From Deltaproteobacteria bacterium GWF2_42_12 (GTDB lineage: Bacteria > Desulfobacterota > GWC2-55-46 > UBA9637), in assembly GCA_001797665.1 (NCBI GenBank), contig MGQA01000036.1:1-49064 (forward strand): DNA of 49,064 nt, given 5' to 3'. This document shows, piece after piece, positions 1 through 49,064 of this stretch (within the stretch, counting starts at the first letter, position 1; the number at the start of each line of letters is the position of its first letter). The position numbers and the translations under genes are program-made. The notes beneath the pieces were generated by a model, which did no database searches, was not told the origin of the DNA, and was given only the letters and a program-made list of their open reading frames with translations.

Positions 1-33
1 TCTGGATTCCCGCTTAAAGATTGCGGGAATGAC
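1..33. repeat. right half of a GTCAT-family palindromic element
   Basis: The window opens inside a repeat whose right half ends in GCGGGAATGAC. The same half-element ends the copy at 32755-32895, and related copies lie at 1824, 1977, 8022 and 14533. The rest of 34-131 holds no gene that I can support. Confidence 0.6.
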
Positions 34-131
34 AGCATGTGAAGTTTTTGATTTATGTCAATACAATTTTGAGACCCTTAATAACTGCCGCAGTCCGCTG
101 TATACCCCGCCCACAGGGTGTGGCTTCACTG

Positions 132-512
132 TTATGCCCTATCAAAGCCTTTCCAATAATCTTCGTCAAGAAAGACAACATGATAAAATGTGTTGTTGCA
201 TTTCGGACATCTTAAATTGTATCTCTTGCCATTCACGGGATTTTTTATCTTTAGCTTGACCTGACATTTCTCGCATGGCACAAGATAGTCCTGACCTGCT
301 TTATCTTTAAACTCTATTTCTTTTGAGCCGCAGTTATAGCAGGCTTCTATTATAAAGTTAGGCCGAACCTTATCAGGCTCTTTCTCCTTTACGATGGCGA
401 TGTCTATCAGCTCTCCGCTTTTATTGTATGAACATACAAATTTTAGCGGATTTTCGCCTTTAAACTGCCCTTTAAATCTTTCGTTATTTCCGCAAGTCTT
501 GCAGACTGGCAT
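132..512 (-). CDS. zinc-ribbon protein of unknown function
   Basis: A 126-residue protein starting at MPVCKTCG. It has four CxxC knuckles (CKTC near the N terminus, then CYNC, CEKC and CPKC), which could bind two zinc ions. It has no signal peptide or membrane segment and is rich in Lys. A longer reading upstream (to 590) would run into the GTAGGGG repeat at 546-605, so I take the ATG at 512. It lies downstream of ychF on the same strand but is separated from it by that repeat. The knuckles suggest nucleic-acid or protein binding; the actual role is unknown. Confidence 0.6.
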   Translation of the reverse strand: MPVCKTCGNNERFKGQFKGENPLKFVCSYNKSGELIDIAIVKEKEPDKVRPNFIIEACYNCGSKEIEFKDKAGQDYLVPCEKCQVKLKIKNPVNGKRYNLRCPKCNNTFYHVVFLDEDYWKGFDRA

Positions 513-545
513 AGTATTAAATAGTATGCAGTAAGTATCATTACT

Positions 546-605
546 GTAGGGGAGGGGCTTGTCCCCTCCCGCCCTGCTGCGGGCGGCCACAAGGGCCGCC
601 CCTAC
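546..605. repeat. GTAGGGG-family two-hairpin element, copy 1
   Basis: The outer inverted repeat GTAGGGG / CCCCTAC encloses two hairpins: GGGGAGGGG with CCCCTCCC, and GGGCGGCC with GGCCGCCC. Related copies are at 2113-2193, 7923-7978, 9923-9978 and 17886-17946. It carries no coding signal. Confidence 0.75.
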
Positions 606-637
606 ATGTAATTTTGAGCCAAATGGCTCATGAATTT

Positions 638-1753
638 TTACACTGCAAATCTAAAATGGACAATATCCCCGTCTTTCACAATATAATCCTTGCCTTCTAA
701 CCGCATCAGCCCTTTTTCCTTTGCAGCTAATTCTGAACCAGAAGCAATAAAATCATTATATGCTATAACCTCTGCCCTGATAAAGCCCTTTTCAAAATCA
801 GTATGAATCACGCCGGCTGCCTGAGGCGCCTTTGTATTCCTTGGTATCGTCCATGCCCTTACCTCTTTTTTACCGGCAGTAAAATATGTAAGTAACCCTA
901 ATAATTCATACCCCTCTTTTGCGAGTCTGTCAAGACCTGATTCTTTTAAACCGATTCCCTTTAAAAATTCCGACCTCTCAGCCTCTGGAAGCTCTGCTAT
1001 CTCTGCCTCTATCTTGCCGCACATTATAACAACCCGAGCCCCTTCTTTCGCTGCTATTTCCCTGACCTGCGCCACAAAATGGGAGTCTTCTTTTAAGCCC
1101 TTCTCATCCACATTGGCGACAAACAGCACGGGCTTTGCCGTTAGAAGGTTGAGTTCCCTTAAAAGTTCTTTCTCCGATTCTCCGATTCTCCGATTCTCCG
1201 ATTCTAATAAAAGAGCCCTTATTGGTTTGCCATTTTCCAGTGTCTCTTTAAATATGGTACAGCAGTCCATTGCAACAACAGCCTTTTTATCGCCCGATTT
1301 TGCAAGCCTTTCTGTTCTATCCATCCTCTTTTCAACTCCCTCAAGGTCAGCAAGCATCAGCTCTGTATTTATAATATCAATATCTCTTTTAGGGTCAACA
1401 TGGCCTGCCACATGAACAACATCAGGGTCTTCAAAACACCGGACAATATGCACGATTGCATCCACACTTCTTATATGGCCAAGGAACTGATTGCCAAGCC
1501 CTTCGCCCTTGCTGGCGCCCTTTACAAGTCCTGCAATGTCTAAGAACTCTACGGTTGTTGGAACAACCTTTTCAGGCTTGATAAGCTCTGCCAATTTATA
1601 AAGCCGTTCATCCCTTACCGACACAATACCCACATTCGGGTCAATGGTGCAGAACGGATAATTCGCTGCCTGTGCGCCTGCTGAAGTAAGCGCATTGAAT
1701 ATGGTTGACTTGCCCACATTGGGAAGTCCTACTATGCCGCATGTAAAACCCAT
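638..1753 (-). CDS. ychF: ribosome-binding ATPase YchF (OLA1 family)
   Basis: A 371-residue P-loop NTPase of the Obg/OLA1 family, which binds ribosomes and hydrolyses ATP rather than GTP. Visible motifs are the P-loop GLPNVGKST near residue 9, the switch region FLDIAGLVKGASKGEGLGN, an NVDE in place of the GTPase NKxD (the family's ATP-specific G4), and a C-terminal TGS domain ending in DGDIVHFRFAV. The start is supported by AAAGGAC before the ATG. The gene closes the conserved ispE-prs-rplY-pth-ychF neighbourhood, here interrupted by hppA. Oddity: the stretch before RELNLLTAKPV is encoded partly by four exact 8-nt repeats (1171-1202), giving a few extra residues compared with typical YchF. 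Confidence 0.95.
   Translation of the reverse strand: MGFTCGIVGLPNVGKSTIFNALTSAGAQAANYPFCTIDPNVGIVSVRDERLYKLAELIKPEKVVPTTVEFLDIAGLVKGASKGEGLGNQFLGHIRSVDAIVHIVRCFEDPDVVHVAGHVDPKRDIDIINTELMLADLEGVEKRMDRTERLAKSGDKKAVVAMDCCTIFKETLENGKPIRALLLESENRRIGESEKELLRELNLLTAKPVLFVANVDEKGLKEDSHFVAQVREIAAKEGARVVIMCGKIEAEIAELPEAERSEFLKGIGLKESGLDRLAKEGYELLGLLTYFTAGKKEVRAWTIPRNTKAPQAAGVIHTDFEKGFIRAEVIAYNDFIASGSELAAKEKGLMRLEGKDYIVKDGDIVHFRFAV
1171..1202. repeat. octamer tandem repeat inside ychF
   Basis: Four perfect copies of TCTCCGAT in tandem. Because 8 is not a multiple of 3, the copies are read in successive frames, so a gain or loss of one unit would frameshift ychF. The array lies in a surface-loop region of the protein. 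Confidence 0.85.
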
Positions 1754-2061
1754 ACTATTGTCCTTTCTATGAAACCCACATGACCTTCGGTCACAAAGGA
1801 GGATGAAAAGGTTGTTTCATTTTGTCATTCCCGAAGTTTTAATCGGGAATATGCCCCCGATAGATTCAATCGGGGGAATACATATCCCCGATAGAAACAC
1901 TCGGGGATGACAGAAAGAGGTATTTTCAGGTGAAACCCTCACGAGCCTTCGGCTCACAAAGGGGCATGAAAATTTTGTCATTCCCGCAGGCTTCTGGCGG
2001 GAATCCATAAGACTGGATGCCCGACAAAGGCATTCGGGCATGACAGAGTAATTTTCGGAGC
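1754..2061. repeat. repeat-filled intergenic stretch between hppA and ychF
   Basis: No gene is supported here. It holds two GTCAT-family elements (1824-1911 and 1977-2044), each with an outer GTCAT/ATGAC pair and inner hairpins such as CCCGA/TCGGG. Each is preceded by a leader of the form TGAAACC, then a GACCTTCGGTC or GAGCCTTCGGCTC hairpin, then CATGAAAA. Open frames across it are read-through of the palindromes. Confidence 0.7.
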
Positions 2062-2093
2062 AAAAAAACAAAGGCGGGCTTTATCAGCCCGCC
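2062..2093 (-). terminator. rho-independent terminator after hppA
   Basis: On the minus strand the stem GGCGGGCT with AGCCCGCC (loop GATA) is followed by TTTGTTTTTTTG. It lies downstream of the hppA stop, beyond the GTAGGGG element at 2113-2193, and is the clearest intrinsic terminator in the window. Confidence 0.8.
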
Positions 2094-2112
2094 GGAAATA
2101 TAATTAAACCTT

Positions 2113-2193
2113 GTAGGGGAGGGGCGCCTGTCCCCGAATGCTTCTATCGAGGATGTCCCCTCCCAAGCGGGAGACCACAAGGGTCTCCCCTAC
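2113..2193. repeat. GTAGGGG-family element, copy 2, with a nested hairpin
   Basis: Outer GTAGGGG / CCCCTAC as in copy 1, but the first inner hairpin is split by an inserted segment (CGAATGCTTCTATCGAGG) that resembles GTCAT-family arms. This suggests one element type has landed in another. Confidence 0.65.
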
Positions 2194-2213
2194 AGGCTTC
2201 AGCCTTGAGAATT

Positions 2214-4235
2214 TCAAACCAACAACGGCGCAATAATCAATGCCACTATGCTCATGAGCTTTATAAGTATGTTCATGGCAGGACCAGATGTATCCTTAAA
2301 GGGGTCTCCCACGGTATCGCCGACAACTGCTGCCTTGTGCGCATCAGAGCCCTTGCCTCCAAGATTTCCCTTTTCAATATATTTCTTCGCATTATCCCAT
2401 GCGCCGCCTGCATTTGCCATAAGAATGGCCAAAAGAACACCGGCAACTGTTGCGCCTGCGAGCATACCGCCGAGCGCGGCAGGGCCGAGTATAAGACCGA
2501 CAACTACAGGCGCCGCAACCGCAATAACGCCGGGGAGTATCATCTCTGTAAGCGCCGCTTTTGTGGATATATCAATGCACTTTGCAACATCAGGCTTGAC
2601 ACCTTCCTTGCCTTGAAGAAGTCCCGGTATTTCCCTGAATTGCCTTCTGATTTCATTGACCATTTTGAATGCCGCCTTGCCCACAGATGTCATGGTGAGC
2701 GCTCCGATAAAAAATGGAAGTATGCCTCCCACAAGAAGCCCTATAACAACATTCGGGTCTGTTATCATTATCTCAAGCGCCTTGCCTGTCTTTGCGCTTA
2801 TTGCCTGGCTGTATGCAGAGAAAAGCGCAAGCGCTGTCAGGGCAGCGGAGCCGATTGCAAAGCCTTTACCGATGGCTGCGGTTGTATTGCCCAGCGCATC
2901 AAGAGAGTCTGTTATTGCCCGGACATCCTTGCCCAAATGACTCATCTCGGATATGCCGCCTGCATTGTCCGCAATAGGCCCATATGCATCAACGCTCATG
3001 ATTATGCCGACCGTTGCAAGCATGCCCACAGCAGATATGCCTATGCCGTATAAACCGCCTGTGTAATTTGCGACAAATATCGCCGCGCAGATTGCCAGAA
3101 CAGGAAGCGCAGTGCTCTCAAGCCCTACTGCCATACCTGTTATAATATTTGTTGCAGAACCTGTCTGGCTTGCCTCTGCAATCCTTTTAACAGGGCCTGC
3201 AGATGTGTAATGTTCTGTGATGAGTCCTATGATAAGGCCTCCGATACATCCTGAAAATACAGCCCAGTAGACTCCGTTGTTAACGTCTAAATAGTAAACG
3301 ACTGCATAACCCAAAATCAGGAAAAGCCCTGCTGCTATAAAGGTTGCGTAACGAAGCGCAGCAGCAGGGTCATATCTTTCCAGTATTTTCATAGAGAGGA
3401 TGCCTATGATGGATGCAACAAGCCCTACTGTAATCAGGACAATAGGTAAAGACATCAGTGCGGATGATGACCCAAGTTCAGCCACTTTAGTGCCTGCAAG
3501 GGCAGTAGCGCCGATTGCAATGGTCGCAATAACAGAGCCGACATATGACTCAAAAATATCCGCGCCGAGCCCCGCCACATCGCCGACATTATCGCCGACA
3601 TTATCTGCGATAACACCCGGGTTTCTCGGATCGTCTTCGGGTATGCCCGCCTCAACCTTCCCAACCAAGTCAGAACCCACATCTGCTGTTTTTGTAAATA
3701 TGCCGCCGCCGACCCTTGCAAATAGTGCGATTGAAGACGCTCCCATTGCATAGCCGCTTATAATGGCAGCGGTCTCTGGTTTGCCATAGAGTAAAAAGAA
3801 TATGCCTATGCCCACAAGTCCAATGCTTGCAACAGAAAGCCCCATAACAGAGCCGCCGAGAAATGCAATTGAAAGCGATTTTGCCGTATCAGGCTTGTAG
3901 AGATTTGCTGCCTGCGCTGTCCGGACATTTGCCTTTGTGGCAGCCTTCATGCCGAAAAATCCTGCCAGCATGGAGGACATGCCGCCTCCCACATATGCAA
4001 TGCCTGTCTGCCAATTTATAAATATTGACAGGAGAATAAAGACAAGGGCTATAAATGCAAAAATGATTGTGTATTGTCTCCTGAGATAGACCATAGCCCC
4101 GTCATGGATCATTCCGGCTATCTCCCTCATCCTTTCGTTGCCGTCAGGCTGTTTTTTGATATAGCCGTATATCAGAAAGGCGGTAGCAAGACCCGTTATT
4201 CCGAATATTGGCGCAAAATTAGTTAACTGTTGCAT
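2214..4235 (-). CDS. hppA: membrane-bound ion-pumping pyrophosphatase
   Basis: A 673-residue polytopic protein that couples pyrophosphate hydrolysis to H+ (or Na+) export. The substrate-site signature [13 protein letters not shown], followed by the acidic DNVGDNVGD stretch, is intact, as is a second acidic site near the C terminus ([14 protein letters not shown]). The GNTTAA motif before IGKGFAIGS has Ala rather than Lys, which in this family marks the K+-dependent branch. The transported ion cannot be decided by eye. Start: ATG at 4235 with GGGAGG just upstream. It lies between pth and ychF on the same strand, and a two-hairpin repeat fills the gap to pth. It would energise the membrane from biosynthetic PPi, which fits the neighbouring nucleotide-synthesis genes. 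Confidence 0.97.
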
Positions 4236-4254
4236 GAATCCTCCCTGTTAATTT

Positions 4255-4329
4255 TGGAGCAAGGCAACCATGTTGCCGTTTTAACGCCGACACGGTCACG
4301 CTTAGCGTGACACGGTCGGCTTGCTCCAT
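4255..4329. repeat. two-hairpin element A (hppA/pth gap)
   Basis: Outer stem GGAGCAAG / TTGCTCC encloses GGCAAC-cat-GTTGCC and a GCCGAC..GTCGGC hairpin. In this copy the second hairpin loop carries an extra palindrome, CACGCTTAGCGT, flanked on both sides by GACACGGT, as if it had been inserted with an 8-bp duplication. Confidence 0.8.
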
Positions 4330-4331
4330 GC

Positions 4332-4934
4332 TTATTTATTAAACCTATTCATTGCCCTTTCAATGCCATCTTTCAGTATTACGTCTACTGCGTTCTTTGT
4401 TGTTTCCAGTATTTGCTTCAACAAATCTTTTTCTTCAGGATCAAACGGGCTCAATACATAATCCGCAACTATTTTGGAGATAGGCAACCGTGTTGCCGTT
4501 TTTACGCCGACACGGTCGGCTCGCTCCATAGGCCTTCCTATACCTAACCGAATCCTCGGGAAATTACCGGTGCCCAGTCTTTCAATTATTGATTCCATGC
4601 CTCTGTGGCCGCCGCTGCTGCCCTTTGGCCTTACTCTGATGCATCCGAGCTCAAGGTCAACATCATCGTATATGGTAATAATATGCGCTGGTTCTATATG
4701 AAAATAATTGGCAAGAGAGCTAACTGCCTCGCCGCTTAAATTCATAAATGTCTGAGGCTTTGCAAGTATTACTTCCTCACCCTGTATGATGCCCTTGCCC
4801 CAAATGGCTTTAAAATCTTTTCTGTCTAATCTAATTTCATTGGCATCAGATAGATAATCAACTGCCATGAAGCCAATATTGTGGCGCGTCTTACTGTATT
4901 TTGTCCCTAGGTTGCCGAGGCCGACAATGAGCAT
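4332..4934 (-). CDS. pth: peptidyl-tRNA hydrolase
   Basis: A 200-residue Pth, which cleaves the ester bond of peptidyl-tRNA released from stalled ribosomes. Active-site residues are visible: Asn8, His18 (in KTRHNIGF), Asn65 (in TFMNLSG) and Asp91 (in YDDVDLELG), with the KGSSGGHRG loop near 104-112. The C-terminal part is interrupted after GIGRP: about 20 residues (136-155) are encoded by a two-hairpin repeat element in frame, and the family sequence resumes at VADYVLSPF. The catalytic core precedes the insert, so the enzyme may still work. It lies between rplY and hppA. Confidence 0.95.
   Translation of the reverse strand: MLIVGLGNLGTKYSKTRHNIGFMAVDYLSDANEIRLDRKDFKAIWGKGIIQGEEVILAKPQTFMNLSGEAVSSLANYFHIEPAHIITIYDDVDLELGCIRVRPKGSSGGHRGMESIIERLGTGNFPRIRLGIGRPMERADRVGVKTATRLPISKIVADYVLSPFDPEEKDLLKQILETTKNAVDVILKDGIERAMNRFNK
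4474..4529. repeat. two-hairpin element B, inside the pth coding sequence
   Basis: Same outer stem and hairpins as elements A and C-F (GGCAACcgtGTTGCC and GCCGACacgGTCGGC), but located within pth and read through without a stop. It encodes the peptide MERADRVGVKTATRLPISK in the minus-strand frame. Confidence 0.85.
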
Positions 4935-4940
4935 ATTATT

Positions 4941-5069
4941 TGGAGCAAGGCAACCGTGTTGCCGTCTATTGTGGGTTCAGGTTTGCAACCTGAACCCAAA
5001 TGTTCGGGAGCAGGTTATAAACCTGCTCCCGCGAGAGGAAAGGACGCCGACACGGTCGGCTTGCTCCAT
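4941..5069. repeat. two-hairpin element C with two nested palindromes
   Basis: Family ends are intact, but the linker between the two hairpins is replaced by two strong palindromes: GGGTTCAGGTT / AACCTGAACCC (4973-4997) and GGGAGCAGGTT / AACCTGCTCCC (5006-5030). The whole fills the rplY/pth gap. Confidence 0.8.
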
Positions 5070-5071
5070 AC

Positions 5072-5758
5072 CTACTTCTTTTTCTCTTCCTTTGCTGCTT
5101 CCTTTACCTCTTCTTTCTTTTCCTCTTCTTTTACCTCAAAGCTCTTTGCTATCTCTGCCTTTGCCTCCTCAGCTGTCTTTACCTCAACTTCGGCTGTTGG
5201 CGCAGAAACGAGGGCAATTGTGCTATTTGGATCGCCTATTACCTTTAACCCCTGAGGGAGTGCTAAATCTTTTACATGTACGGAATGCCCTATTGCAAGA
5301 TGGCTAACATCAACATCTATCTTGTCAGGTATTTGGTTTGGCAGACATTCTACCTTTAATGTCCTGGCCTCGTGCTGCAATATGCCGCCGAGTTCAACAC
5401 CCTGAGCCTTGCCAGTAAGGTGTATTGGCACATCCACAGTTATCTTGTGGTCCATCATAAGCTCATAGAGGTCAATATGAATAATATCCCTCTTTAAGGG
5501 GTCCCTTTGAAAGCCCCTGAACATTATAGTCCTGTTTTTCTTTTTATCGCCTTCAATCTTAAGATTCACAAGGACATTGCTCTTTGATTCTGTAGACAGG
5601 GCCTTTTTTAAATCCAATGCCTTAATAACCAAAGGCGTTGCCTCTTTAGATGCAGGCCCGTAGAGAATACATGGTATAAGGCCATCTTTTCTCATCCTTT
5701 TAACTACCCCTTTACCAAGGCCTGTTCTATATTGCGCTGTTAATTCTGTTTGTTCCAT
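5072..5758 (-). CDS. rplY: 50S ribosomal protein L25 (general stress protein CTC form)
   Basis: A 228-residue long-form bL25. The N-terminal 5S-rRNA-binding beta barrel (about 1-95; GLGKGVVKRMRKDGLIPCI, then GFQRDPLKRDIIHID) is followed by the TL5/CTC C-terminal domain (about 100-185) and a very charged Lys/Glu tail (about 195-228). It lies between prs and pth, as in many deltaproteobacteria. Start: ATG at 5758 with GGAGG seven bases upstream. The low-complexity tail is typical of the family and varies in length. Confidence 0.95.
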   Translation of the reverse strand: MEQTELTAQYRTGLGKGVVKRMRKDGLIPCILYGPASKEATPLVIKALDLKKALSTESKSNVLVNLKIEGDKKKNRTIMFRGFQRDPLKRDIIHIDLYELMMDHKITVDVPIHLTGKAQGVELGGILQHEARTLKVECLPNQIPDKIDVDVSHLAIGHSVHVKDLALPQGLKVIGDPNSTIALVSAPTAEVEVKTAEEAKAEIAKSFEVKEEEKKEEVKEAAKEEKKK

Positions 5759-5773
5759 ATTGCCTCCATTTTA

Positions 5774-5841
5774 TGGAGCGAGGCGACCATGTCGCCGTCT
5801 TTACGGCAACGACTTTACGGCAACACGGTTGCCTTGCTCCC
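5774..5841. repeat. two-hairpin element D (rplY/prs gap)
   Basis: Outer GGAGCGAG / CTTGCTCC. First hairpin GGCGAC-cat-GTCGCC. The second is GGCAAC-acg-GTTGCC, with a GGCAACG duplication before it. Both inner stems differ from copy A but keep pairing. Confidence 0.8.
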
Positions 5842-5844
5842 AAA

Positions 5845-6786
5845 TTATACAAACAGCGAGCTTACAGACTCGCCGTAGTGTATCCTTTTTATAGCCTCTC
5901 CCAGAAGCGGCGCTACTGTGAGGGATTTTATCTTGTTTAATCCCCTGGCCTCATCATTTAGCGGAATAGTATTGGTTACAATCACTTCTTTTAACGGAGA
6001 TTTTCTCAATCTCTCGATGGCCGGGCCTGAAAGCACCGGATGCGTGCAGCAGGCATATACATCCTTTGCCCCTTGCTTTATAAGGGCATCGGCAGCCAGT
6101 GTAATTGTGCCTGCTGTATCTATCATATCATCAAGCAGGATGCACGCCTTCCCCTGTATATCGCCGATTACATTCATAATCTCTGACACGTTTGGCGCTG
6201 GCCGCCTTTTATCTATAATGGCAAAACTTGTATTTAGTCTTTTTGCAAAGGCGCGCGCCCTTTCCACTCCGCCTGCATCCGGCGATACAATCACAGTGTT
6301 TTCCCTGTAATTTTTCTGTATATGCTCTAAAAGTATTGGCGTTGCATAGAGATTGTCAACAGGGATATCAAAAAACCCTTGTATTTGTCCGGCATGCAGG
6401 TCCATACATAGAACCCTTGATGCCCCGGCAGCAGCAATAAGGTCTGCAACAAGTTTTGCTGTAATAGGCGTTCTTGGTGCAACCTTCCTGTCCTGTCTTG
6501 CATAACCATAGTAAGGGATGACAGCGGTTATAGCATACGCAGATGCCCTTTTCAGCGCATCGAGCATAATCAAAAGTTCCATCAAATGTTTATTTACCGG
6601 AGAACATGTTGATTGAATTACATAAACCTCCATGCCCCTGACGCTTTCATTAATCTCTACGCAGACCTCTCCATCGCTAAAACTTTTTACCTCAGACTTT
6701 CCCAGAGATACACCAAGAAACTTGCATATATCCACAGCAAGGTTAATATTTGAATTTCCCGCAAAGATTTTAATTTTATCAAGCAT
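5845..6786 (-). CDS. prs: ribose-phosphate pyrophosphokinase (PRPP synthetase)
   Basis: A 313-residue class I PRPP synthetase that makes PRPP from ribose 5-phosphate and ATP for nucleotide, His and Trp synthesis. Visible motifs: the ATP/flexible-loop region [17 protein letters not shown], the metal-binding [12 protein letters not shown] near residue 130, and the PRPP-binding loop [11 protein letters not shown] near 219. Length and N terminus ([13 protein letters not shown]) are standard. The Shine-Dalgarno is weak because element E sits immediately upstream. Its neighbours, ispE and tRNA-Gln upstream and rplY downstream, are the usual ones. Confidence 0.97.
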
Positions 6787-6789
6787 GTT

Positions 6790-6847
6790 TGGACCGAGGC
6801 AACCATGTTGCCGTTGTATTTACGCCGACACGGTCGGCTTGCTCCAT
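6790..6847. repeat. two-hairpin element E (tRNA-Gln/prs gap)
   Basis: GGACCGAG / CTTGCTCC ends, GGCAAC-cat-GTTGCC and GCCGAC-acg-GTCGGC hairpins. It ends three bases before the prs start codon on the minus strand. Confidence 0.8.
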
Positions 6848-6851
6848 ACTT

Positions 6852-6926
6852 TGGCTGGGGCGGGAGGATTCGAACCTCCGAATGCAGGAATCAAAATCCT
6901 GTGTCTTACCGCTTGACGACGCCCCA
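6852..6926 (-). tRNA. tRNA-Gln (anticodon UUG)
   Basis: 75 nt including an encoded CCA end. The acceptor stem TGGGGCG pairs with CGCCCCA. The anticodon stem CAGGA/TCCTG encloses the loop TTTTGAT, so the anticodon is UUG, reading CAA and CAG. The T arm GGAGGTTCGAATCCTCC is intact. The gene sits between ispE and prs, a common position for tRNA-Gln in this gene cluster. Confidence 0.97.
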
Positions 6927-6939
6927 ATGTGATTTCAGA

Positions 6940-6998
6940 TTTTAGATTTACGATTTTAGATTTTAAATCGTAATTCGTAAATCGTAATTCGTAAATCT
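6940..6998. repeat. heptamer array, two inverted arms (tRNA-Gln/ispE gap)
   Basis: The left arm is built of 7-nt units of the type TTTTAGA/TTTACGA, the right arm of CGTAATT/CGTAAAT units. The arms are roughly complementary and could form one long A+T-rich hairpin. The right arm reaches the ispE stop codon. Confidence 0.65.
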
Positions 6999-7854
6999 AC
7001 AGTCCTTGCGCAATAAAAACAGCCATGTCTTTGAATCGCCGATCTTTTTTTATCTGCTCAAACGCCTTTTTTGCCTTGCCTTTATTCAAAAAAACACCAA
7101 ATACTGTTGGTCCGCTGCCCGACATCAATGCCCCTGTTGCATCCAGCGCAAGCAGGGCGTCTTTTAATTCCTGGATTTCATAGTGTTTTCTGAGAGTTAC
7201 AGCTTCAAGGTCATTTATTAAAAGCCTTTGAATCGCAACTATATTTTTAGAAACTTTTGAAATGTTTATATTAATATTCTCTATATTTTTTGTCAAGTTT
7301 AAATTTCGATAAACCCATTGGGTTGAGACTGGGAAGCCTGGGTTTATTAATACATACCAGAACTTAGGAAGCTCAACCGGCTCAAGTATCTCTCCCCTCC
7401 CTTTAGCAAGGCAGGGCTTTCCAACTAAGAAAAATGGGACATCTGAGCCAATTGCTAAGCCAATCTTTGCTAAATCATTTGCTGATAAATTTAAAGATGT
7501 AAGCTCATTTAATGCCATTAAAACCGTTGCTGCATTACTGCTACCCCCTCCAAGCCCTGCAGCAACAGGGATTCTCTTTTTTATCTTTATAATTGCCTTG
7601 TTATTTATACCAGTTGTTTTAAAAAAAGCCTCTGCTGCCTTAAATGCGAGATTTGTCCTATCAACTGGTATAGAGATGTTATCGCATTCAATAGAAATAC
7701 CCCTGCCTTCCCTGATGTCCAGAGATATCTCGTCGTATAGGGAAATAGGCTGCATAAGTGACATGATATCATGATAACCGTCAGCCCTCTTTCTCAAAAC
7801 CCTTAAAAAAAGGTTAACCTTAGCAGGTGATAAATAGGTCTGAATACTTGGCAT
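6997..7854 (-). CDS. ispE: 4-diphosphocytidyl-2-C-methyl-D-erythritol kinase
   Basis: A 285-residue GHMP kinase of the non-mevalonate (MEP) isoprenoid pathway, phosphorylating CDP-ME with ATP. Family motifs: N-terminal SPAKVNLFLRVL with the catalytic Lys, DGYHDI, the GHMP ATP loop PVAAGLGGGSSNAA near residue 95, GSDVPFF, and C-terminal LMSGSGPTVFG. Length is typical. It lies upstream of tRNA-Gln and prs. The start at 7854 has only a weak purine run (AAGAAAG) before it. The MEP pathway supplies the side chains of the quinones used by complex I. Confidence 0.96.
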   Translation of the reverse strand: MPSIQTYLSPAKVNLFLRVLRKRADGYHDIMSLMQPISLYDEISLDIREGRGISIECDNISIPVDRTNLAFKAAEAFFKTTGINNKAIIKIKKRIPVAAGLGGGSSNAATVLMALNELTSLNLSANDLAKIGLAIGSDVPFFLVGKPCLAKGRGEILEPVELPKFWYVLINPGFPVSTQWVYRNLNLTKNIENININISKVSKNIVAIQRLLINDLEAVTLRKHYEIQELKDALLALDATGALMSGSGPTVFGVFLNKGKAKKAFEQIKKDRRFKDMAVFIAQGL

Positions 7855-8336
7855 CGATTAAAACTTTCTTGTGCATTATGAAACACATATGACCTTCGGT
7901 CATAAAGGAGCATGAAAATTTTGTAGGGGAGACCCTTGTGGTCTCCCGTTTGCGGGAGGGGACAAGCCCCTCCCCTACTTATGAATAGGGGTATTTACAG
8001 GTGAAACCATTGTTTCATTTCGTCATTCCCGCAGGCTTCGGGCGGGAATCCAGTATCAAAGAAATGGATGCCCGATAGAAACATTCGGGCATGACAAAGT
8101 TTTTTCAGGCCAAAAGGTATAAAAAGGTGAAAAGTCGGATACGACATAGTGTTGGCATGCTTAGCATGACCCGCTTAGCGGGTCATGCCGAGGAAAACCG
8201 CAGCCACGCTGAGCGTGGCTATGTCCCGCTTAGCGGGACAGGCGTACTTCTTTGCCGTACGTCGAGGCTTGTCATGAGCATAAGCGAAGGAACTCGAGGA
8301 GTCCAACGTAGTATAAAGACATTTATTGCGTCTGTA
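7855..8336. repeat. 482-bp repeat cluster between ispE and nuoN
   Basis: No gene is supported here. In order: a TGAAAC-type leader with a GACCTTCGGTC hairpin (7879-7915), an inverted GTAGGGG element (7923-7978), a GTCAT element (8022-8095), then short hairpins built on a GCTTAGC core, such as GACCCGCTTAGCGGGTC and GTCCCGCTTAGCGGGAC (about 8155-8245). It ends with ATTTATTGCGTCTGTATTA, a motif also found in the MITE at 17810-18044. It probably marks the end of the nuo transcript. Confidence 0.7.
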
Positions 8337-9773
8337 TTAAGAAAAAACTGCCTTCTGGACAAGTTCTATAAACCATGCAGGCAGTATGCCTATTATGATT
8401 GTGCCGGCTGCAGCAATGGCAAGCGCAATGCGGGTGGCAGGGGTCTGGGCTAAGTCAAACTTATGTAGAGGCTCTTTCATATACATCAGCATAATAATAC
8501 GAATGTAGAAATATGCTGATATGGCTGCGGTAAGTGCCGCAATAACAGCAAGGGCGATAAACCCTTTATGAATAAGGGCCATAAAAATGTAGAATTTGCC
8601 GACAAACCCGGCAGTAGGCGGAATCCCTGCAAGAGAAAAGAGGAAGATTAGCATCAGCAGAGCAATTCCCCTATGCACCTTTGCAAGTCCGGTATAGTCC
8701 TCAATATTGTCGCCAACAATCCCACCTTTTCTCATAATGATAATGGCGCCAAAGATACCCATATTCATAAAGGCATATATCAGCATATAAAGCATTACGC
8801 TTGCAATGCCATCTGAGCCGCCTGCCACAAAACCCAACAATGCATAGCCAGCATGGCCTATGCTGGAATAGGCCAGCATCCTTTTTATATTTGTCTGGAC
8901 AAGGGCAACAACGCTGCCCAGAATCATAGTTACAACCGAGATTGCTGATATGAGGGCAATCCAATTGAGGGATACTGGTGAAAGGGCGTCCAGTAAAACC
9001 CTTAAAAATACGGCAAAGGCTGCTGCCTTTGAGCCAACAGACATGAATGCCGTTATGGAAGTCGGCGCCCCTTCATACGCATCAGGCGCCCACATATGAA
9101 ATGGCACAGCAGCTACCTTGAAACCAAAGCCTGCCACCAGAAAAATGGTTGATAGGATAACTGCCGAATCAATATCGGTTTGTTTTTTAAGCACTGCGGC
9201 GAGTTCAGAAAGCTGGGTTGTTCCTGTCAGGCCGTATATCAGGGATATTCCATAAAGGAGAATACCTGATGAAAGGGCTCCAAGAACTATGTATTTCATA
9301 GAAGCTTCGTTAGATTTGATATCCTTTTTCATAAAACCTACAAGCATATATATGGGAAGCGCCATAAGTTCAAGCCCCAGATATATGGTAAGGAGGTCTG
9401 CGCCAGAGGCCATGAGCATCATGCCGCTTAAGGCAAATAGCATCAGGATGTAGTATTCGCTATGCTCTATCTCCTCAATTTTTATATAATTTATAGAAAG
9501 GAGTATGGCTAAAAATGTAGCTAAGTAAAAGAGCATCTTAAAGAATATTGCATAATTATCAACGATAAACATCTTGTCAAAGACAAGCAGCGGATTGCCT
9601 GCAATCCTCCAAGTTTCTCCGGCGGCTATGATTACAACTGCCAGCGACAGATATGCAACAAGCCGCTTCTGTTCCTTTTTAAGAAAAAGGTCAATGATTA
9701 GAAGGGCGCAAGCGCTGACAATAACAATTATTTCAGGAAGGCTTGCATAGATATTTATCATGTCGAATTTCAT
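8337..9773 (-). CDS. nuoN: NADH-quinone oxidoreductase subunit N
   Basis: A 478-residue antiporter-like membrane subunit of complex I, last gene of the nuo operon. About 14 hydrophobic helices are visible. The conserved TM5 Glu (GLELMALPIYM), TM7 Lys (FGFKVAAVPFHMW), TM8 Lys (VGSKAAAFAVF) and the discontinuous-helix Lys (FVGKFYIF) are all present, so a full proton channel is expected. I chose ATG 9773 (MKFDMINI), which has GGAGC before it. The longer reading to 9857 is made of repeat DNA. It is separated from nuoM by a 386-bp repeat region. Confidence 0.95.
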   Translation of the reverse strand: MKFDMINIYASLPEIIVIVSACALLIIDLFLKKEQKRLVAYLSLAVVIIAAGETWRIAGNPLLVFDKMFIVDNYAIFFKMLFYLATFLAILLSINYIKIEEIEHSEYYILMLFALSGMMLMASGADLLTIYLGLELMALPIYMLVGFMKKDIKSNEASMKYIVLGALSSGILLYGISLIYGLTGTTQLSELAAVLKKQTDIDSAVILSTIFLVAGFGFKVAAVPFHMWAPDAYEGAPTSITAFMSVGSKAAAFAVFLRVLLDALSPVSLNWIALISAISVVTMILGSVVALVQTNIKRMLAYSSIGHAGYALLGFVAGGSDGIASVMLYMLIYAFMNMGIFGAIIIMRKGGIVGDNIEDYTGLAKVHRGIALLMLIFLFSLAGIPPTAGFVGKFYIFMALIHKGFIALAVIAALTAAISAYFYIRIIMLMYMKEPLHKFDLAQTPATRIALAIAAAGTIIIGILPAWFIELVQKAVFS

Positions 9774-10159
9774 AATTGCTCCGAAAATCAGGCGGGGGAT
9801 AAACCCCCGCGCTACGATTATTGTTGAGTGTTGGCAGGAGTTTCCTCCTGCCAACAATTGCCGTCAGGAGGAAACTCCTGACGGCACAATAATGTTTGCT
9901 CCGAAAATGCATATCCTATTATTGTAGGGGAGGGGCTTGTCCCCTCCCGATTCGGGCGGCCACAAAGGCCGCCCCTACATTTAATTTTCATGCCCCTTTG
10001 GCACGCTTAGCGTGCCTTTGTGAGCCGAAGGCTCGTGAGGGTTTCACCTGAAAATCCTCCATACTTACATTACCGTAGCGCCGACCCTTGTGGTCGGCTG
10101 TTTTCAGCGGGTTTTACACCTGTAATTTCTCGCTGCCTTGCCGCAGGGCGGTTCATTCC
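9774..10159. repeat. 386-bp repeat region between nuoM and nuoN
   Basis: No gene seen. It contains a GGGGGTTT/AAACCCCC-type hairpin, the palindromes GGCAGGAG/CTCCTGCC and GTCAGGAG/CTCCTGAC (about 9831-9884), a GTAGGGG element (9923-9978), an inverted copy of the TGAAACC leader with GAGCCGAAGGCTC, and a GCACGCTTAGCGTGC hairpin. Confidence 0.7.
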
Positions 10160-11635
10160 TTATCTTATCGCAAGCTGTTGCAATAAATGTTCTGAAGAGG
10201 CATGAAGTATATTCAGAAACGGTTTCGGATACAGACCTATCCAGATAACAAAAATTACGAGCGCAGCCATTGCAACTATCTCGCGCGCATTGATATCCCA
10301 AGCCTCTTTAACATGCTCATTTACCTTGCCTATAGCCACTCTTTTATACATACCTAAAAGATATGCGGCGCCCAGACCTGCGCCAATGATTGAGAGCGCC
10401 GCAATTATCTTGTTATAGCCAAATGCGCCTACGAGGATGAGCAGCTCTCCTATAAATGAGTTTGTTCCTGGTATAGCCATAGAGGATAGGGTAAATATTG
10501 CAAGGAATGTGGTATATATAGGCGCTACCTTTGCCAATCCGCCATATGCAGAGATTTCCCTTGTATGCGTCCTTTCATAAATAACTCCAACGCAGAGGAA
10601 AAGGGCGCTGGTGGTGATGCCATGATTCAACATCTGGAGTATGCCGCCTTCTAATCCATTTGTGTTATAAACAAAAAGCCCCAGTGTCACAAATCCCATA
10701 TGGCTCACACTGGAATACGCAACTAACTTCTTTAAATCTTCCTGCGCCAAGGCCAGGTAACCTCCGTATATGATAGATATCAGAGACAGCAGGAGTATAG
10801 GCATTGTGAAGTAGTGTGACGCCTCAGGAAGCATTGGCAAGGAAAATCTCAGAAAGCCGTATGTCCCCATCTTCAAAAGTATCCCTGCCAGTAGTATACT
10901 GCCTGCTGTTGGCGCCTCTACGTGCGCATCAGGCAGCCATGTGTGGAATGGAAACATGGGCACCTTGATTGCAAAGGCAATGAAGAATGCGAGAAATACC
11001 CAAAACTGGATTGCAAATGGATACCTCTGATTCATAAGGGCAAGTATGTCAAATGTCTTGCCTCCTGCAAAATACAGGACAAGAATGCCGATAAGGAGCA
11101 GAACGCTTCCAGCGAGTGTATAAAGGAAAAACTTAAAAGCTGCATATACCCTTCTTTCCCCACCCCATACTCCAATGATAAGATACATGGGTATCAGCAT
11201 TGCCTCCCAGTAGATGTAAAAGAGGAAAAAATCAAGGGCGCAGAACACCCCTATCATGGCTGTCTGCATGACAAGGATTGCAATCATGAACTCCTTTACC
11301 TTCTTTTCTATGGCAGTCCATGATGCCAGCACGCATATCCATCCAAGAAGGGCTGTCAGAAATACAAATAGCACGCTTATTCCATCAACTCCCATGGCAT
11401 AGTTGATATTCCACGAGGGTATCCACGGGTAGCGCTCAGGAAACTGCATTCTGTGGGTAGATGTATCAAAGAAACAAACTATCGGGATGGATATAACAAA
11501 ATCAGCCACAGTAAAGCAAAGGGCAGTCCATCTGATAGCATTATCATCCTTCATAAAAAGAAGAATGATTGCGCCTGCCAATGGCAGAAAGGTTACAAGG
11601 GTCAGTATTGGATAATTATTGAGGATATCTACCAA
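10160..11635 (-). CDS. nuoM: NADH-quinone oxidoreductase subunit M
   Basis: A 491-residue antiporter-like complex I subunit. Key residues: TM5 Glu in YWEAMLIPMYL, TM7 Lys in FAIKVPMFPFHTWLPDAHVE, TM8 Lys in LLKMGTYGFLR, and the characteristic NuoM Glu of the broken helix in FIGELLIL. The start codon is TTG (11633-11635), supported by a strong GAGGAGG seven bases upstream and by a 7-nt overlap with the stop of the preceding gene, which implies translational coupling. No ATG lies nearby that would keep TM1. Confidence 0.96.
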   Translation of the reverse strand: MVDILNNYPILTLVTFLPLAGAIILLFMKDDNAIRWTALCFTVADFVISIPIVCFFDTSTHRMQFPERYPWIPSWNINYAMGVDGISVLFVFLTALLGWICVLASWTAIEKKVKEFMIAILVMQTAMIGVFCALDFFLFYIYWEAMLIPMYLIIGVWGGERRVYAAFKFFLYTLAGSVLLLIGILVLYFAGGKTFDILALMNQRYPFAIQFWVFLAFFIAFAIKVPMFPFHTWLPDAHVEAPTAGSILLAGILLKMGTYGFLRFSLPMLPEASHYFTMPILLLSLISIIYGGYLALAQEDLKKLVAYSSVSHMGFVTLGLFVYNTNGLEGGILQMLNHGITTSALFLCVGVIYERTHTREISAYGGLAKVAPIYTTFLAIFTLSSMAIPGTNSFIGELLILVGAFGYNKIIAALSIIGAGLGAAYLLGMYKRVAIGKVNEHVKEAWDINAREIVAMAALVIFVIWIGLYPKPFLNILHASSEHLLQQLAIR

Positions 11636-12366
11636 AGCTCCTCCTCTAAATGCTCTATAATGTATTGCGCATCTTCCAAAAGTATCTTAGCAGCCTCATC
11701 TTTTATACATTTGCCGTTCTGAGTATTAACGTCATTTACAAATGCAGCAAGCTGATTTTTTGCAGTATCAGAATGCTGCAATACAATCGCTGCCTCAATC
11801 ACATCAACCCTCTTTAACAGACTTGCCATAATCTCGCCATTCTCTATCCATCCGACTCTATATGAGAGTGCTATGTCCTGCTTGAGGCTTAAAGGTGTTG
11901 CAAACCTCCTTACGGTCAATGATGGATGGACAGGGTCTTGGCTATAAACTACCTGAAATTTACTGGTTAGACCATTATCAACTATTCCTTCAAAGTCAAA
12001 ATTTTTAATATCTTTCCCATTGATATTCTGCAACATAGAGACATCCAAACCAAATACCATCAAGGTGTCGCCTATCAGTTCTATTAAATGGTTTCCATTA
12101 TTTGGTTTAATAGACGATTTTATTCCTGGGATATCATTGGCATCTGTAATGCCATAGCTTCCTTCAATTTCTGTGTAGCCTTGCTGTTTCCGCGGGTCAT
12201 AGCCGAGTCTTTGTCCGTGAGAATTCGTTATAACATAATAGACTACTACGTTACTTAAAAGATGGCCTTTGTCAGTTAGCGCCTGAGAATTAATGCGAAT
12301 CTCCGCATCAGCCCTGTCAATTTGAACAATAGTAGCAAAAAGCAGTAAAAGTGTTATTATCCTCAT
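11629..12366 (-). CDS. secreted protein with C-terminal FIMAH-like helical domain, inside the nuo operon
   Basis: 245 residues from ATG 12366. The N terminus RIITLLLLFATIVQIDRADA reads as a Sec signal peptide cleaved after ADA. The central part (about 25-170) is beta-rich with no motif I recognise. The last 60 residues (LLKRVDVIEAAIVLQ, then NQLAAFVNDVNTQNGK and an Asp-Ala-rich helix) resemble the FIMAH domain of bacterial surface and extracytoplasmic proteins. Its stop overlaps the nuoM start by 7 nt, so it is co-translated with a complex I core subunit although it should be exported. It could be a periplasmic accessory or assembly factor, or an unrelated passenger. Confidence 0.65.
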   Translation of the reverse strand: MRIITLLLLFATIVQIDRADAEIRINSQALTDKGHLLSNVVVYYVITNSHGQRLGYDPRKQQGYTEIEGSYGITDANDIPGIKSSIKPNNGNHLIELIGDTLMVFGLDVSMLQNINGKDIKNFDFEGIVDNGLTSKFQVVYSQDPVHPSLTVRRFATPLSLKQDIALSYRVGWIENGEIMASLLKRVDVIEAAIVLQHSDTAKNQLAAFVNDVNTQNGKCIKDEAAKILLEDAQYIIEHLEEELW

Positions 12367-12457
12367 TGTCGCATCCGCTTTAAATCCTTGCACCAAAAAT
12401 TTTTGGCGTCCCCGGTAAGCATGGTGGGGAGGAATTTAGAAGTCACACAGACTCATT

Positions 12458-14215
12458 CTACATTATCATGGTGTATACTGTGATAATAATCAGTATACCA
12501 AGCACAATACCTGCCGCATAGTGCGGAAGCAGCCCTGTCTGCGCCTTTCGGACTATACCGCCGATATACAGAATCAGATTTGCTATGCCATTCACAGCCC
12601 CGTCTACTATATGCTTGTCTATCTTGTGGCAGATATCAGCCAAAACATAAAGTGGATTCAATACTGCTGTATTTGAAAGATTGCTGACAAAGTTTTCGTA
12701 TATAACAATCGGACCTTTAGCAATCCTCATAAATATGCCTGTGCCCTTTCTGTAGAACCAGTCTGTATCAATGGTCATATACGGTTCTGGCTTAAGCTTT
12801 TTTAAGAATAAGAAAAAGCCCAGGGCAGTGAACATGAGTATCCCAAGCGACCCTGTCACATGATCTCCTGTATATGGTTCAAAATCAACCGGGTATGGCA
12901 ATATTGAATATAGCGGGCCAGGGAATATACCTATTGCAATACAAAGGAATGCAGCTATACCCATGCCTATGAGCATATTAATGGGCGGCTCTTTTGCCTT
13001 TATCCCTGAATCTTTACCATAAAAGGCATAGTAAGGGATTTTTAAGGTTGTAGATAGAAATGTGCCGGCTGATACTAAGACCAACAGTAGCGATATAATC
13101 GCCCTGTGGTCATGATTTGCTGCCGCAACTATCATGGATTTACTAACAAAACCACTGAATAAAGGGAAGGCAGAGATAGAAAGTCCGGCAATAACATATA
13201 GCACCATGGTAATTGGCATGGTCTTGTGCAGCCCTCCCAATTCTGAGAGCCTTTGCTTTCCTGTCATGTAAACTACCGAGCCAGCGCCCATGAAAAGGAG
13301 CCCTTTATAAATTATATGGGTAAATGCATGGGATACAGAGCCATTAAGGGCCAAGTGTGTTCCAAGACCAACCCCTGCCACCATATAGCCCACCTGACTT
13401 ATAATGTGATAGGCGAGAAGCCTTCTCATATTATCCTGAAGGGTTGCATAGAAGACGCCATATAAGGCCATAAAAGTTCCCATCCAGACCAGGAGTTCTG
13501 TGTCAGGGAATGCCCTTATCAATACATATATTGCGGTTTTGGTTGTATATGCTGACATAAATACAGCCCCGGTTACTGTGGCCTCTGGATAGGCATCTGG
13601 AAGCCAGGCATTCAATGGCGGAACTGCTGCGTTCAGTATGAAGCCGATAAGGATGAGATAAAAGGCAAGGCTGCCATCCTTTTCAATAGGCCCGAAGAGT
13701 AATGACCCTGTATCCATGTAATGTAGGATAATGCCGCCTAAAAGGAATAGGCCTCCGGCAATATGAATCATTAAATAGCGGAAGCCTGCATCGATTGATT
13801 TTTTTTCTCCGCGGGCGAACACCAAATAAGCTGATGCAAATGCCATTATCTCCCAGAATATGAAGATTGTAAAATAATCCCCTGCAAATACTACCCCAAG
13901 CGAACTGCCGACATAAAGATAAGCTGCTATGTGCTCGCCGATTTTTTCAATATGTAGCGCATACACCATTCCGATGAAGGCCATGATGGTAAATACATAG
14001 GCAAAGCAGATACTCAGCTTATCCACCTTTCCTAAGATTATCTCCCTGCCGAGCAATGTAAATGACCAGTATTGGCCATCAGACATAGATGCTACAGCGA
14101 ATATGGCAAGGGCTGGTATCAGTATAATATATATTTGTCTTGCCTTGCCTTTAAAGAATGGGATTAGAATCGCCCCAAAGATAAATAATATTCCGGGATG
14201 GAACCACTCAATCAT
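12458..14215 (-). CDS. nuoL: NuoL-like proton-translocating subunit (Mrp-D type)
   Basis: 585 residues from the ATG at 14215 (MIEWFHPG), which overlaps the previous stop and has GAGG upstream. It is an antiporter-like subunit with about 14-16 helices. The C-terminal part (IVDGAVNGIANL, then RKAQTGLLPHYA) matches the terminal section of NuoL, which carries the lateral helix, so I place it as the L subunit. The TM5 Glu (FWEIMAFASAYL), TM8 Lys (TTKTAIYVL) and the broken-helix Lys (FVSKSMI) are present. The TM7 position that is Lys in NuoL/M/N is Asn here (FILNAAVPPLNAWLP). This deviation is shared, to my knowledge, by Mrp-D-like relatives and may change coupling. Confidence 0.8.
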   Translation of the reverse strand: MIEWFHPGILFIFGAILIPFFKGKARQIYIILIPALAIFAVASMSDGQYWSFTLLGREIILGKVDKLSICFAYVFTIMAFIGMVYALHIEKIGEHIAAYLYVGSSLGVVFAGDYFTIFIFWEIMAFASAYLVFARGEKKSIDAGFRYLMIHIAGGLFLLGGIILHYMDTGSLLFGPIEKDGSLAFYLILIGFILNAAVPPLNAWLPDAYPEATVTGAVFMSAYTTKTAIYVLIRAFPDTELLVWMGTFMALYGVFYATLQDNMRRLLAYHIISQVGYMVAGVGLGTHLALNGSVSHAFTHIIYKGLLFMGAGSVVYMTGKQRLSELGGLHKTMPITMVLYVIAGLSISAFPLFSGFVSKSMIVAAANHDHRAIISLLLVLVSAGTFLSTTLKIPYYAFYGKDSGIKAKEPPINMLIGMGIAAFLCIAIGIFPGPLYSILPYPVDFEPYTGDHVTGSLGILMFTALGFFLFLKKLKPEPYMTIDTDWFYRKGTGIFMRIAKGPIVIYENFVSNLSNTAVLNPLYVLADICHKIDKHIVDGAVNGIANLILYIGGIVRKAQTGLLPHYAAGIVLGILIIITVYTMIM

Positions 14216-14459
14216 AATAGTCCTCATCTTTCATGAGCCAGATATGGCCAATGAATTTGGAGACAAAAATAAGCAATACGCATGATATAAATCCATAAAT
14301 GGCGCTCCAGCCAGGGATCTTATCCCATATAAATACGGCATGTTCGCGATGCACAATAAAGTCAGACGCAACAATAACAGCTAAGGTTATATAGAGGAGT
14401 TTTTTGAGTCTGCCTGTATTTGCAGGGTCGCCAAGGAAAAATAAAATTCGTTTCATCAT
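14208..14459 (-). CDS. small two-helix membrane protein in the nuo operon
   Basis: 83 residues with two predicted membrane helices (about 20-38 and 52-72) and an acidic tail ending MKDEDYYD. Not a recognised Nuo subunit and too short for NuoK. The stop overlaps the start of the NuoL-like gene, so the two are coupled, and AGAGG precedes its start. By position it is likely an accessory of the NuoL/Mrp-D-like protein. An MrpC/MnhC identity is unlikely because the third helix is missing. Confidence 0.6.
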   Translation of the reverse strand: MMKRILFFLGDPANTGRLKKLLYITLAVIVASDFIVHREHAVFIWDKIPGWSAIYGFISCVLLIFVSKFIGHIWLMKDEDYYD

Positions 14460-14532
14460 ATCATGCCTCTCACTTTCTCAACCTCTCATCTGCTATAAGG
14501 GAGTCCATAATAGAATATACATTTCACAGAGT

Positions 14533-14609
14533 GTCATTCCCGCATGTTTTTAGCGGGAATCCAGTAGTTTTTAATCTCTGGATGCCCGATTAAGAACTTC
14601 GGGCATGAC
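14533..14609. repeat. GTCAT-family element (nuoL-like/Mrp-D gap)
   Basis: Outer GTCAT / ATGAC, inner hairpins CCCGC/GCGGG and GCCCGA/TCGGGC, plus CCAG / CTGG. It fills most of the 205-bp gap between the extra antiporter subunit and the small membrane protein. Confidence 0.75.
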
Positions 14610-14664
14610 GAACAAAAGGCGATAGCGTGTAAATACTATTATGGACTGATTTCTAATTGCATGT

Positions 14665-16182
14665 TTAATGCGGTATGCCAAGCGCAACCTTTGCCAACTG
14701 GACAAAATAATCAGGATACATACCCATAATTATTGAAATAATGCCTGTAATAAACAGGGGTATAGCCACCATCGGGATTTCCTTTACATCCTCATGGTGT
14801 CCTGAATCCAACCCCTGAAAGTTTTTATCAGGGGGATGATGGCTGTGGTTATTTTCCTTTTCAAAAAAAGCCTTGTAAGTAATTGGTAAAAAATATCCGG
14901 CATTTAAGAGGGCGCTAACAAGAACTACTATAAGAAAGAATATCTCTTTTGCCTCAATAGAGCCAACTGCAATATACCACTTGCTTATAAACCCTGCTGC
15001 CGGAGGCACGCCAATCATGCTTAAAGACCCTAAAAAGAATGCTGTCATGGTCCATGGTAGTTTTTTACCTATGCCAGACAGCTCGCTTATAAGGGTTTTA
15101 TGCGCCGAGCAGTAGATGGCCCCGGCACAGAAGAAGAGTGTGATTTTTGAGAACGCATGGCTGGCAATATGCACGATTCCGCCAATTGAGGCTACTGGAT
15201 TGAGCAGAACCACGCCGAGCACTACATACGAAAGCTGGCTCACAGTTGAATATGCAAGTCTTGTCTTTAAATTATCTGTAGTTAAGGCATAAATGGAGGC
15301 CATAATAATTGTGAATGACGCTATATATGCAGTCACTATCCCTAAATCCAGGCTGCCTAAAAGGTCTTGCCCAAAGACATTGAGGACAACGCGCAATACA
15401 CAGAACACCCCCATCTTTACAACTGCAACAGCGTGTAAAAGGGCGCTGACAGGCGTTGGCGCCACCATTGCCGCAGGAAGCCATGCATGAAACGGCATTA
15501 TGCCTGCCTTGGCAAAGCCCATCAGATATGAGAAATATACTATTGTTAGAAGAAGGGGCGATGCTGATACATTTGCCAACAATCCTTTAGGCATGAAATC
15601 AAGGGTCCCTGCAAGATAATATGTCAGGACAACTCCAAGCAACAGGAAGACCTTTGATGTTCCAACAAGATAAACAATATATTTTTTGCTGCCTTCCCAT
15701 GCCTCTTCTGTTTCCTTGTGATAGACCAGAGGGTAGGTTACAAGGCTTAAGACTTCGTAGAATATGATAAGTGTGAATAGGTTTGCTGAGAATGCGCCGC
15801 CCACTGCTGCTGAGAGGCTTGTTGCAAAACAGGCAAAGAACCTGGTCTGGCTTTTTTCATGGGCGCTCCGCATATAGCCTACAGAATATACGGACGCAAA
15901 TACCCATAGAAATGATGATATGGTCGCAAAGACCATGCCAAGCGCATCTACCTTGAATTTAAACTCTATGCCAGGAAGGATAGTAAATAAATTTAGCTCA
16001 ATGGTGCCGCCGGATAAAATGGTCGGGGCCATGGATGCCACGATGGAAAACTTTATGATGGCTGCCACGAAAGAGACCGTGTCTCTGACATTTGGCTTTT
16101 TATCAAGCGCCAGTATCAAAAAGGCTGTAACAAGAGATACAAGCACAGCAAGAAGAGGTCTTATGGATTGAATTGTTTCCAT
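14665..16182 (-). CDS. additional antiporter-like subunit (NuoM/Mrp-D family) in complex I operon
   Basis: 505 residues, about 14 helices, member of the proton-conducting transporter family. All key residues are visible: TM5 Glu (FYEVLSLVTYPL), TM7 Lys (FAKAGIMPFHAWLP), TM8 Lys (VVKMGVF), TM10 Lys (SHAFSKITLFF) and the broken-helix Lys (FISKWY). It lacks the NuoL C-terminal extension. With the NuoL-like protein, NuoM and NuoN, this makes four antiporter-type subunits in one operon, one more than standard. It could be a second pumping module (as in the 2M complex I variants) or part of a separate Mrp-like antiporter. A His-rich loop (NNHSHHPPDK, near 430) is unusual. Confidence 0.75.
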   Translation of the reverse strand: METIQSIRPLLAVLVSLVTAFLILALDKKPNVRDTVSFVAAIIKFSIVASMAPTILSGGTIELNLFTILPGIEFKFKVDALGMVFATISSFLWVFASVYSVGYMRSAHEKSQTRFFACFATSLSAAVGGAFSANLFTLIIFYEVLSLVTYPLVYHKETEEAWEGSKKYIVYLVGTSKVFLLLGVVLTYYLAGTLDFMPKGLLANVSASPLLLTIVYFSYLMGFAKAGIMPFHAWLPAAMVAPTPVSALLHAVAVVKMGVFCVLRVVLNVFGQDLLGSLDLGIVTAYIASFTIIMASIYALTTDNLKTRLAYSTVSQLSYVVLGVVLLNPVASIGGIVHIASHAFSKITLFFCAGAIYCSAHKTLISELSGIGKKLPWTMTAFFLGSLSMIGVPPAAGFISKWYIAVGSIEAKEIFFLIVVLVSALLNAGYFLPITYKAFFEKENNHSHHPPDKNFQGLDSGHHEDVKEIPMVAIPLFITGIISIIMGMYPDYFVQLAKVALGIPH

Positions 16183-16214
16183 AGGAATCTTGATTACACC
16201 GATTATAAAATGGC

Positions 16215-16275
16215 GATTACACAGATTGAAACCGCTTCTTAATCTGTGTAATCGTCTTAAAAAATCTGTGTAATT
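16215..16275. repeat. inverted repeat upstream of the extra antiporter gene
   Basis: GATTACACAGATT (16215-16227) is followed by its exact inverse AATCTGTGTAATC (16241-16253) and a third near-copy (16263-16275). It can form a 13-bp hairpin in the gap after nuoK. Confidence 0.7.
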
Positions 16276-16282
16276 GTATTGT

Positions 16283-16585
16283 TTATCCTTTCATTATATT
16301 CATATCATCAACAGTTACAGTTGCCCTGTTCCTTACTAATGCAACAAGTATGCTGAGCGCTACAGCAACCTCTGCCGCAGCTACGGTAATCACAAATATC
16401 GCGAACATCTGGCCGCGAATATCCTGAAGGAAGTATGAAAAGGCCACCAGATTGATATTTACGGAGTTCAGTATAAGTTCTAAAGACATAAGGATTATGA
16501 GTAAGTTTCTCCTTAAAAGAATGCCGGCAATGCCTATTATAAAGAGTGTAGAACTTAAAATTATATACCAGGAAAGCGGTATCAT
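16283..16585 (-). CDS. nuoK: NADH-quinone oxidoreductase subunit K
   Basis: A 100-residue three-helix subunit of complex I. The two essential membrane glutamates are visible (SLELILN in TM2, AAAEVAVAL in TM3). Length and sequence are standard. The start ATG (16585) directly follows a repeat whose last bases on the minus strand carry GGAGCGAAGCGACAT, so the repeat provides the only recognisable Shine-Dalgarno. Confidence 0.96.
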
Positions 16586-16589
16586 ATGT

Positions 16590-16687
16590 CGCTTCGCTCC
16601 ATTATAAAAACAGAAGTTAAGAGGTTAAGGGGTTGAGAAGTTAAGAAAAAAACTCAACTTCCTATCTTCTCAATTTCTCATCTTCTG
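16590..16687. repeat. octamer two-arm repeat upstream of nuoK
   Basis: The left arm consists of 8-nt units (GAAGTTAA, GAGGTTAA, GGGGTTGA, GAAGTTAA), the right arm of inverse units (CTCAACTT, CCTATCTT, CTCAATTT, CTCATCTT). A nearly identical copy lies before nuoC at 25879-25980. At its end nearest nuoK it carries a GGAG that can act as ribosome-binding site. Confidence 0.8.
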
Positions 16688-16689
16688 CC

Positions 16690-17187
16690 TTATTTTATCT
16701 CCTTCCTTCCCATTACTATAGCAGCCATAAGGGCTACAAGAAGGATTACTGAGACAATTTCAAAAGGCAAAAGATATGTTGAAAACATGGCCTTGCCTAT
16801 CTCCATAACGGTGCCATCCAGACTGGCTTGCGCCATTTGTATATCAACCAATTTACTGTCTGCAAGCGTAAATACAATTTCACCGATAAGGAGCAGCAAA
16901 AGAGCTATTATCCAGAATCGTCCGCTGGGTAAGAAACTTGTGATAACAGCGCGTTTGATATCCAGCATCATTATTACAAAGAGGAAGAGCACCATTACCG
17001 CTCCTACATAGATGAAGACCTGGACAGCAGCCAAGAAGGGAGACCTTAAAAGGATAAATACGGCTGCCACCTGAAAAAGGCAGACTATAAGCGCAATGGC
17101 GCTGTGCACAGGGTTGCGCACAGAAACTACCGCTAATGCTGATATAACTGCTATTGCTGCGAATGTTAAGAAAAATAGTTTTTCCAT
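16690..17187 (-). CDS. nuoJ: NADH-quinone oxidoreductase subunit J
   Basis: 165 residues, five hydrophobic helices, including the conserved helix VFIYVGAVMVLFLFVIMML with its pi-bulge region. Start taken at ATG 17187 (MEKLFFLTF). The longer reading would begin within nuoI and run through a heptamer repeat. Ends in ALMAAIVMGRKEIK, typical for NuoJ. Forms part of the E-channel with NuoK and NuoH. Confidence 0.93.
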   Translation of the reverse strand: MEKLFFLTFAAIAVISALAVVSVRNPVHSAIALIVCLFQVAAVFILLRSPFLAAVQVFIYVGAVMVLFLFVIMMLDIKRAVITSFLPSGRFWIIALLLLLIGEIVFTLADSKLVDIQMAQASLDGTVMEIGKAMFSTYLLPFEIVSVILLVALMAAIVMGRKEIK

Positions 17188-17208
17188 ATCGTGTTCACGA
17201 AATTGCAA

Positions 17209-17243
17209 AATGAAAATTGCAAATATTAAATTGTAAAATTTGT
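17209..17243. repeat. heptamer array between nuoI and nuoJ
   Basis: Five or six diverged 7-nt units in a row (AAATTGC, AAAATGA, AAATTGC, AAATATT, AAATTGT), filling the gap. Similar units occur at 28205-28240. Confidence 0.55.
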
Positions 17244-17246
17244 CTT

Positions 17247-17810
17247 CTACCACCACCTCTTCTTTTTACTTAAATCGGGTTTAACCTTGATTCCTTCATC
17301 ATTTCTTATAAACTTTGCCTTCACAACAAAGCCACCTTCAAATTCAGCAGGTATATCTCTTGGTGTGAGAAGTTTTTTCTTGTCGGCAATGGCACAGTCT
17401 AATGTAAAACATGCAAGTTCATAGTCCCGTCCCATCCTTATAGCTGTTGTCGGACAGGCATCTTCACAAAACCCACAGAACAGACATCTTACTAAGTTTA
17501 TCTCATATACCTTTGCAATCCTGTCAGAGATACCCCTGGGGACAGATTTCAAATCTGTCCCCACATCTTCCATTGGTATGACTGTGATGCATTGAGTTGG
17601 GCATACCTTTGCGCAAAGCTCGCAGGCAACACATAGTTCACGGCCCTGTGAATCCCTGTTTAGTGTGTGAAGGCCCCTGAATCTCTGATAGGGGAGCCAT
17701 TTTTCCTCATCAGGATAGCGCATAGTAATGGTCCTTGACACATTATACTTGAATGTCAGAGAAAGGCCTTTAATAAAATCTATAAAAAATATCTTTTTTA
17801 AAAGATTCAC
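17247..17810 (-). CDS. nuoI: NADH-quinone oxidoreductase subunit I
   Basis: A 187-residue ferredoxin-like subunit with two 4Fe-4S motifs, CVACELCAKVCP and CLFCGFCEDACP, carrying clusters N6a and N6b. Start is GTG (17808-17810). The upstream helix FIDFIKGLSLTFKY is conserved in the family, so starting at the internal Met30 would be too short. Two oddities: the initiator G comes from the end of a MITE-like insertion, and about 12 residues between the two cluster motifs (VGTDLKSVPRGI) are encoded by an in-frame palindrome at 17537-17563. Both cluster motifs remain intact. Confidence 0.95.
   Translation of the reverse strand: MNLLKKIFFIDFIKGLSLTFKYNVSRTITMRYPDEEKWLPYQRFRGLHTLNRDSQGRELCVACELCAKVCPTQCITVIPMEDVGTDLKSVPRGISDRIAKVYEINLVRCLFCGFCEDACPTTAIRMGRDYELACFTLDCAIADKKKLLTPRDIPAEFEGGFVVKAKFIRNDEGIKVKPDLSKKKRWW
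17537..17563. repeat. perfect 27-nt palindrome inside nuoI
   Basis: TGGGGACAGATTT and AAATCTGTCCCCA flank a single C. It is read in frame and adds residues in the linker between the two ferredoxin motifs. Confidence 0.85.
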
Positions 17811-18044
17811 CCCGTTAGACCCCTCTTACCCAGATAGAACTAATACAAACGCAATAAGTAAAGTGCCATTGCAGGGAGTAGATGCTGTAGGGGAGAGGCT
17901 TGTCCTCTCCTGTTTCTGCGGGCGGACACAAGGCCCGCCCCTACACTGTCTACAATGATAATATAACAACATTTAATGCGTTTGTATTAATCTGGAATTT
18001 TCTTCCATTAGTATAAAAATGAACTGCTTGATTAGGTCTAACGG
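17810..18044. mobile_element. 235-bp MITE-like element between nuoH and nuoI
   Basis: Terminal inverted repeats CCCGTTAGACC (17811-17821) and GGTCTAACGGG (18035-18045) lie next to a 6-bp direct repeat GATTCA (17804-17809 and 18045-18050; exact borders uncertain by 1-2 nt). Inside are a second inverted pair, AATACAAACGCA / TGCGTTTGTATT, and a GTAGGGG-family element (17886-17946). There is no open frame for a transposase, so it is non-autonomous. The flanking repeat overlaps the stop of nuoH and the start of nuoI. Confidence 0.75.
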
Positions 18045-18047
18045 GAT

Positions 18048-19091
18048 TCATATCAACAATAATCCTGTAATTAATATATTAAGTAAAGACAACGGCAATA
18101 GAATCTTCCAGCCGATAGTCATAAGCTGATCATAGCGGTATCTCGGCAGAGTAAATCTCAGCCACATAAAGAAGTAGATAAATACCGCCACTTTGCCAAT
18201 AAACCAGAAAATAGGTGGTATTAGATTGTTCAATGTCTCTGGTACTAATGGCGGTGAATTCCAGCCACCAAAAAAGAGTATTACAGACAGGACAGATACT
18301 GTCACCATAGCCAAATACTCAGTAAGCATAAAGAATGCAAATCTCATTCCGCTGTATTCAACATGATACCCAGCTGCCAAAGTGCCTTCATCCTCTGGCA
18401 GGTCAAAAGGTATCCTGTTTGTTTCTGCAAGCGCTGCTATCAAAAATATTATAAAGCCAAGCGGCTGATAAAAAATGTTCCAGTTAGGTAAAATGCCGAG
18501 TATTGCGCCTTTCTGGGTATGTACGATGTCTACAAGGCTCAAGGAGTTTGCAATCATTACTACGCCGACACATGAGAAGGTCAGCGCAATCTCGTAACTT
18601 ACCATCTGGGCTGATGCGCGGATGCCTCCCAGAAGCGCATATTTGCTGTTGGATGCCCATCCGCCGAGCATTATCCCATAAACAGTAATGCCTCCGATGG
18701 CGAGCACATACAGTATGCCTACATTCATGTCAGCTATATGTAGGCTAATCTCTTTATTTATAAAGGGCACTGTCACGGTATTTCCAAATGGTATAGTTGC
18801 GTAAACAGCAAATGCAGGAACCATGGCCACAATAGGTGAAAGTCTAAAAAGCCATTTATCAGCCTTATAAGGTGTAATGTCTTCTTTAAACATAAGTTTA
18901 ATCATATCTGCCAGAGGTTGTAATACGCCATGAGGGCCAACCCTAAATGGCCCAAGTCTTAACTGTATATGACCGGCAATCTTTCTCTCCAACCAGGTCA
19001 ATGGAAGCGGTAGGCTAAAGAGTATCATACTGACTATAACGACCTTTACAATTATTAAGGCCACTTCTATGAGTGTATTGACGTCAGGCAT
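18048..19091 (-). CDS. nuoH: NADH-quinone oxidoreductase subunit H
   Basis: A 347-residue eight-helix subunit that forms the quinone chamber with NuoB and NuoD. Visible signatures: TWLERKIAGHIQLRLGP in the first loop, and the acidic loop AETNRIPFDLPEDEGTLAAG followed by VEYSGMRFAFF. The ending is TGA at 18048-18050, within the duplicated target of the adjoining MITE. Start ATG 19091 follows a nonamer tandem array that separates it from the cNMP-binding gene. Confidence 0.96.
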   Translation of the reverse strand: MPDVNTLIEVALIIVKVVIVSMILFSLPLPLTWLERKIAGHIQLRLGPFRVGPHGVLQPLADMIKLMFKEDITPYKADKWLFRLSPIVAMVPAFAVYATIPFGNTVTVPFINKEISLHIADMNVGILYVLAIGGITVYGIMLGGWASNSKYALLGGIRASAQMVSYEIALTFSCVGVVMIANSLSLVDIVHTQKGAILGILPNWNIFYQPLGFIIFLIAALAETNRIPFDLPEDEGTLAAGYHVEYSGMRFAFFMLTEYLAMVTVSVLSVILFFGGWNSPPLVPETLNNLIPPIFWFIGKVAVFIYFFMWLRFTLPRYRYDQLMTIGWKILLPLSLLNILITGLLLI

Positions 19092-19093
19092 AT

Positions 19094-19138
19094 GAACAGT
19101 TTGAACCGTTTAAACTGTTTAAGCTGTTTAAACCGTTT
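19094..19138. repeat. nonamer tandem array upstream of nuoH
   Basis: Five 9-nt units of the type AAACTGTTT / AAACCGTTT in tandem (GAACAGTTT, GAACCGTTT, AAACTGTTT, AAGCTGTTT, AAACCGTTT). It overlaps the stop of the cNMP-binding gene. The units are close to self-complementary. Confidence 0.75.
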
Positions 19139-19608
19139 TATCTCCTTCTTCCCCACATATAATTTATCATCTCAATATATCTTGTATTCATTCCACGAAC
19201 GATTGTATGGATAGTAAAGATTATATTCTTAAGAATTTTGTAAACCATCCTTGGGTTAGTATCTACGAGCTTTTCAAAATCGCGCTTGTCAATCAAATAG
19301 ACCTCAGTGTTTGATATGGCAATGATGGTGGCAGAACGGGGCCTTTCATCGAGAAATGACATTTCGCCGAAAATATCCCCATCCTTCATCATTGTGAGCG
19401 TCATGAGTTCTCCATCCGGGGCTGCCTTGCAAGCCTTTACCTCTCCCCTTTTTATGACATACAGAGAACTCCCATCTTCATTATCCTTGAATATGATTTC
19501 GCCTGTTTTATAATTTTTCTTGCTTATAACCTTTGATATAACCTTAATTTCATCGTCAGAAAGGTCAACAAAAAACGACATATCTCTGAGAACCTTTGGG
19601 TCTACCAT
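19138..19608 (-). CDS. cyclic-nucleotide-binding domain protein in the nuo operon
   Basis: 156 residues forming a single Crp/cNMP-type beta-barrel domain (about 10-130) with the phosphate-binding cassette GDIFGEMSFLDERPRSATI. After the barrel there is only a helix and a basic end (MWGRRR), no helix-turn-helix, so it is not a CRP-type transcription factor. Strong ribosome-binding site AAGGAGG before ATG 19608. It sits between nuoG and nuoH on the same strand. It may link a cyclic nucleotide or another small ligand to complex I, but this rests on position alone. Confidence 0.8.
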   Translation of the reverse strand: MVDPKVLRDMSFFVDLSDDEIKVISKVISKKNYKTGEIIFKDNEDGSSLYVIKRGEVKACKAAPDGELMTLTMMKDGDIFGEMSFLDERPRSATIIAISNTEVYLIDKRDFEKLVDTNPRMVYKILKNIIFTIHTIVRGMNTRYIEMINYMWGRRR

Positions 19609-19624
19609 TTGATACCTCCTTATT

Positions 19625-19690
19625 GAAAGTAGACAGTAAGCAGTAAGGAGTAAGCAGTAGCTGCCTACTGCATACTGTCTACTGCTTACT
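19625..19690. repeat. heptamer two-arm repeat that supplies the nuoG stop
   Basis: Left arm with AAGCAGT/AAGGAGT units, right arm with ACTGCAT, ACTGTCT, ACTGCTT units, inverted to each other. On the minus strand the last codons of nuoG (Ser-Lys-Gln-stop) are read from the right arm. Confidence 0.75.
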
Positions 19691-22153
19691 GATTTTCACC
19701 CTTGGTATGCCTTCTCCCTTTTTAAAGAAGCAGTTTACAGGGACATCTTCAAAATTCTCGGGAATAAATGCAGTTCCTTTCAGAGAGCCTTGCTTTACCC
19801 TTACTCTTAATACAGCCTCATGATGTTTGCCCTTTACGATAACCCGATCACCTTCCTTAATGCCAAGCGCTGCAGCGTCTTTATCGCTTATTTCCACGAA
19901 TGACTCAGGCAGAAGCCTTTTAAGCACATCAGCCTTTTGTGACAATCTGCCTGAATGGAAGAGATGGTTGCCGGTGATTAACAGGAATGGGTAGTCATCA
20001 AGATAAGGGTTCGAGGGTTCGAGGGTTCGAGGGTTCGAGGGATTGATTTTTGTTTCACTTGACCCCTTGACCCCTTGACCCCTTGACCCCTGTTTTTCAG
20101 CCCCATGCCCCTTTACCAACACCCCTGTATTGTTTAAACTGTCAAAGGATATATCCTGATAGCCAGGCGCTTCTTTTCTTATCTCTTCAAACACATCCCT
20201 TGCAGATTTATATTCAAATCCGCCAATACTGCTTAATATGCTTAAATCCTCCCTTGCCGCTTTAATAGGTTGAAGCGCCCGCCTCAGACGCTGAAGCCTT
20301 CCTTCCTGATTTGTCCATGTCCCTTCTTTTTCAGCATAACTGGCGCCAGGCAGAACAATATCTGCCATCTTAGCGGTTTCTGTTAAAAACATGTCCTGAA
20401 CAATAATAAAGCCTGCCTTTGACAGCGCCTCTTTTGCAAATTTTGCGTCAGGATACATTGAAACAATATCTTCGCCAATTATATAGATTGCATCCATCTC
20501 GCCTTTTGATGATGCCTCCAGAATGCCAGTGCAGTCCATCCCATCACTATTTGTTTTCTTATAGCCAGGCAGGAAGGATGGGTGCACTCCCATATCCCAT
20601 GCGCCCCTTTGGTTGCATCTGTCGAGCAGCGGCATGACTTTTATGTTTTTGCCTGATGCCTTGAGGGCCTTTGCCAGATTAGCAATGCCTAAAAGCATTT
20701 CTTTGCCATTTGCAAATCTCAGACTATCTGTGCCCAAAAAGATTGAGATAGTAGATGCTGTTTTCATCCTTTGGGCGATGGTTGCAATATCGGACTCTGA
20801 GACCTGCGAACCATCGGTCTTTACAGCCTGATTTTGCAGGGCATTCAGAATACCTGAGATGACAATATCTTCGCTTCCAGGCGTGTGCTTGAGCGAGATG
20901 GTTGCAGAGCTATCAAGCTTTATCCTCCTTGGATAAGCGAGTATCAGGTTTTTTCTTTTGTCTGCTGCTGTAGTTCTTATCAAATAATCTGTTATTGGAT
21001 TTTCGTCAGATATAGAAGACCCTATAATGAATATAAGGTCTGCCTTTAATGCCTCAAATATCGAAGTCCCGCCTTCTGACAGATTGCACGCATTAATCAA
21101 TGCATCGGTTGTTCTCTTGTCTGTCCAGCGACTACCTGAGTCAATATTATTTGTCCTGAATACATTGCGCATTAGTTTCTGAAACAGGTAAAGCTCTTCG
21201 TTGGTAAGTCTTGCTGATGCAATACCTGCGATTTTCTTTGCGCTGGAAAGTTTGTTTTTGGCTTGAGATATGGCCTCTTCCCATGAACATTCTGTAAGCC
21301 TTCCGTTCTTTTTTGCCATAGGTTTGGTCAGTCGTTTTTCGCTCTGTATGAAGTCATAGCCGAACCTTCCCCTTGCGCAGAGCGTCTCTTTGTTTATACC
21401 TGTCTCAATCTTACTCCTGACCCTTAATACACTGCCGTTCCTTGTGCCAATAGTAAGCTGACAGCCTGTAGCGCAAAAAGGACATACTGTATCTGTTTCA
21501 ACAAGATCCCATGGTCTCGATTTATATCTATAGGGAAGGCTCATGAACGAACCAACAGGGCAGACCTCTATACAGTTGCCGCAGTGGTCGCAATCAAGTT
21601 CTTTATTTAAAAAACTGGTTTCTTTCAGCATTGCGCCTCTGCCAATTCCTCCAAGGGCCTTGGCGCCAACAGCCTCATCGCATATCCTTACGCATCGCTC
21701 ACAATGTATGCAGCGATTATGATTCTTCACAATAACAGGGCTTAATATCTCGTCCTTTTCATGAAAGCGCCTTTTCCGTTCTGCGAACGGACTCTGTCGT
21801 GGCCCGTATTTGAAGGTAAGGTCCTGCAGCTCACACTCGCCGCCCTTATCGCAAGTAGGGCAGTCAAGCGGATGGTTTGCAAGCAGGAATTCAAGCATAG
21901 ATGCACGTGCAGTTTTGACTGTCTCATTTTGGGTGAAGATCTCCATGCCATGAAGAACAGGCGTTACACATGATGGCTGAAGCTTTTTTTGGCCAGCTAT
22001 CTCAACAAGGCACATCCTGCATGAACCGAGTCTGCTTAACCTTGCCTGATAGCAGAAGGTGGGTATCTCAAAGCCTGCCTGACGTGCGGCATCAAGGATT
22101 AGTGTGCCATCCTCTACTGTTATCTCTTTTCCGTTAATTTTTACGGTAGCCAT
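19679..22153 (-). CDS. nuoG: NADH-quinone oxidoreductase subunit G
   Basis: 824 residues from ATG 22153 (MATVKINGKE). N-terminal 2Fe-2S ferredoxin domain (FCYQARLSRLGSCRMCLVEI), the His/Cys cluster HPLDCPTCDKGGECELQ, two 4Fe-4S motifs (CIHCERCVRICDEAVG and CDHCGNCIEVCP), then CPFCATGC (N7-like) and a molybdopterin-oxidoreductase fold without cofactor function. About 25 residues near 690-715 (SRGQGVKGS, then NPSNPRTLEPSNP) are encoded by tandem octamers, and the last three residues come from another repeat. The longer reading to 22237 crosses repeat DNA and is rejected. Confidence 0.95.
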   Translation of the reverse strand: MATVKINGKEITVEDGTLILDAARQAGFEIPTFCYQARLSRLGSCRMCLVEIAGQKKLQPSCVTPVLHGMEIFTQNETVKTARASMLEFLLANHPLDCPTCDKGGECELQDLTFKYGPRQSPFAERKRRFHEKDEILSPVIVKNHNRCIHCERCVRICDEAVGAKALGGIGRGAMLKETSFLNKELDCDHCGNCIEVCPVGSFMSLPYRYKSRPWDLVETDTVCPFCATGCQLTIGTRNGSVLRVRSKIETGINKETLCARGRFGYDFIQSEKRLTKPMAKKNGRLTECSWEEAISQAKNKLSSAKKIAGIASARLTNEELYLFQKLMRNVFRTNNIDSGSRWTDKRTTDALINACNLSEGGTSIFEALKADLIFIIGSSISDENPITDYLIRTTAADKRKNLILAYPRRIKLDSSATISLKHTPGSEDIVISGILNALQNQAVKTDGSQVSESDIATIAQRMKTASTISIFLGTDSLRFANGKEMLLGIANLAKALKASGKNIKVMPLLDRCNQRGAWDMGVHPSFLPGYKKTNSDGMDCTGILEASSKGEMDAIYIIGEDIVSMYPDAKFAKEALSKAGFIIVQDMFLTETAKMADIVLPGASYAEKEGTWTNQEGRLQRLRRALQPIKAAREDLSILSSIGGFEYKSARDVFEEIRKEAPGYQDISFDSLNNTGVLVKGHGAEKQGSRGQGVKGSSETKINPSNPRTLEPSNPYLDDYPFLLITGNHLFHSGRLSQKADVLKRLLPESFVEISDKDAAALGIKEGDRVIVKGKHHEAVLRVRVKQGSLKGTAFIPENFEDVPVNCFFKKGEGIPRVKISKQ
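20007..20090. repeat. paired octamer arrays inside nuoG
   Basis: Four exact copies of GGGTTCGA (20007-20038), a 20-nt spacer, then four exact copies of TTGACCCC (20059-20090). A related pair (GGGGTCAA x3, then TCGAACCC and TTGATCCC) lies just upstream of nuoF. The whole is in frame with nuoG. Confidence 0.9.
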
Positions 22154-22162
22154 AATAAATAT

Positions 22163-22245
22163 AGTTATGAGTTCTGAGTTTTGAGTAATGTAGCGTCGGG
22201 GTTTATCCCCGACGAATTCGTTGCCCATAAAGGGCAACGCTACTG
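22163..22245. repeat. heptamers plus palindrome between nuoF and nuoG
   Basis: Four 7-nt units AGTTATG, AGTTCTG, AGTTTTG, AGTAATG (22163-22190) are followed by a two-hairpin element with outer TAGCG/CGCTA: GTCGGGG/CCCCGAC, then GTTGCCC/GGGCAAC. Confidence 0.65.
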
Positions 22246-22253
22246 TTTTTTCG

Positions 22254-23513
22254 CTACACCATACACCTCTTATTTTTTACATGAAACTCAAATTCATCTC
22301 TAAAATTCTTTAATGCCCCCCTGAGCGCCATTACAGCGCCATCACCAAGAGGGCAGAAGGTTCTGCCAAAAATATTTCCACAAAGCCTGTCAAGGAGCTC
22401 TATATCGCCATTCTTACCCTGTCTGCTCTCAATCCTGCGGAGGGCTTTGTATGTCCAGTCTGTGCCCTCTCTGCAAGGTGTGCATTTGCCGCAGGATTCG
22501 TGTCGGAAAAATTCCATTGTCCTCATAGCAACCTTTACAATACAGGTTGTATCATCCATAACCATGACCGCTGCTGAACCAAGCATTGTGCCTTTAGCAG
22601 CAAGGCTGTCAAAATCCATTGGTGTGTCCAAATCCTTTTCAATCAGCATTGGCGCTGATACTCCGCCTGGTATAAATGCCTTGAGTTTTCTGTTGTCTCT
22701 GATGCCGCCAGCATGTGTGTATATCACCTCGCGCGCCGTAGTTCCCATCGGCAATTCATAAAGCCCCGGTTTTTTAACATGACCGCTTACGCCAAATATT
22801 TTTGGGCCAGGGCTTTTCTCAGGGCCAATGGATGCAAACCACTTGGCGCCTTTGTTTATGATGTGCGGGACACATGCAAGCGTCTCTACATTATTTATAA
22901 CAGTTGGTTTGCCGAACAGACCGACCTGGGCAGGGAAGGGCGGTTTTATCCTTGGCTGTCCGCGTCTGCCTTCTATTGATTCTAAAAGCGCAGTCTCTTC
23001 GCCGCATATATATGCGCCTGCGCCCCTGTGGACATAAATATCACAGTTAAAATCTGAGCCTAAAATGTTCTTGCCTAAAAATCCCTTCTGATATGCCTCA
23101 GAAAGAGCCTCTTCTAATCTGTTTGCGCCAAATGCAAATTCACCTCTGATATAGATGTAGGCTGCTGCTGCGCCGATTGCATAGCAGGCTATAATCATGC
23201 CTTCTATAAGCTCATGCGGATCTTTTTCAATAATAGCCCTGTCTTTAAATGTCCCTGGCTCACCCTCATCTGCATTACAGCACAGATATTTTGCTATTGT
23301 GGGGTCTTTTGTAATAAAGCTCCATTTGAGGCCTGTAGAAAAACCTGCGCCGCCACGTCCACGAAGGCCAGAATCCTTAAGCGTCTGGATAATTGTATCC
23401 GGCTGCATCTTTAGAGCGCTGGAAAGCGCCTTATAGCCCTCATTTTTTAGATACACATCAATCCGATGGGAATCGGCGGTGTTTATGTTTTTTAGAAGAA
23501 TAGGCTCAAACAT
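22254..23513 (-). CDS. nuoF: NADH-quinone oxidoreductase subunit F
   Basis: 419 residues from ATG 23513 (MFEPILLKN). NADH- and FMN-binding subunit: GLRGRGGAGFSTGLKW (FMN/NADH loop near 55), ADEGEPGTFKDR, GAGAYICGEETAL, and the N3 4Fe-4S motif ESCGKCTPCREGT with a distant Cys (GRTFCPLGD). No clear Shine-Dalgarno: the octamer repeat 23518-23578 lies directly before the start and has displaced it. Partners are NuoE and NuoG in the NADH-dehydrogenase module, so this complex should use NADH. Confidence 0.96.
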   Translation of the reverse strand: MFEPILLKNINTADSHRIDVYLKNEGYKALSSALKMQPDTIIQTLKDSGLRGRGGAGFSTGLKWSFITKDPTIAKYLCCNADEGEPGTFKDRAIIEKDPHELIEGMIIACYAIGAAAAYIYIRGEFAFGANRLEEALSEAYQKGFLGKNILGSDFNCDIYVHRGAGAYICGEETALLESIEGRRGQPRIKPPFPAQVGLFGKPTVINNVETLACVPHIINKGAKWFASIGPEKSPGPKIFGVSGHVKKPGLYELPMGTTAREVIYTHAGGIRDNRKLKAFIPGGVSAPMLIEKDLDTPMDFDSLAAKGTMLGSAAVMVMDDTTCIVKVAMRTMEFFRHESCGKCTPCREGTDWTYKALRRIESRQGKNGDIELLDRLCGNIFGRTFCPLGDGAVMALRGALKNFRDEFEFHVKNKRCMV

Positions 23514-23517
23514 ATCT

Positions 23518-23578
23518 GGGGTCAAGGGGTCAAGGGGTCAAGGGTTTTGCTCTTACCCTCGAACCCTTGATCCCCGGA
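23518..23578. repeat. octamer two-arm repeat in the nuoE/nuoF gap
   Basis: GGGGTCAA x3 (23518-23541), a spacer, then TCGAACCC and TTGATCCC. Same unit vocabulary as the array inside nuoG, in the opposite order. Confidence 0.8.
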
Positions 23579-23583
23579 ACCCT

Positions 23584-24048
23584 TTATTTTAGTCCTTTCA
23601 AAATCTCCTCTATCTTTGCATCAGTCAGATTCTCATAATAGTCATCATTTATCTGCATCATGGGCGCTGTGCCGCACGAGCCGAGGCATTCTACCTCAGA
23701 AAGTGTAAACTTATTATCAGGTGTTGTTTCCCCTTTTTTTGTGCCGAGTTTTTTTGAAAGAACTTCCACAATATGTTCTGCTCCAAGAAGTGAACACGAA
23801 ACATTTGTGCATACCTGAACATGGTATTTGCCAACAGGCTTTTTGTTGTACATCGTGTAAAATGCTGCAATCTCATTGAGTTGGACTGTTGATATGTCCA
23901 ATATAGAGGCAATCTCCCTTAATGCCTCCTCTGTAAGATAGCCGCACTCCTGCTGAGCTATCATCAGCGCATCCATTGAGGCAGAACGCTTTTTTGGATA
24001 CTTGGCGATTGTCTTTTTAATGTTTTCTATGGTCTTGTTTGAAAGCAT
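23584..24048 (-). CDS. nuoE: NADH-quinone oxidoreductase subunit E
   Basis: 154 residues with an N-terminal helical domain and a thioredoxin-like 2Fe-2S domain. The four ligand cysteines are visible as CTNVSC (residues about 80-85) and CLGSC (about 121-125), binding N1a. Standard length. Start MLSNKTIEN lies six bases from repeat element F. Confidence 0.96.
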   Translation of the reverse strand: MLSNKTIENIKKTIAKYPKKRSASMDALMIAQQECGYLTEEALREIASILDISTVQLNEIAAFYTMYNKKPVGKYHVQVCTNVSCSLLGAEHIVEVLSKKLGTKKGETTPDNKFTLSEVECLGSCGTAPMMQINDDYYENLTDAKIEEILKGLK

Positions 24049-24054
24049 ATATTT

Positions 24055-24109
24055 TGGATCAAGGCGACCATGTCGCCGTATTTACGCCAACACGGTTGGC
24101 TTGCTCCAT
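24055..24109. repeat. two-hairpin element F (nuoD/nuoE junction)
   Basis: Same architecture as A-E with both inner stems changed and still paired: GGCGAC-cat-GTCGCC and GCCAAC-acg-GTTGGC. It lies precisely between the nuoD stop (1 nt away) and the nuoE start (6 nt away). Confidence 0.85.
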
Positions 24110-24110
24110 A

Positions 24111-25325
24111 TCACTTATCTACCTCTCCAAAAACTGGGTCAAGGCTGCTTACAATGGCTATTACATCTGCTAAATACCCACCTTTGCACATTAGATTTGT
24201 AGCCTGAAGATTCGCAAAAGAGGGCGCCCTTATCTTTACCCTGAATGGCCGCTCTGAACCATCGCTGACAATATAAAAACCTAATTCGCCTTTTGGAGAT
24301 TCAACGCATGCATAAGCCTCGCCCTTAGGAACCTTGAATCCGTGCGAAATAATTTTAAAGTGATGGATGAGCGCTTCCATATTAGTTTCTATATCTTTTC
24401 TCGGCGGAAGAACTACATCAGGCATATCAATACAAGGCTTGCCATCTGGCATCTGTTCAAATGCCTGCTTAATTATTTTTGCAGATTGTCTCATCTCTTC
24501 CAATCGCACGATATATCTATCAAAGCAGTCCCCATTTTCGCCAACAGGAATATCAAAATTAATTCTGTCATAGACAAGGTAGGGCTCATCTTTTCTTATA
24601 TCCCATTTAACCCCAGATGCCCTTGCAACAGGTCCGCTTATGCTGAGGTTAATTGCCTCTTCGGCTGTCATAACGCCAACGTCTTTATTTCTTTTCAGCC
24701 ATATTCTATTGTCTGTTAGAAGTTGCTCGTAATCCTTTATTCTTGTTGGAAGGAGTTCTGCAAATTCAAGACACTTTTCTTTAAAAAGCGGCTGGACATC
24801 ATATCGGACTCCACCTATCCGCAGATAATTGAGGGTCATTCTTGCGCCGCAGAGCATCTCAAAGAGGTCCAGTACCATCTCCCTTTCCCTGAATGCATAT
24901 AGAAGGACAGTCATTGCGCCGAGGTCAAGGGCCCATGCGCCAATGCACAGCAGGTGGCCTGCAATCCTTGAGAGTTCTGCAGCTATTACCCTTATATACT
25001 TTGCCCGTTCAGTTACTTCTATACCCAAAAGTTTCTCGACAGCAAGCACATATGCAAGATTGTTACTCATCGCAGCCATATAATCAAGTCTGTCCGTATA
25101 TGGAACGAATTGGTGGTAAAAAAGGTTTTCAGCAATCTTTTCAGTGCCTCTGTGGAGGTAGCCTATGTCAGGGTCTGCCTTCAAAATCGTTTCGCCCTTC
25201 ATGTCAAGAAGAAGGTGCAATACGCCATGAGTAGACGGATGCTGCGGACCCATGCTTAGGGTTATCTCTTTTGTAATTATATCTTCTTTTTCTGCCATGT
25301 ATGGCAGCCTTATGACATTTGGCAT
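24111..25325 (-). CDS. nuoD: NADH-quinone oxidoreductase subunit D
   Basis: A 404-residue 49-kDa-type subunit derived from the hydrogenase large subunit. The quinone-site region SMGPQHPSTHGVLHL and the DIGYLHRGTEK motif are intact, as is the C-terminal KIRAPSFANLQ. It is separate from nuoC, unlike the enterobacterial NuoCD fusion. ATG 25325 is used; Met10 (MAEKEDII) is an alternative with AAGG upstream. Confidence 0.96.
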   Translation of the reverse strand: MPNVIRLPYMAEKEDIITKEITLSMGPQHPSTHGVLHLLLDMKGETILKADPDIGYLHRGTEKIAENLFYHQFVPYTDRLDYMAAMSNNLAYVLAVEKLLGIEVTERAKYIRVIAAELSRIAGHLLCIGAWALDLGAMTVLLYAFREREMVLDLFEMLCGARMTLNYLRIGGVRYDVQPLFKEKCLEFAELLPTRIKDYEQLLTDNRIWLKRNKDVGVMTAEEAINLSISGPVARASGVKWDIRKDEPYLVYDRINFDIPVGENGDCFDRYIVRLEEMRQSAKIIKQAFEQMPDGKPCIDMPDVVLPPRKDIETNMEALIHHFKIISHGFKVPKGEAYACVESPKGELGFYIVSDGSERPFRVKIRAPSFANLQATNLMCKGGYLADVIAIVSSLDPVFGEVDK

Positions 25326-25374
25326 ATTTTTTGGTTCTTTCGTGTTTTAAACTCTGCTCTGCTCCCTTGAGTCG

Positions 25375-25878
25375 TCACGATTTTTTTTCCTCTCCGTATG
25401 GGTTATATCTATCTTTATATCCTTTTAATGGGTAATCCTTTCTCAAAGGAAAACCCTCCCAATCCTGCGGCATATATATCCTCCTAAGGTCAGGATGCCC
25501 TTCAAATTCAATGCCAAACATATCGTAAGCCTCCCGCTCTGCCCAGTCTGCTCCTTTCCAGATGGAGGTAACAGAGGGAACTGCTTCTTCTTCCTCAATC
25601 TTAACCTTTAACCTTAACCTGTGTCTTTGGGGGATTGAATAGAGGTGATATACAACCTCAAATCTTGGATTTTGAGGATAATAATCGCTGCCAACCACGT
25701 CTGAAAGAAAGTTAAATTGAAGGGCAGGGTCTTCCTTTAAGAAGCTACATATCTCTATAAGGATATCCTTCTTTATGAGATGAGATACCGCATCTCTGAA
25801 AATAACCGTATCAAGGATAGCCTGACCAAACTTTTCTCTGATATTTTTTACCAGGATTGAATCGGGGCCAACTGCCAT
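25375..25878 (-). CDS. nuoC: NADH-quinone oxidoreductase subunit C
   Basis: 167 residues (30-kDa subunit) with the signature [20 protein letters not shown] and the C-terminal [22 protein letters not shown] take the ATG at 25878 (MAVGPDSI) because GGAG lies 9 nt upstream. A slightly longer start (25893) is possible, but its first codons belong to the adjoining octamer repeat. The repeat therefore appears to supply the ribosome-binding site. Confidence 0.93.
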
Positions 25879-25980
25879 GTCGCTTTGCTCCATTGTAAAA
25901 ACAGAAGTTAAGAGGTTAAGGGGTTGAGAAGTTAAGAAAGCAGTCTCAACTTCCTATCTTCTCAACTTCTCACCTTCTGT
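25879..25980. repeat. octamer two-arm repeat upstream of nuoC
   Basis: Second copy of the 16590-16687 repeat, about 90 percent identical by eye, again immediately 5' of a nuo gene and again ending (minus strand) in ATGGAGCAAAGCGAC before the start codon. Confidence 0.8.
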
Positions 25981-26015
25981 CTCATCTGCAACCTTCAATT
26001 TACACTTCACATTCA

Positions 26016-26591
26016 TTAAGAATGTTGTCTCGCCTCGTATCGTGCAAATACCGAGGGCATCTCTTTTCTTATCTTTTCCTGAAGCATTAAAAACCCGTAT
26101 ATAAGCGCTTCCGGTCTTGGAGGACAGCCCGGGATAAAGACATCCACTGGCACTACAAGGTCTGTGCCCTGGACAACTGCGTAAGTATTGTATGGACCGC
26201 CTGCTGATGCGCATCCTCCTTGTGCAATAACCCATCGAGGCTCCGGCATCTGGTCATAGAGTCTTTTCACAGCAGGCGCTATCTTTTTTGTCATTGTGCC
26301 TGCTATAACCATGACATCACTCTGCCTCGGTGACGGCCTGAATACCATACCCAGCCTATCAGTATCATAACGGGAACAGCCAGCTGAAATCATCTCTATT
26401 GCGCAGCACGCAAGGCCAAATGTCATTGGCCATAGAGCCGACCTTCTTCCCCAGCTTACGATGCCATCAACAACCGTATCCATCTTGGTAGTCTTTGCTA
26501 TTGTAGCAACAACTTTTCCTGTCACATTGACTATGTCGTCAAGGGTTGTAAATTGCACTAGCCCTTCTAATGGATTCTTTGCTATACCCAT
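26016..26591 (-). CDS. nuoB: NADH-quinone oxidoreductase subunit B
   Basis: A 191-residue PSST subunit holding cluster N2. The ligands are visible: the tandem Cys pair in GLACCAIEM, Cys in [10 protein letters not shown] and Cys in [10 protein letters not shown]. The start overlaps the nuoA stop by 10 nt. The C terminus ([16 protein letters not shown]) varies between species. Confidence 0.96.
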
Positions 26592-26944
26592 TCCAGCGCC
26601 CCCTTTGCCCAGACATATATAAGTCCTACCAATAATATAGCTATGAATATAAACATCTCTACAAAGGCGACTATTCCAAGTTCCTTAAGGACAACCGCCC
26701 ATGGGAATAGATACAGTGTCTCTGCATCAAAGACTAAAAAGAGGATTGCTATAATGAAGAAATGCACCTTGAAATGGCCTCTGTCAGCATCGTTGCCAAT
26801 AGGTTCCATTCCGCATTCCCAGGGACTTAGTTTATCTTTGTATGGATTTTTTGGACTTACCAGTTTGTTGACGAATAGAACTGCCGAGGCAAGGAATACA
26901 ACAAAGCCTATAATAATTAAGACAGGAAGATAAGATAAAAGCAT
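26582..26944 (-). CDS. nuoA: NADH-quinone oxidoreductase subunit A
   Basis: A 120-residue three-helix subunit, first gene of the operon. Conserved loop YECGMEP-type (here [10 protein letters not shown]) and the helix [15 protein letters not shown] are intact. ATG 26944 with AGGTGG about 13 nt upstream. Confidence 0.96.
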
Positions 26945-27037
26945 TATCTGTCACCACCTAAATTAACCCCTGACAAAACCGTGTTTTGCTAAAGGCAGGC
27001 TTTGTTCTTTGCCGAGGATAATTTGTTAAGGACTTAC

Positions 27038-27067
27038 TATGTAAAACAGAAGGCCTTCTATTGTCAA
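27038..27067 (-). promoter_or_regulatory. predicted sigma-70 promoter for the nuo operon
   Basis: On the minus strand TTGACA (27062-27067) is followed after 18 nt by TACATA (27038-27043). The spacer contains the perfect palindrome AGAAGGCCTTCT (27048-27059), a plausible operator. The distance to the nuoA start is about 95 nt. Confidence 0.5.
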
Positions 27068-27092
27068 GAGAAAAAGTTGGCCCAAAAAGGTA

Positions 27093-27128
27093 TTGACCTC
27101 TCTATTTGTATACTGTATATAATATAAT
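27093..27128 (+). promoter_or_regulatory. predicted promoter for the GntR-family gene
   Basis: TTGACC (27093-27098) and TATAAT (27118-27123) with a 19-nt spacer; a second TATAAT overlaps at 27123-27128. The spacer holds TGTATAC-TGTATAT, similar to half-sites bound by GntR/FadR proteins, so autoregulation is possible. It faces the nuo promoter, the two -35 boxes being 25 nt apart. Confidence 0.5.
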
Positions 27129-27251
27129 TGCAGCGGAGAAATGCAATTAAAGCAATTAAAGCATTAATATTTGTAGTTAAACCAAATACCTTGTTCAAAC
27201 TCCCTATGCCAAAACCTTTGGCGCAGGGATAATAATCTCGGAGGCAAGACT

Positions 27252-27929
27252 ATTAGCAGAATTTTAGATTATCCATTTGAAAAGCCACCTACCTTAAGGG
27301 AAAGGATTGTTGATTTTGTCAAAGAGGCTATAATAAAGGGAAGGCTCAGGTCTGGTGAGCGGGTGCCAGAGCCAGAGCTTGCCGAGAAGTTTGGCATAAG
27401 CAGAACCCCTATACGTGAGGCATTTCGACAGCTGGAGTCTGAGGGATTTATTACATTTACTCCAAGGAAGGGGGCGGTTGTCAGTCCTATAACAGAAAAA
27501 GATGTGAAAGAGTTTTATGCCATAAAGGGTATGCTCGAAGGTTATGCCGCAAAGATGGCGTGCTGCAAACTGAGCGGGGAAGACCTAAAGAGGATGGAAT
27601 ACCTGAATTCACAAATGGCAAAATGCGCTGAGAGGAATGATGTGCAGAACTTTTTTAAACTGGATAATCATTATCATGATGTATTTTTAAAAATATGCGG
27701 AAATGATAAATTATACAATCTGGTTCATACACTTGTCCAACAGTTTGAACGCTTCAGGAGAACCTCTCTTTCATTGCATGGCAGGATGCAAAGTTCCGTT
27801 AAACAACATACCGAGATTTTAGAGGCATTCAAAAAGAGAGATGTGGACCTTGTAGAAAGGCTTGTAAAAGCCAATGCAGAAAAGGGCGGTGAACTGCTGG
27901 TGCAAGAGATATTAAAGGAAAAGATTTGA
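27252..27929 (+). CDS. GntR-family (FadR/FCD) transcriptional regulator, apparent ATT start
   Basis: Winged helix (residues about 12-75; LRERIVDFVKEAIIKGRL, then ELAEKFGISRTPIREAFRQL) and a C-terminal FCD ligand-binding domain (about 85-220) with candidate metal/ligand residues in LDNHYHDVF and KQHTEI. The first in-frame ATG/GTG is the GTG at 27363, which would cut off helix 1. A GGAGG at 27239-27243 is ideally spaced from an in-frame ATT at 27252 that gives a full-length 225-residue protein. It is divergent from nuoA and may control that operon; the ligand is unknown (FCD proteins often bind organic acids). Confidence 0.8.
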   Translation: MSRILDYPFEKPPTLRERIVDFVKEAIIKGRLRSGERVPEPELAEKFGISRTPIREAFRQLESEGFITFTPRKGAVVSPITEKDVKEFYAIKGMLEGYAAKMACCKLSGEDLKRMEYLNSQMAKCAERNDVQNFFKLDNHYHDVFLKICGNDKLYNLVHTLVQQFERFRRTSLSLHGRMQSSVKQHTEILEAFKKRDVDLVERLVKANAEKGGELLVQEILKEKI

Positions 27930-27930
27930 T

Positions 27931-28197
27931 ATGGCGCTCATTACATCCCCAGAGGCTGCTGCCAGGCTGGCCAGGACAATCCTTTCTGACATTGCCATCT
28001 ATAACAAGGAAAAGGTAAAGGAAGGATTAAAAAATGACAACCTGTTTGAGGTGCTGGAAAAGGAATTAAAGGAAGGGGAAGATCTCTATAAAAGTAGAGT
28101 TGACCCTACGCTTCTGAAAAAGACCAACTTTTTCAACAAGGCAATTGTTGATATCCTTATAAAGAGGAGCGGCGATGTAGAGTCTGAAATATGGTAA
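27931..28197 (+). CDS. small conserved-looking protein of unknown function
   Basis: 88 residues, soluble and helical, charged in the middle (EKVKEGLKNDNLFEVLEKEL). Starts one base after the GntR stop and is probably co-transcribed. I recognise no family. An N-terminal Ala/Arg-rich helix (SPEAAARLARTIL) and the absence of Cys, membrane helices or a DNA-binding motif are all that can be said. Confidence 0.6.
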   Translation: MALITSPEAAARLARTILSDIAIYNKEKVKEGLKNDNLFEVLEKELKEGEDLYKSRVDPTLLKKTNFFNKAIVDILIKRSGDVESEIW

Positions 28198-28204
28198 ACC
28201 CTTA

Positions 28205-28393
28205 ACTACAATTGCAAATATCAAAATGCAAATTGCAAAATGACATGAAGATGTCACCCTGAGCGAGTGAGCCTTTAGCCCTGAGCAAAGCGAAGGGGAA
28301 GGGTCTCGTAGTTCCTTCGTTACACTCAGGACAAGCTTCGGCTTCGCCTCAGAATGACGCTCTTGGCGCCAATTTGCACTTTTCATTATTTCA
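28205..28393. repeat. heptamer arms with a nested palindromic element, 5' of the RluD gene
   Basis: Left arm of diverged 7-nt units (AATTGCA, AATATCA, AAATGCA, AATTGCA; 28208-28240), right arm with the inverse (CAATTTGCACTTTTCATTATT). Between them lies an element of about 120 bp, beginning GTCACCCTGAGCGAGTGA and ending CTCAGAATGAC, a repeat type common in many genomes. It fills the gap between two genes on the same strand. Confidence 0.6.
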
Positions 28394-29341
28394 ATGACCC
28401 AAACCTTCACAGTTACCCCTTCTGATGCAAAGACCAGGCTGGATATATTCCTTCTGCAAAGACTTCCTGACTTAACCAGGTCAAGAATAAAAAACTTAAT
28501 AGAGGATGGGTTGGTATCTCTTAATGATATGCCGGCTAAGGCAGGGGTTAAGGTAAAGGGCGGAGATGAGATAAGTATTACAATACCAGAACCCCAACCA
28601 GTGAAGGCAGAACCTGAAAAAATCCCTTTAGATATAATCTATGAAGATAAGGATGTAATTGTCATAAATAAACCACCTGGCCTTACAGTGCACCCCGGCA
28701 CAGGCCGAGCAAAAGGGACTCTGGTAAATGCCTTACTTTACCATTGCAGAGACCTTTCCGGAATCGGCGGCGAGCTGCGGCCTGGCATTGTGCATCGCAT
28801 TGATAAAGATACCTCTGGTGTTCTGGTGGTTGCCAAGAATGACAAAAGCCACCAGTTTCTTGCAAAACAATTCAAGGAACATTCCATTAAAAGGAGATAT
28901 CTTGCTATTGTCTCTGGATATGTTAAGAAAGATGAAGGGACAGTCGACCTTCCTATAGGAAGACATATATCAGAAAGAAAAAAGATGTCTGTCCGGACAA
29001 GGAAAGGGAGGCGGGCAGTGACACATTACAGGGTGCTTAAGAGATTCCCTTTTCATACACTCCTTGAAGTTACTCTTGAGACAGGCAGGACGCATCAGAT
29101 AAGGGTGCATCTTTCAGCCATACATCACCCTGTTGTGGGAGACCCTGTTTATGGAAAAGAGAATATTCCATCCGGGCTTTCACAAAAGGCAATCATGCTA
29201 ATTAAAAATCTCAAGCGTCAGGCCCTCCACGCAGAAACACTTGGTATCATTCATCCTGAAACAAACGAGTATGTGGAATGGACAGCGCCCTTACCGAGGG
29301 ATATGGAGGCTATTATAAATGCCCTGGAGGAAACTTGTTAA
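28394..29341 (+). CDS. rluD: RluD-type rRNA pseudouridine synthase
   Basis: 315 residues with an N-terminal S4 domain (about 14-60) and an RluA/RluD catalytic domain. The catalytic Asp lies in HRIDKDTSGVLVVAK, and LETGRTHQIRVHL and HPVVGDPVYG follow. By family it isomerises uridines in 23S rRNA helix 69; RluC-like specificity cannot be excluded. Its 3' end overlaps pgeF, a pairing seen in many bacteria. Confidence 0.85.
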   Translation: MTQTFTVTPSDAKTRLDIFLLQRLPDLTRSRIKNLIEDGLVSLNDMPAKAGVKVKGGDEISITIPEPQPVKAEPEKIPLDIIYEDKDVIVINKPPGLTVHPGTGRAKGTLVNALLYHCRDLSGIGGELRPGIVHRIDKDTSGVLVVAKNDKSHQFLAKQFKEHSIKRRYLAIVSGYVKKDEGTVDLPIGRHISERKKMSVRTRKGRRAVTHYRVLKRFPFHTLLEVTLETGRTHQIRVHLSAIHHPVVGDPVYGKENIPSGLSQKAIMLIKNLKRQALHAETLGIIHPETNEYVEWTAPLPRDMEAIINALEETC

Positions 29342-30138
29342 AACATGGCAATGGCATAATCTACGCTTCATCTCCTCTTTTAGGGAGTGTAGTTTTCATT
29401 GCCCATGGTTTTCTCTCACGAATAGGCGGCATAAGCAAAGGCCCATTTTCATCTTTGAATTATGATGTAAGAGAAGGCGACAACAAGGTAAATATAGAAC
29501 ATCATAAAGCAGTAGTTGGAAGGCTGTTTGGCTTTGAAGCAAAGAGGCTTTTAACAATCAATCAGGTCCACGGAGACGATGTCTTGGTAATTGACAAACC
29601 AGTGAAAAATATTTCTGATATGTCTAAAACCTCAGCAGATGCTATAATTACAAATCAGTATGGTGTTGCCATAGGGGTAATGACAGCAGATTGTGTTCCC
29701 ATTATACTGGTTGATACCGTTAAAAAGGTAATTGGGATGGTTCATGCTGGTTGGAAGGGGACTGTAAAAGGCGTTATTCCCAGGACCCTGGAAAAGATGG
29801 TAAAACAATTTGGTTCTGATAAAAAGGCAATATTGGCAGCAATCGGACCATCCATTGGACAGTGCTGTTATGAAGTGGATAGGTCGGTTGTAAAAGAGTT
29901 TGGAGTCACGGGTTCCGATTCTGGAGATAATGAATTTATAAAAAAAGAGGGGGATGGCTGGAGGATTGATTTAAAGAGGGCAAACCTTAATCAGTTGCTG
30001 AGCGCAGGTATTTTAGAAAAGAATATATCCATGGAAAGCATCTGCACATCCTGCAGAAACGATTTATTTTTCTCTTATAGGGCTGATGGGAAGAAGACAG
30101 GAAGGCAGTTGAATTTTATAGTGATGAAGGGGAGTTGA
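29335..30138 (+). CDS. pgeF: PgeF/YfiH-family polyphenol oxidase (purine nucleoside / cell-wall amidase type)
   Basis: 267 residues from TTG 29335, which has GGAGG seven bases upstream and overlaps the rluD stop; an ATG at 29278 would lie deep inside rluD. Family metal site: His in INQVHGDDV, Cys in MTADCVPI and His in MVHAGWKGT. Also C-terminal CTSCRNDLFFSYRADG. Members act as multicopper-like oxidases, purine nucleoside phosphorylases or peptidoglycan-editing enzymes; which applies here is not decidable. Confidence 0.88.
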   Translation: MLKHGNGIIYASSPLLGSVVFIAHGFLSRIGGISKGPFSSLNYDVREGDNKVNIEHHKAVVGRLFGFEAKRLLTINQVHGDDVLVIDKPVKNISDMSKTSADAIITNQYGVAIGVMTADCVPIILVDTVKKVIGMVHAGWKGTVKGVIPRTLEKMVKQFGSDKKAILAAIGPSIGQCCYEVDRSVVKEFGVTGSDSGDNEFIKKEGDGWRIDLKRANLNQLLSAGILEKNISMESICTSCRNDLFFSYRADGKKTGRQLNFIVMKGS

Positions 30139-30380
30139 TTGCCACCGGCGGCTTGAAACTGATGAGTTGTTTCCATAACTTTAGAGGCATACTATGCCAA
30201 GAACTAACGAAGCGGCAGACACTGATCCCTGCTTAATACCCCTGCTTACTACTACAGGGGTAGGCTCTGCAGAGCCTGCCCCGTACTTGATACGGGGGAC
30301 AAGTTTGAAGGTAATTGAAAGGTTACAGCTTTTCGGATGGAAGCGGGGAGGCGCCCTTTAGATATTTCAATTTTTTCCGT
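30139..30380. other. non-coding stretch with one shared repeat
   Basis: No supported gene. The sequence CCTGCTTAATACCCCTGC and what follows (30226-30275) recurs almost unchanged at 33926-33973 upstream of the defence genes, including the hairpin CCCCTGCTTACTACTACAGGGG-like core and GGCTCTGCAGAGCC. ATGCCAAGAACTAACGAAGC at 30194 resembles a sequence at 31573; neither opens a convincing gene. Confidence 0.5.
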
Positions 30381-30409
30381 TTGACTCAAATAACCCTATT
30401 TGTTATCCT
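30381..30409 (+). promoter_or_regulatory. predicted promoter for the 65-residue antitoxin-like gene
   Basis: TTGACT (30381-30386), a 17-nt spacer and TATCCT (30404-30409), 24 nt before the start codon, which also has a strong AGGAGG. Confidence 0.4.
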
Positions 30410-30432
30410 TTGCAATAAGATAGGAGGATACT

Positions 30433-30630
30433 ATGGAAAAGGCTGCTTTGCTAAATGAGATAAAATTTATGGAATTAAAACTTCATGCCTTAAAGGCGCA
30501 AGTGGAGGCAGGAAAACCGGTGTTTAAGGCTCATACATCGGCAAATTTATACGGTCTGCTGAAGGGGAGCGATGACATAACCGTTGAGGACATTGAGGCA
30601 GTGAAGATAAAGGCCAAGGAGCCTGTTTAG
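30433..30630 (+). CDS. small antitoxin-like protein paired with a broken PIN toxin
   Basis: 65 residues, Lys-rich helical start (KAALLNEIKFMELKLHALKAQV) and an acidic end. It has a strong ribosome-binding site (AGGAGG). Its stop overlaps the GTG of a truncated PIN-domain reading frame, the usual layout of VapB-VapC-type pairs, hence the antitoxin proposal. No DNA-binding fold is evident by eye. Confidence 0.55.
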   Translation: MEKAALLNEIKFMELKLHALKAQVEAGKPVFKAHTSANLYGLLKGSDDITVEDIEAVKIKAKEPV

Positions 30631-30752
30631 TGTATATTGTTACAGATACACATCCGTGGGTTTGGTTCTTGACCGCAAGCCAGCGCCTTTCTCAAAAAGC
30701 CAAGTCTGTATTATCCGATACATCCAATCTGATTATTGTACCATCCATATAA
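30630..30752 (+). pseudogene. truncated VapC-type PIN toxin
   Basis: A 40-codon frame from GTG 30630 begins YIVTDTHPWVWFLTASQRLS, matching the start of VapC PIN domains including the first catalytic Asp (TDTHPWVW), and ends at TAA after NLIIVPSI. The remaining two thirds of the domain, with the other acidic residues, are gone. It was probably inactivated by deletion up to the next toxin-antitoxin pair. Confidence 0.65.
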
Positions 30753-30794
30753 AAAGTTGACTAAACAATTACACTTGTAGTATATTGTAAACAT

Positions 30795-31286
30795 ATGGAG
30801 ATGGTTTTTGATTCTTCCACATTGATATTGCTGGCAAAGACTGAACTATTGCGGGGGGTTTCCGAAGATGTTCAAATAATAATCCCGAAAATGGTAGAGA
30901 CTGAATGCACCTGCAAAGACACCTTTGATGCCAAATTAATTTCTACCCTTATTGATAATCGTAAAATTGAAGTTGTTACAGCAAATAAGGAATCTGCCGC
31001 CACACTGTGCAGAGATTTTAAAATTCATGCCGGCGAGGTTGAAGCGCTTGCTATCGCGTTGAAAAAGCAATTACCTCTTGCTGTGGATGATTTGCCGACT
31101 ATAAAGGCGTGCAAGATACTAAACATTAAATTTGCAACAGCAATCCATTTTTTAATAAATACCACCGAAAAGGGGAGAATTGACAGGAAGATGGCATTTG
31201 TAAAACTTGAAAAACTATCTTTATATGGACGATACAACAAAAGAATAATAGACGATGCCGCAAAAAGGCTGAAAGGAGGCAAATAA
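30795..31286 (+). CDS. PIN-domain toxin (DUF3368-like)
   Basis: A 163-residue predicted ribonuclease. Acidic PIN residues are visible in VFDSSTLILL, in VETECT, in AGEVEALAIA and in AVDDLPTIKAC. Pairs with the following UPF0175-type gene through a TAATG overlap, toxin first. The start at 30795 has no strong Shine-Dalgarno. By family it would cleave RNA when freed of its antitoxin. Confidence 0.75.
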   Translation: MEMVFDSSTLILLAKTELLRGVSEDVQIIIPKMVETECTCKDTFDAKLISTLIDNRKIEVVTANKESAATLCRDFKIHAGEVEALAIALKKQLPLAVDDLPTIKACKILNIKFATAIHFLINTTEKGRIDRKMAFVKLEKLSLYGRYNKRIIDDAAKRLKGGK

Positions 31287-31570
31287 TGTCAGTAATAAGT
31301 TTAAGACTGAAAGACAGGGAAATAAAGAGGATCAACGAACTGTCCAAAATGGAACATAAAGATAAGTCCGCAGTTGCAAGAGAACTGATAGATTACGGCT
31401 GGGAATTTCTGATGCTCAAACTTTACAAAGATGGAAAGATGTCCCTAAGCACCCTTGCATCAAAACTTGAATTGTCTGTAAGCGAAACAATAGACCTTTT
31501 GGCTGAATTTGGAGTTGAATCTCCGATAGATTATGACGATTATTTAAAAGGGTTTGAAGTGTTCAGATAA
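31286..31570 (+). CDS. UPF0175-family antitoxin
   Basis: 94 residues. Ribbon-helix-helix-like N terminus (SVISLRLKDREIKRINELSK) and a UPF0175 region (SLSTLASKLELSVSETIDLLAEFG) resembling a small helix-turn-helix. GGAGGC six bases before the ATG, overlapping the toxin stop. Probably binds the toxin and represses the pair. Confidence 0.72.
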   Translation: MSVISLRLKDREIKRINELSKMEHKDKSAVARELIDYGWEFLMLKLYKDGKMSLSTLASKLELSVSETIDLLAEFGVESPIDYDDYLKGFEVFR

Positions 31571-32091
31571 CCATGCCAAGAACAAACAAAGCTACGGATA
31601 AGGGTTTGAAAATTATTGCCCTCCGTTAGAAAAGTTTTATATTGGGGGTGAAAGACTACAATATCTATATTTAAACCCAAATATGTCATAACACCTAAAA
31701 CCGACAAGGCACTATGTCTTAGTGTGACATGCTGTGACATTTTACTGTGACAAATATGCAATAACCCAAAAAATGCATTTGGTTTTTATTTTTCGGGGCA
31801 AACGCAAGATTTGAGCCAGAGCCTGCCCCTGAAAGTTTCAATCAGGGGACAAGGAAAAGATGGCTGGACAAAACGGAGCATACTGTTTTAAGTATGTGAG
31901 TATTTGGACAGTCAGCTTTGACGCCACGCTTAGCGTGGCTATGTCCCGCTGAGCGGGACGCAGTATTTGGCCAGAGCCTGCCCCTGAAGGTTTTTATCAG
32001 GGGATTGCGTTTGCCAAAAAATGCAACTGCATTTTTTGGTTAATCATCGCCATTCAGCTTTTGAGAAAATAAAAACATTTGAGGGTGTATA
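31571..32091. other. 521-bp non-coding region with a composite palindromic element
   Basis: No gene supported. TGTGAC occurs three times at 31723, 31733 and 31746. From 31763 to 32041 the sequence is framed by AACCCAAAAAATGCAT and its inverse TGCATTTTTTGGTT. Inside, AGAGCCTGCCCCTGA followed by TCAGGGG occurs twice (31812-31853 and 31969-32007), with CCACGCTTAGCGTGG and GTCCCGCTGAGCGGGAC hairpins between. It reads as a non-autonomous element of about 280 bp. Confidence 0.55.
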
Positions 32092-32697
32092 ATGCTAATC
32101 GGTCTTACAGGCGGCATAGCATCGGGAAAAAGCCTTGTTGCAGGGGAATTGAAAAGGCTCGGCGCATACCTTATTGATGCTGATGAGATAGCCAGAGAGG
32201 TGGTAAAGAGAGGCCTTCCTGCATATAGTGAGATTGTTAAGGAATTTGGAGAAAAAATTCTGAATCCGGATAAGACGATAAACCGTAAGGAGCTTGGAAG
32301 GATCGTCTTTTCTAATCCAGAACTCCGCAAGAGGCTTGAACAGATAACACACCCGAGGATACGGAAGAAGATAGAGGCAGAAATATCAGCTATAAAAGCT
32401 AAAAATCCAAAGGCAGTTATTGTAGTAGATGCGGCCCTGCTTATTGAGGGAGGGTTGTATAAAAAGATGGATAAGGTAATAGTAGTCTGTGCGGATGAGA
32501 AAACACAGATAAAACGTTTGACAGAAAGAGACGGCCTTGCCATAGAAGATGCAAAAAACCGCATTGCAAGCCAGATGCCATTAAAAGAAAAAAGAAGATA
32601 CGCTGATTTTGTTATAGAGAATGTGGAAGGAAAAAGTAGGGAGGAAGTAAAAGAGGAAGTTAAAAGGGTATTTGACCGGTTAAAAGACAAAAGGTAA
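32092..32697 (+). CDS. coaE: dephospho-CoA kinase
   Basis: 201 residues, final step of coenzyme A synthesis (phosphorylation of the ribose 3'-OH of dephospho-CoA). P-loop LTGGIASGKS at 5-14, DADEIAREVV (substrate/acidic site), THPRIRKK, VVVDAALLIEGG, and the LID region RLTERDGLAIEDAKNRI. Standard length. Start ATG 32092 preceded by TTGAGGGTGT. Confidence 0.95.
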   Translation: MLIGLTGGIASGKSLVAGELKRLGAYLIDADEIAREVVKRGLPAYSEIVKEFGEKILNPDKTINRKELGRIVFSNPELRKRLEQITHPRIRKKIEAEISAIKAKNPKAVIVVDAALLIEGGLYKKMDKVIVVCADEKTQIKRLTERDGLAIEDAKNRIASQMPLKEKRRYADFVIENVEGKSREEVKEEVKRVFDRLKDKR

Positions 32698-32754
32698 TTA
32701 TATGGAACATCCATGAGCCATTGGCTCACAAAGTGGGACGAAAATTTAACAACT

Positions 32755-32895
32755 GTCATGCCCGAATGCTTCTATCCGTCCCCGAGTGGTTCTATCGGGG
32801 ATAGAAACATTCGGGGACGCATCCAGCGTCTTTTGGATGTGATACGGACTAAAACAGAAAGACTCTGGATTCCCGCTAAAATCCTGCGGGAATGA
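32755..32895. repeat. GTCAT-family element, long copy upstream of ubiV
   Basis: Outer GTCATGCCCGA / GGGAATGAC with extra internal arms (CCCCGA/TCGGGG, CGCATCCAG). The two ends come from different subtypes, suggesting nested or recombined copies. Confidence 0.65.
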
Positions 32896-32922
32896 CAATC
32901 TTAATAAAAGAGGTGTTTTCAG

Positions 32923-33915
32923 GTGGAATTAACCATTGGTCCGGTCTTATTTGACTGGAAAAAAGGCGAACTTTTAAGATTCTATGAAGAAGTAGCAGAT
33001 ATGCCTGTGGACAGGGTTTATCTTGGTGAGGTGGTGTGCGCAAAAAAGAAAGGACTGAGTGTCAAGGAGTTAGAGGGGGTTGGAAAAAAGCTGGAGAGGG
33101 CAGGAAAAGAGGTGGTTATTTCCAGTCTTGCGGTTGTAAGTAATGAGGAAGAGTTAAAATTAGTGCGGGATATTGCGCAACTTCCCTTTTCCATAGAAGC
33201 AAATGACATGTCTGTGTTTAATGTATCTTCCACCTCCGACCTCCCACCTCCCACTCGCCAGCTTATCGCCGGTCCGCATATTACAACATACAATGTTCCC
33301 TCCATAGAATTTCTTAAAACTATAGGAGTCAATAGGGTCGTTTTTCCTGTAGAACTTTCAAGGGATTCTGTAAGCTACTGCATTCGGAATACAGGTGTTG
33401 ATGCAGAGGTTTTTAGCCACGGCAAGGTGCCACTGGCCTTTTCATGGAGGTGCTACACATCAAGGGCTTATGGGCTTAATAAGACCAACTGCCAGTATCA
33501 CTGCAAACAACATCCTGATGGAATGTTATTAAAAACGATTGAAGGCGAGCCAACATTTACTGTTAACGGAACATCTATCTTAAGCGCCTTAACATATACG
33601 CTCGTAGAGGTGATAGAGGATTTACAGGCCATCGGCGTAAAGGCAATAAGGATTTCTCCGCAATATAAATATACAAAACAGATTGTGGATATTTTTAGAA
33701 AAAGGATTGACGGCATTATCGGACATGAAGAAGGACTTGCAATGCTTAAAGAGACAAGCCCGCAGGGTTCCCCGATTAAAGCATTCGAGGACAAGTTTTG
33801 TAATGGGTGGTACTTTGGCAAGGCAGGAAAAGAATATTTGGCGGCTCCTAAAAAGTCCATCTGTGGAGCCTGTTCCGACCCGATATCCATTGGGGGGAGG
33901 AATCTTGTAACATAG
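32923..33915 (+). CDS. ubiV: U32-family protein, UbiV-like (O2-independent quinone hydroxylation)
   Basis: 330 residues. N terminus LTIGPVLFDWKKGELLRFYEE and YLGEVVCAKKKG align with UbiV (YhbV). The four cysteines of the family 4Fe-4S site are present: Cys39, Cys177, Cys190, Cys194 (FSWRCYTSR, then TNCQYHCKQHPDG). UbiV works with UbiU to hydroxylate the ubiquinone ring without oxygen. GTG start with GAGG upstream. Residues about 101-112 (SSTSDLPPPTR) come from a run of 7-nt repeats. The C terminus has an extra Cys pair (CGACSD) beyond the E. coli length. UbiU itself is not intact in the window; see 33986. Confidence 0.8.
   Translation: MELTIGPVLFDWKKGELLRFYEEVADMPVDRVYLGEVVCAKKKGLSVKELEGVGKKLERAGKEVVISSLAVVSNEEELKLVRDIAQLPFSIEANDMSVFNVSSTSDLPPPTRQLIAGPHITTYNVPSIEFLKTIGVNRVVFPVELSRDSVSYCIRNTGVDAEVFSHGKVPLAFSWRCYTSRAYGLNKTNCQYHCKQHPDGMLLKTIEGEPTFTVNGTSILSALTYTLVEVIEDLQAIGVKAIRISPQYKYTKQIVDIFRKRIDGIIGHEEGLAMLKETSPQGSPIKAFEDKFCNGWYFGKAGKEYLAAPKKSICGACSDPISIGGRNLVT
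33228..33254. repeat. heptamer run inside ubiV
   Basis: ACCTCCG, ACCTCCC, ACCTCCC in tandem, in frame, adding Ser/Pro-rich residues not expected in the family. Confidence 0.6.
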
Positions 33916-33985
33916 CTTGCTCCGCTCCCTGCTTAATACCCCTGCTTACTACTACAGGGGCAGGCTCTGCAGGGACAGGCTTGCA

Positions 33986-34048
33986 TATGGAGCTTTTTAC
34001 TTTGCCGCTTGATACAAATGGCCTTAAAAAGGTATGTGAAAACCGATG
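33986..34048 (+). pseudogene. possible 5' remnant of ubiU
   Basis: A 20-codon frame (MELFTLPLDTNGLKKVCENR, then TGA) aligns by position with the start of UbiU: MEL at 1-3, Leu-Lys at 13-14 and Glu-Asn at 18-19. UbiU is the obligate partner of UbiV and often adjacent. If correct, the defence island begins right after this point and removed the rest. The match is short, so this is tentative. Confidence 0.3.
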
Positions 34049-34061
34049 AGGATATAATAAT

Positions 34062-37000
34062 ATGACCGACAGACATCCTATCCGTGAAGGCCAACTTATT
34101 ACCGGAGCGCTGTTTAATGAGCCGATGCGTGTGGAGACCATAAAGTCTAACGGTATCAATACATGGGTTGCGGGCCTCGTAGGAACACAAACAGAACGGT
34201 TTCGCAAGGTCACACTCACTTCCAGCGACATTGAAGCACTTACTATTATTGATTCGCAATTCAACTATACCGGCGACGGACGACTTCTCCGTCTTGGTAT
34301 TCAGGCATATTCTCTTGGAATTGCTTATGAATTTGACCCATATTTCGGCCTCTCTATCTCCCGTGTTGACCCGCTTCCGCATCAACTTGAGGCAGTCTAT
34401 GACTATTTGCTTAAACTTGCCCGCGTCCGTTTTCTGCTTGCAGATGATGCAGGTGCAGGAAAGACAATTATGGCGGGGCTTCTTATTCGGGAACTTAAAC
34501 TCAGAGGGCTTGCCGACCGCATTCTTATTGTCTGCCCTGCAAACCTTGCCTTTCAATGGCAAAGAGAACTTAAAGAAAAGTTTGATGAGCAGTTTTTGGT
34601 TCTGAAGGGGCAAGACATACGGGACCAATTTGGTGTAAACCAGTGGCTTGAACAGAAACGAGTTATTACCTCACTTGACCTTGCTAAACGCACAGAGATA
34701 CTGCCAGGTCTTCGCCAAGTTCATTGGGATATTGCTATTGTAGATGAAGCCCACCATATGTCATGGACACCTCCATCACGAAAAACTGCAAGATATGCAC
34801 TTGGCGAACTCCTAAGAGATACTACAGATCACATGCTTCTTCTCACTGCAACGCCTCATAAGGGAGACCCTGCCAATTTCAGCCTTTTTCTGCAACTCCT
34901 CGATGCCGATGCTTATGCGGATGTCAAGTCAATCCGTGAGGCAATGGACCGAAAACGTGCCCCTTTTTATTTACGCCGAACAAAAGAGGCAATGATATAT
35001 TTTCCTGAACGGCAGCCTGACGGGACATGGGTGGCTAAAAAGATATTTACTAAACGCATCCCTCATACTGTAGATTTTCAAATAGACGGTACCGAATTAG
35101 ACCTGTACAGGGATGTTACTCGCTTTGTGAAAAAACAGAGTGCCATGGCGGCTGCACAGGGGGATGACCCAAGGGCACGGGCTGTCGGCTTTCTCATGTC
35201 TTTATACCAGCGCCGTCTTGCATCAAGCACTTATTCATTACGTCATTCCCTTGAAAACCGCATAAAACGTCTTGAAGATGGTTTGACTCATGCACAGGAA
35301 TTGGTAAGGCTTGCCCCACCAGAACTCCCAACCCCTGAAGAACTGGAAGAAATGGAAGAGAGTGAACGCGAGCATCTTGAAGAGATGATAGATGCCATTA
35401 CCCTTACAGGAAATACCCAGCAGATTCGTGAGGAGATTAAAGAAATCAGGCAATTCGTTGCACAAGCACAAGCCGTAGAAGACTCGGGAGTGGAGGCAAA
35501 ACTCTCCCGTTTAAAAGAACTTCTCCAAAAGCAAGGATTTTTCGACCATCCAGATAAAAGACTCCTACTATTTACAGAATTCAAAGATACACTTGATTAC
35601 CTCATGAGCCGTTTGAAGTCATGGGGCTTTAGGGTAGGATGCATCCATGGCAGCATGAAATCCGGCTCACGGGATGAACCGGGCAGCCGTCTTTATGCAG
35701 AACAGCAATTCAGAGAAGGCAATATTCAGGTTCTTGTAGCCACAGAGGCAGCAGGAGAAGGCATAAACCTCCAGTGCTGTAATATCCTATTTAACTATGA
35801 CATTCCCTGGAACCCCAACCGCCTTGAACAGCGGATGGGCAGGATACATCGCTATGGTCAACGTAAGGACTGTCTGATATTTAACTTTGTGGCTACAAAT
35901 ACGATTGAGGGACGGGTGCTGCAGCGCCTATTTGAAAAGCTCCAGGAGATCAGAGATGCCCTTGATGACGATGCGGTATTTAATGTGGTGGGAGAGGTTT
36001 TGCCCTCTGCCCATATAGAGCGGGTGCTCAGAGACTATTATGCCGGTCAATTGGGAGATGCCGACCTTGAAGAACGGCTCCTCAAAAATGTTGATGCAGA
36101 ACAGTTTCGCGCTATTTGCCGTAACGCCCTTGAAGGACTCGCGTCTAAAAAACTCAACCTTGAGATGCTTATTGAGCGAAGGGCTCGTGCCCAGGAACAT
36201 CGGGTGGTGCCTGAAACTATTGCCCGGTTTATTCGGGAGGCAGCCGAGTATATCCCTATCAATATAAAATTCATTCCGAATCTTTCCCATACATTTGAAC
36301 CCGGAAGAACCCCTTCTGTGCTCAGACGCTATGAAACCGTACCTGACTGGAAACTCCCTGCTTTAGCAAACAGGTATCCCCGATGCTCAACTGATAGAGA
36401 GACTGCCGAAAAAAATAGCATTGAATGGGTTACACCAGGCCATCCCCTGTTTGAAGCAGTTCGCAGGCACACACTATCTCTGGCACAGGAGTCTTTTGGG
36501 AAAGGGGGGTGTTTTTATTCACTTCAGCATGATGCTCCGGCAAGACTTGACTTTTACCGTGCACGTGTAGTTGATGGCATTGGTAACATTATTCATGAAA
36601 GACTCTTTGCAGTTGAGATTACTGAAAATGGAGAGCCCTGTCTCCGTGAGCCGGGAATACTTGGAAATTTCATACCTGCCAAAGAAATTGAAAAACTTCC
36701 ATCTGTTTCTATGATGTCAGAGTCATCTGAGTGGCTTAATGAAAATGCCCTCAAACCCTTTATTGAAGAGGTCAAGGCTGAGCGGCTTGCCGAGGTAGAG
36801 CGTATCTCGGCACATATAGAGATGTCCTTGACTGAATTACTGCAAAGGGTAGATGAAGAGATTGGAAAGGCAGCGGCAGAGGTTGAACAAAAGGTTCAGG
36901 GCGCAGAAGGACGGCTTGCACAGGCGGAGGCCCGGCATTCAGAACTTTTTAACCGCCGTGAAAGAAGGCGGGAGGAACTTAATCGCCAGAGTTCTCTATC

Positions 37001-37490
37001 GCTTCAGGCAGTGGAACGAATTGCAAGCGTTATTATTCTTCCACATCCTGAGAGCGAGACCCCTGAAGTAAGACGGCTGAGACCCAACTTTGAGACTGAG
37101 GCTACTGCAATGCAGGCGGTGATAGAATACGAACGTGCACAGGGTCGTCAGGTCTTTGATGTCCATGAAAAGAATTTAGGCTATGATATTACAAGTCTTG
37201 ACCTGAACTCAGGCGATTTAAGGCTTATTGAGGTTAAAGGCATTGGTGATACAACGGGAACCATTCTCCTAACTCCGAATGAACGGCGCGTTGCCGAAGA
37301 CCGCAGGGATTGTTACTATCTTTATGTGGTTACCAATTGCAATACAGAACCTCAGATGCAGGAGCCAATCAAAGACCCGGCAAGGTTTGAATGGAATGAG
37401 GTGACAAAAGTCGCACATTACTACCTATCGGTTGATGCCATGACCAAGCCGATGCAGGTTAAAGAGGATCAGTCTCCTTATGGGAAATAG
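34062..37490 (+). CDS. SNF2/RapA-type helicase with C-terminal DUF3883
   Basis: 1142 residues. Helicase core: Walker A DDAGAGKT (128-135), DEAH (228-231), LTATPHKG (261-268), and motifs V-VI ATEAAGEGINLQ and RMGRIHRYGQ (near 570-600). Then a long linker, a coiled coil (about 885-985, Glu/Arg/Ala rich), and a DUF3883 domain (about 1000-1110; GYDITSLD, then LIEVKG and LTPNERRVAED), a fold often attached to defence helicases and possibly nuclease-like. DISARM class 1 uses a comparable SNF2 helicase (DrmD). First gene of the module, 150 nt before the DUF1016 gene. The start MTDRHPIREG lacks a clear Shine-Dalgarno. Confidence 0.88.
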   Translation: MTDRHPIREGQLITGALFNEPMRVETIKSNGINTWVAGLVGTQTERFRKVTLTSSDIEALTIIDSQFNYTGDGRLLRLGIQAYSLGIAYEFDPYFGLSISRVDPLPHQLEAVYDYLLKLARVRFLLADDAGAGKTIMAGLLIRELKLRGLADRILIVCPANLAFQWQRELKEKFDEQFLVLKGQDIRDQFGVNQWLEQKRVITSLDLAKRTEILPGLRQVHWDIAIVDEAHHMSWTPPSRKTARYALGELLRDTTDHMLLLTATPHKGDPANFSLFLQLLDADAYADVKSIREAMDRKRAPFYLRRTKEAMIYFPERQPDGTWVAKKIFTKRIPHTVDFQIDGTELDLYRDVTRFVKKQSAMAAAQGDDPRARAVGFLMSLYQRRLASSTYSLRHSLENRIKRLEDGLTHAQELVRLAPPELPTPEELEEMEESEREHLEEMIDAITLTGNTQQIREEIKEIRQFVAQAQAVEDSGVEAKLSRLKELLQKQGFFDHPDKRLLLFTEFKDTLDYLMSRLKSWGFRVGCIHGSMKSGSRDEPGSRLYAEQQFREGNIQVLVATEAAGEGINLQCCNILFNYDIPWNPNRLEQRMGRIHRYGQRKDCLIFNFVATNTIEGRVLQRLFEKLQEIRDALDDDAVFNVVGEVLPSAHIERVLRDYYAGQLGDADLEERLLKNVDAEQFRAICRNALEGLASKKLNLEMLIERRARAQEHRVVPETIARFIREAAEYIPINIKFIPNLSHTFEPGRTPSVLRRYETVPDWKLPALANRYPRCSTDRETAEKNSIEWVTPGHPLFEAVRRHTLSLAQESFGKGGCFYSLQHDAPARLDFYRARVVDGIGNIIHERLFAVEITENGEPCLREPGILGNFIPAKEIEKLPSVSMMSESSEWLNENALKPFIEEVKAERLAEVERISAHIEMSLTELLQRVDEEIGKAAAEVEQKVQGAEGRLAQAEARHSELFNRRERRREELNRQSSLSLQAVERIASVIILPHPESETPEVRRLRPNFETEATAMQAVIEYERAQGRQVFDVHEKNLGYDITSLDLNSGDLRLIEVKGIGDTTGTILLTPNERRVAEDRRDCYYLYVVTNCNTEPQMQEPIKDPARFEWNEVTKVAHYYLSVDAMTKPMQVKEDQSPYGK

Positions 37491-37597
37491 GTAATATCTA
37501 TTCAAATAGGTAATGAATTAGGTAATGTAGCTTGTTGGTTTTGACAAGATAATAATATCACGAAATGCCGAAGTGATAAGATTATAAAGAAAGGTTG
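37490..37597. repeat. island direct repeat R1 (three GGTAAT plus hairpin)
   Basis: GGTAAT at 37490, 37509 and 37521, then AAGATAATAATATCAC, an 11-nt loop and GTGATA (37556-37578). The same arrangement recurs at 44636-44735 after the DUF499 gene. Either the ends of an inserted module or paired regulatory sites; here it lies in the helicase/DUF1016 gap. Confidence 0.7.
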
Positions 37598-37640
37598 TAA
37601 TATCAATTTGTGCCGCAGGCTGTGGCAGAATTGATGCTGT

Positions 37641-38690
37641 ATGAGAACCACTATGGATAATAATATCTCAAGAGTTTTGACCGGTTATACTGAGCTTTTG
37701 AATACTTTAAAAGAGCGGATACGCAAGGCCCAGATACGGGCAACCTTGTCAGTAAACCGTGAACTGGTGTTGCTTTATTGGCAAATCGGTCAAGAAATCC
37801 TTACAAGACAGGCAAGGGAAAACTGGGGTTCAAAGGTTATTAACCGCCTTGCTGCTGACCTTAGACGTGAATTTCCTGATATGAAAGGATTTTCGTACAG
37901 AAATCTAATTTTTATGCGGGGCTTCGCCGAGGCTTTTTCTGACAAGGCAATTGTGAAACAACTTGTTTCACAAATGCCATGGGGGCACATCATCCGCATA
38001 ATGCAATTGGTCAAAGACTCCTCTGAACGTGAATGGTATATCCGTCAAACTATAGAGAATGGCTGGTCACGAAACATTCTCGTATTGCAGATAGAAAGCA
38101 ATCTTTACCACCGGCAGGGCAAGGCAATCAGTAATTTCAGAAAAACGCTTCCTTCGCCGCAGTCCGACCTCGCTCATCAGACCCTAAAGGACCCTTATAT
38201 TTTTGATTTTCTCACTCTTGACAAAGAAACTCACGAACGTGCTGTTGAAAAAGAACTTGTCAATCACATCACGAAATTCCTCCTTGAGCTTGGTGCTGGC
38301 TTTGCTTTTGTGGGTAAACAGTTTCATCTGGAAGTCTCAGAACAGGATTTTTATATAGACCTCCTCTTCTATCACACGCGTCTGCATTGTTATGTTGTCG
38401 TAGAGTTAAAGACAGGGGACTTCAAGCCTGAGTATGCAGGGCAAATCAATTTTTATCTGTCAGCCCTTGATGATATTGTAAAAGCGCCTGAAGATAATCC
38501 CTCTATTGGAATCATCTTATGTGCCACAAAGGATAGAATTCTCGCCGAATACGCCCTGCGTGATATGAAAAAACCTATCGGTGTGGCTGAATGGAAAACA
38601 AAACTTACTCGCTCTTTACCGGCAAAACTGAGGAAAAACCTGCCGACAATTGAGGAGATAGAGGCGGAGTTGGGGAAAGAGAGCAAATAA
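37641..38690 (+). CDS. DUF1016 (YhcG-type) PD-(D/E)XK nuclease-family protein
   Basis: 349 residues. The N-terminal helical domain (about 10-170; LVLLYWQIGQEIL and LRREFPDMKGFSYRNL are typical) and the C-terminal PD-(D/E)XK fold (about 185-330) with Asp in DFYIDLLFYH and the Glu-x-Lys in VVVELKTGDFKPEYAGQ match the family. Catalytic residues are intact. DUF1016 proteins are often found beside restriction and methylase genes. Start at 37641 or 37653 (both ATG), with no clear ribosome-binding site. It ends 5 nt before the methylase gene, so the two are co-transcribed. Confidence 0.85.
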   Translation: MRTTMDNNISRVLTGYTELLNTLKERIRKAQIRATLSVNRELVLLYWQIGQEILTRQARENWGSKVINRLAADLRREFPDMKGFSYRNLIFMRGFAEAFSDKAIVKQLVSQMPWGHIIRIMQLVKDSSEREWYIRQTIENGWSRNILVLQIESNLYHRQGKAISNFRKTLPSPQSDLAHQTLKDPYIFDFLTLDKETHERAVEKELVNHITKFLLELGAGFAFVGKQFHLEVSEQDFYIDLLFYHTRLHCYVVVELKTGDFKPEYAGQINFYLSALDDIVKAPEDNPSIGIILCATKDRILAEYALRDMKKPIGVAEWKTKLTRSLPAKLRKNLPTIEEIEAELGKESK

Positions 38691-38695
38691 CTTAA

Positions 38696-41600
38696 ATGAT
38701 CCCAAAAGAATGCAAACGTCTTGCCGAAGTGGATTTCCCGATTGCGGTGGTTTCAAAGCATTCGGCGAGGGAGAAGTCTATCAGGCATGGGCATCCGAGC
38801 ACACTGCATTTATGGTGGGCAAGGCGGCCCCTTGCGGCGTGCAGGTCGATGCTTTTGGCGCTTCTGCTTCCAGACCCGTGTGACCATCACTGCCCGGCGG
38901 ATTTCAAGGAAAAGGCAAGAGGACTTCTGCCCAAGGTGCAGGGAACTGCCGGGCCTAAAGATATGGATTTACGGCACGCGCTCCTGAAATTCATAGGGGA
39001 CTTTGCCAACTGGGACTTTTCGACTAATCCGGCTTATCTGGAAGTATCACGCGGGCTTGTGAAGGCGGCGCAGGGAGAGGAGCCGCCTCTTGTTGTTGAC
39101 CCCTTTGCGGGCGGAGGCTCGATTCCTCTGGAGGCGTTACGTCTTGGCTGTGAGGCTTTTGCGAGCGATTTGAACCCGGTTGCCTGTCTTATACAAAAGG
39201 TAATGCTTGAGGACATCCCGCGCCACGGCCCGAAGCTGGCCGAGGAACTGCGGCGAGTTGGTGCGGAAATCAAGAAAGCCGCCGAGAAAGAGCTTACGGA
39301 ATTTTTTCCGGCCGACCCGGACGGGGCAAGACCGATAGCCTATCTATGGGCAAGGACTGTCAGATGCGAGACGCCCAACTGCGGGGCAGAGATGCCGCTG
39401 ATGCGCTCTTTCTGGCTCTGCAAAAAGCCGGGGCGCAAACGCGCCCTGAGATATAAGGTCGTTCAACCAAAAGGCAAACCTCCAGAAGTCGAGTTTGAGA
39501 TCTTCGAGCCTAAAACGGATAAAGATGTTCCAGATGGCACTGTAACAAGGGCCAAGGCTACCTGTCTTTGCTGCAATATAGTCCTTTCACCCGAGCGTGT
39601 GCGCGCACAGCTTTCTGCTCAGCGGGGCGGAGCGGATGCGGTCTTTGACGAAAAGGGCAACCGGATTGGCGGTGCAAGGCTTTTGGCCGTTGTAACGCTC
39701 CGGCCCGGCGAGACAGGACGGCAGTACCGTCTGCCGATAGAGGCGGACTATACGGCTATCTGGAAAGCAAGAAAGACGTTGGAGAAAATTACTAAAGAGA
39801 AACTACCGAATGGTTTATGCCCTGTGCCGGATGAGCCTTTGCCGCCAACTAATACAAATTCGTTTCGTATCCCAAATTATGGCATGAAGCAGTGGTCAGA
39901 TGTTTCTACAGCTCGACAGAAAATTGCCTTGTCCACCATGGCGCAAAAAGTTAATCAATCCGATAGCGATAGTAATCTAAAAGAATTATTGGCGTTAACA
40001 GTTGGGCGAAGTGCCGACTTCAATTCCAGCCTTAATAGCTGGGCTACAGGTGGAGAATTCATTAGAAGCACTTTTGCACGTCAAGCACTTTCTATGGTGT
40101 GGGATTTCTGTGAGGTAATGCCATTTTCGCCAGAGTCGGGCGGATACGATGGAGCTGTCGATTGGATAGGCCGGGTAGTTGATGCTTTGTCTCCTTTGGC
40201 AGAAAACATAGGCCAAGTTCAGCAAGCTGACGCTTGCGAATCGCCATTGCCAGATCAAGCCGTGACCGTATGGTTTACCGACCCGCCGTATTATGACGCT
40301 GTTGGCTATGCAGAGCTATCTGATTTTTTCTTTGTATGGTTGAAACGGGCGCTACTCAATCATCCTATGCTTAAAGACCCATATGATTTGAACAATCCTC
40401 TTGTTCCGAAACAGCGGGAATGTGTCCAGGATGAAACTTACTCATCTGTTGACGGCAAACCAAAAAACAGCGCATTCTTTGAAGAAACAATAGCTTGTGC
40501 CTTTGCTGAAGGTCGTCGTGTCGTCAAAGATTGCGGCATAGGTTCAGTAGTTTTTGCTCACAAGTCAACCGAAGGCTGGGAAGCTCTTCTTTCCGGCATG
40601 ATAAAAGGTGGCTGGACAATTACAGGCTCTTGGCCTATTGCTACAGAGAGGCCCGGACGACTCCGCTCTCAGGAATCCGCCGCTCTCGCAACCAGCGTCC
40701 ACCTCGTCTGCCGTCCTCGTCCTGAGAACGCGCCTGTTGGTGACTGGGGTGAGGTTCTTCGTGAGCTTCCCAATCGCGTCGGTGACTGGATGGAGCGGCT
40801 CCAGACAGAAGGTATCCGCGGCGCAGACCTCGTCTTCGCCTGCATAGGCCCGGCGCTTGAGATATTCAGCCGCTATTCAAAGGTTGAAACAGCAGACGGG
40901 CGGGAGGTTAAGCTTGCCGAATATCTTGAGAAGGTCTGGGAGGTGGTCGGTAGAACAGCGCTTGAGCATATACTCGGAACAGCCGAGGCAAAAGCCCGCA
41001 ACGGCGCCGCCGGGGCGCTTGAAGAAGATGCCCGCCTGACGGCCTTATTTTTATGGACGCTTCAAAGCACAAATGGGGAAAAAGGAAAAAGTAAAAAGGG
41101 AAAAGGTAAAAGTGAAGACGAGGAGGGCGAGGAAGTTGAAGAAGGGTATGAGGATGGTGAAGCACCGAAAGGAAAGCCAAAAGGTTTTAGTCTTGTGTTT
41201 GATGTTGCTCGCCGCTTTGCCCAGCCTTTGGGCATTCATCTTCCTGAATGGGAAGGCCGCATAATCAAGACGGAAAAGGGCGTTGTCCATCTTCTCCCTA
41301 TCTCAGAGCGTGCAAAAGTTCTCTTTGGTGAAGAAGGCGCTGATGTGGTTGCAGACATGCTGGAGAAAGACCCGGCATCGGCGCAACTTTCACTTTTTGA
41401 AAATGCAGAGGCATCGGTGCCTGAATTAAAGGTGCGCGGCCGCAAGAAGAAGAAAGGTGCGGATATTTCAGATGAGCAGTTAAAAACGCGCCGCGAAGCC
41501 ACAACGCTCGACCGCGTCCACGCAGCAATGATCCTTCAGTCCAGCGGCAGGGCAAATGCCTTGAGGGCACTGCTTAAATCAGAAGTGGAAAGAAGCCCTG

Positions 41601-41698
41601 ATCTCTTGAGACTTGCCAATGCGCTCTCGGCATTGTATCCTAAAGACAGCGAGGAGAAGCGCCTCCTTGATGCAATGCTTTTGGCGGTGCCAAGATAG
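38696..41698 (+). CDS. DUF1156 adenine-specific DNA methylase
   Basis: 1000 residues. DUF1156 N terminus (VDFPIAVVSKHSAREKSIRHG and PSTLHLWWARRPLAA split over 13-55), SAM motif DPFAGGGSIPLEALRLG at about 135-151, and catalytic motif TDPPYYD at about 527-533, which fits N6-adenine methylation. Four Cys in CETPNCGAEM and ATCLCCN may bind zinc. The segment 39840-40560 is visibly more A+T-rich than its flanks, and a Lys/Gly-rich insert near residue 795 is encoded by 7-nt repeats. It would mark self DNA in the module. Confidence 0.88.
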   Translation: MIPKECKRLAEVDFPIAVVSKHSAREKSIRHGHPSTLHLWWARRPLAACRSMLLALLLPDPCDHHCPADFKEKARGLLPKVQGTAGPKDMDLRHALLKFIGDFANWDFSTNPAYLEVSRGLVKAAQGEEPPLVVDPFAGGGSIPLEALRLGCEAFASDLNPVACLIQKVMLEDIPRHGPKLAEELRRVGAEIKKAAEKELTEFFPADPDGARPIAYLWARTVRCETPNCGAEMPLMRSFWLCKKPGRKRALRYKVVQPKGKPPEVEFEIFEPKTDKDVPDGTVTRAKATCLCCNIVLSPERVRAQLSAQRGGADAVFDEKGNRIGGARLLAVVTLRPGETGRQYRLPIEADYTAIWKARKTLEKITKEKLPNGLCPVPDEPLPPTNTNSFRIPNYGMKQWSDVSTARQKIALSTMAQKVNQSDSDSNLKELLALTVGRSADFNSSLNSWATGGEFIRSTFARQALSMVWDFCEVMPFSPESGGYDGAVDWIGRVVDALSPLAENIGQVQQADACESPLPDQAVTVWFTDPPYYDAVGYAELSDFFFVWLKRALLNHPMLKDPYDLNNPLVPKQRECVQDETYSSVDGKPKNSAFFEETIACAFAEGRRVVKDCGIGSVVFAHKSTEGWEALLSGMIKGGWTITGSWPIATERPGRLRSQESAALATSVHLVCRPRPENAPVGDWGEVLRELPNRVGDWMERLQTEGIRGADLVFACIGPALEIFSRYSKVETADGREVKLAEYLEKVWEVVGRTALEHILGTAEAKARNGAAGALEEDARLTALFLWTLQSTNGEKGKSKKGKGKSEDEEGEEVEEGYEDGEAPKGKPKGFSLVFDVARRFAQPLGIHLPEWEGRIIKTEKGVVHLLPISERAKVLFGEEGADVVADMLEKDPASAQLSLFENAEASVPELKVRGRKKKKGADISDEQLKTRREATTLDRVHAAMILQSSGRANALRALLKSEVERSPDLLRLANALSALYPKDSEEKRLLDAMLLAVPR
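41083..41117. repeat. heptamer run inside the DUF1156 gene
   Basis: Units GGAAAAA, GGAAAAA, GTAAAAA, GGGAAAA, GGTAAAA in frame, encoding a Lys/Gly-rich linker followed by an acidic run. Similar purine-rich units occur after the stop at 41703-41745. Confidence 0.6.
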
Positions 41699-41766
41699 CA
41701 AGAAAGTAAAAAGGAAAAGGGCAAAAAATAAAAGTAAGTTTACTTTTTACTTATCTGGAGGAGTCT

Positions 41767-44523
41767 ATGGAACCCTGGTATAAGGTAGTCATACCCCGTA
41801 AGGAAGTCCGGGAAGGTCGTTCATTTAACCCGGATGAGTTCGCCATAGCCCTTGAGCAGGTTGTGGCAGGGACAGCGCCTGAGGATTACAGTAAGCCAAA
41901 ACAATTCTTCGCGCGCACATGCTTTACAAGGGCGCTCAGGGAACATGCAGGAATGGTTTTAAGGCGGCTGGCAGGAAAAACCGAAAACACGGCGCCGGTG
42001 CTTACCCTTATTACACAGTTTGGCGGCGGCAAGACTCATACTCTCACATCTCTTTATCATATAGCCAGAACTGGTGATAAAGCGGCCAGTTATGCAGGCA
42101 TTTCAGACCTTATAAAAGGCGCAGGTCTTACAGAAGTCCCGCAAGCAAAAGTTGCCGTCTTTGTAGGTAATGCATGGGACCCTCGTGAAGGGCAGGAAAC
42201 TCCTTGGATTGACATTGCCCGGCAGTTGGCCGGCGAAAAGGGCATTGAAACGCTTGGAACATCTGCCAAAACCACACCACCCGGAACAGAAGCGCTTCTT
42301 CGACTCTTTAAGGCAGCAAACAGCCCTGTCCTTATCTTGATGGACGAAGTATTGAACTTCTTCAACCGTCATCGGAGCATGGCAGAGCCATGTTATGCAT
42401 TTTTCGACAACCTCTACAGGGCAATGACAGGCACCACGCATGGCGCAATGTTAATCAGCCTGCCCAGAAGTCAGGTGGAAATGACAGACTGGGACCTTCA
42501 GTGGCAGGAGAAGATAACCAAAGTAGTTAGACGTGTTTCAAAAGACCTGATAGCAAACGATGAGGCAGAAATCAGCGAGGTAATACGCCGGAGGCTGTTT
42601 GAGGATTTGGGAAGCGATAGAATACAGAAGAATATCGCAAAGGTATATGCGGATTGGTGCTTTGAAAGGAGGGCTCAGCTTCCGCCGGAATGGACTGCTG
42701 TAGATACTGCAACGACAGAAGCTAAGGCAAGGGAGTTTCTCAGGACACGGTTTGAGGCGTGTTACCCATTCCACCCGGCGACCCTTTCGGTTTTTCAGAG
42801 AAAGTGGCAGGCGCTTACACAGTTTCAGCAGACGCGTGGAACACTTGCAATGTTTGCCCAGTGGATTTCATGGGCATATCGTGAAGGATATCAGAGGGCA
42901 CGGCGCGAGCCGCTTATTACCATCGGCTCTGCGCCGCTTGATGTGTCTGAATTTAGAGGGGTTATCCTTGGTCAACTTGGTGAAATGCGGCTTGTAGCAG
43001 CTATCGAGGCAGACATTTCAGGACTACAATCCCATGCAAGGGCTCTCGATGCAGATACCAAAGGGCCGCTCAGGGATATACACAGTCGTGTGGCTACAAC
43101 GATTCTTTTTGAGTCTTCTGGCGGGCAGGTAGATAAAGTAGCACACTTACCCGAACTACGATTTGCGCTCGGTGAGCCGGAAATCGATACCACTTCGATA
43201 GACAATGCTGCACTTGCCTTGGAGGCAAAGGCATTCTTTATTCGTAAAGTAGGCACAGATGGCTTTCAGGTCCGATATCAGCCTACCTTAAAGAAGGTGG
43301 TAAGCGACAGACGTGCTTCCTTGGATGAAGACACAGAGATTAAGCCGATAATGCGGATGCTTATTCAAAAGGAGTTCAGCAGAGGAGCAAGCATCCCGAT
43401 AGTTCATTTTCCAACAGACAGTGCGGAGATACAGGATTCTCCTAAATTAACGCTTGTAGTAATTGAACCAGAATCAGAATGGAATGGAAGCGGTTCATTG
43501 CGCCAGCAAATTGCCGAATGGACAAAACAGAGAGGTAAGTCACCGAGACTTTATCCGGGGTCGCTTGTCTGGTGCATTAGAAAGCCGGGGCGGGAACTGA
43601 GAGAAAAGGTAGAGCTTTGGCTTGCGTGGAAACGAGTTGAGAGAGAAGTTGCAGAAGGCACCCTCGGAGCGGATTTTGACCGCACTGACCGTTCCGAAAT
43701 TCACTCTAAGGTAACTGATGCTGAGGAGGCGGCAAAAGATGAAGTCTGGGGCGGGTATCGTTTTGTAGTGATTTCTGATAATCAAGGGGTTAACGGTCTC
43801 AAGGTCATTGACCTCGGGGCTGGCCATTCAAGCAGCGGAGAGACCCTTTGCGGAAGAATAATTACAGCATTGAAATCCCAGGCTCTGCTTAACGAATCTG
43901 TCGGCGCCGGGTATATAGACCGCAATTGGCCTCCTGCTTTGAAAGAAAGCGGTGCATGGCCACTTATGAGCCTCAGGCAGAGTTTCCTTAATGGGTCTTT
44001 AACAAGGCTTCTTGACCCTGATAGTATATTGCGTTTCAAGATTGTTGAGTTTGTTGGGCGTGGAGATTTCGGTTTAGCATCCGGGCAAAAGCCTGATGGA
44101 ACTTACGAAAGGGTCTGGTATAAGGAACTCATCGCACCGGAAGAAGTATCATTTGAATCTGGAGTCTTTCTTTTAAATAAAGGTAAAGCCGCCGCCATTA
44201 AGACAGGGGGCGCACCTGTTATAGTAACACCTGCCGAGCCGCAACCGGAACCAATTTTACAACCGATTCCCGGGCCAGGGGCCGAACCTGAAATTGGAAC
44301 ACGTACTCGCACCCTTCACCTTTCCGGGACTGTTCCGCCTGAACTATGGAATCGTCTCGGGACTAAAATCCTTCCCAAACTTAAGTCAGGGGCTGAGCTG
44401 CGTGTATGTGTTGATTTTCGGGTTACATTAAATGCAGCCCTTGTCAGTAATATGAAATCCGAACTCCGTGTTATACTCGATGAGCTGGGTTTGTCGGACA
44501 AGGTGCAAATTGAGGAGAGTTAA
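41767..44523 (+). CDS. DUF499 P-loop ATPase
   Basis: A 918-residue AAA-type ATPase. Walker A in LITQFGGGKTHTL (residues 84-90 core), Walker B in PVLILMDEVLNFF (about 189-195), then an arginine-rich region. The C-terminal 60 residues (LHLSGTVPPELWNRLGTKIL) form a small separate domain after a Pro-rich linker near 820-840. Strong GGAGGAG before ATG. DUF499 proteins are known as companions of DUF1156 methylases in defence islands, filling a role like the large P-loop proteins of BREX. The N terminus MEPWYKVVIPRKEVREGRSF is characteristic. Confidence 0.88.
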   Translation: MEPWYKVVIPRKEVREGRSFNPDEFAIALEQVVAGTAPEDYSKPKQFFARTCFTRALREHAGMVLRRLAGKTENTAPVLTLITQFGGGKTHTLTSLYHIARTGDKAASYAGISDLIKGAGLTEVPQAKVAVFVGNAWDPREGQETPWIDIARQLAGEKGIETLGTSAKTTPPGTEALLRLFKAANSPVLILMDEVLNFFNRHRSMAEPCYAFFDNLYRAMTGTTHGAMLISLPRSQVEMTDWDLQWQEKITKVVRRVSKDLIANDEAEISEVIRRRLFEDLGSDRIQKNIAKVYADWCFERRAQLPPEWTAVDTATTEAKAREFLRTRFEACYPFHPATLSVFQRKWQALTQFQQTRGTLAMFAQWISWAYREGYQRARREPLITIGSAPLDVSEFRGVILGQLGEMRLVAAIEADISGLQSHARALDADTKGPLRDIHSRVATTILFESSGGQVDKVAHLPELRFALGEPEIDTTSIDNAALALEAKAFFIRKVGTDGFQVRYQPTLKKVVSDRRASLDEDTEIKPIMRMLIQKEFSRGASIPIVHFPTDSAEIQDSPKLTLVVIEPESEWNGSGSLRQQIAEWTKQRGKSPRLYPGSLVWCIRKPGRELREKVELWLAWKRVEREVAEGTLGADFDRTDRSEIHSKVTDAEEAAKDEVWGGYRFVVISDNQGVNGLKVIDLGAGHSSSGETLCGRIITALKSQALLNESVGAGYIDRNWPPALKESGAWPLMSLRQSFLNGSLTRLLDPDSILRFKIVEFVGRGDFGLASGQKPDGTYERVWYKELIAPEEVSFESGVFLLNKGKAAAIKTGGAPVIVTPAEPQPEPILQPIPGPGAEPEIGTRTRTLHLSGTVPPELWNRLGTKILPKLKSGAELRVCVDFRVTLNAALVSNMKSELRVILDELGLSDKVQIEES

Positions 44524-44758
44524 AGCATAACAATTTCACCCATTCATACTGAGAACCCCATATTTCTTGTTGCTATGTGGAAACCTGGCGGGTCGAATGC
44601 CTTGGTCGGGGCCGGGGGCGCTTTGGAGGAAAAGAGGTAATATCTCTAAAAGTGGGTAATAAAGAGGGTAATATTACGAAATAGCGGGCTGTTGATAAGA
44701 TAATCATATCACGAGTTGTTGAAGTGATAAGATAACCCAAATCTTACAGGAGGACACC
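44524..44758. repeat. island direct repeat R2 and the flank of phasin remnant 1
   Basis: R2 (44636-44735) matches R1: GGTAAT at 44636, 44655 and 44667, then AAGATAATCATATCAC, an 11-nt loop and GTGATA (44707-44729). Downstream, AGGAGGACACC precedes the first truncated phasin start and is identical to the bases before the intact gene. A 21-codon frame at 44575-44640 (ending LEEKR) has no recognisable identity. Confidence 0.65.
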
Positions 44759-44878
44759 ATGACTGACATACTTGATAAGGCAATATTAATTGGATTGGGC
44801 TTGGAGAAAAGAATAAAGGATGTTTTGAATGAGTTGGCGAATCCAGCTACGAGTCATGCATTATCAAAAATTGCCTAA
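44759..44878 (+). pseudogene. truncated phasin gene, copy 1
   Basis: About 80 nt from the ATG match the intact gene at 47057 with mostly silent differences; both begin MTDILDKAILIGLGLEKR. Homology ends after NEL, and an unrelated tail reaches a stop (39 codons). Ribosome-binding site AGGAGG intact. Confidence 0.85.
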
Positions 44879-44929
44879 AATCGCGCAAAGTGATATATTC
44901 AAATTGGATGCAAATGGTGGAGGTATGTT

Positions 44930-45124
44930 ATGAGTAAAAAAGAATTACTAATACATGAGATTGAGCAGGTTCCAGACTTTCTCATTGACGAAGTGATGGA
45001 CTTTGTTCATTTTTTAAAGACAAAGGCAATTACAGAAAAGCTGGATACTGCCATTGCCAGCGAATCCTCTCTAAAAAAAGACTGGTTAAGGCCGGAGGAG
45101 GATGAAGCGTGGCAAGGTTTATAA
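44930..45124 (+). CDS. DUF2281-type antitoxin
   Basis: 64 residues with the typical start KELLIHEIEQVPDFLIDEV and MDFVHFLKTK, ending in an acidic Trp-rich tail (RPEEDEAWQGL). DUF2281 proteins pair with PemK/MazF or PIN toxins; here the stop overlaps the toxin GTG by 16 nt. Ribosome-binding site GGAGGT. Confidence 0.8.
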   Translation: MSKKELLIHEIEQVPDFLIDEVMDFVHFLKTKAITEKLDTAIASESSLKKDWLRPEEDEAWQGL

Positions 45125-45441
45125 AAGGCGATATTGTTGTCGTTCCTTTTCCATTCTCTGATTTAACTCAAGCCAAAAGGCGCCCTGCCTTAGTCATCAC
45201 AGCATTGGATGGTGATGACTTAATCCTTTGTCAGATAACCAGCCAATCTATTAAAGATAATTATGCAATCCCCATAGATGATAGAGACTTTGCTAACGGA
45301 ACCTTAAAACAGCCAAGTAATGCACGACCCAACCGCTTATTTACAGCTGACAGTCATATTGTCTTGTATAAAGTAGGCAATCTTAAGCCAGACAAACTAA
45401 ACCAGATTATTGATAGAATAATTGAAATTATTCGTAAATAA
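45109..45441 (+). CDS. MazF/PemK-family toxin (mRNA interferase)
   Basis: 110 residues starting at GTG 45109. Family features: GDIVVVPFPFSDLTQAKRRP with the catalytic Arg region, PALVITALD and ICQITSQ-like strand LCQITSQSI, and SNARPNRLFTAD. Probably cleaves mRNA at short sequences. Partner of the upstream DUF2281 antitoxin. This pair is bounded by phasin remnants 1 and 2. Confidence 0.85.
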   Translation: MARFIKGDIVVVPFPFSDLTQAKRRPALVITALDGDDLILCQITSQSIKDNYAIPIDDRDFANGTLKQPSNARPNRLFTADSHIVLYKVGNLKPDKLNQIIDRIIEIIRK

Positions 45442-45479
45442 AAATTCTCAGAATTTGAGAGTACAGAGGGAGGCAGAAC

Positions 45480-45587
45480 ATGACCGATATATTTGACAAT
45501 GCCATCCTGATTGGGATGGGTTTGGAGAAAAGGGGTGTGAGCAAAGAGCCTCAGGAACGGTTTAAACAAGCTGATTATGTGATATAA
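45480..45587 (+). pseudogene. truncated phasin gene, copy 2
   Basis: MTDIFDNAILIGMGLEKR at the start matches the phasin N terminus, then an unrelated tail to a stop (35 residues). GGGAGG precedes the ATG. More diverged at nucleotide level than copy 1. It sits just after the mazF-like gene. Confidence 0.8.
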
Positions 45588-45794
45588 GGACAATGGAGAT
45601 AATGCTTGCTAATAAGGGTATGGCGGAAATGGTAATGGGTTTGTTAGGGCGGTTGTAGTAGTGAGGGGTAGTTTAGATGCAAGTTAATTGTTGTAAGTCC
45701 AGTTTTTGGACTTTGTTGGGGTTAAGATGCCAGAGGTATAATCCTCCAAAAAAAACCCAAAGCGCGCTTGGTGTGATAAATCGGATTTTGGGAA
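45588..45794. other. non-coding stretch upstream of the Fic gene
   Basis: No clear gene. A 21-codon frame at 45594-45659 (start MEIMLANKGMAEMVMG) has no recognisable family. Confidence 0.4.
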
Positions 45795-45868
45795 TTCTGC
45801 AATAAGAAACTTTGTTATTGCAGGATAAGGCATAATTCTGCAATAATAAGCAGCGATATTGCAATATC
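45795..45868. promoter_or_regulatory. candidate operator array for the Fic gene
   Basis: TTCTGCAATAA at 45795 and 45836, the inverse TTATTGCAG at 45815, and the palindrome GATATTGCAATATC at 45855-45868, ending 24 nt before the start codon. Repeated TTGCAATA sites in front of a Fic gene with a C-terminal winged helix suggest autorepression. Confidence 0.5.
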
Positions 45869-45891
45869 CATCAATAAGAAAGAGGTAGGCA

Positions 45892-47073
45892 TTGAACCCA
45901 AAAGATTTTGAATTTTCCCAGACAGGCAGGTGTATAAAGACATTAAACGGATACTGGGCATTTGTGCCAAATCCATTACCTCCTGTTATCATGTATGACA
46001 AAAACCTTATCAGACTGCTTTCTGAGGCTGACAGATTATTAGGCGAACTGTCAGGGACAGGGAGATTGCTGCCTAACCCCTATCTCCTCATCGGTCCGTA
46101 TGTCCGCCGTGAGGCGGTTTCGAGTTCGAGAATCGAAGGCACGCAGGCATCCCTGAGCGACCTTTTTTTCTATGAGGCGGCTAAATTAGAAGAACCCAGC
46201 GCGCCTGATGTAATGGAAGTGCATAATTATGTTCAGGCTATGGAGTATGGAATTAAACGTCTCGCGAAACTGCCAATCTCCCTGAGGTTGATTAACGAGA
46301 TACATAAAATTCTGATGAAAGGAGTAAGGGGCGAACACGCGACCCCTGGAGAAATTCGTCGCAGCCAAAACTGGATAGGCCCTCCCGGTTGTACACTCAA
46401 TGAAGCCACTTATGTCCCTCCTCCAATAGAAGAAATGAAAGAGATATTGAGCGCATGGGAGAAATACATCCATTCAAGTCCTGATGAGCCGCCCTTAATA
46501 CAATGCGCCATGACCCATTACCAGTTTGAAGTGATTCATCCGTTTCTTGACGGCAACGGCCGTATTGGAAGGCTTATAATTACCTTTTTCCTCTACGAAA
46601 AGGGATATCTGACTCAACCACTTCTATATCTGTCTGCCTTCTTTGACAAATACAGAGAAGAATACTATAACAGCCTGCTTGCCGTGAGTCAGAGAGGTGA
46701 CTGGCGCGGGTGGATAGACTTTTTTTTGCGTGGAGTAATAACCCAGTCTCAAGACGCCATATCAGATGCAAAAAAAATACTTGAACTCCATGCTGAATAT
46801 CAAAATATTCTTGAAAAAACAAAGAAGATTCCTGAATCAGCCCATAGATTGATAGATGAACTTTTTATCAATCCTGTCATTGCTATTTCGGGATTGAGCA
46901 AAAAGTGGAATATTTCTTTTAATTCTGTAAAAACAGGGGTAAAGAGGCTTGTGGATTTAGGAATTCTCCGTGAGGTCACAGAAAGGAAACGCAATAAACT
47001 TTTTGTTGCCACAAAATTAATGGATTTATTGACCGCTAAAAGCAAAGGAGGACACCATGACCGACATACTTGA
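45892..47073 (+). CDS. Fic-family AMP-transferase with C-terminal winged helix
   Basis: 393 residues from TTG 45892 (AGAGG six bases upstream). Catalytic motif HPFLDGNGRIGRL near residue 216 is intact. The N-terminal inhibitory motif SSSRIEGT near residue 80 marks a self-inhibited class II Fic protein. The last 80 residues (ISGLSKKWNISFNSVKTGVKRL) form a winged helix. The final residues (KGGHHDRHT) are read from the leader and start of the phasin gene in another frame, so the native C terminus was lost or replaced at the junction. Likely nucleotidylates a cellular target. Confidence 0.88.
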   Translation: MNPKDFEFSQTGRCIKTLNGYWAFVPNPLPPVIMYDKNLIRLLSEADRLLGELSGTGRLLPNPYLLIGPYVRREAVSSSRIEGTQASLSDLFFYEAAKLEEPSAPDVMEVHNYVQAMEYGIKRLAKLPISLRLINEIHKILMKGVRGEHATPGEIRRSQNWIGPPGCTLNEATYVPPPIEEMKEILSAWEKYIHSSPDEPPLIQCAMTHYQFEVIHPFLDGNGRIGRLIITFFLYEKGYLTQPLLYLSAFFDKYREEYYNSLLAVSQRGDWRGWIDFFLRGVITQSQDAISDAKKILELHAEYQNILEKTKKIPESAHRLIDELFINPVIAISGLSKKWNISFNSVKTGVKRLVDLGILREVTERKRNKLFVATKLMDLLTAKSKGGHHDRHT

Positions 47074-47452
47074 CAAAGCAATATTAATTGGCTTGGGTTT
47101 GGAGAAAAGGGTAAAAGATGCCTTGAATGAGCTGGTAAGTGAGGGAAAAGAGGCAAAGACAGGAGAAGGTGGAGAACTTCCACCAAAACAGGAATTGGAA
47201 AATAAATTGGTAGATGAAGGGGTGAAGGCCGTGAGGGAGCTTGTTGCTACGGTGAAGGCAGGGAAGGAAAAGGTTGATAAGGAGATAGAAGAGGCGGTAA
47301 AGCATCTCCTGGAAAAGTTTAAGGTTGCAACAAAGGATGATATGGAGATAATAGAAAAGATGGCACAGGTGGCAAGGGAAAAGGTGGATAAGCTGGAGAA
47401 AAGGATCGAAGAGTTGGAGAAAAAGGCCGTGAATCGTGACCGTAAGCCGTGA
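47057..47452 (+). CDS. phasin-like coiled-coil protein
   Basis: 131 residues. A hydrophobic start (ILDKAILIGLGL) is followed by long amphipathic helices rich in Lys, Glu and Val (about 45-125), resembling phasin or granule-associated proteins that coat polyester granules. No PHA synthase is in the window, so the substrate is open. AGGAGG before the ATG. The last residues (VNRDRKP) are read from a heptamer repeat. Followed by ubiB. Confidence 0.7.
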   Translation: MTDILDKAILIGLGLEKRVKDALNELVSEGKEAKTGEGGELPPKQELENKLVDEGVKAVRELVATVKAGKEKVDKEIEEAVKHLLEKFKVATKDDMEIIEKMAQVAREKVDKLEKRIEELEKKAVNRDRKP

Positions 47453-47498
47453 CCGTAAAGAACTACGGACACGAATAACGGACATGGACAACGGTATT
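47431..47498. repeat. heptamer two-arm repeat between phasin and ubiB
   Basis: Left arm CGTGAAT, CGTGACC, GTAAGCC, GTGACCG; right arm with ACACGAA, TAACGGA, CATGGAC, AACGGTA. Provides the phasin stop codon and most of the gap. Confidence 0.55.
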
Positions 47499-47502
47499 CT
47501 TT

Positions 47503-49064
47503 ATGCAAACCAGAACCTATCAAAACATACGCCGGCTTCATAGGATAGTAGCCATCCTCATCAAGTACGGCTTTGGCGGGCTTGTAAAGGAGCTCAAGCT
47601 CTTTCCATTCCTCTCTTCATTTGAAAGGCTCTTGTTTTTCAGAAGGGCAAAAAAGGAATTAAGCATACCAGAGAGGATAAGACTGGTTCTTGAAGAACTT
47701 GGCCCTACATTTATAAAGCTCGGCCAGGTGGCATCCACACGAGCAGACCTTCTGCCTCCGGACTGGCTTGAAGAGCTTAAAAAGCTTCAGGATGCTGTGC
47801 CGCCGTTTTCCTTTGTAAAGGTGAGGGAAGTGGTGGAGCATGGCCTCAAGGCGCCGCTCCATGAAAAATTTAAGACCTTTGATGAAGCGCCTTGCGCATC
47901 TGCATCTATTGCACAGGTGCATTATGCAATTCTGCCTTCTGGCCAGGAGGTAGCGGTAAAGGTAAAACGGCCTGGCATAGATAAAATCATAGAGTCAGAT
48001 ATTTCTGTAATGCACACAATTGCATATCTTCTGGACAGGTATGTGCCGCAGGCAAAGAGATACAGAGCTATGGAAGTTGTTGATGAATTTGCAAGGGTCA
48101 TACATAAAGAACAGGATTTCACCGTGGAGGGTTCACATGCCAGCAGGTTTGCAAAGATGTTTGAGGACGACCCGACGGTCAAGATACCAAAGGTTTTCTG
48201 GGACTACACAACCAACGAGGCGCTTACTCTGGAGCGGATTTACGGCACGCCGCTTGATGAGACTGAAAAGATAAAGGCCCAGGGCCTGGATGTCCGAAAG
48301 ATTGCAGAAAACGGCATAAGGGCATTTTTCAGGCAGGTTTTTGAATTTGGATTTTTCCATGCAGATTTACACCCTGGGAATATCTTTGCAAGCCCTGATG
48401 GCACTATCATCTATCTTGATTTTGGGATTATGGGGCGGCTTGATGAGAACTTAAGAAAATATCTTGCAAGCCTTCTATTTTATCTTGTAAAGCAGGACTA
48501 TTACAGCATGGCGCAGGTGCATCGTGAGATGGGGCTTATTACTAAGGAAGTTGATATCCATGAATTTGAGGATGCCTTGCGGGATATTTGCGAACCGGTA
48601 TTCGGACGCACGCTGGAACAGATAAACATGTCTGAGCTTATAATGAAACTCATCCGCACAGCGCGGCGCTTTCAGATGAGGCTTCAGCCAAATCTCCTGC
48701 TTTTACAGAAGTCTATGGTAATAATTGAAGGTGTTGGCAGGCAGATTTATCCTGATGTGAATATGTGGGAGGTCGCAAAGCCATTAATCTACAAATGGAT
48801 GCTCAAGGAAAAGGCCTCGCCAAAGCGGATTTATGAGAGGGGCAAAGGCAGGGTAGAAAATTTTGTGGAAATGGCTACAGATGTGCCGTATCAGGTGCAT
48901 TCTATTTTAAACAGGACTCTAAATGAAGAATTAAAGATTGGTTTTGTCCATCATAAATTGGATGTGTTGTCAGATGAAATAGGTAATCTTGGCTATAGAA
49001 TTGCTAATGGGATGATAATTGCGGCGCTGGTTATAGGCGCATCGCTTCTCGCAATAGCAAACAA
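47503..49064 (+). CDS. ubiB: UbiB/AarF/ABC1 atypical kinase, incomplete at the window edge
   Basis: 520 codons are present without a stop. Family motifs: the KxGQ motif in TFIKLGQVASTRADLLP, the Ala-rich loop SASIAQVHYA, catalytic VKRP (invariant Lys), FHADLHPGN and the DFG-like LDFGIMGRL. C-terminal membrane helix (MIIAALVIGASLLAIAN) at the very end. UbiB proteins assist ubiquinone synthesis and extraction of its lipid precursors, which fits the nearby ubiV. ATG 47503 gives MQTRTYQNIRRLHR, the usual start. Confidence 0.93.
   Translation, partial: MQTRTYQNIRRLHRIVAILIKYGFGGLVKELKLFPFLSSFERLLFFRRAKKELSIPERIRLVLEELGPTFIKLGQVASTRADLLPPDWLEELKKLQDAVPPFSFVKVREVVEHGLKAPLHEKFKTFDEAPCASASIAQVHYAILPSGQEVAVKVKRPGIDKIIESDISVMHTIAYLLDRYVPQAKRYRAMEVVDEFARVIHKEQDFTVEGSHASRFAKMFEDDPTVKIPKVFWDYTTNEALTLERIYGTPLDETEKIKAQGLDVRKIAENGIRAFFRQVFEFGFFHADLHPGNIFASPDGTIIYLDFGIMGRLDENLRKYLASLLFYLVKQDYYSMAQVHREMGLITKEVDIHEFEDALRDICEPVFGRTLEQINMSELIMKLIRTARRFQMRLQPNLLLLQKSMVIIEGVGRQIYPDVNMWEVAKPLIYKWMLKEKASPKRIYERGKGRVENFVEMATDVPYQVHSILNRTLNEELKIGFVHHKLDVLSDEIGNLGYRIANGMIIAALVIGASLLAIAN

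What the first reader, a model, noticed from the sequence alone, without database searches (positions are those of the whole stretch)
44759..47452. Phasin 5' end present three times: serial integration hotspot
Seen: starts at 44759, 45480 and 47057 encode nearly the same first 17-18 residues; two are truncated and each follows a different cassette (defence module, DUF2281/MazF pair, Fic). Copies 1 and 3 share AGGAGGACACC before the ATG and differ mainly at silent sites, so they look like alleles from different genomes rather than fresh duplications. Inferred: cassettes integrate at the phasin start and bring their own donor 5' end, regenerating the gene while pushing old ends upstream.
Basis: partly seen in the sequence, partly recalled or inferred. 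Interest (0 to 1): 0.75.

Follow-up and report, generated by a model that had tools for sequence, protein, structure and literature searches.

The report
Stacked gene starts at cassette hotspot
In an uncultured groundwater bacterium, defence and toxin genes have piled up in front of one small quinone-operon gene, and two cut-off copies of that gene's beginning remain as scars, which most likely record recombination between related strains rather than a dedicated inserting enzyme.

Summary
The 5' end of a small gene (UbiK/BMFP-like; "phasin" is the weaker match) occurs three times, at 44759, 45480 and 47057, and nowhere else in the genome. ubiV-thisgene-ubiB is a class-wide operon: in 49 other genomes the ubiV-to-gene gap is 1-317 bp (median 69), here 13.1 kb. 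Family members G002, G003 and G007 are empty sites with one gene. Other relatives carry parts of the same stack. G001 (another genus) has the same truncated-start/DUF2281-MazF junction followed by a full gene. G006 has an internally deleted Fic cassette fused to the gene at the window's Fic joint, but no truncated start. Copies differ mostly at synonymous sites, so they look like alleles, not fresh duplications.

[quoted passage not shown] A new variant of a known kind, confined to one family in the sample. The exact route is inferred.

The parts
32923..33915 (+). ubiV (U32 family), left flank; its last codons differ from the single-copy relatives G002/G003/G007
   Evidence: NF047965 over cut-off; tail shared with G006 and G004
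34062..37490 (+). HmaA helicase
   Evidence: PADLOC HmaA E 1.6e-173
37641..38690 (+). YhcG/DUF1016 nuclease
   Evidence: Pfam E 1e-68; PADLOC PDC-S02
38696..41698 (+). HmaB DNA methylase (DUF1156)
   Evidence: PADLOC HmaB E 1e-118
41767..44523 (+). HmaC ATPase (DUF499); homology to the G050 locus ends at its stop codon
   Evidence: PADLOC HmaC E 1e-93; boundary
44748..44842 (+). Truncated start c1: Shine-Dalgarno and 28 codons of the UbiK-like gene, then a joint; short ORF of 39 aa
   Evidence: the same joint is in G001
44843..45470 (+). Toxin-antitoxin cassette: DUF2281 (44930-45124) and PemK/MazF (45109-45441)
   Evidence: Pfam; 94% nt identity to G001:C57:2463-3084
45471..45533 (+). Truncated start c2: Shine-Dalgarno and 18 codons
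45797..45823 (.). Palindrome CTGCAATA..TATTGCAG upstream of Fic, similar sequence upstream of Fic in G041 and G043 and in the G006 remnant
45892..47073 (+). Fic (SoFic-like); its reading frame runs into the UbiK-like gene and stops there
   Evidence: Pfam/PADLOC; ORF
47046..47056 (+). Joint of Fic 3' end and the Shine-Dalgarno AGGAGGACACC; Fic codons AAA GGA GGA supply it
   Evidence: same joint in G006
47057..47452 (+). Full copy c3, UbiK/BMFP-like ('phasin')
   Evidence: PF04380 E 2e-8; class-wide orthologue
47503..49062 (+). ubiB, right flank (runs off the window end)
   Evidence: TIGR01982 over cut-off

Best explanation
The gap between ubiV and the UbiK-like gene is a site of cassette turnover in this bacterial family. 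Shown: empty sites, the same cassettes and joints in other genera, and allele-like differences between the gene starts. Inferred: DNA from related cells carrying a cassette plus the start of the donor's gene recombined with the resident gene at that short homology, while the other end was sealed by end joining (one-sided homologous recombination, or a fragment that circularised and entered by a single crossover). This leaves the old start truncated upstream and the donor start in front of the rest of the gene, so the gene stays intact. Repeating this stacked c1, DUF2281-MazF, c2, Fic and c3; Hma sits upstream of c1. Later crossovers between the repeated starts made them mosaic.
For: ubiV and the gene are 1-317 bp apart (median 69) in 49 other genomes against 13,144 bp here. 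Empty family members: G002, G003, G007. G001 has the same c1/DUF2281 joint, with a full gene after MazF. G006 has 75 nt of the Fic upstream region plus the Fic 3' end joined to the gene exactly as at c3. MazF differs at only 3 of 108 codons synonymously between G000 and G001, against 104 of 518 (0.20) in ubiB, so the cassette is shared more recently than the flanks. c1 and G001a differ at 8 synonymous and 1 non-synonymous codons (neutral expectation 6.6 non-synonymous, P 1e-4). c1 codons 1-13 equal the G006 allele. Fic ends in AAAGGAGG, equal to the gene's Shine-Dalgarno, a possible microhomology. All long ORFs in the 13 kb are accounted for and none is an integrase. ComEC is present in all family members tested. 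A circularised fragment with a single crossover gave partial gene duplications of 109-950 bp in E. coli (PMC3240628).
Against: G006 has the Fic cassette with no truncated start, so duplication is not a necessary result. c1 and G001a differ again in codons 22-27 right next to the shared joint, which one crossover does not explain. Only two genomes show truncated starts. The order of events cannot be dated, and c3 being nearest G006 is not significant with 124 codons.
Confidence: 0.6

Rival explanations
1. [quoted passage not shown]
For: Topology and repeat length fit; the cargo is of the right kind; described as long and variable target duplications of the order of 100 bp (PMC3874152).
Against: Copies should start identical and the truncated one should decay neutrally. 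G001a/G001 are 79% identical with 13 synonymous and 3 non-synonymous codons; even if half the changes fell in the intact gene P is 0.03. For c1/c3 and c2/c3 alone this cannot be rejected.
Confidence: 0.17
2. Site-specific integrative elements that target the gene's 5' end and restore it, like SXT at prfC or IMEs at dusA, whose integrase is lost or supplied from elsewhere.
For: Replacement of a gene's 5' end is the known result of such elements (PMC8409611).
Against: No integrase in 13 kb; left joints at codons 28 and 18; cargo of 0.6-10 kb without mobility genes; G006 lacks the left repeat.
Confidence: 0.08
3. The truncated starts are retained because they are useful, for instance as short peptides or as translation-coupling leaders, and are not scars.
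For: The 39-aa ORFs of c1 and G001a keep the same length with mostly synonymous differences.
Against: Synonymous bias is confined to the gene-derived part and is explained by recombination with intact alleles; the DUF2281 gene has its own spacer and start; c2 has a different, unrelated tail.
Confidence: 0.07
4. Tandem duplication of the whole gene followed by decay, with cassettes falling in between.
For: Repeated starts in the same orientation.
Against: No 3' parts of the gene follow c1 or c2, no relative has two full genes here, and other relatives are empty sites.
Confidence: 0.05

Closest known systems
Hotspots without mobile elements driven by homologous recombination (Oliveira 2017, PMC5635113)
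   Same: Fixed core-gene flanks, varied cargo between relatives, no integrase
   Different: Here truncated starts of a flanking gene remain inside the insert, so one end was not simple flank-to-flank exchange
Restriction-modification insertion with long target duplication (Nobusato 2000, Furuta 2010, as summarised in PMC3874152)
   Same: About 100 bp direct repeats of the target around defence or toxin modules
   Different: Repeats differ like alleles and have different lengths
Homology-facilitated illegitimate recombination and circularised-fragment single crossover (PMC3240628)
   Same: Homology at one end, joining at the other; partial gene duplication in the single-crossover variant
   Different: Seen here only as a natural end product; not watched happening
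SXT/R391 ICEs at prfC and IMEs at dusA (PMC8409611, PMC2791158)
   Same: Incoming DNA supplies a new 5' end for the target gene
   Different: No tyrosine recombinase or constant attachment site here

Membership tests
5'-end-targeting integrative elements (SXT/prfC, dusA IMEs) | Encodes a site-specific integrase | tested here: not met
   All long ORFs between ubiV and the gene are Hma, YhcG, DUF2281, MazF and Fic
5'-end-targeting integrative elements (SXT/prfC, dusA IMEs) | Constant attachment core at both ends | tested here: not met
   Left joints at codon 28 and codon 18; none in G006
5'-end-targeting integrative elements (SXT/prfC, dusA IMEs) | Target gene gets a foreign 5' end and stays open | tested here: inconclusive
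   c3 is open; starts differ like alleles, but the donor is not identified
Insertion with long target duplication | Direct repeats of about 100 bp of the target around the insert, single copy in the empty site | tested here: met
   90 bp c1/c3, 78 bp in G001; single copy in G002/3/7
Insertion with long target duplication | Repeats derive from one sequence and are identical at insertion | tested here: inconclusive
   76-88% identical with synonymous bias; argues against for G001 (P 0.03) but not decisive for the window
Mobile-element-free recombination hotspot | Conserved core flanks with differing cargo in relatives | tested here: met
   Empty in G002/3/7; Fic remnant in G006; toxin-antitoxin pair in G001; further toxin-antitoxin and methylase inserts before ubiB in G007, G004, G001
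Mobile-element-free recombination hotspot | Raised homologous recombination at the flanking genes | tested here: inconclusive
   Mosaic starts and unequal divergence, but no population sample
HFIR or circular single crossover | Microhomology at the non-homologous joint | tested here: inconclusive
   AAAGGAGG shared by Fic 3' end and the Shine-Dalgarno; other joints show no clear one
HFIR or circular single crossover | RecA dependence and DNA uptake | not testable with these tools
   ComEC is present, which is also true of bacteria not known to be competent

The most novel reading that the evidence does not exclude
A gene start that serves as a repeated landing site: each incoming cassette carries a donor copy of the same 90-bp start, so cassettes can be stacked and later removed by ordinary recombination between starts, without any recombinase, while the gene always stays intact.
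Probability: 0.25. Interest if true: 0.6.

Novelty: new variant of a known kind. Interest (0 to 1): 0.42.

Why it matters
Many defence and toxin islands lack integrases, and how they are added is usually invisible. Here the scars, an empty site and partly shared stacks in sister genera let the steps be read and tested, and suggest that a flanking gene's start can supply the homology.

Tried and rejected
G032's 3' fragment near ubiB looked like a second broken gene but is a contig end within the gene. Orphan starts elsewhere in family genomes: none. Rfam families in 33800-47600: none up to E 1. Direct repeats at the other insert points of the operon in G004 and G007 (before aguA or ubiB): none, so duplicated ends are particular to the gene start. 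aguB-aguA, which follow the gene in other family members, are elsewhere in this genome (C45, behind gpmI) with no gene fragment beside them, so they do not explain the copies. The sequence after c2 (about 45534-45790) has no convincing homologue in relatives. Assembly error: c1 and c3 share no exact match longer than 16 bases (read from the alignment), and two joints recur in independent genomes, so it is unlikely.

Full report
Observation. The start of one small gene is present three times on the + strand: c1 at 44759, c2 at 45480 and the full gene c3 at 47057-47452. c1 and c3 align over 90 bp (87.8%, E 2e-25), from the Shine-Dalgarno to about codon 27; c2 and c3 over 56 bp (84%, E 3e-9). A degenerate pattern of the start finds three copies in the whole genome, all here, and none with the reversed control. 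The full protein matches BMFP/UbiK (PF04380, E 2e-8; NF047835, E 2e-4) better than phasin (PF05597, E 9e-4), all under cut-off, and it lies between a clear ubiV and a clear ubiB. It is therefore best called UbiK/BMFP-like.

Surroundings. Between ubiV and c1 lies an Hma-type defence set (HmaA, YhcG-like nuclease, HmaB, HmaC). Between c1 and c2 lies a DUF2281-PemK/MazF pair, and between c2 and c3 a SoFic-like Fic protein. These account for every long reading frame in the 13.1 kb; there is no integrase or transposase.

Relatives. ubiV, the UbiK-like gene and ubiB are adjacent across the class. In 49 other genomes with both on one contig the ubiV-gene gap is 1-317 bp, median 69, against 13,144 bp here. 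The public counterparts of the relatives are groundwater and subsurface 'Deltaproteobacteria' MAGs. Within the family, G002, G003 and G007 are empty sites (44-50 bp gap, one gene). G001, of another genus, has [truncated start]-[DUF2281-MazF]-[full gene], with the same joint after codon 28 (...TTGGCG/AATCCAGCTACG... in the window) and 94% nucleotide identity in the cassette; upstream of it is unrelated DNA and a DDE transposase gene. G006 has 75 nt of the region upstream of Fic and the last 30 nt or so of Fic joined to the gene as in the window; the Fic body is deleted and there is no truncated start. In G004 ubiV is followed by murI while the gene lies behind guaB, a break at the same place (gene names there from the translations, not from a profile search). 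The rest of the operon also takes inserts in this family: phd-vapC in G007, DNA methylase genes in G004, and a methylase with an EcoO109I-like fragment in G001.

Are the copies alleles or duplications? c1/c3 differ at 8 synonymous and 4 non-synonymous codons, G001a/G001 at 13 and 3, c1/G001a at 8 and 1. c1 and G001a, both truncated and sharing one joint, would be expected to differ at 6.6 non-synonymous codons if they had simply decayed (P 1e-4). Allowing half of the changes in an intact partner weakens the other comparisons: P 0.03 for G001a/G001, not significant for c1/c3 and c2/c3. So the allele reading is supported, strongly for c1/G001a and weakly for the window copies alone. In contrast MazF differs between G000 and G001 at only 3 of 108 codons synonymously, while ubiB differs at 20%: the cassette was shared after the two lineages split. 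The first 13 codons of c1 equal G006's allele while codons 14-21 equal G001a, which looks like crossing over inside the repeated start.

Joints. A Fic relative in G041 ends in ...KKGG-stop; here Fic codons AAA GGA GGA form the Shine-Dalgarno of the UbiK-like gene and Fic reads on to a stop inside it. This could be a microhomology joint. c1 keeps about 20 bp of native-looking sequence before its start (AAATCTTACAGGAGGACACC against AAATTTAAAGGAGGACACC in G002). The left joints differ: codon 28 for c1 and codon 18 for c2. Because ubiV and the gene are only about 50 bp apart, the constant right joint near the Shine-Dalgarno can be explained by selection to keep both genes intact (inference).

Mechanism. 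The facts fit entry of a donor fragment carrying a cassette and the donor's gene start, with homologous recombination in the start and end joining at the other side. Homology-facilitated illegitimate recombination does this, with 3-10 bp microhomology; in E. coli most products turned out to be single crossovers of circularised fragments that left a 109-950 bp duplication of the target gene (PMC3240628). Either could leave an old, truncated start upstream and an intact hybrid gene downstream. Long target duplication (PMC3874152) has the same topology but predicts identical repeats at birth. Integrase-driven 5'-end replacement as at prfC and dusA (PMC8409611) lacks its integrase and constant site here. 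Hotspots with no mobile elements and raised recombination at the flanks are well known (PMC5635113); what is added here is a readable record of stacking. ComEC is present in every family member tested, which allows but does not show DNA uptake.

Limits. Truncated starts were found in two genomes only, MAGs are incomplete (G001 has no detectable ubiV), no metagenome scan was available, and the order and number of events are inferred. Simple neutral simulations were used in place of a full codon model.

Noticed in passing
window 37541-37582 and 44692-44733: A 42-bp direct repeat (86%) lies between HmaA and YhcG and again just upstream of c1, flanking YhcG-HmaB-HmaC; possibly an operator or a recombination site.
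   Followed up: no
window 4251-6851, 24050-24110: A family of intergenic repeats (ACGCCGACACGGTCGGCTTGCTCCAT and AGGCAACC..GTTGCCGT) occurs several times in the window, REP-like.
   Followed up: no
window 25877-25979 and 16586-16687: A 103-bp direct repeat of 92% identity, both copies at or near gene borders in the NADH dehydrogenase gene region.
   Followed up: no
window 30226-30272 and 33926-33972: A 47-bp repeat (98%) downstream of ubiV, at the left edge of the insert, has a second copy 3.7 kb upstream.
   Followed up: no
L037, L054 (G004): In G004 the operon is broken between ubiV (now before murI) and the UbiK-like gene (now behind guaB), a rearrangement at the same spot.
   Followed up: partly
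L155 3335-5249 (this genome, C45): aguB-aguA, which sit between the UbiK-like gene and ubiB in other family members, lie behind gpmI in this genome.
   Followed up: partly
window 45797-45823: A TGCAATA-type palindrome upstream of Fic has similar sequence upstream of Fic relatives in G041 and G043, a likely operator that may now also govern the UbiK-like gene and ubiB.
   Followed up: partly
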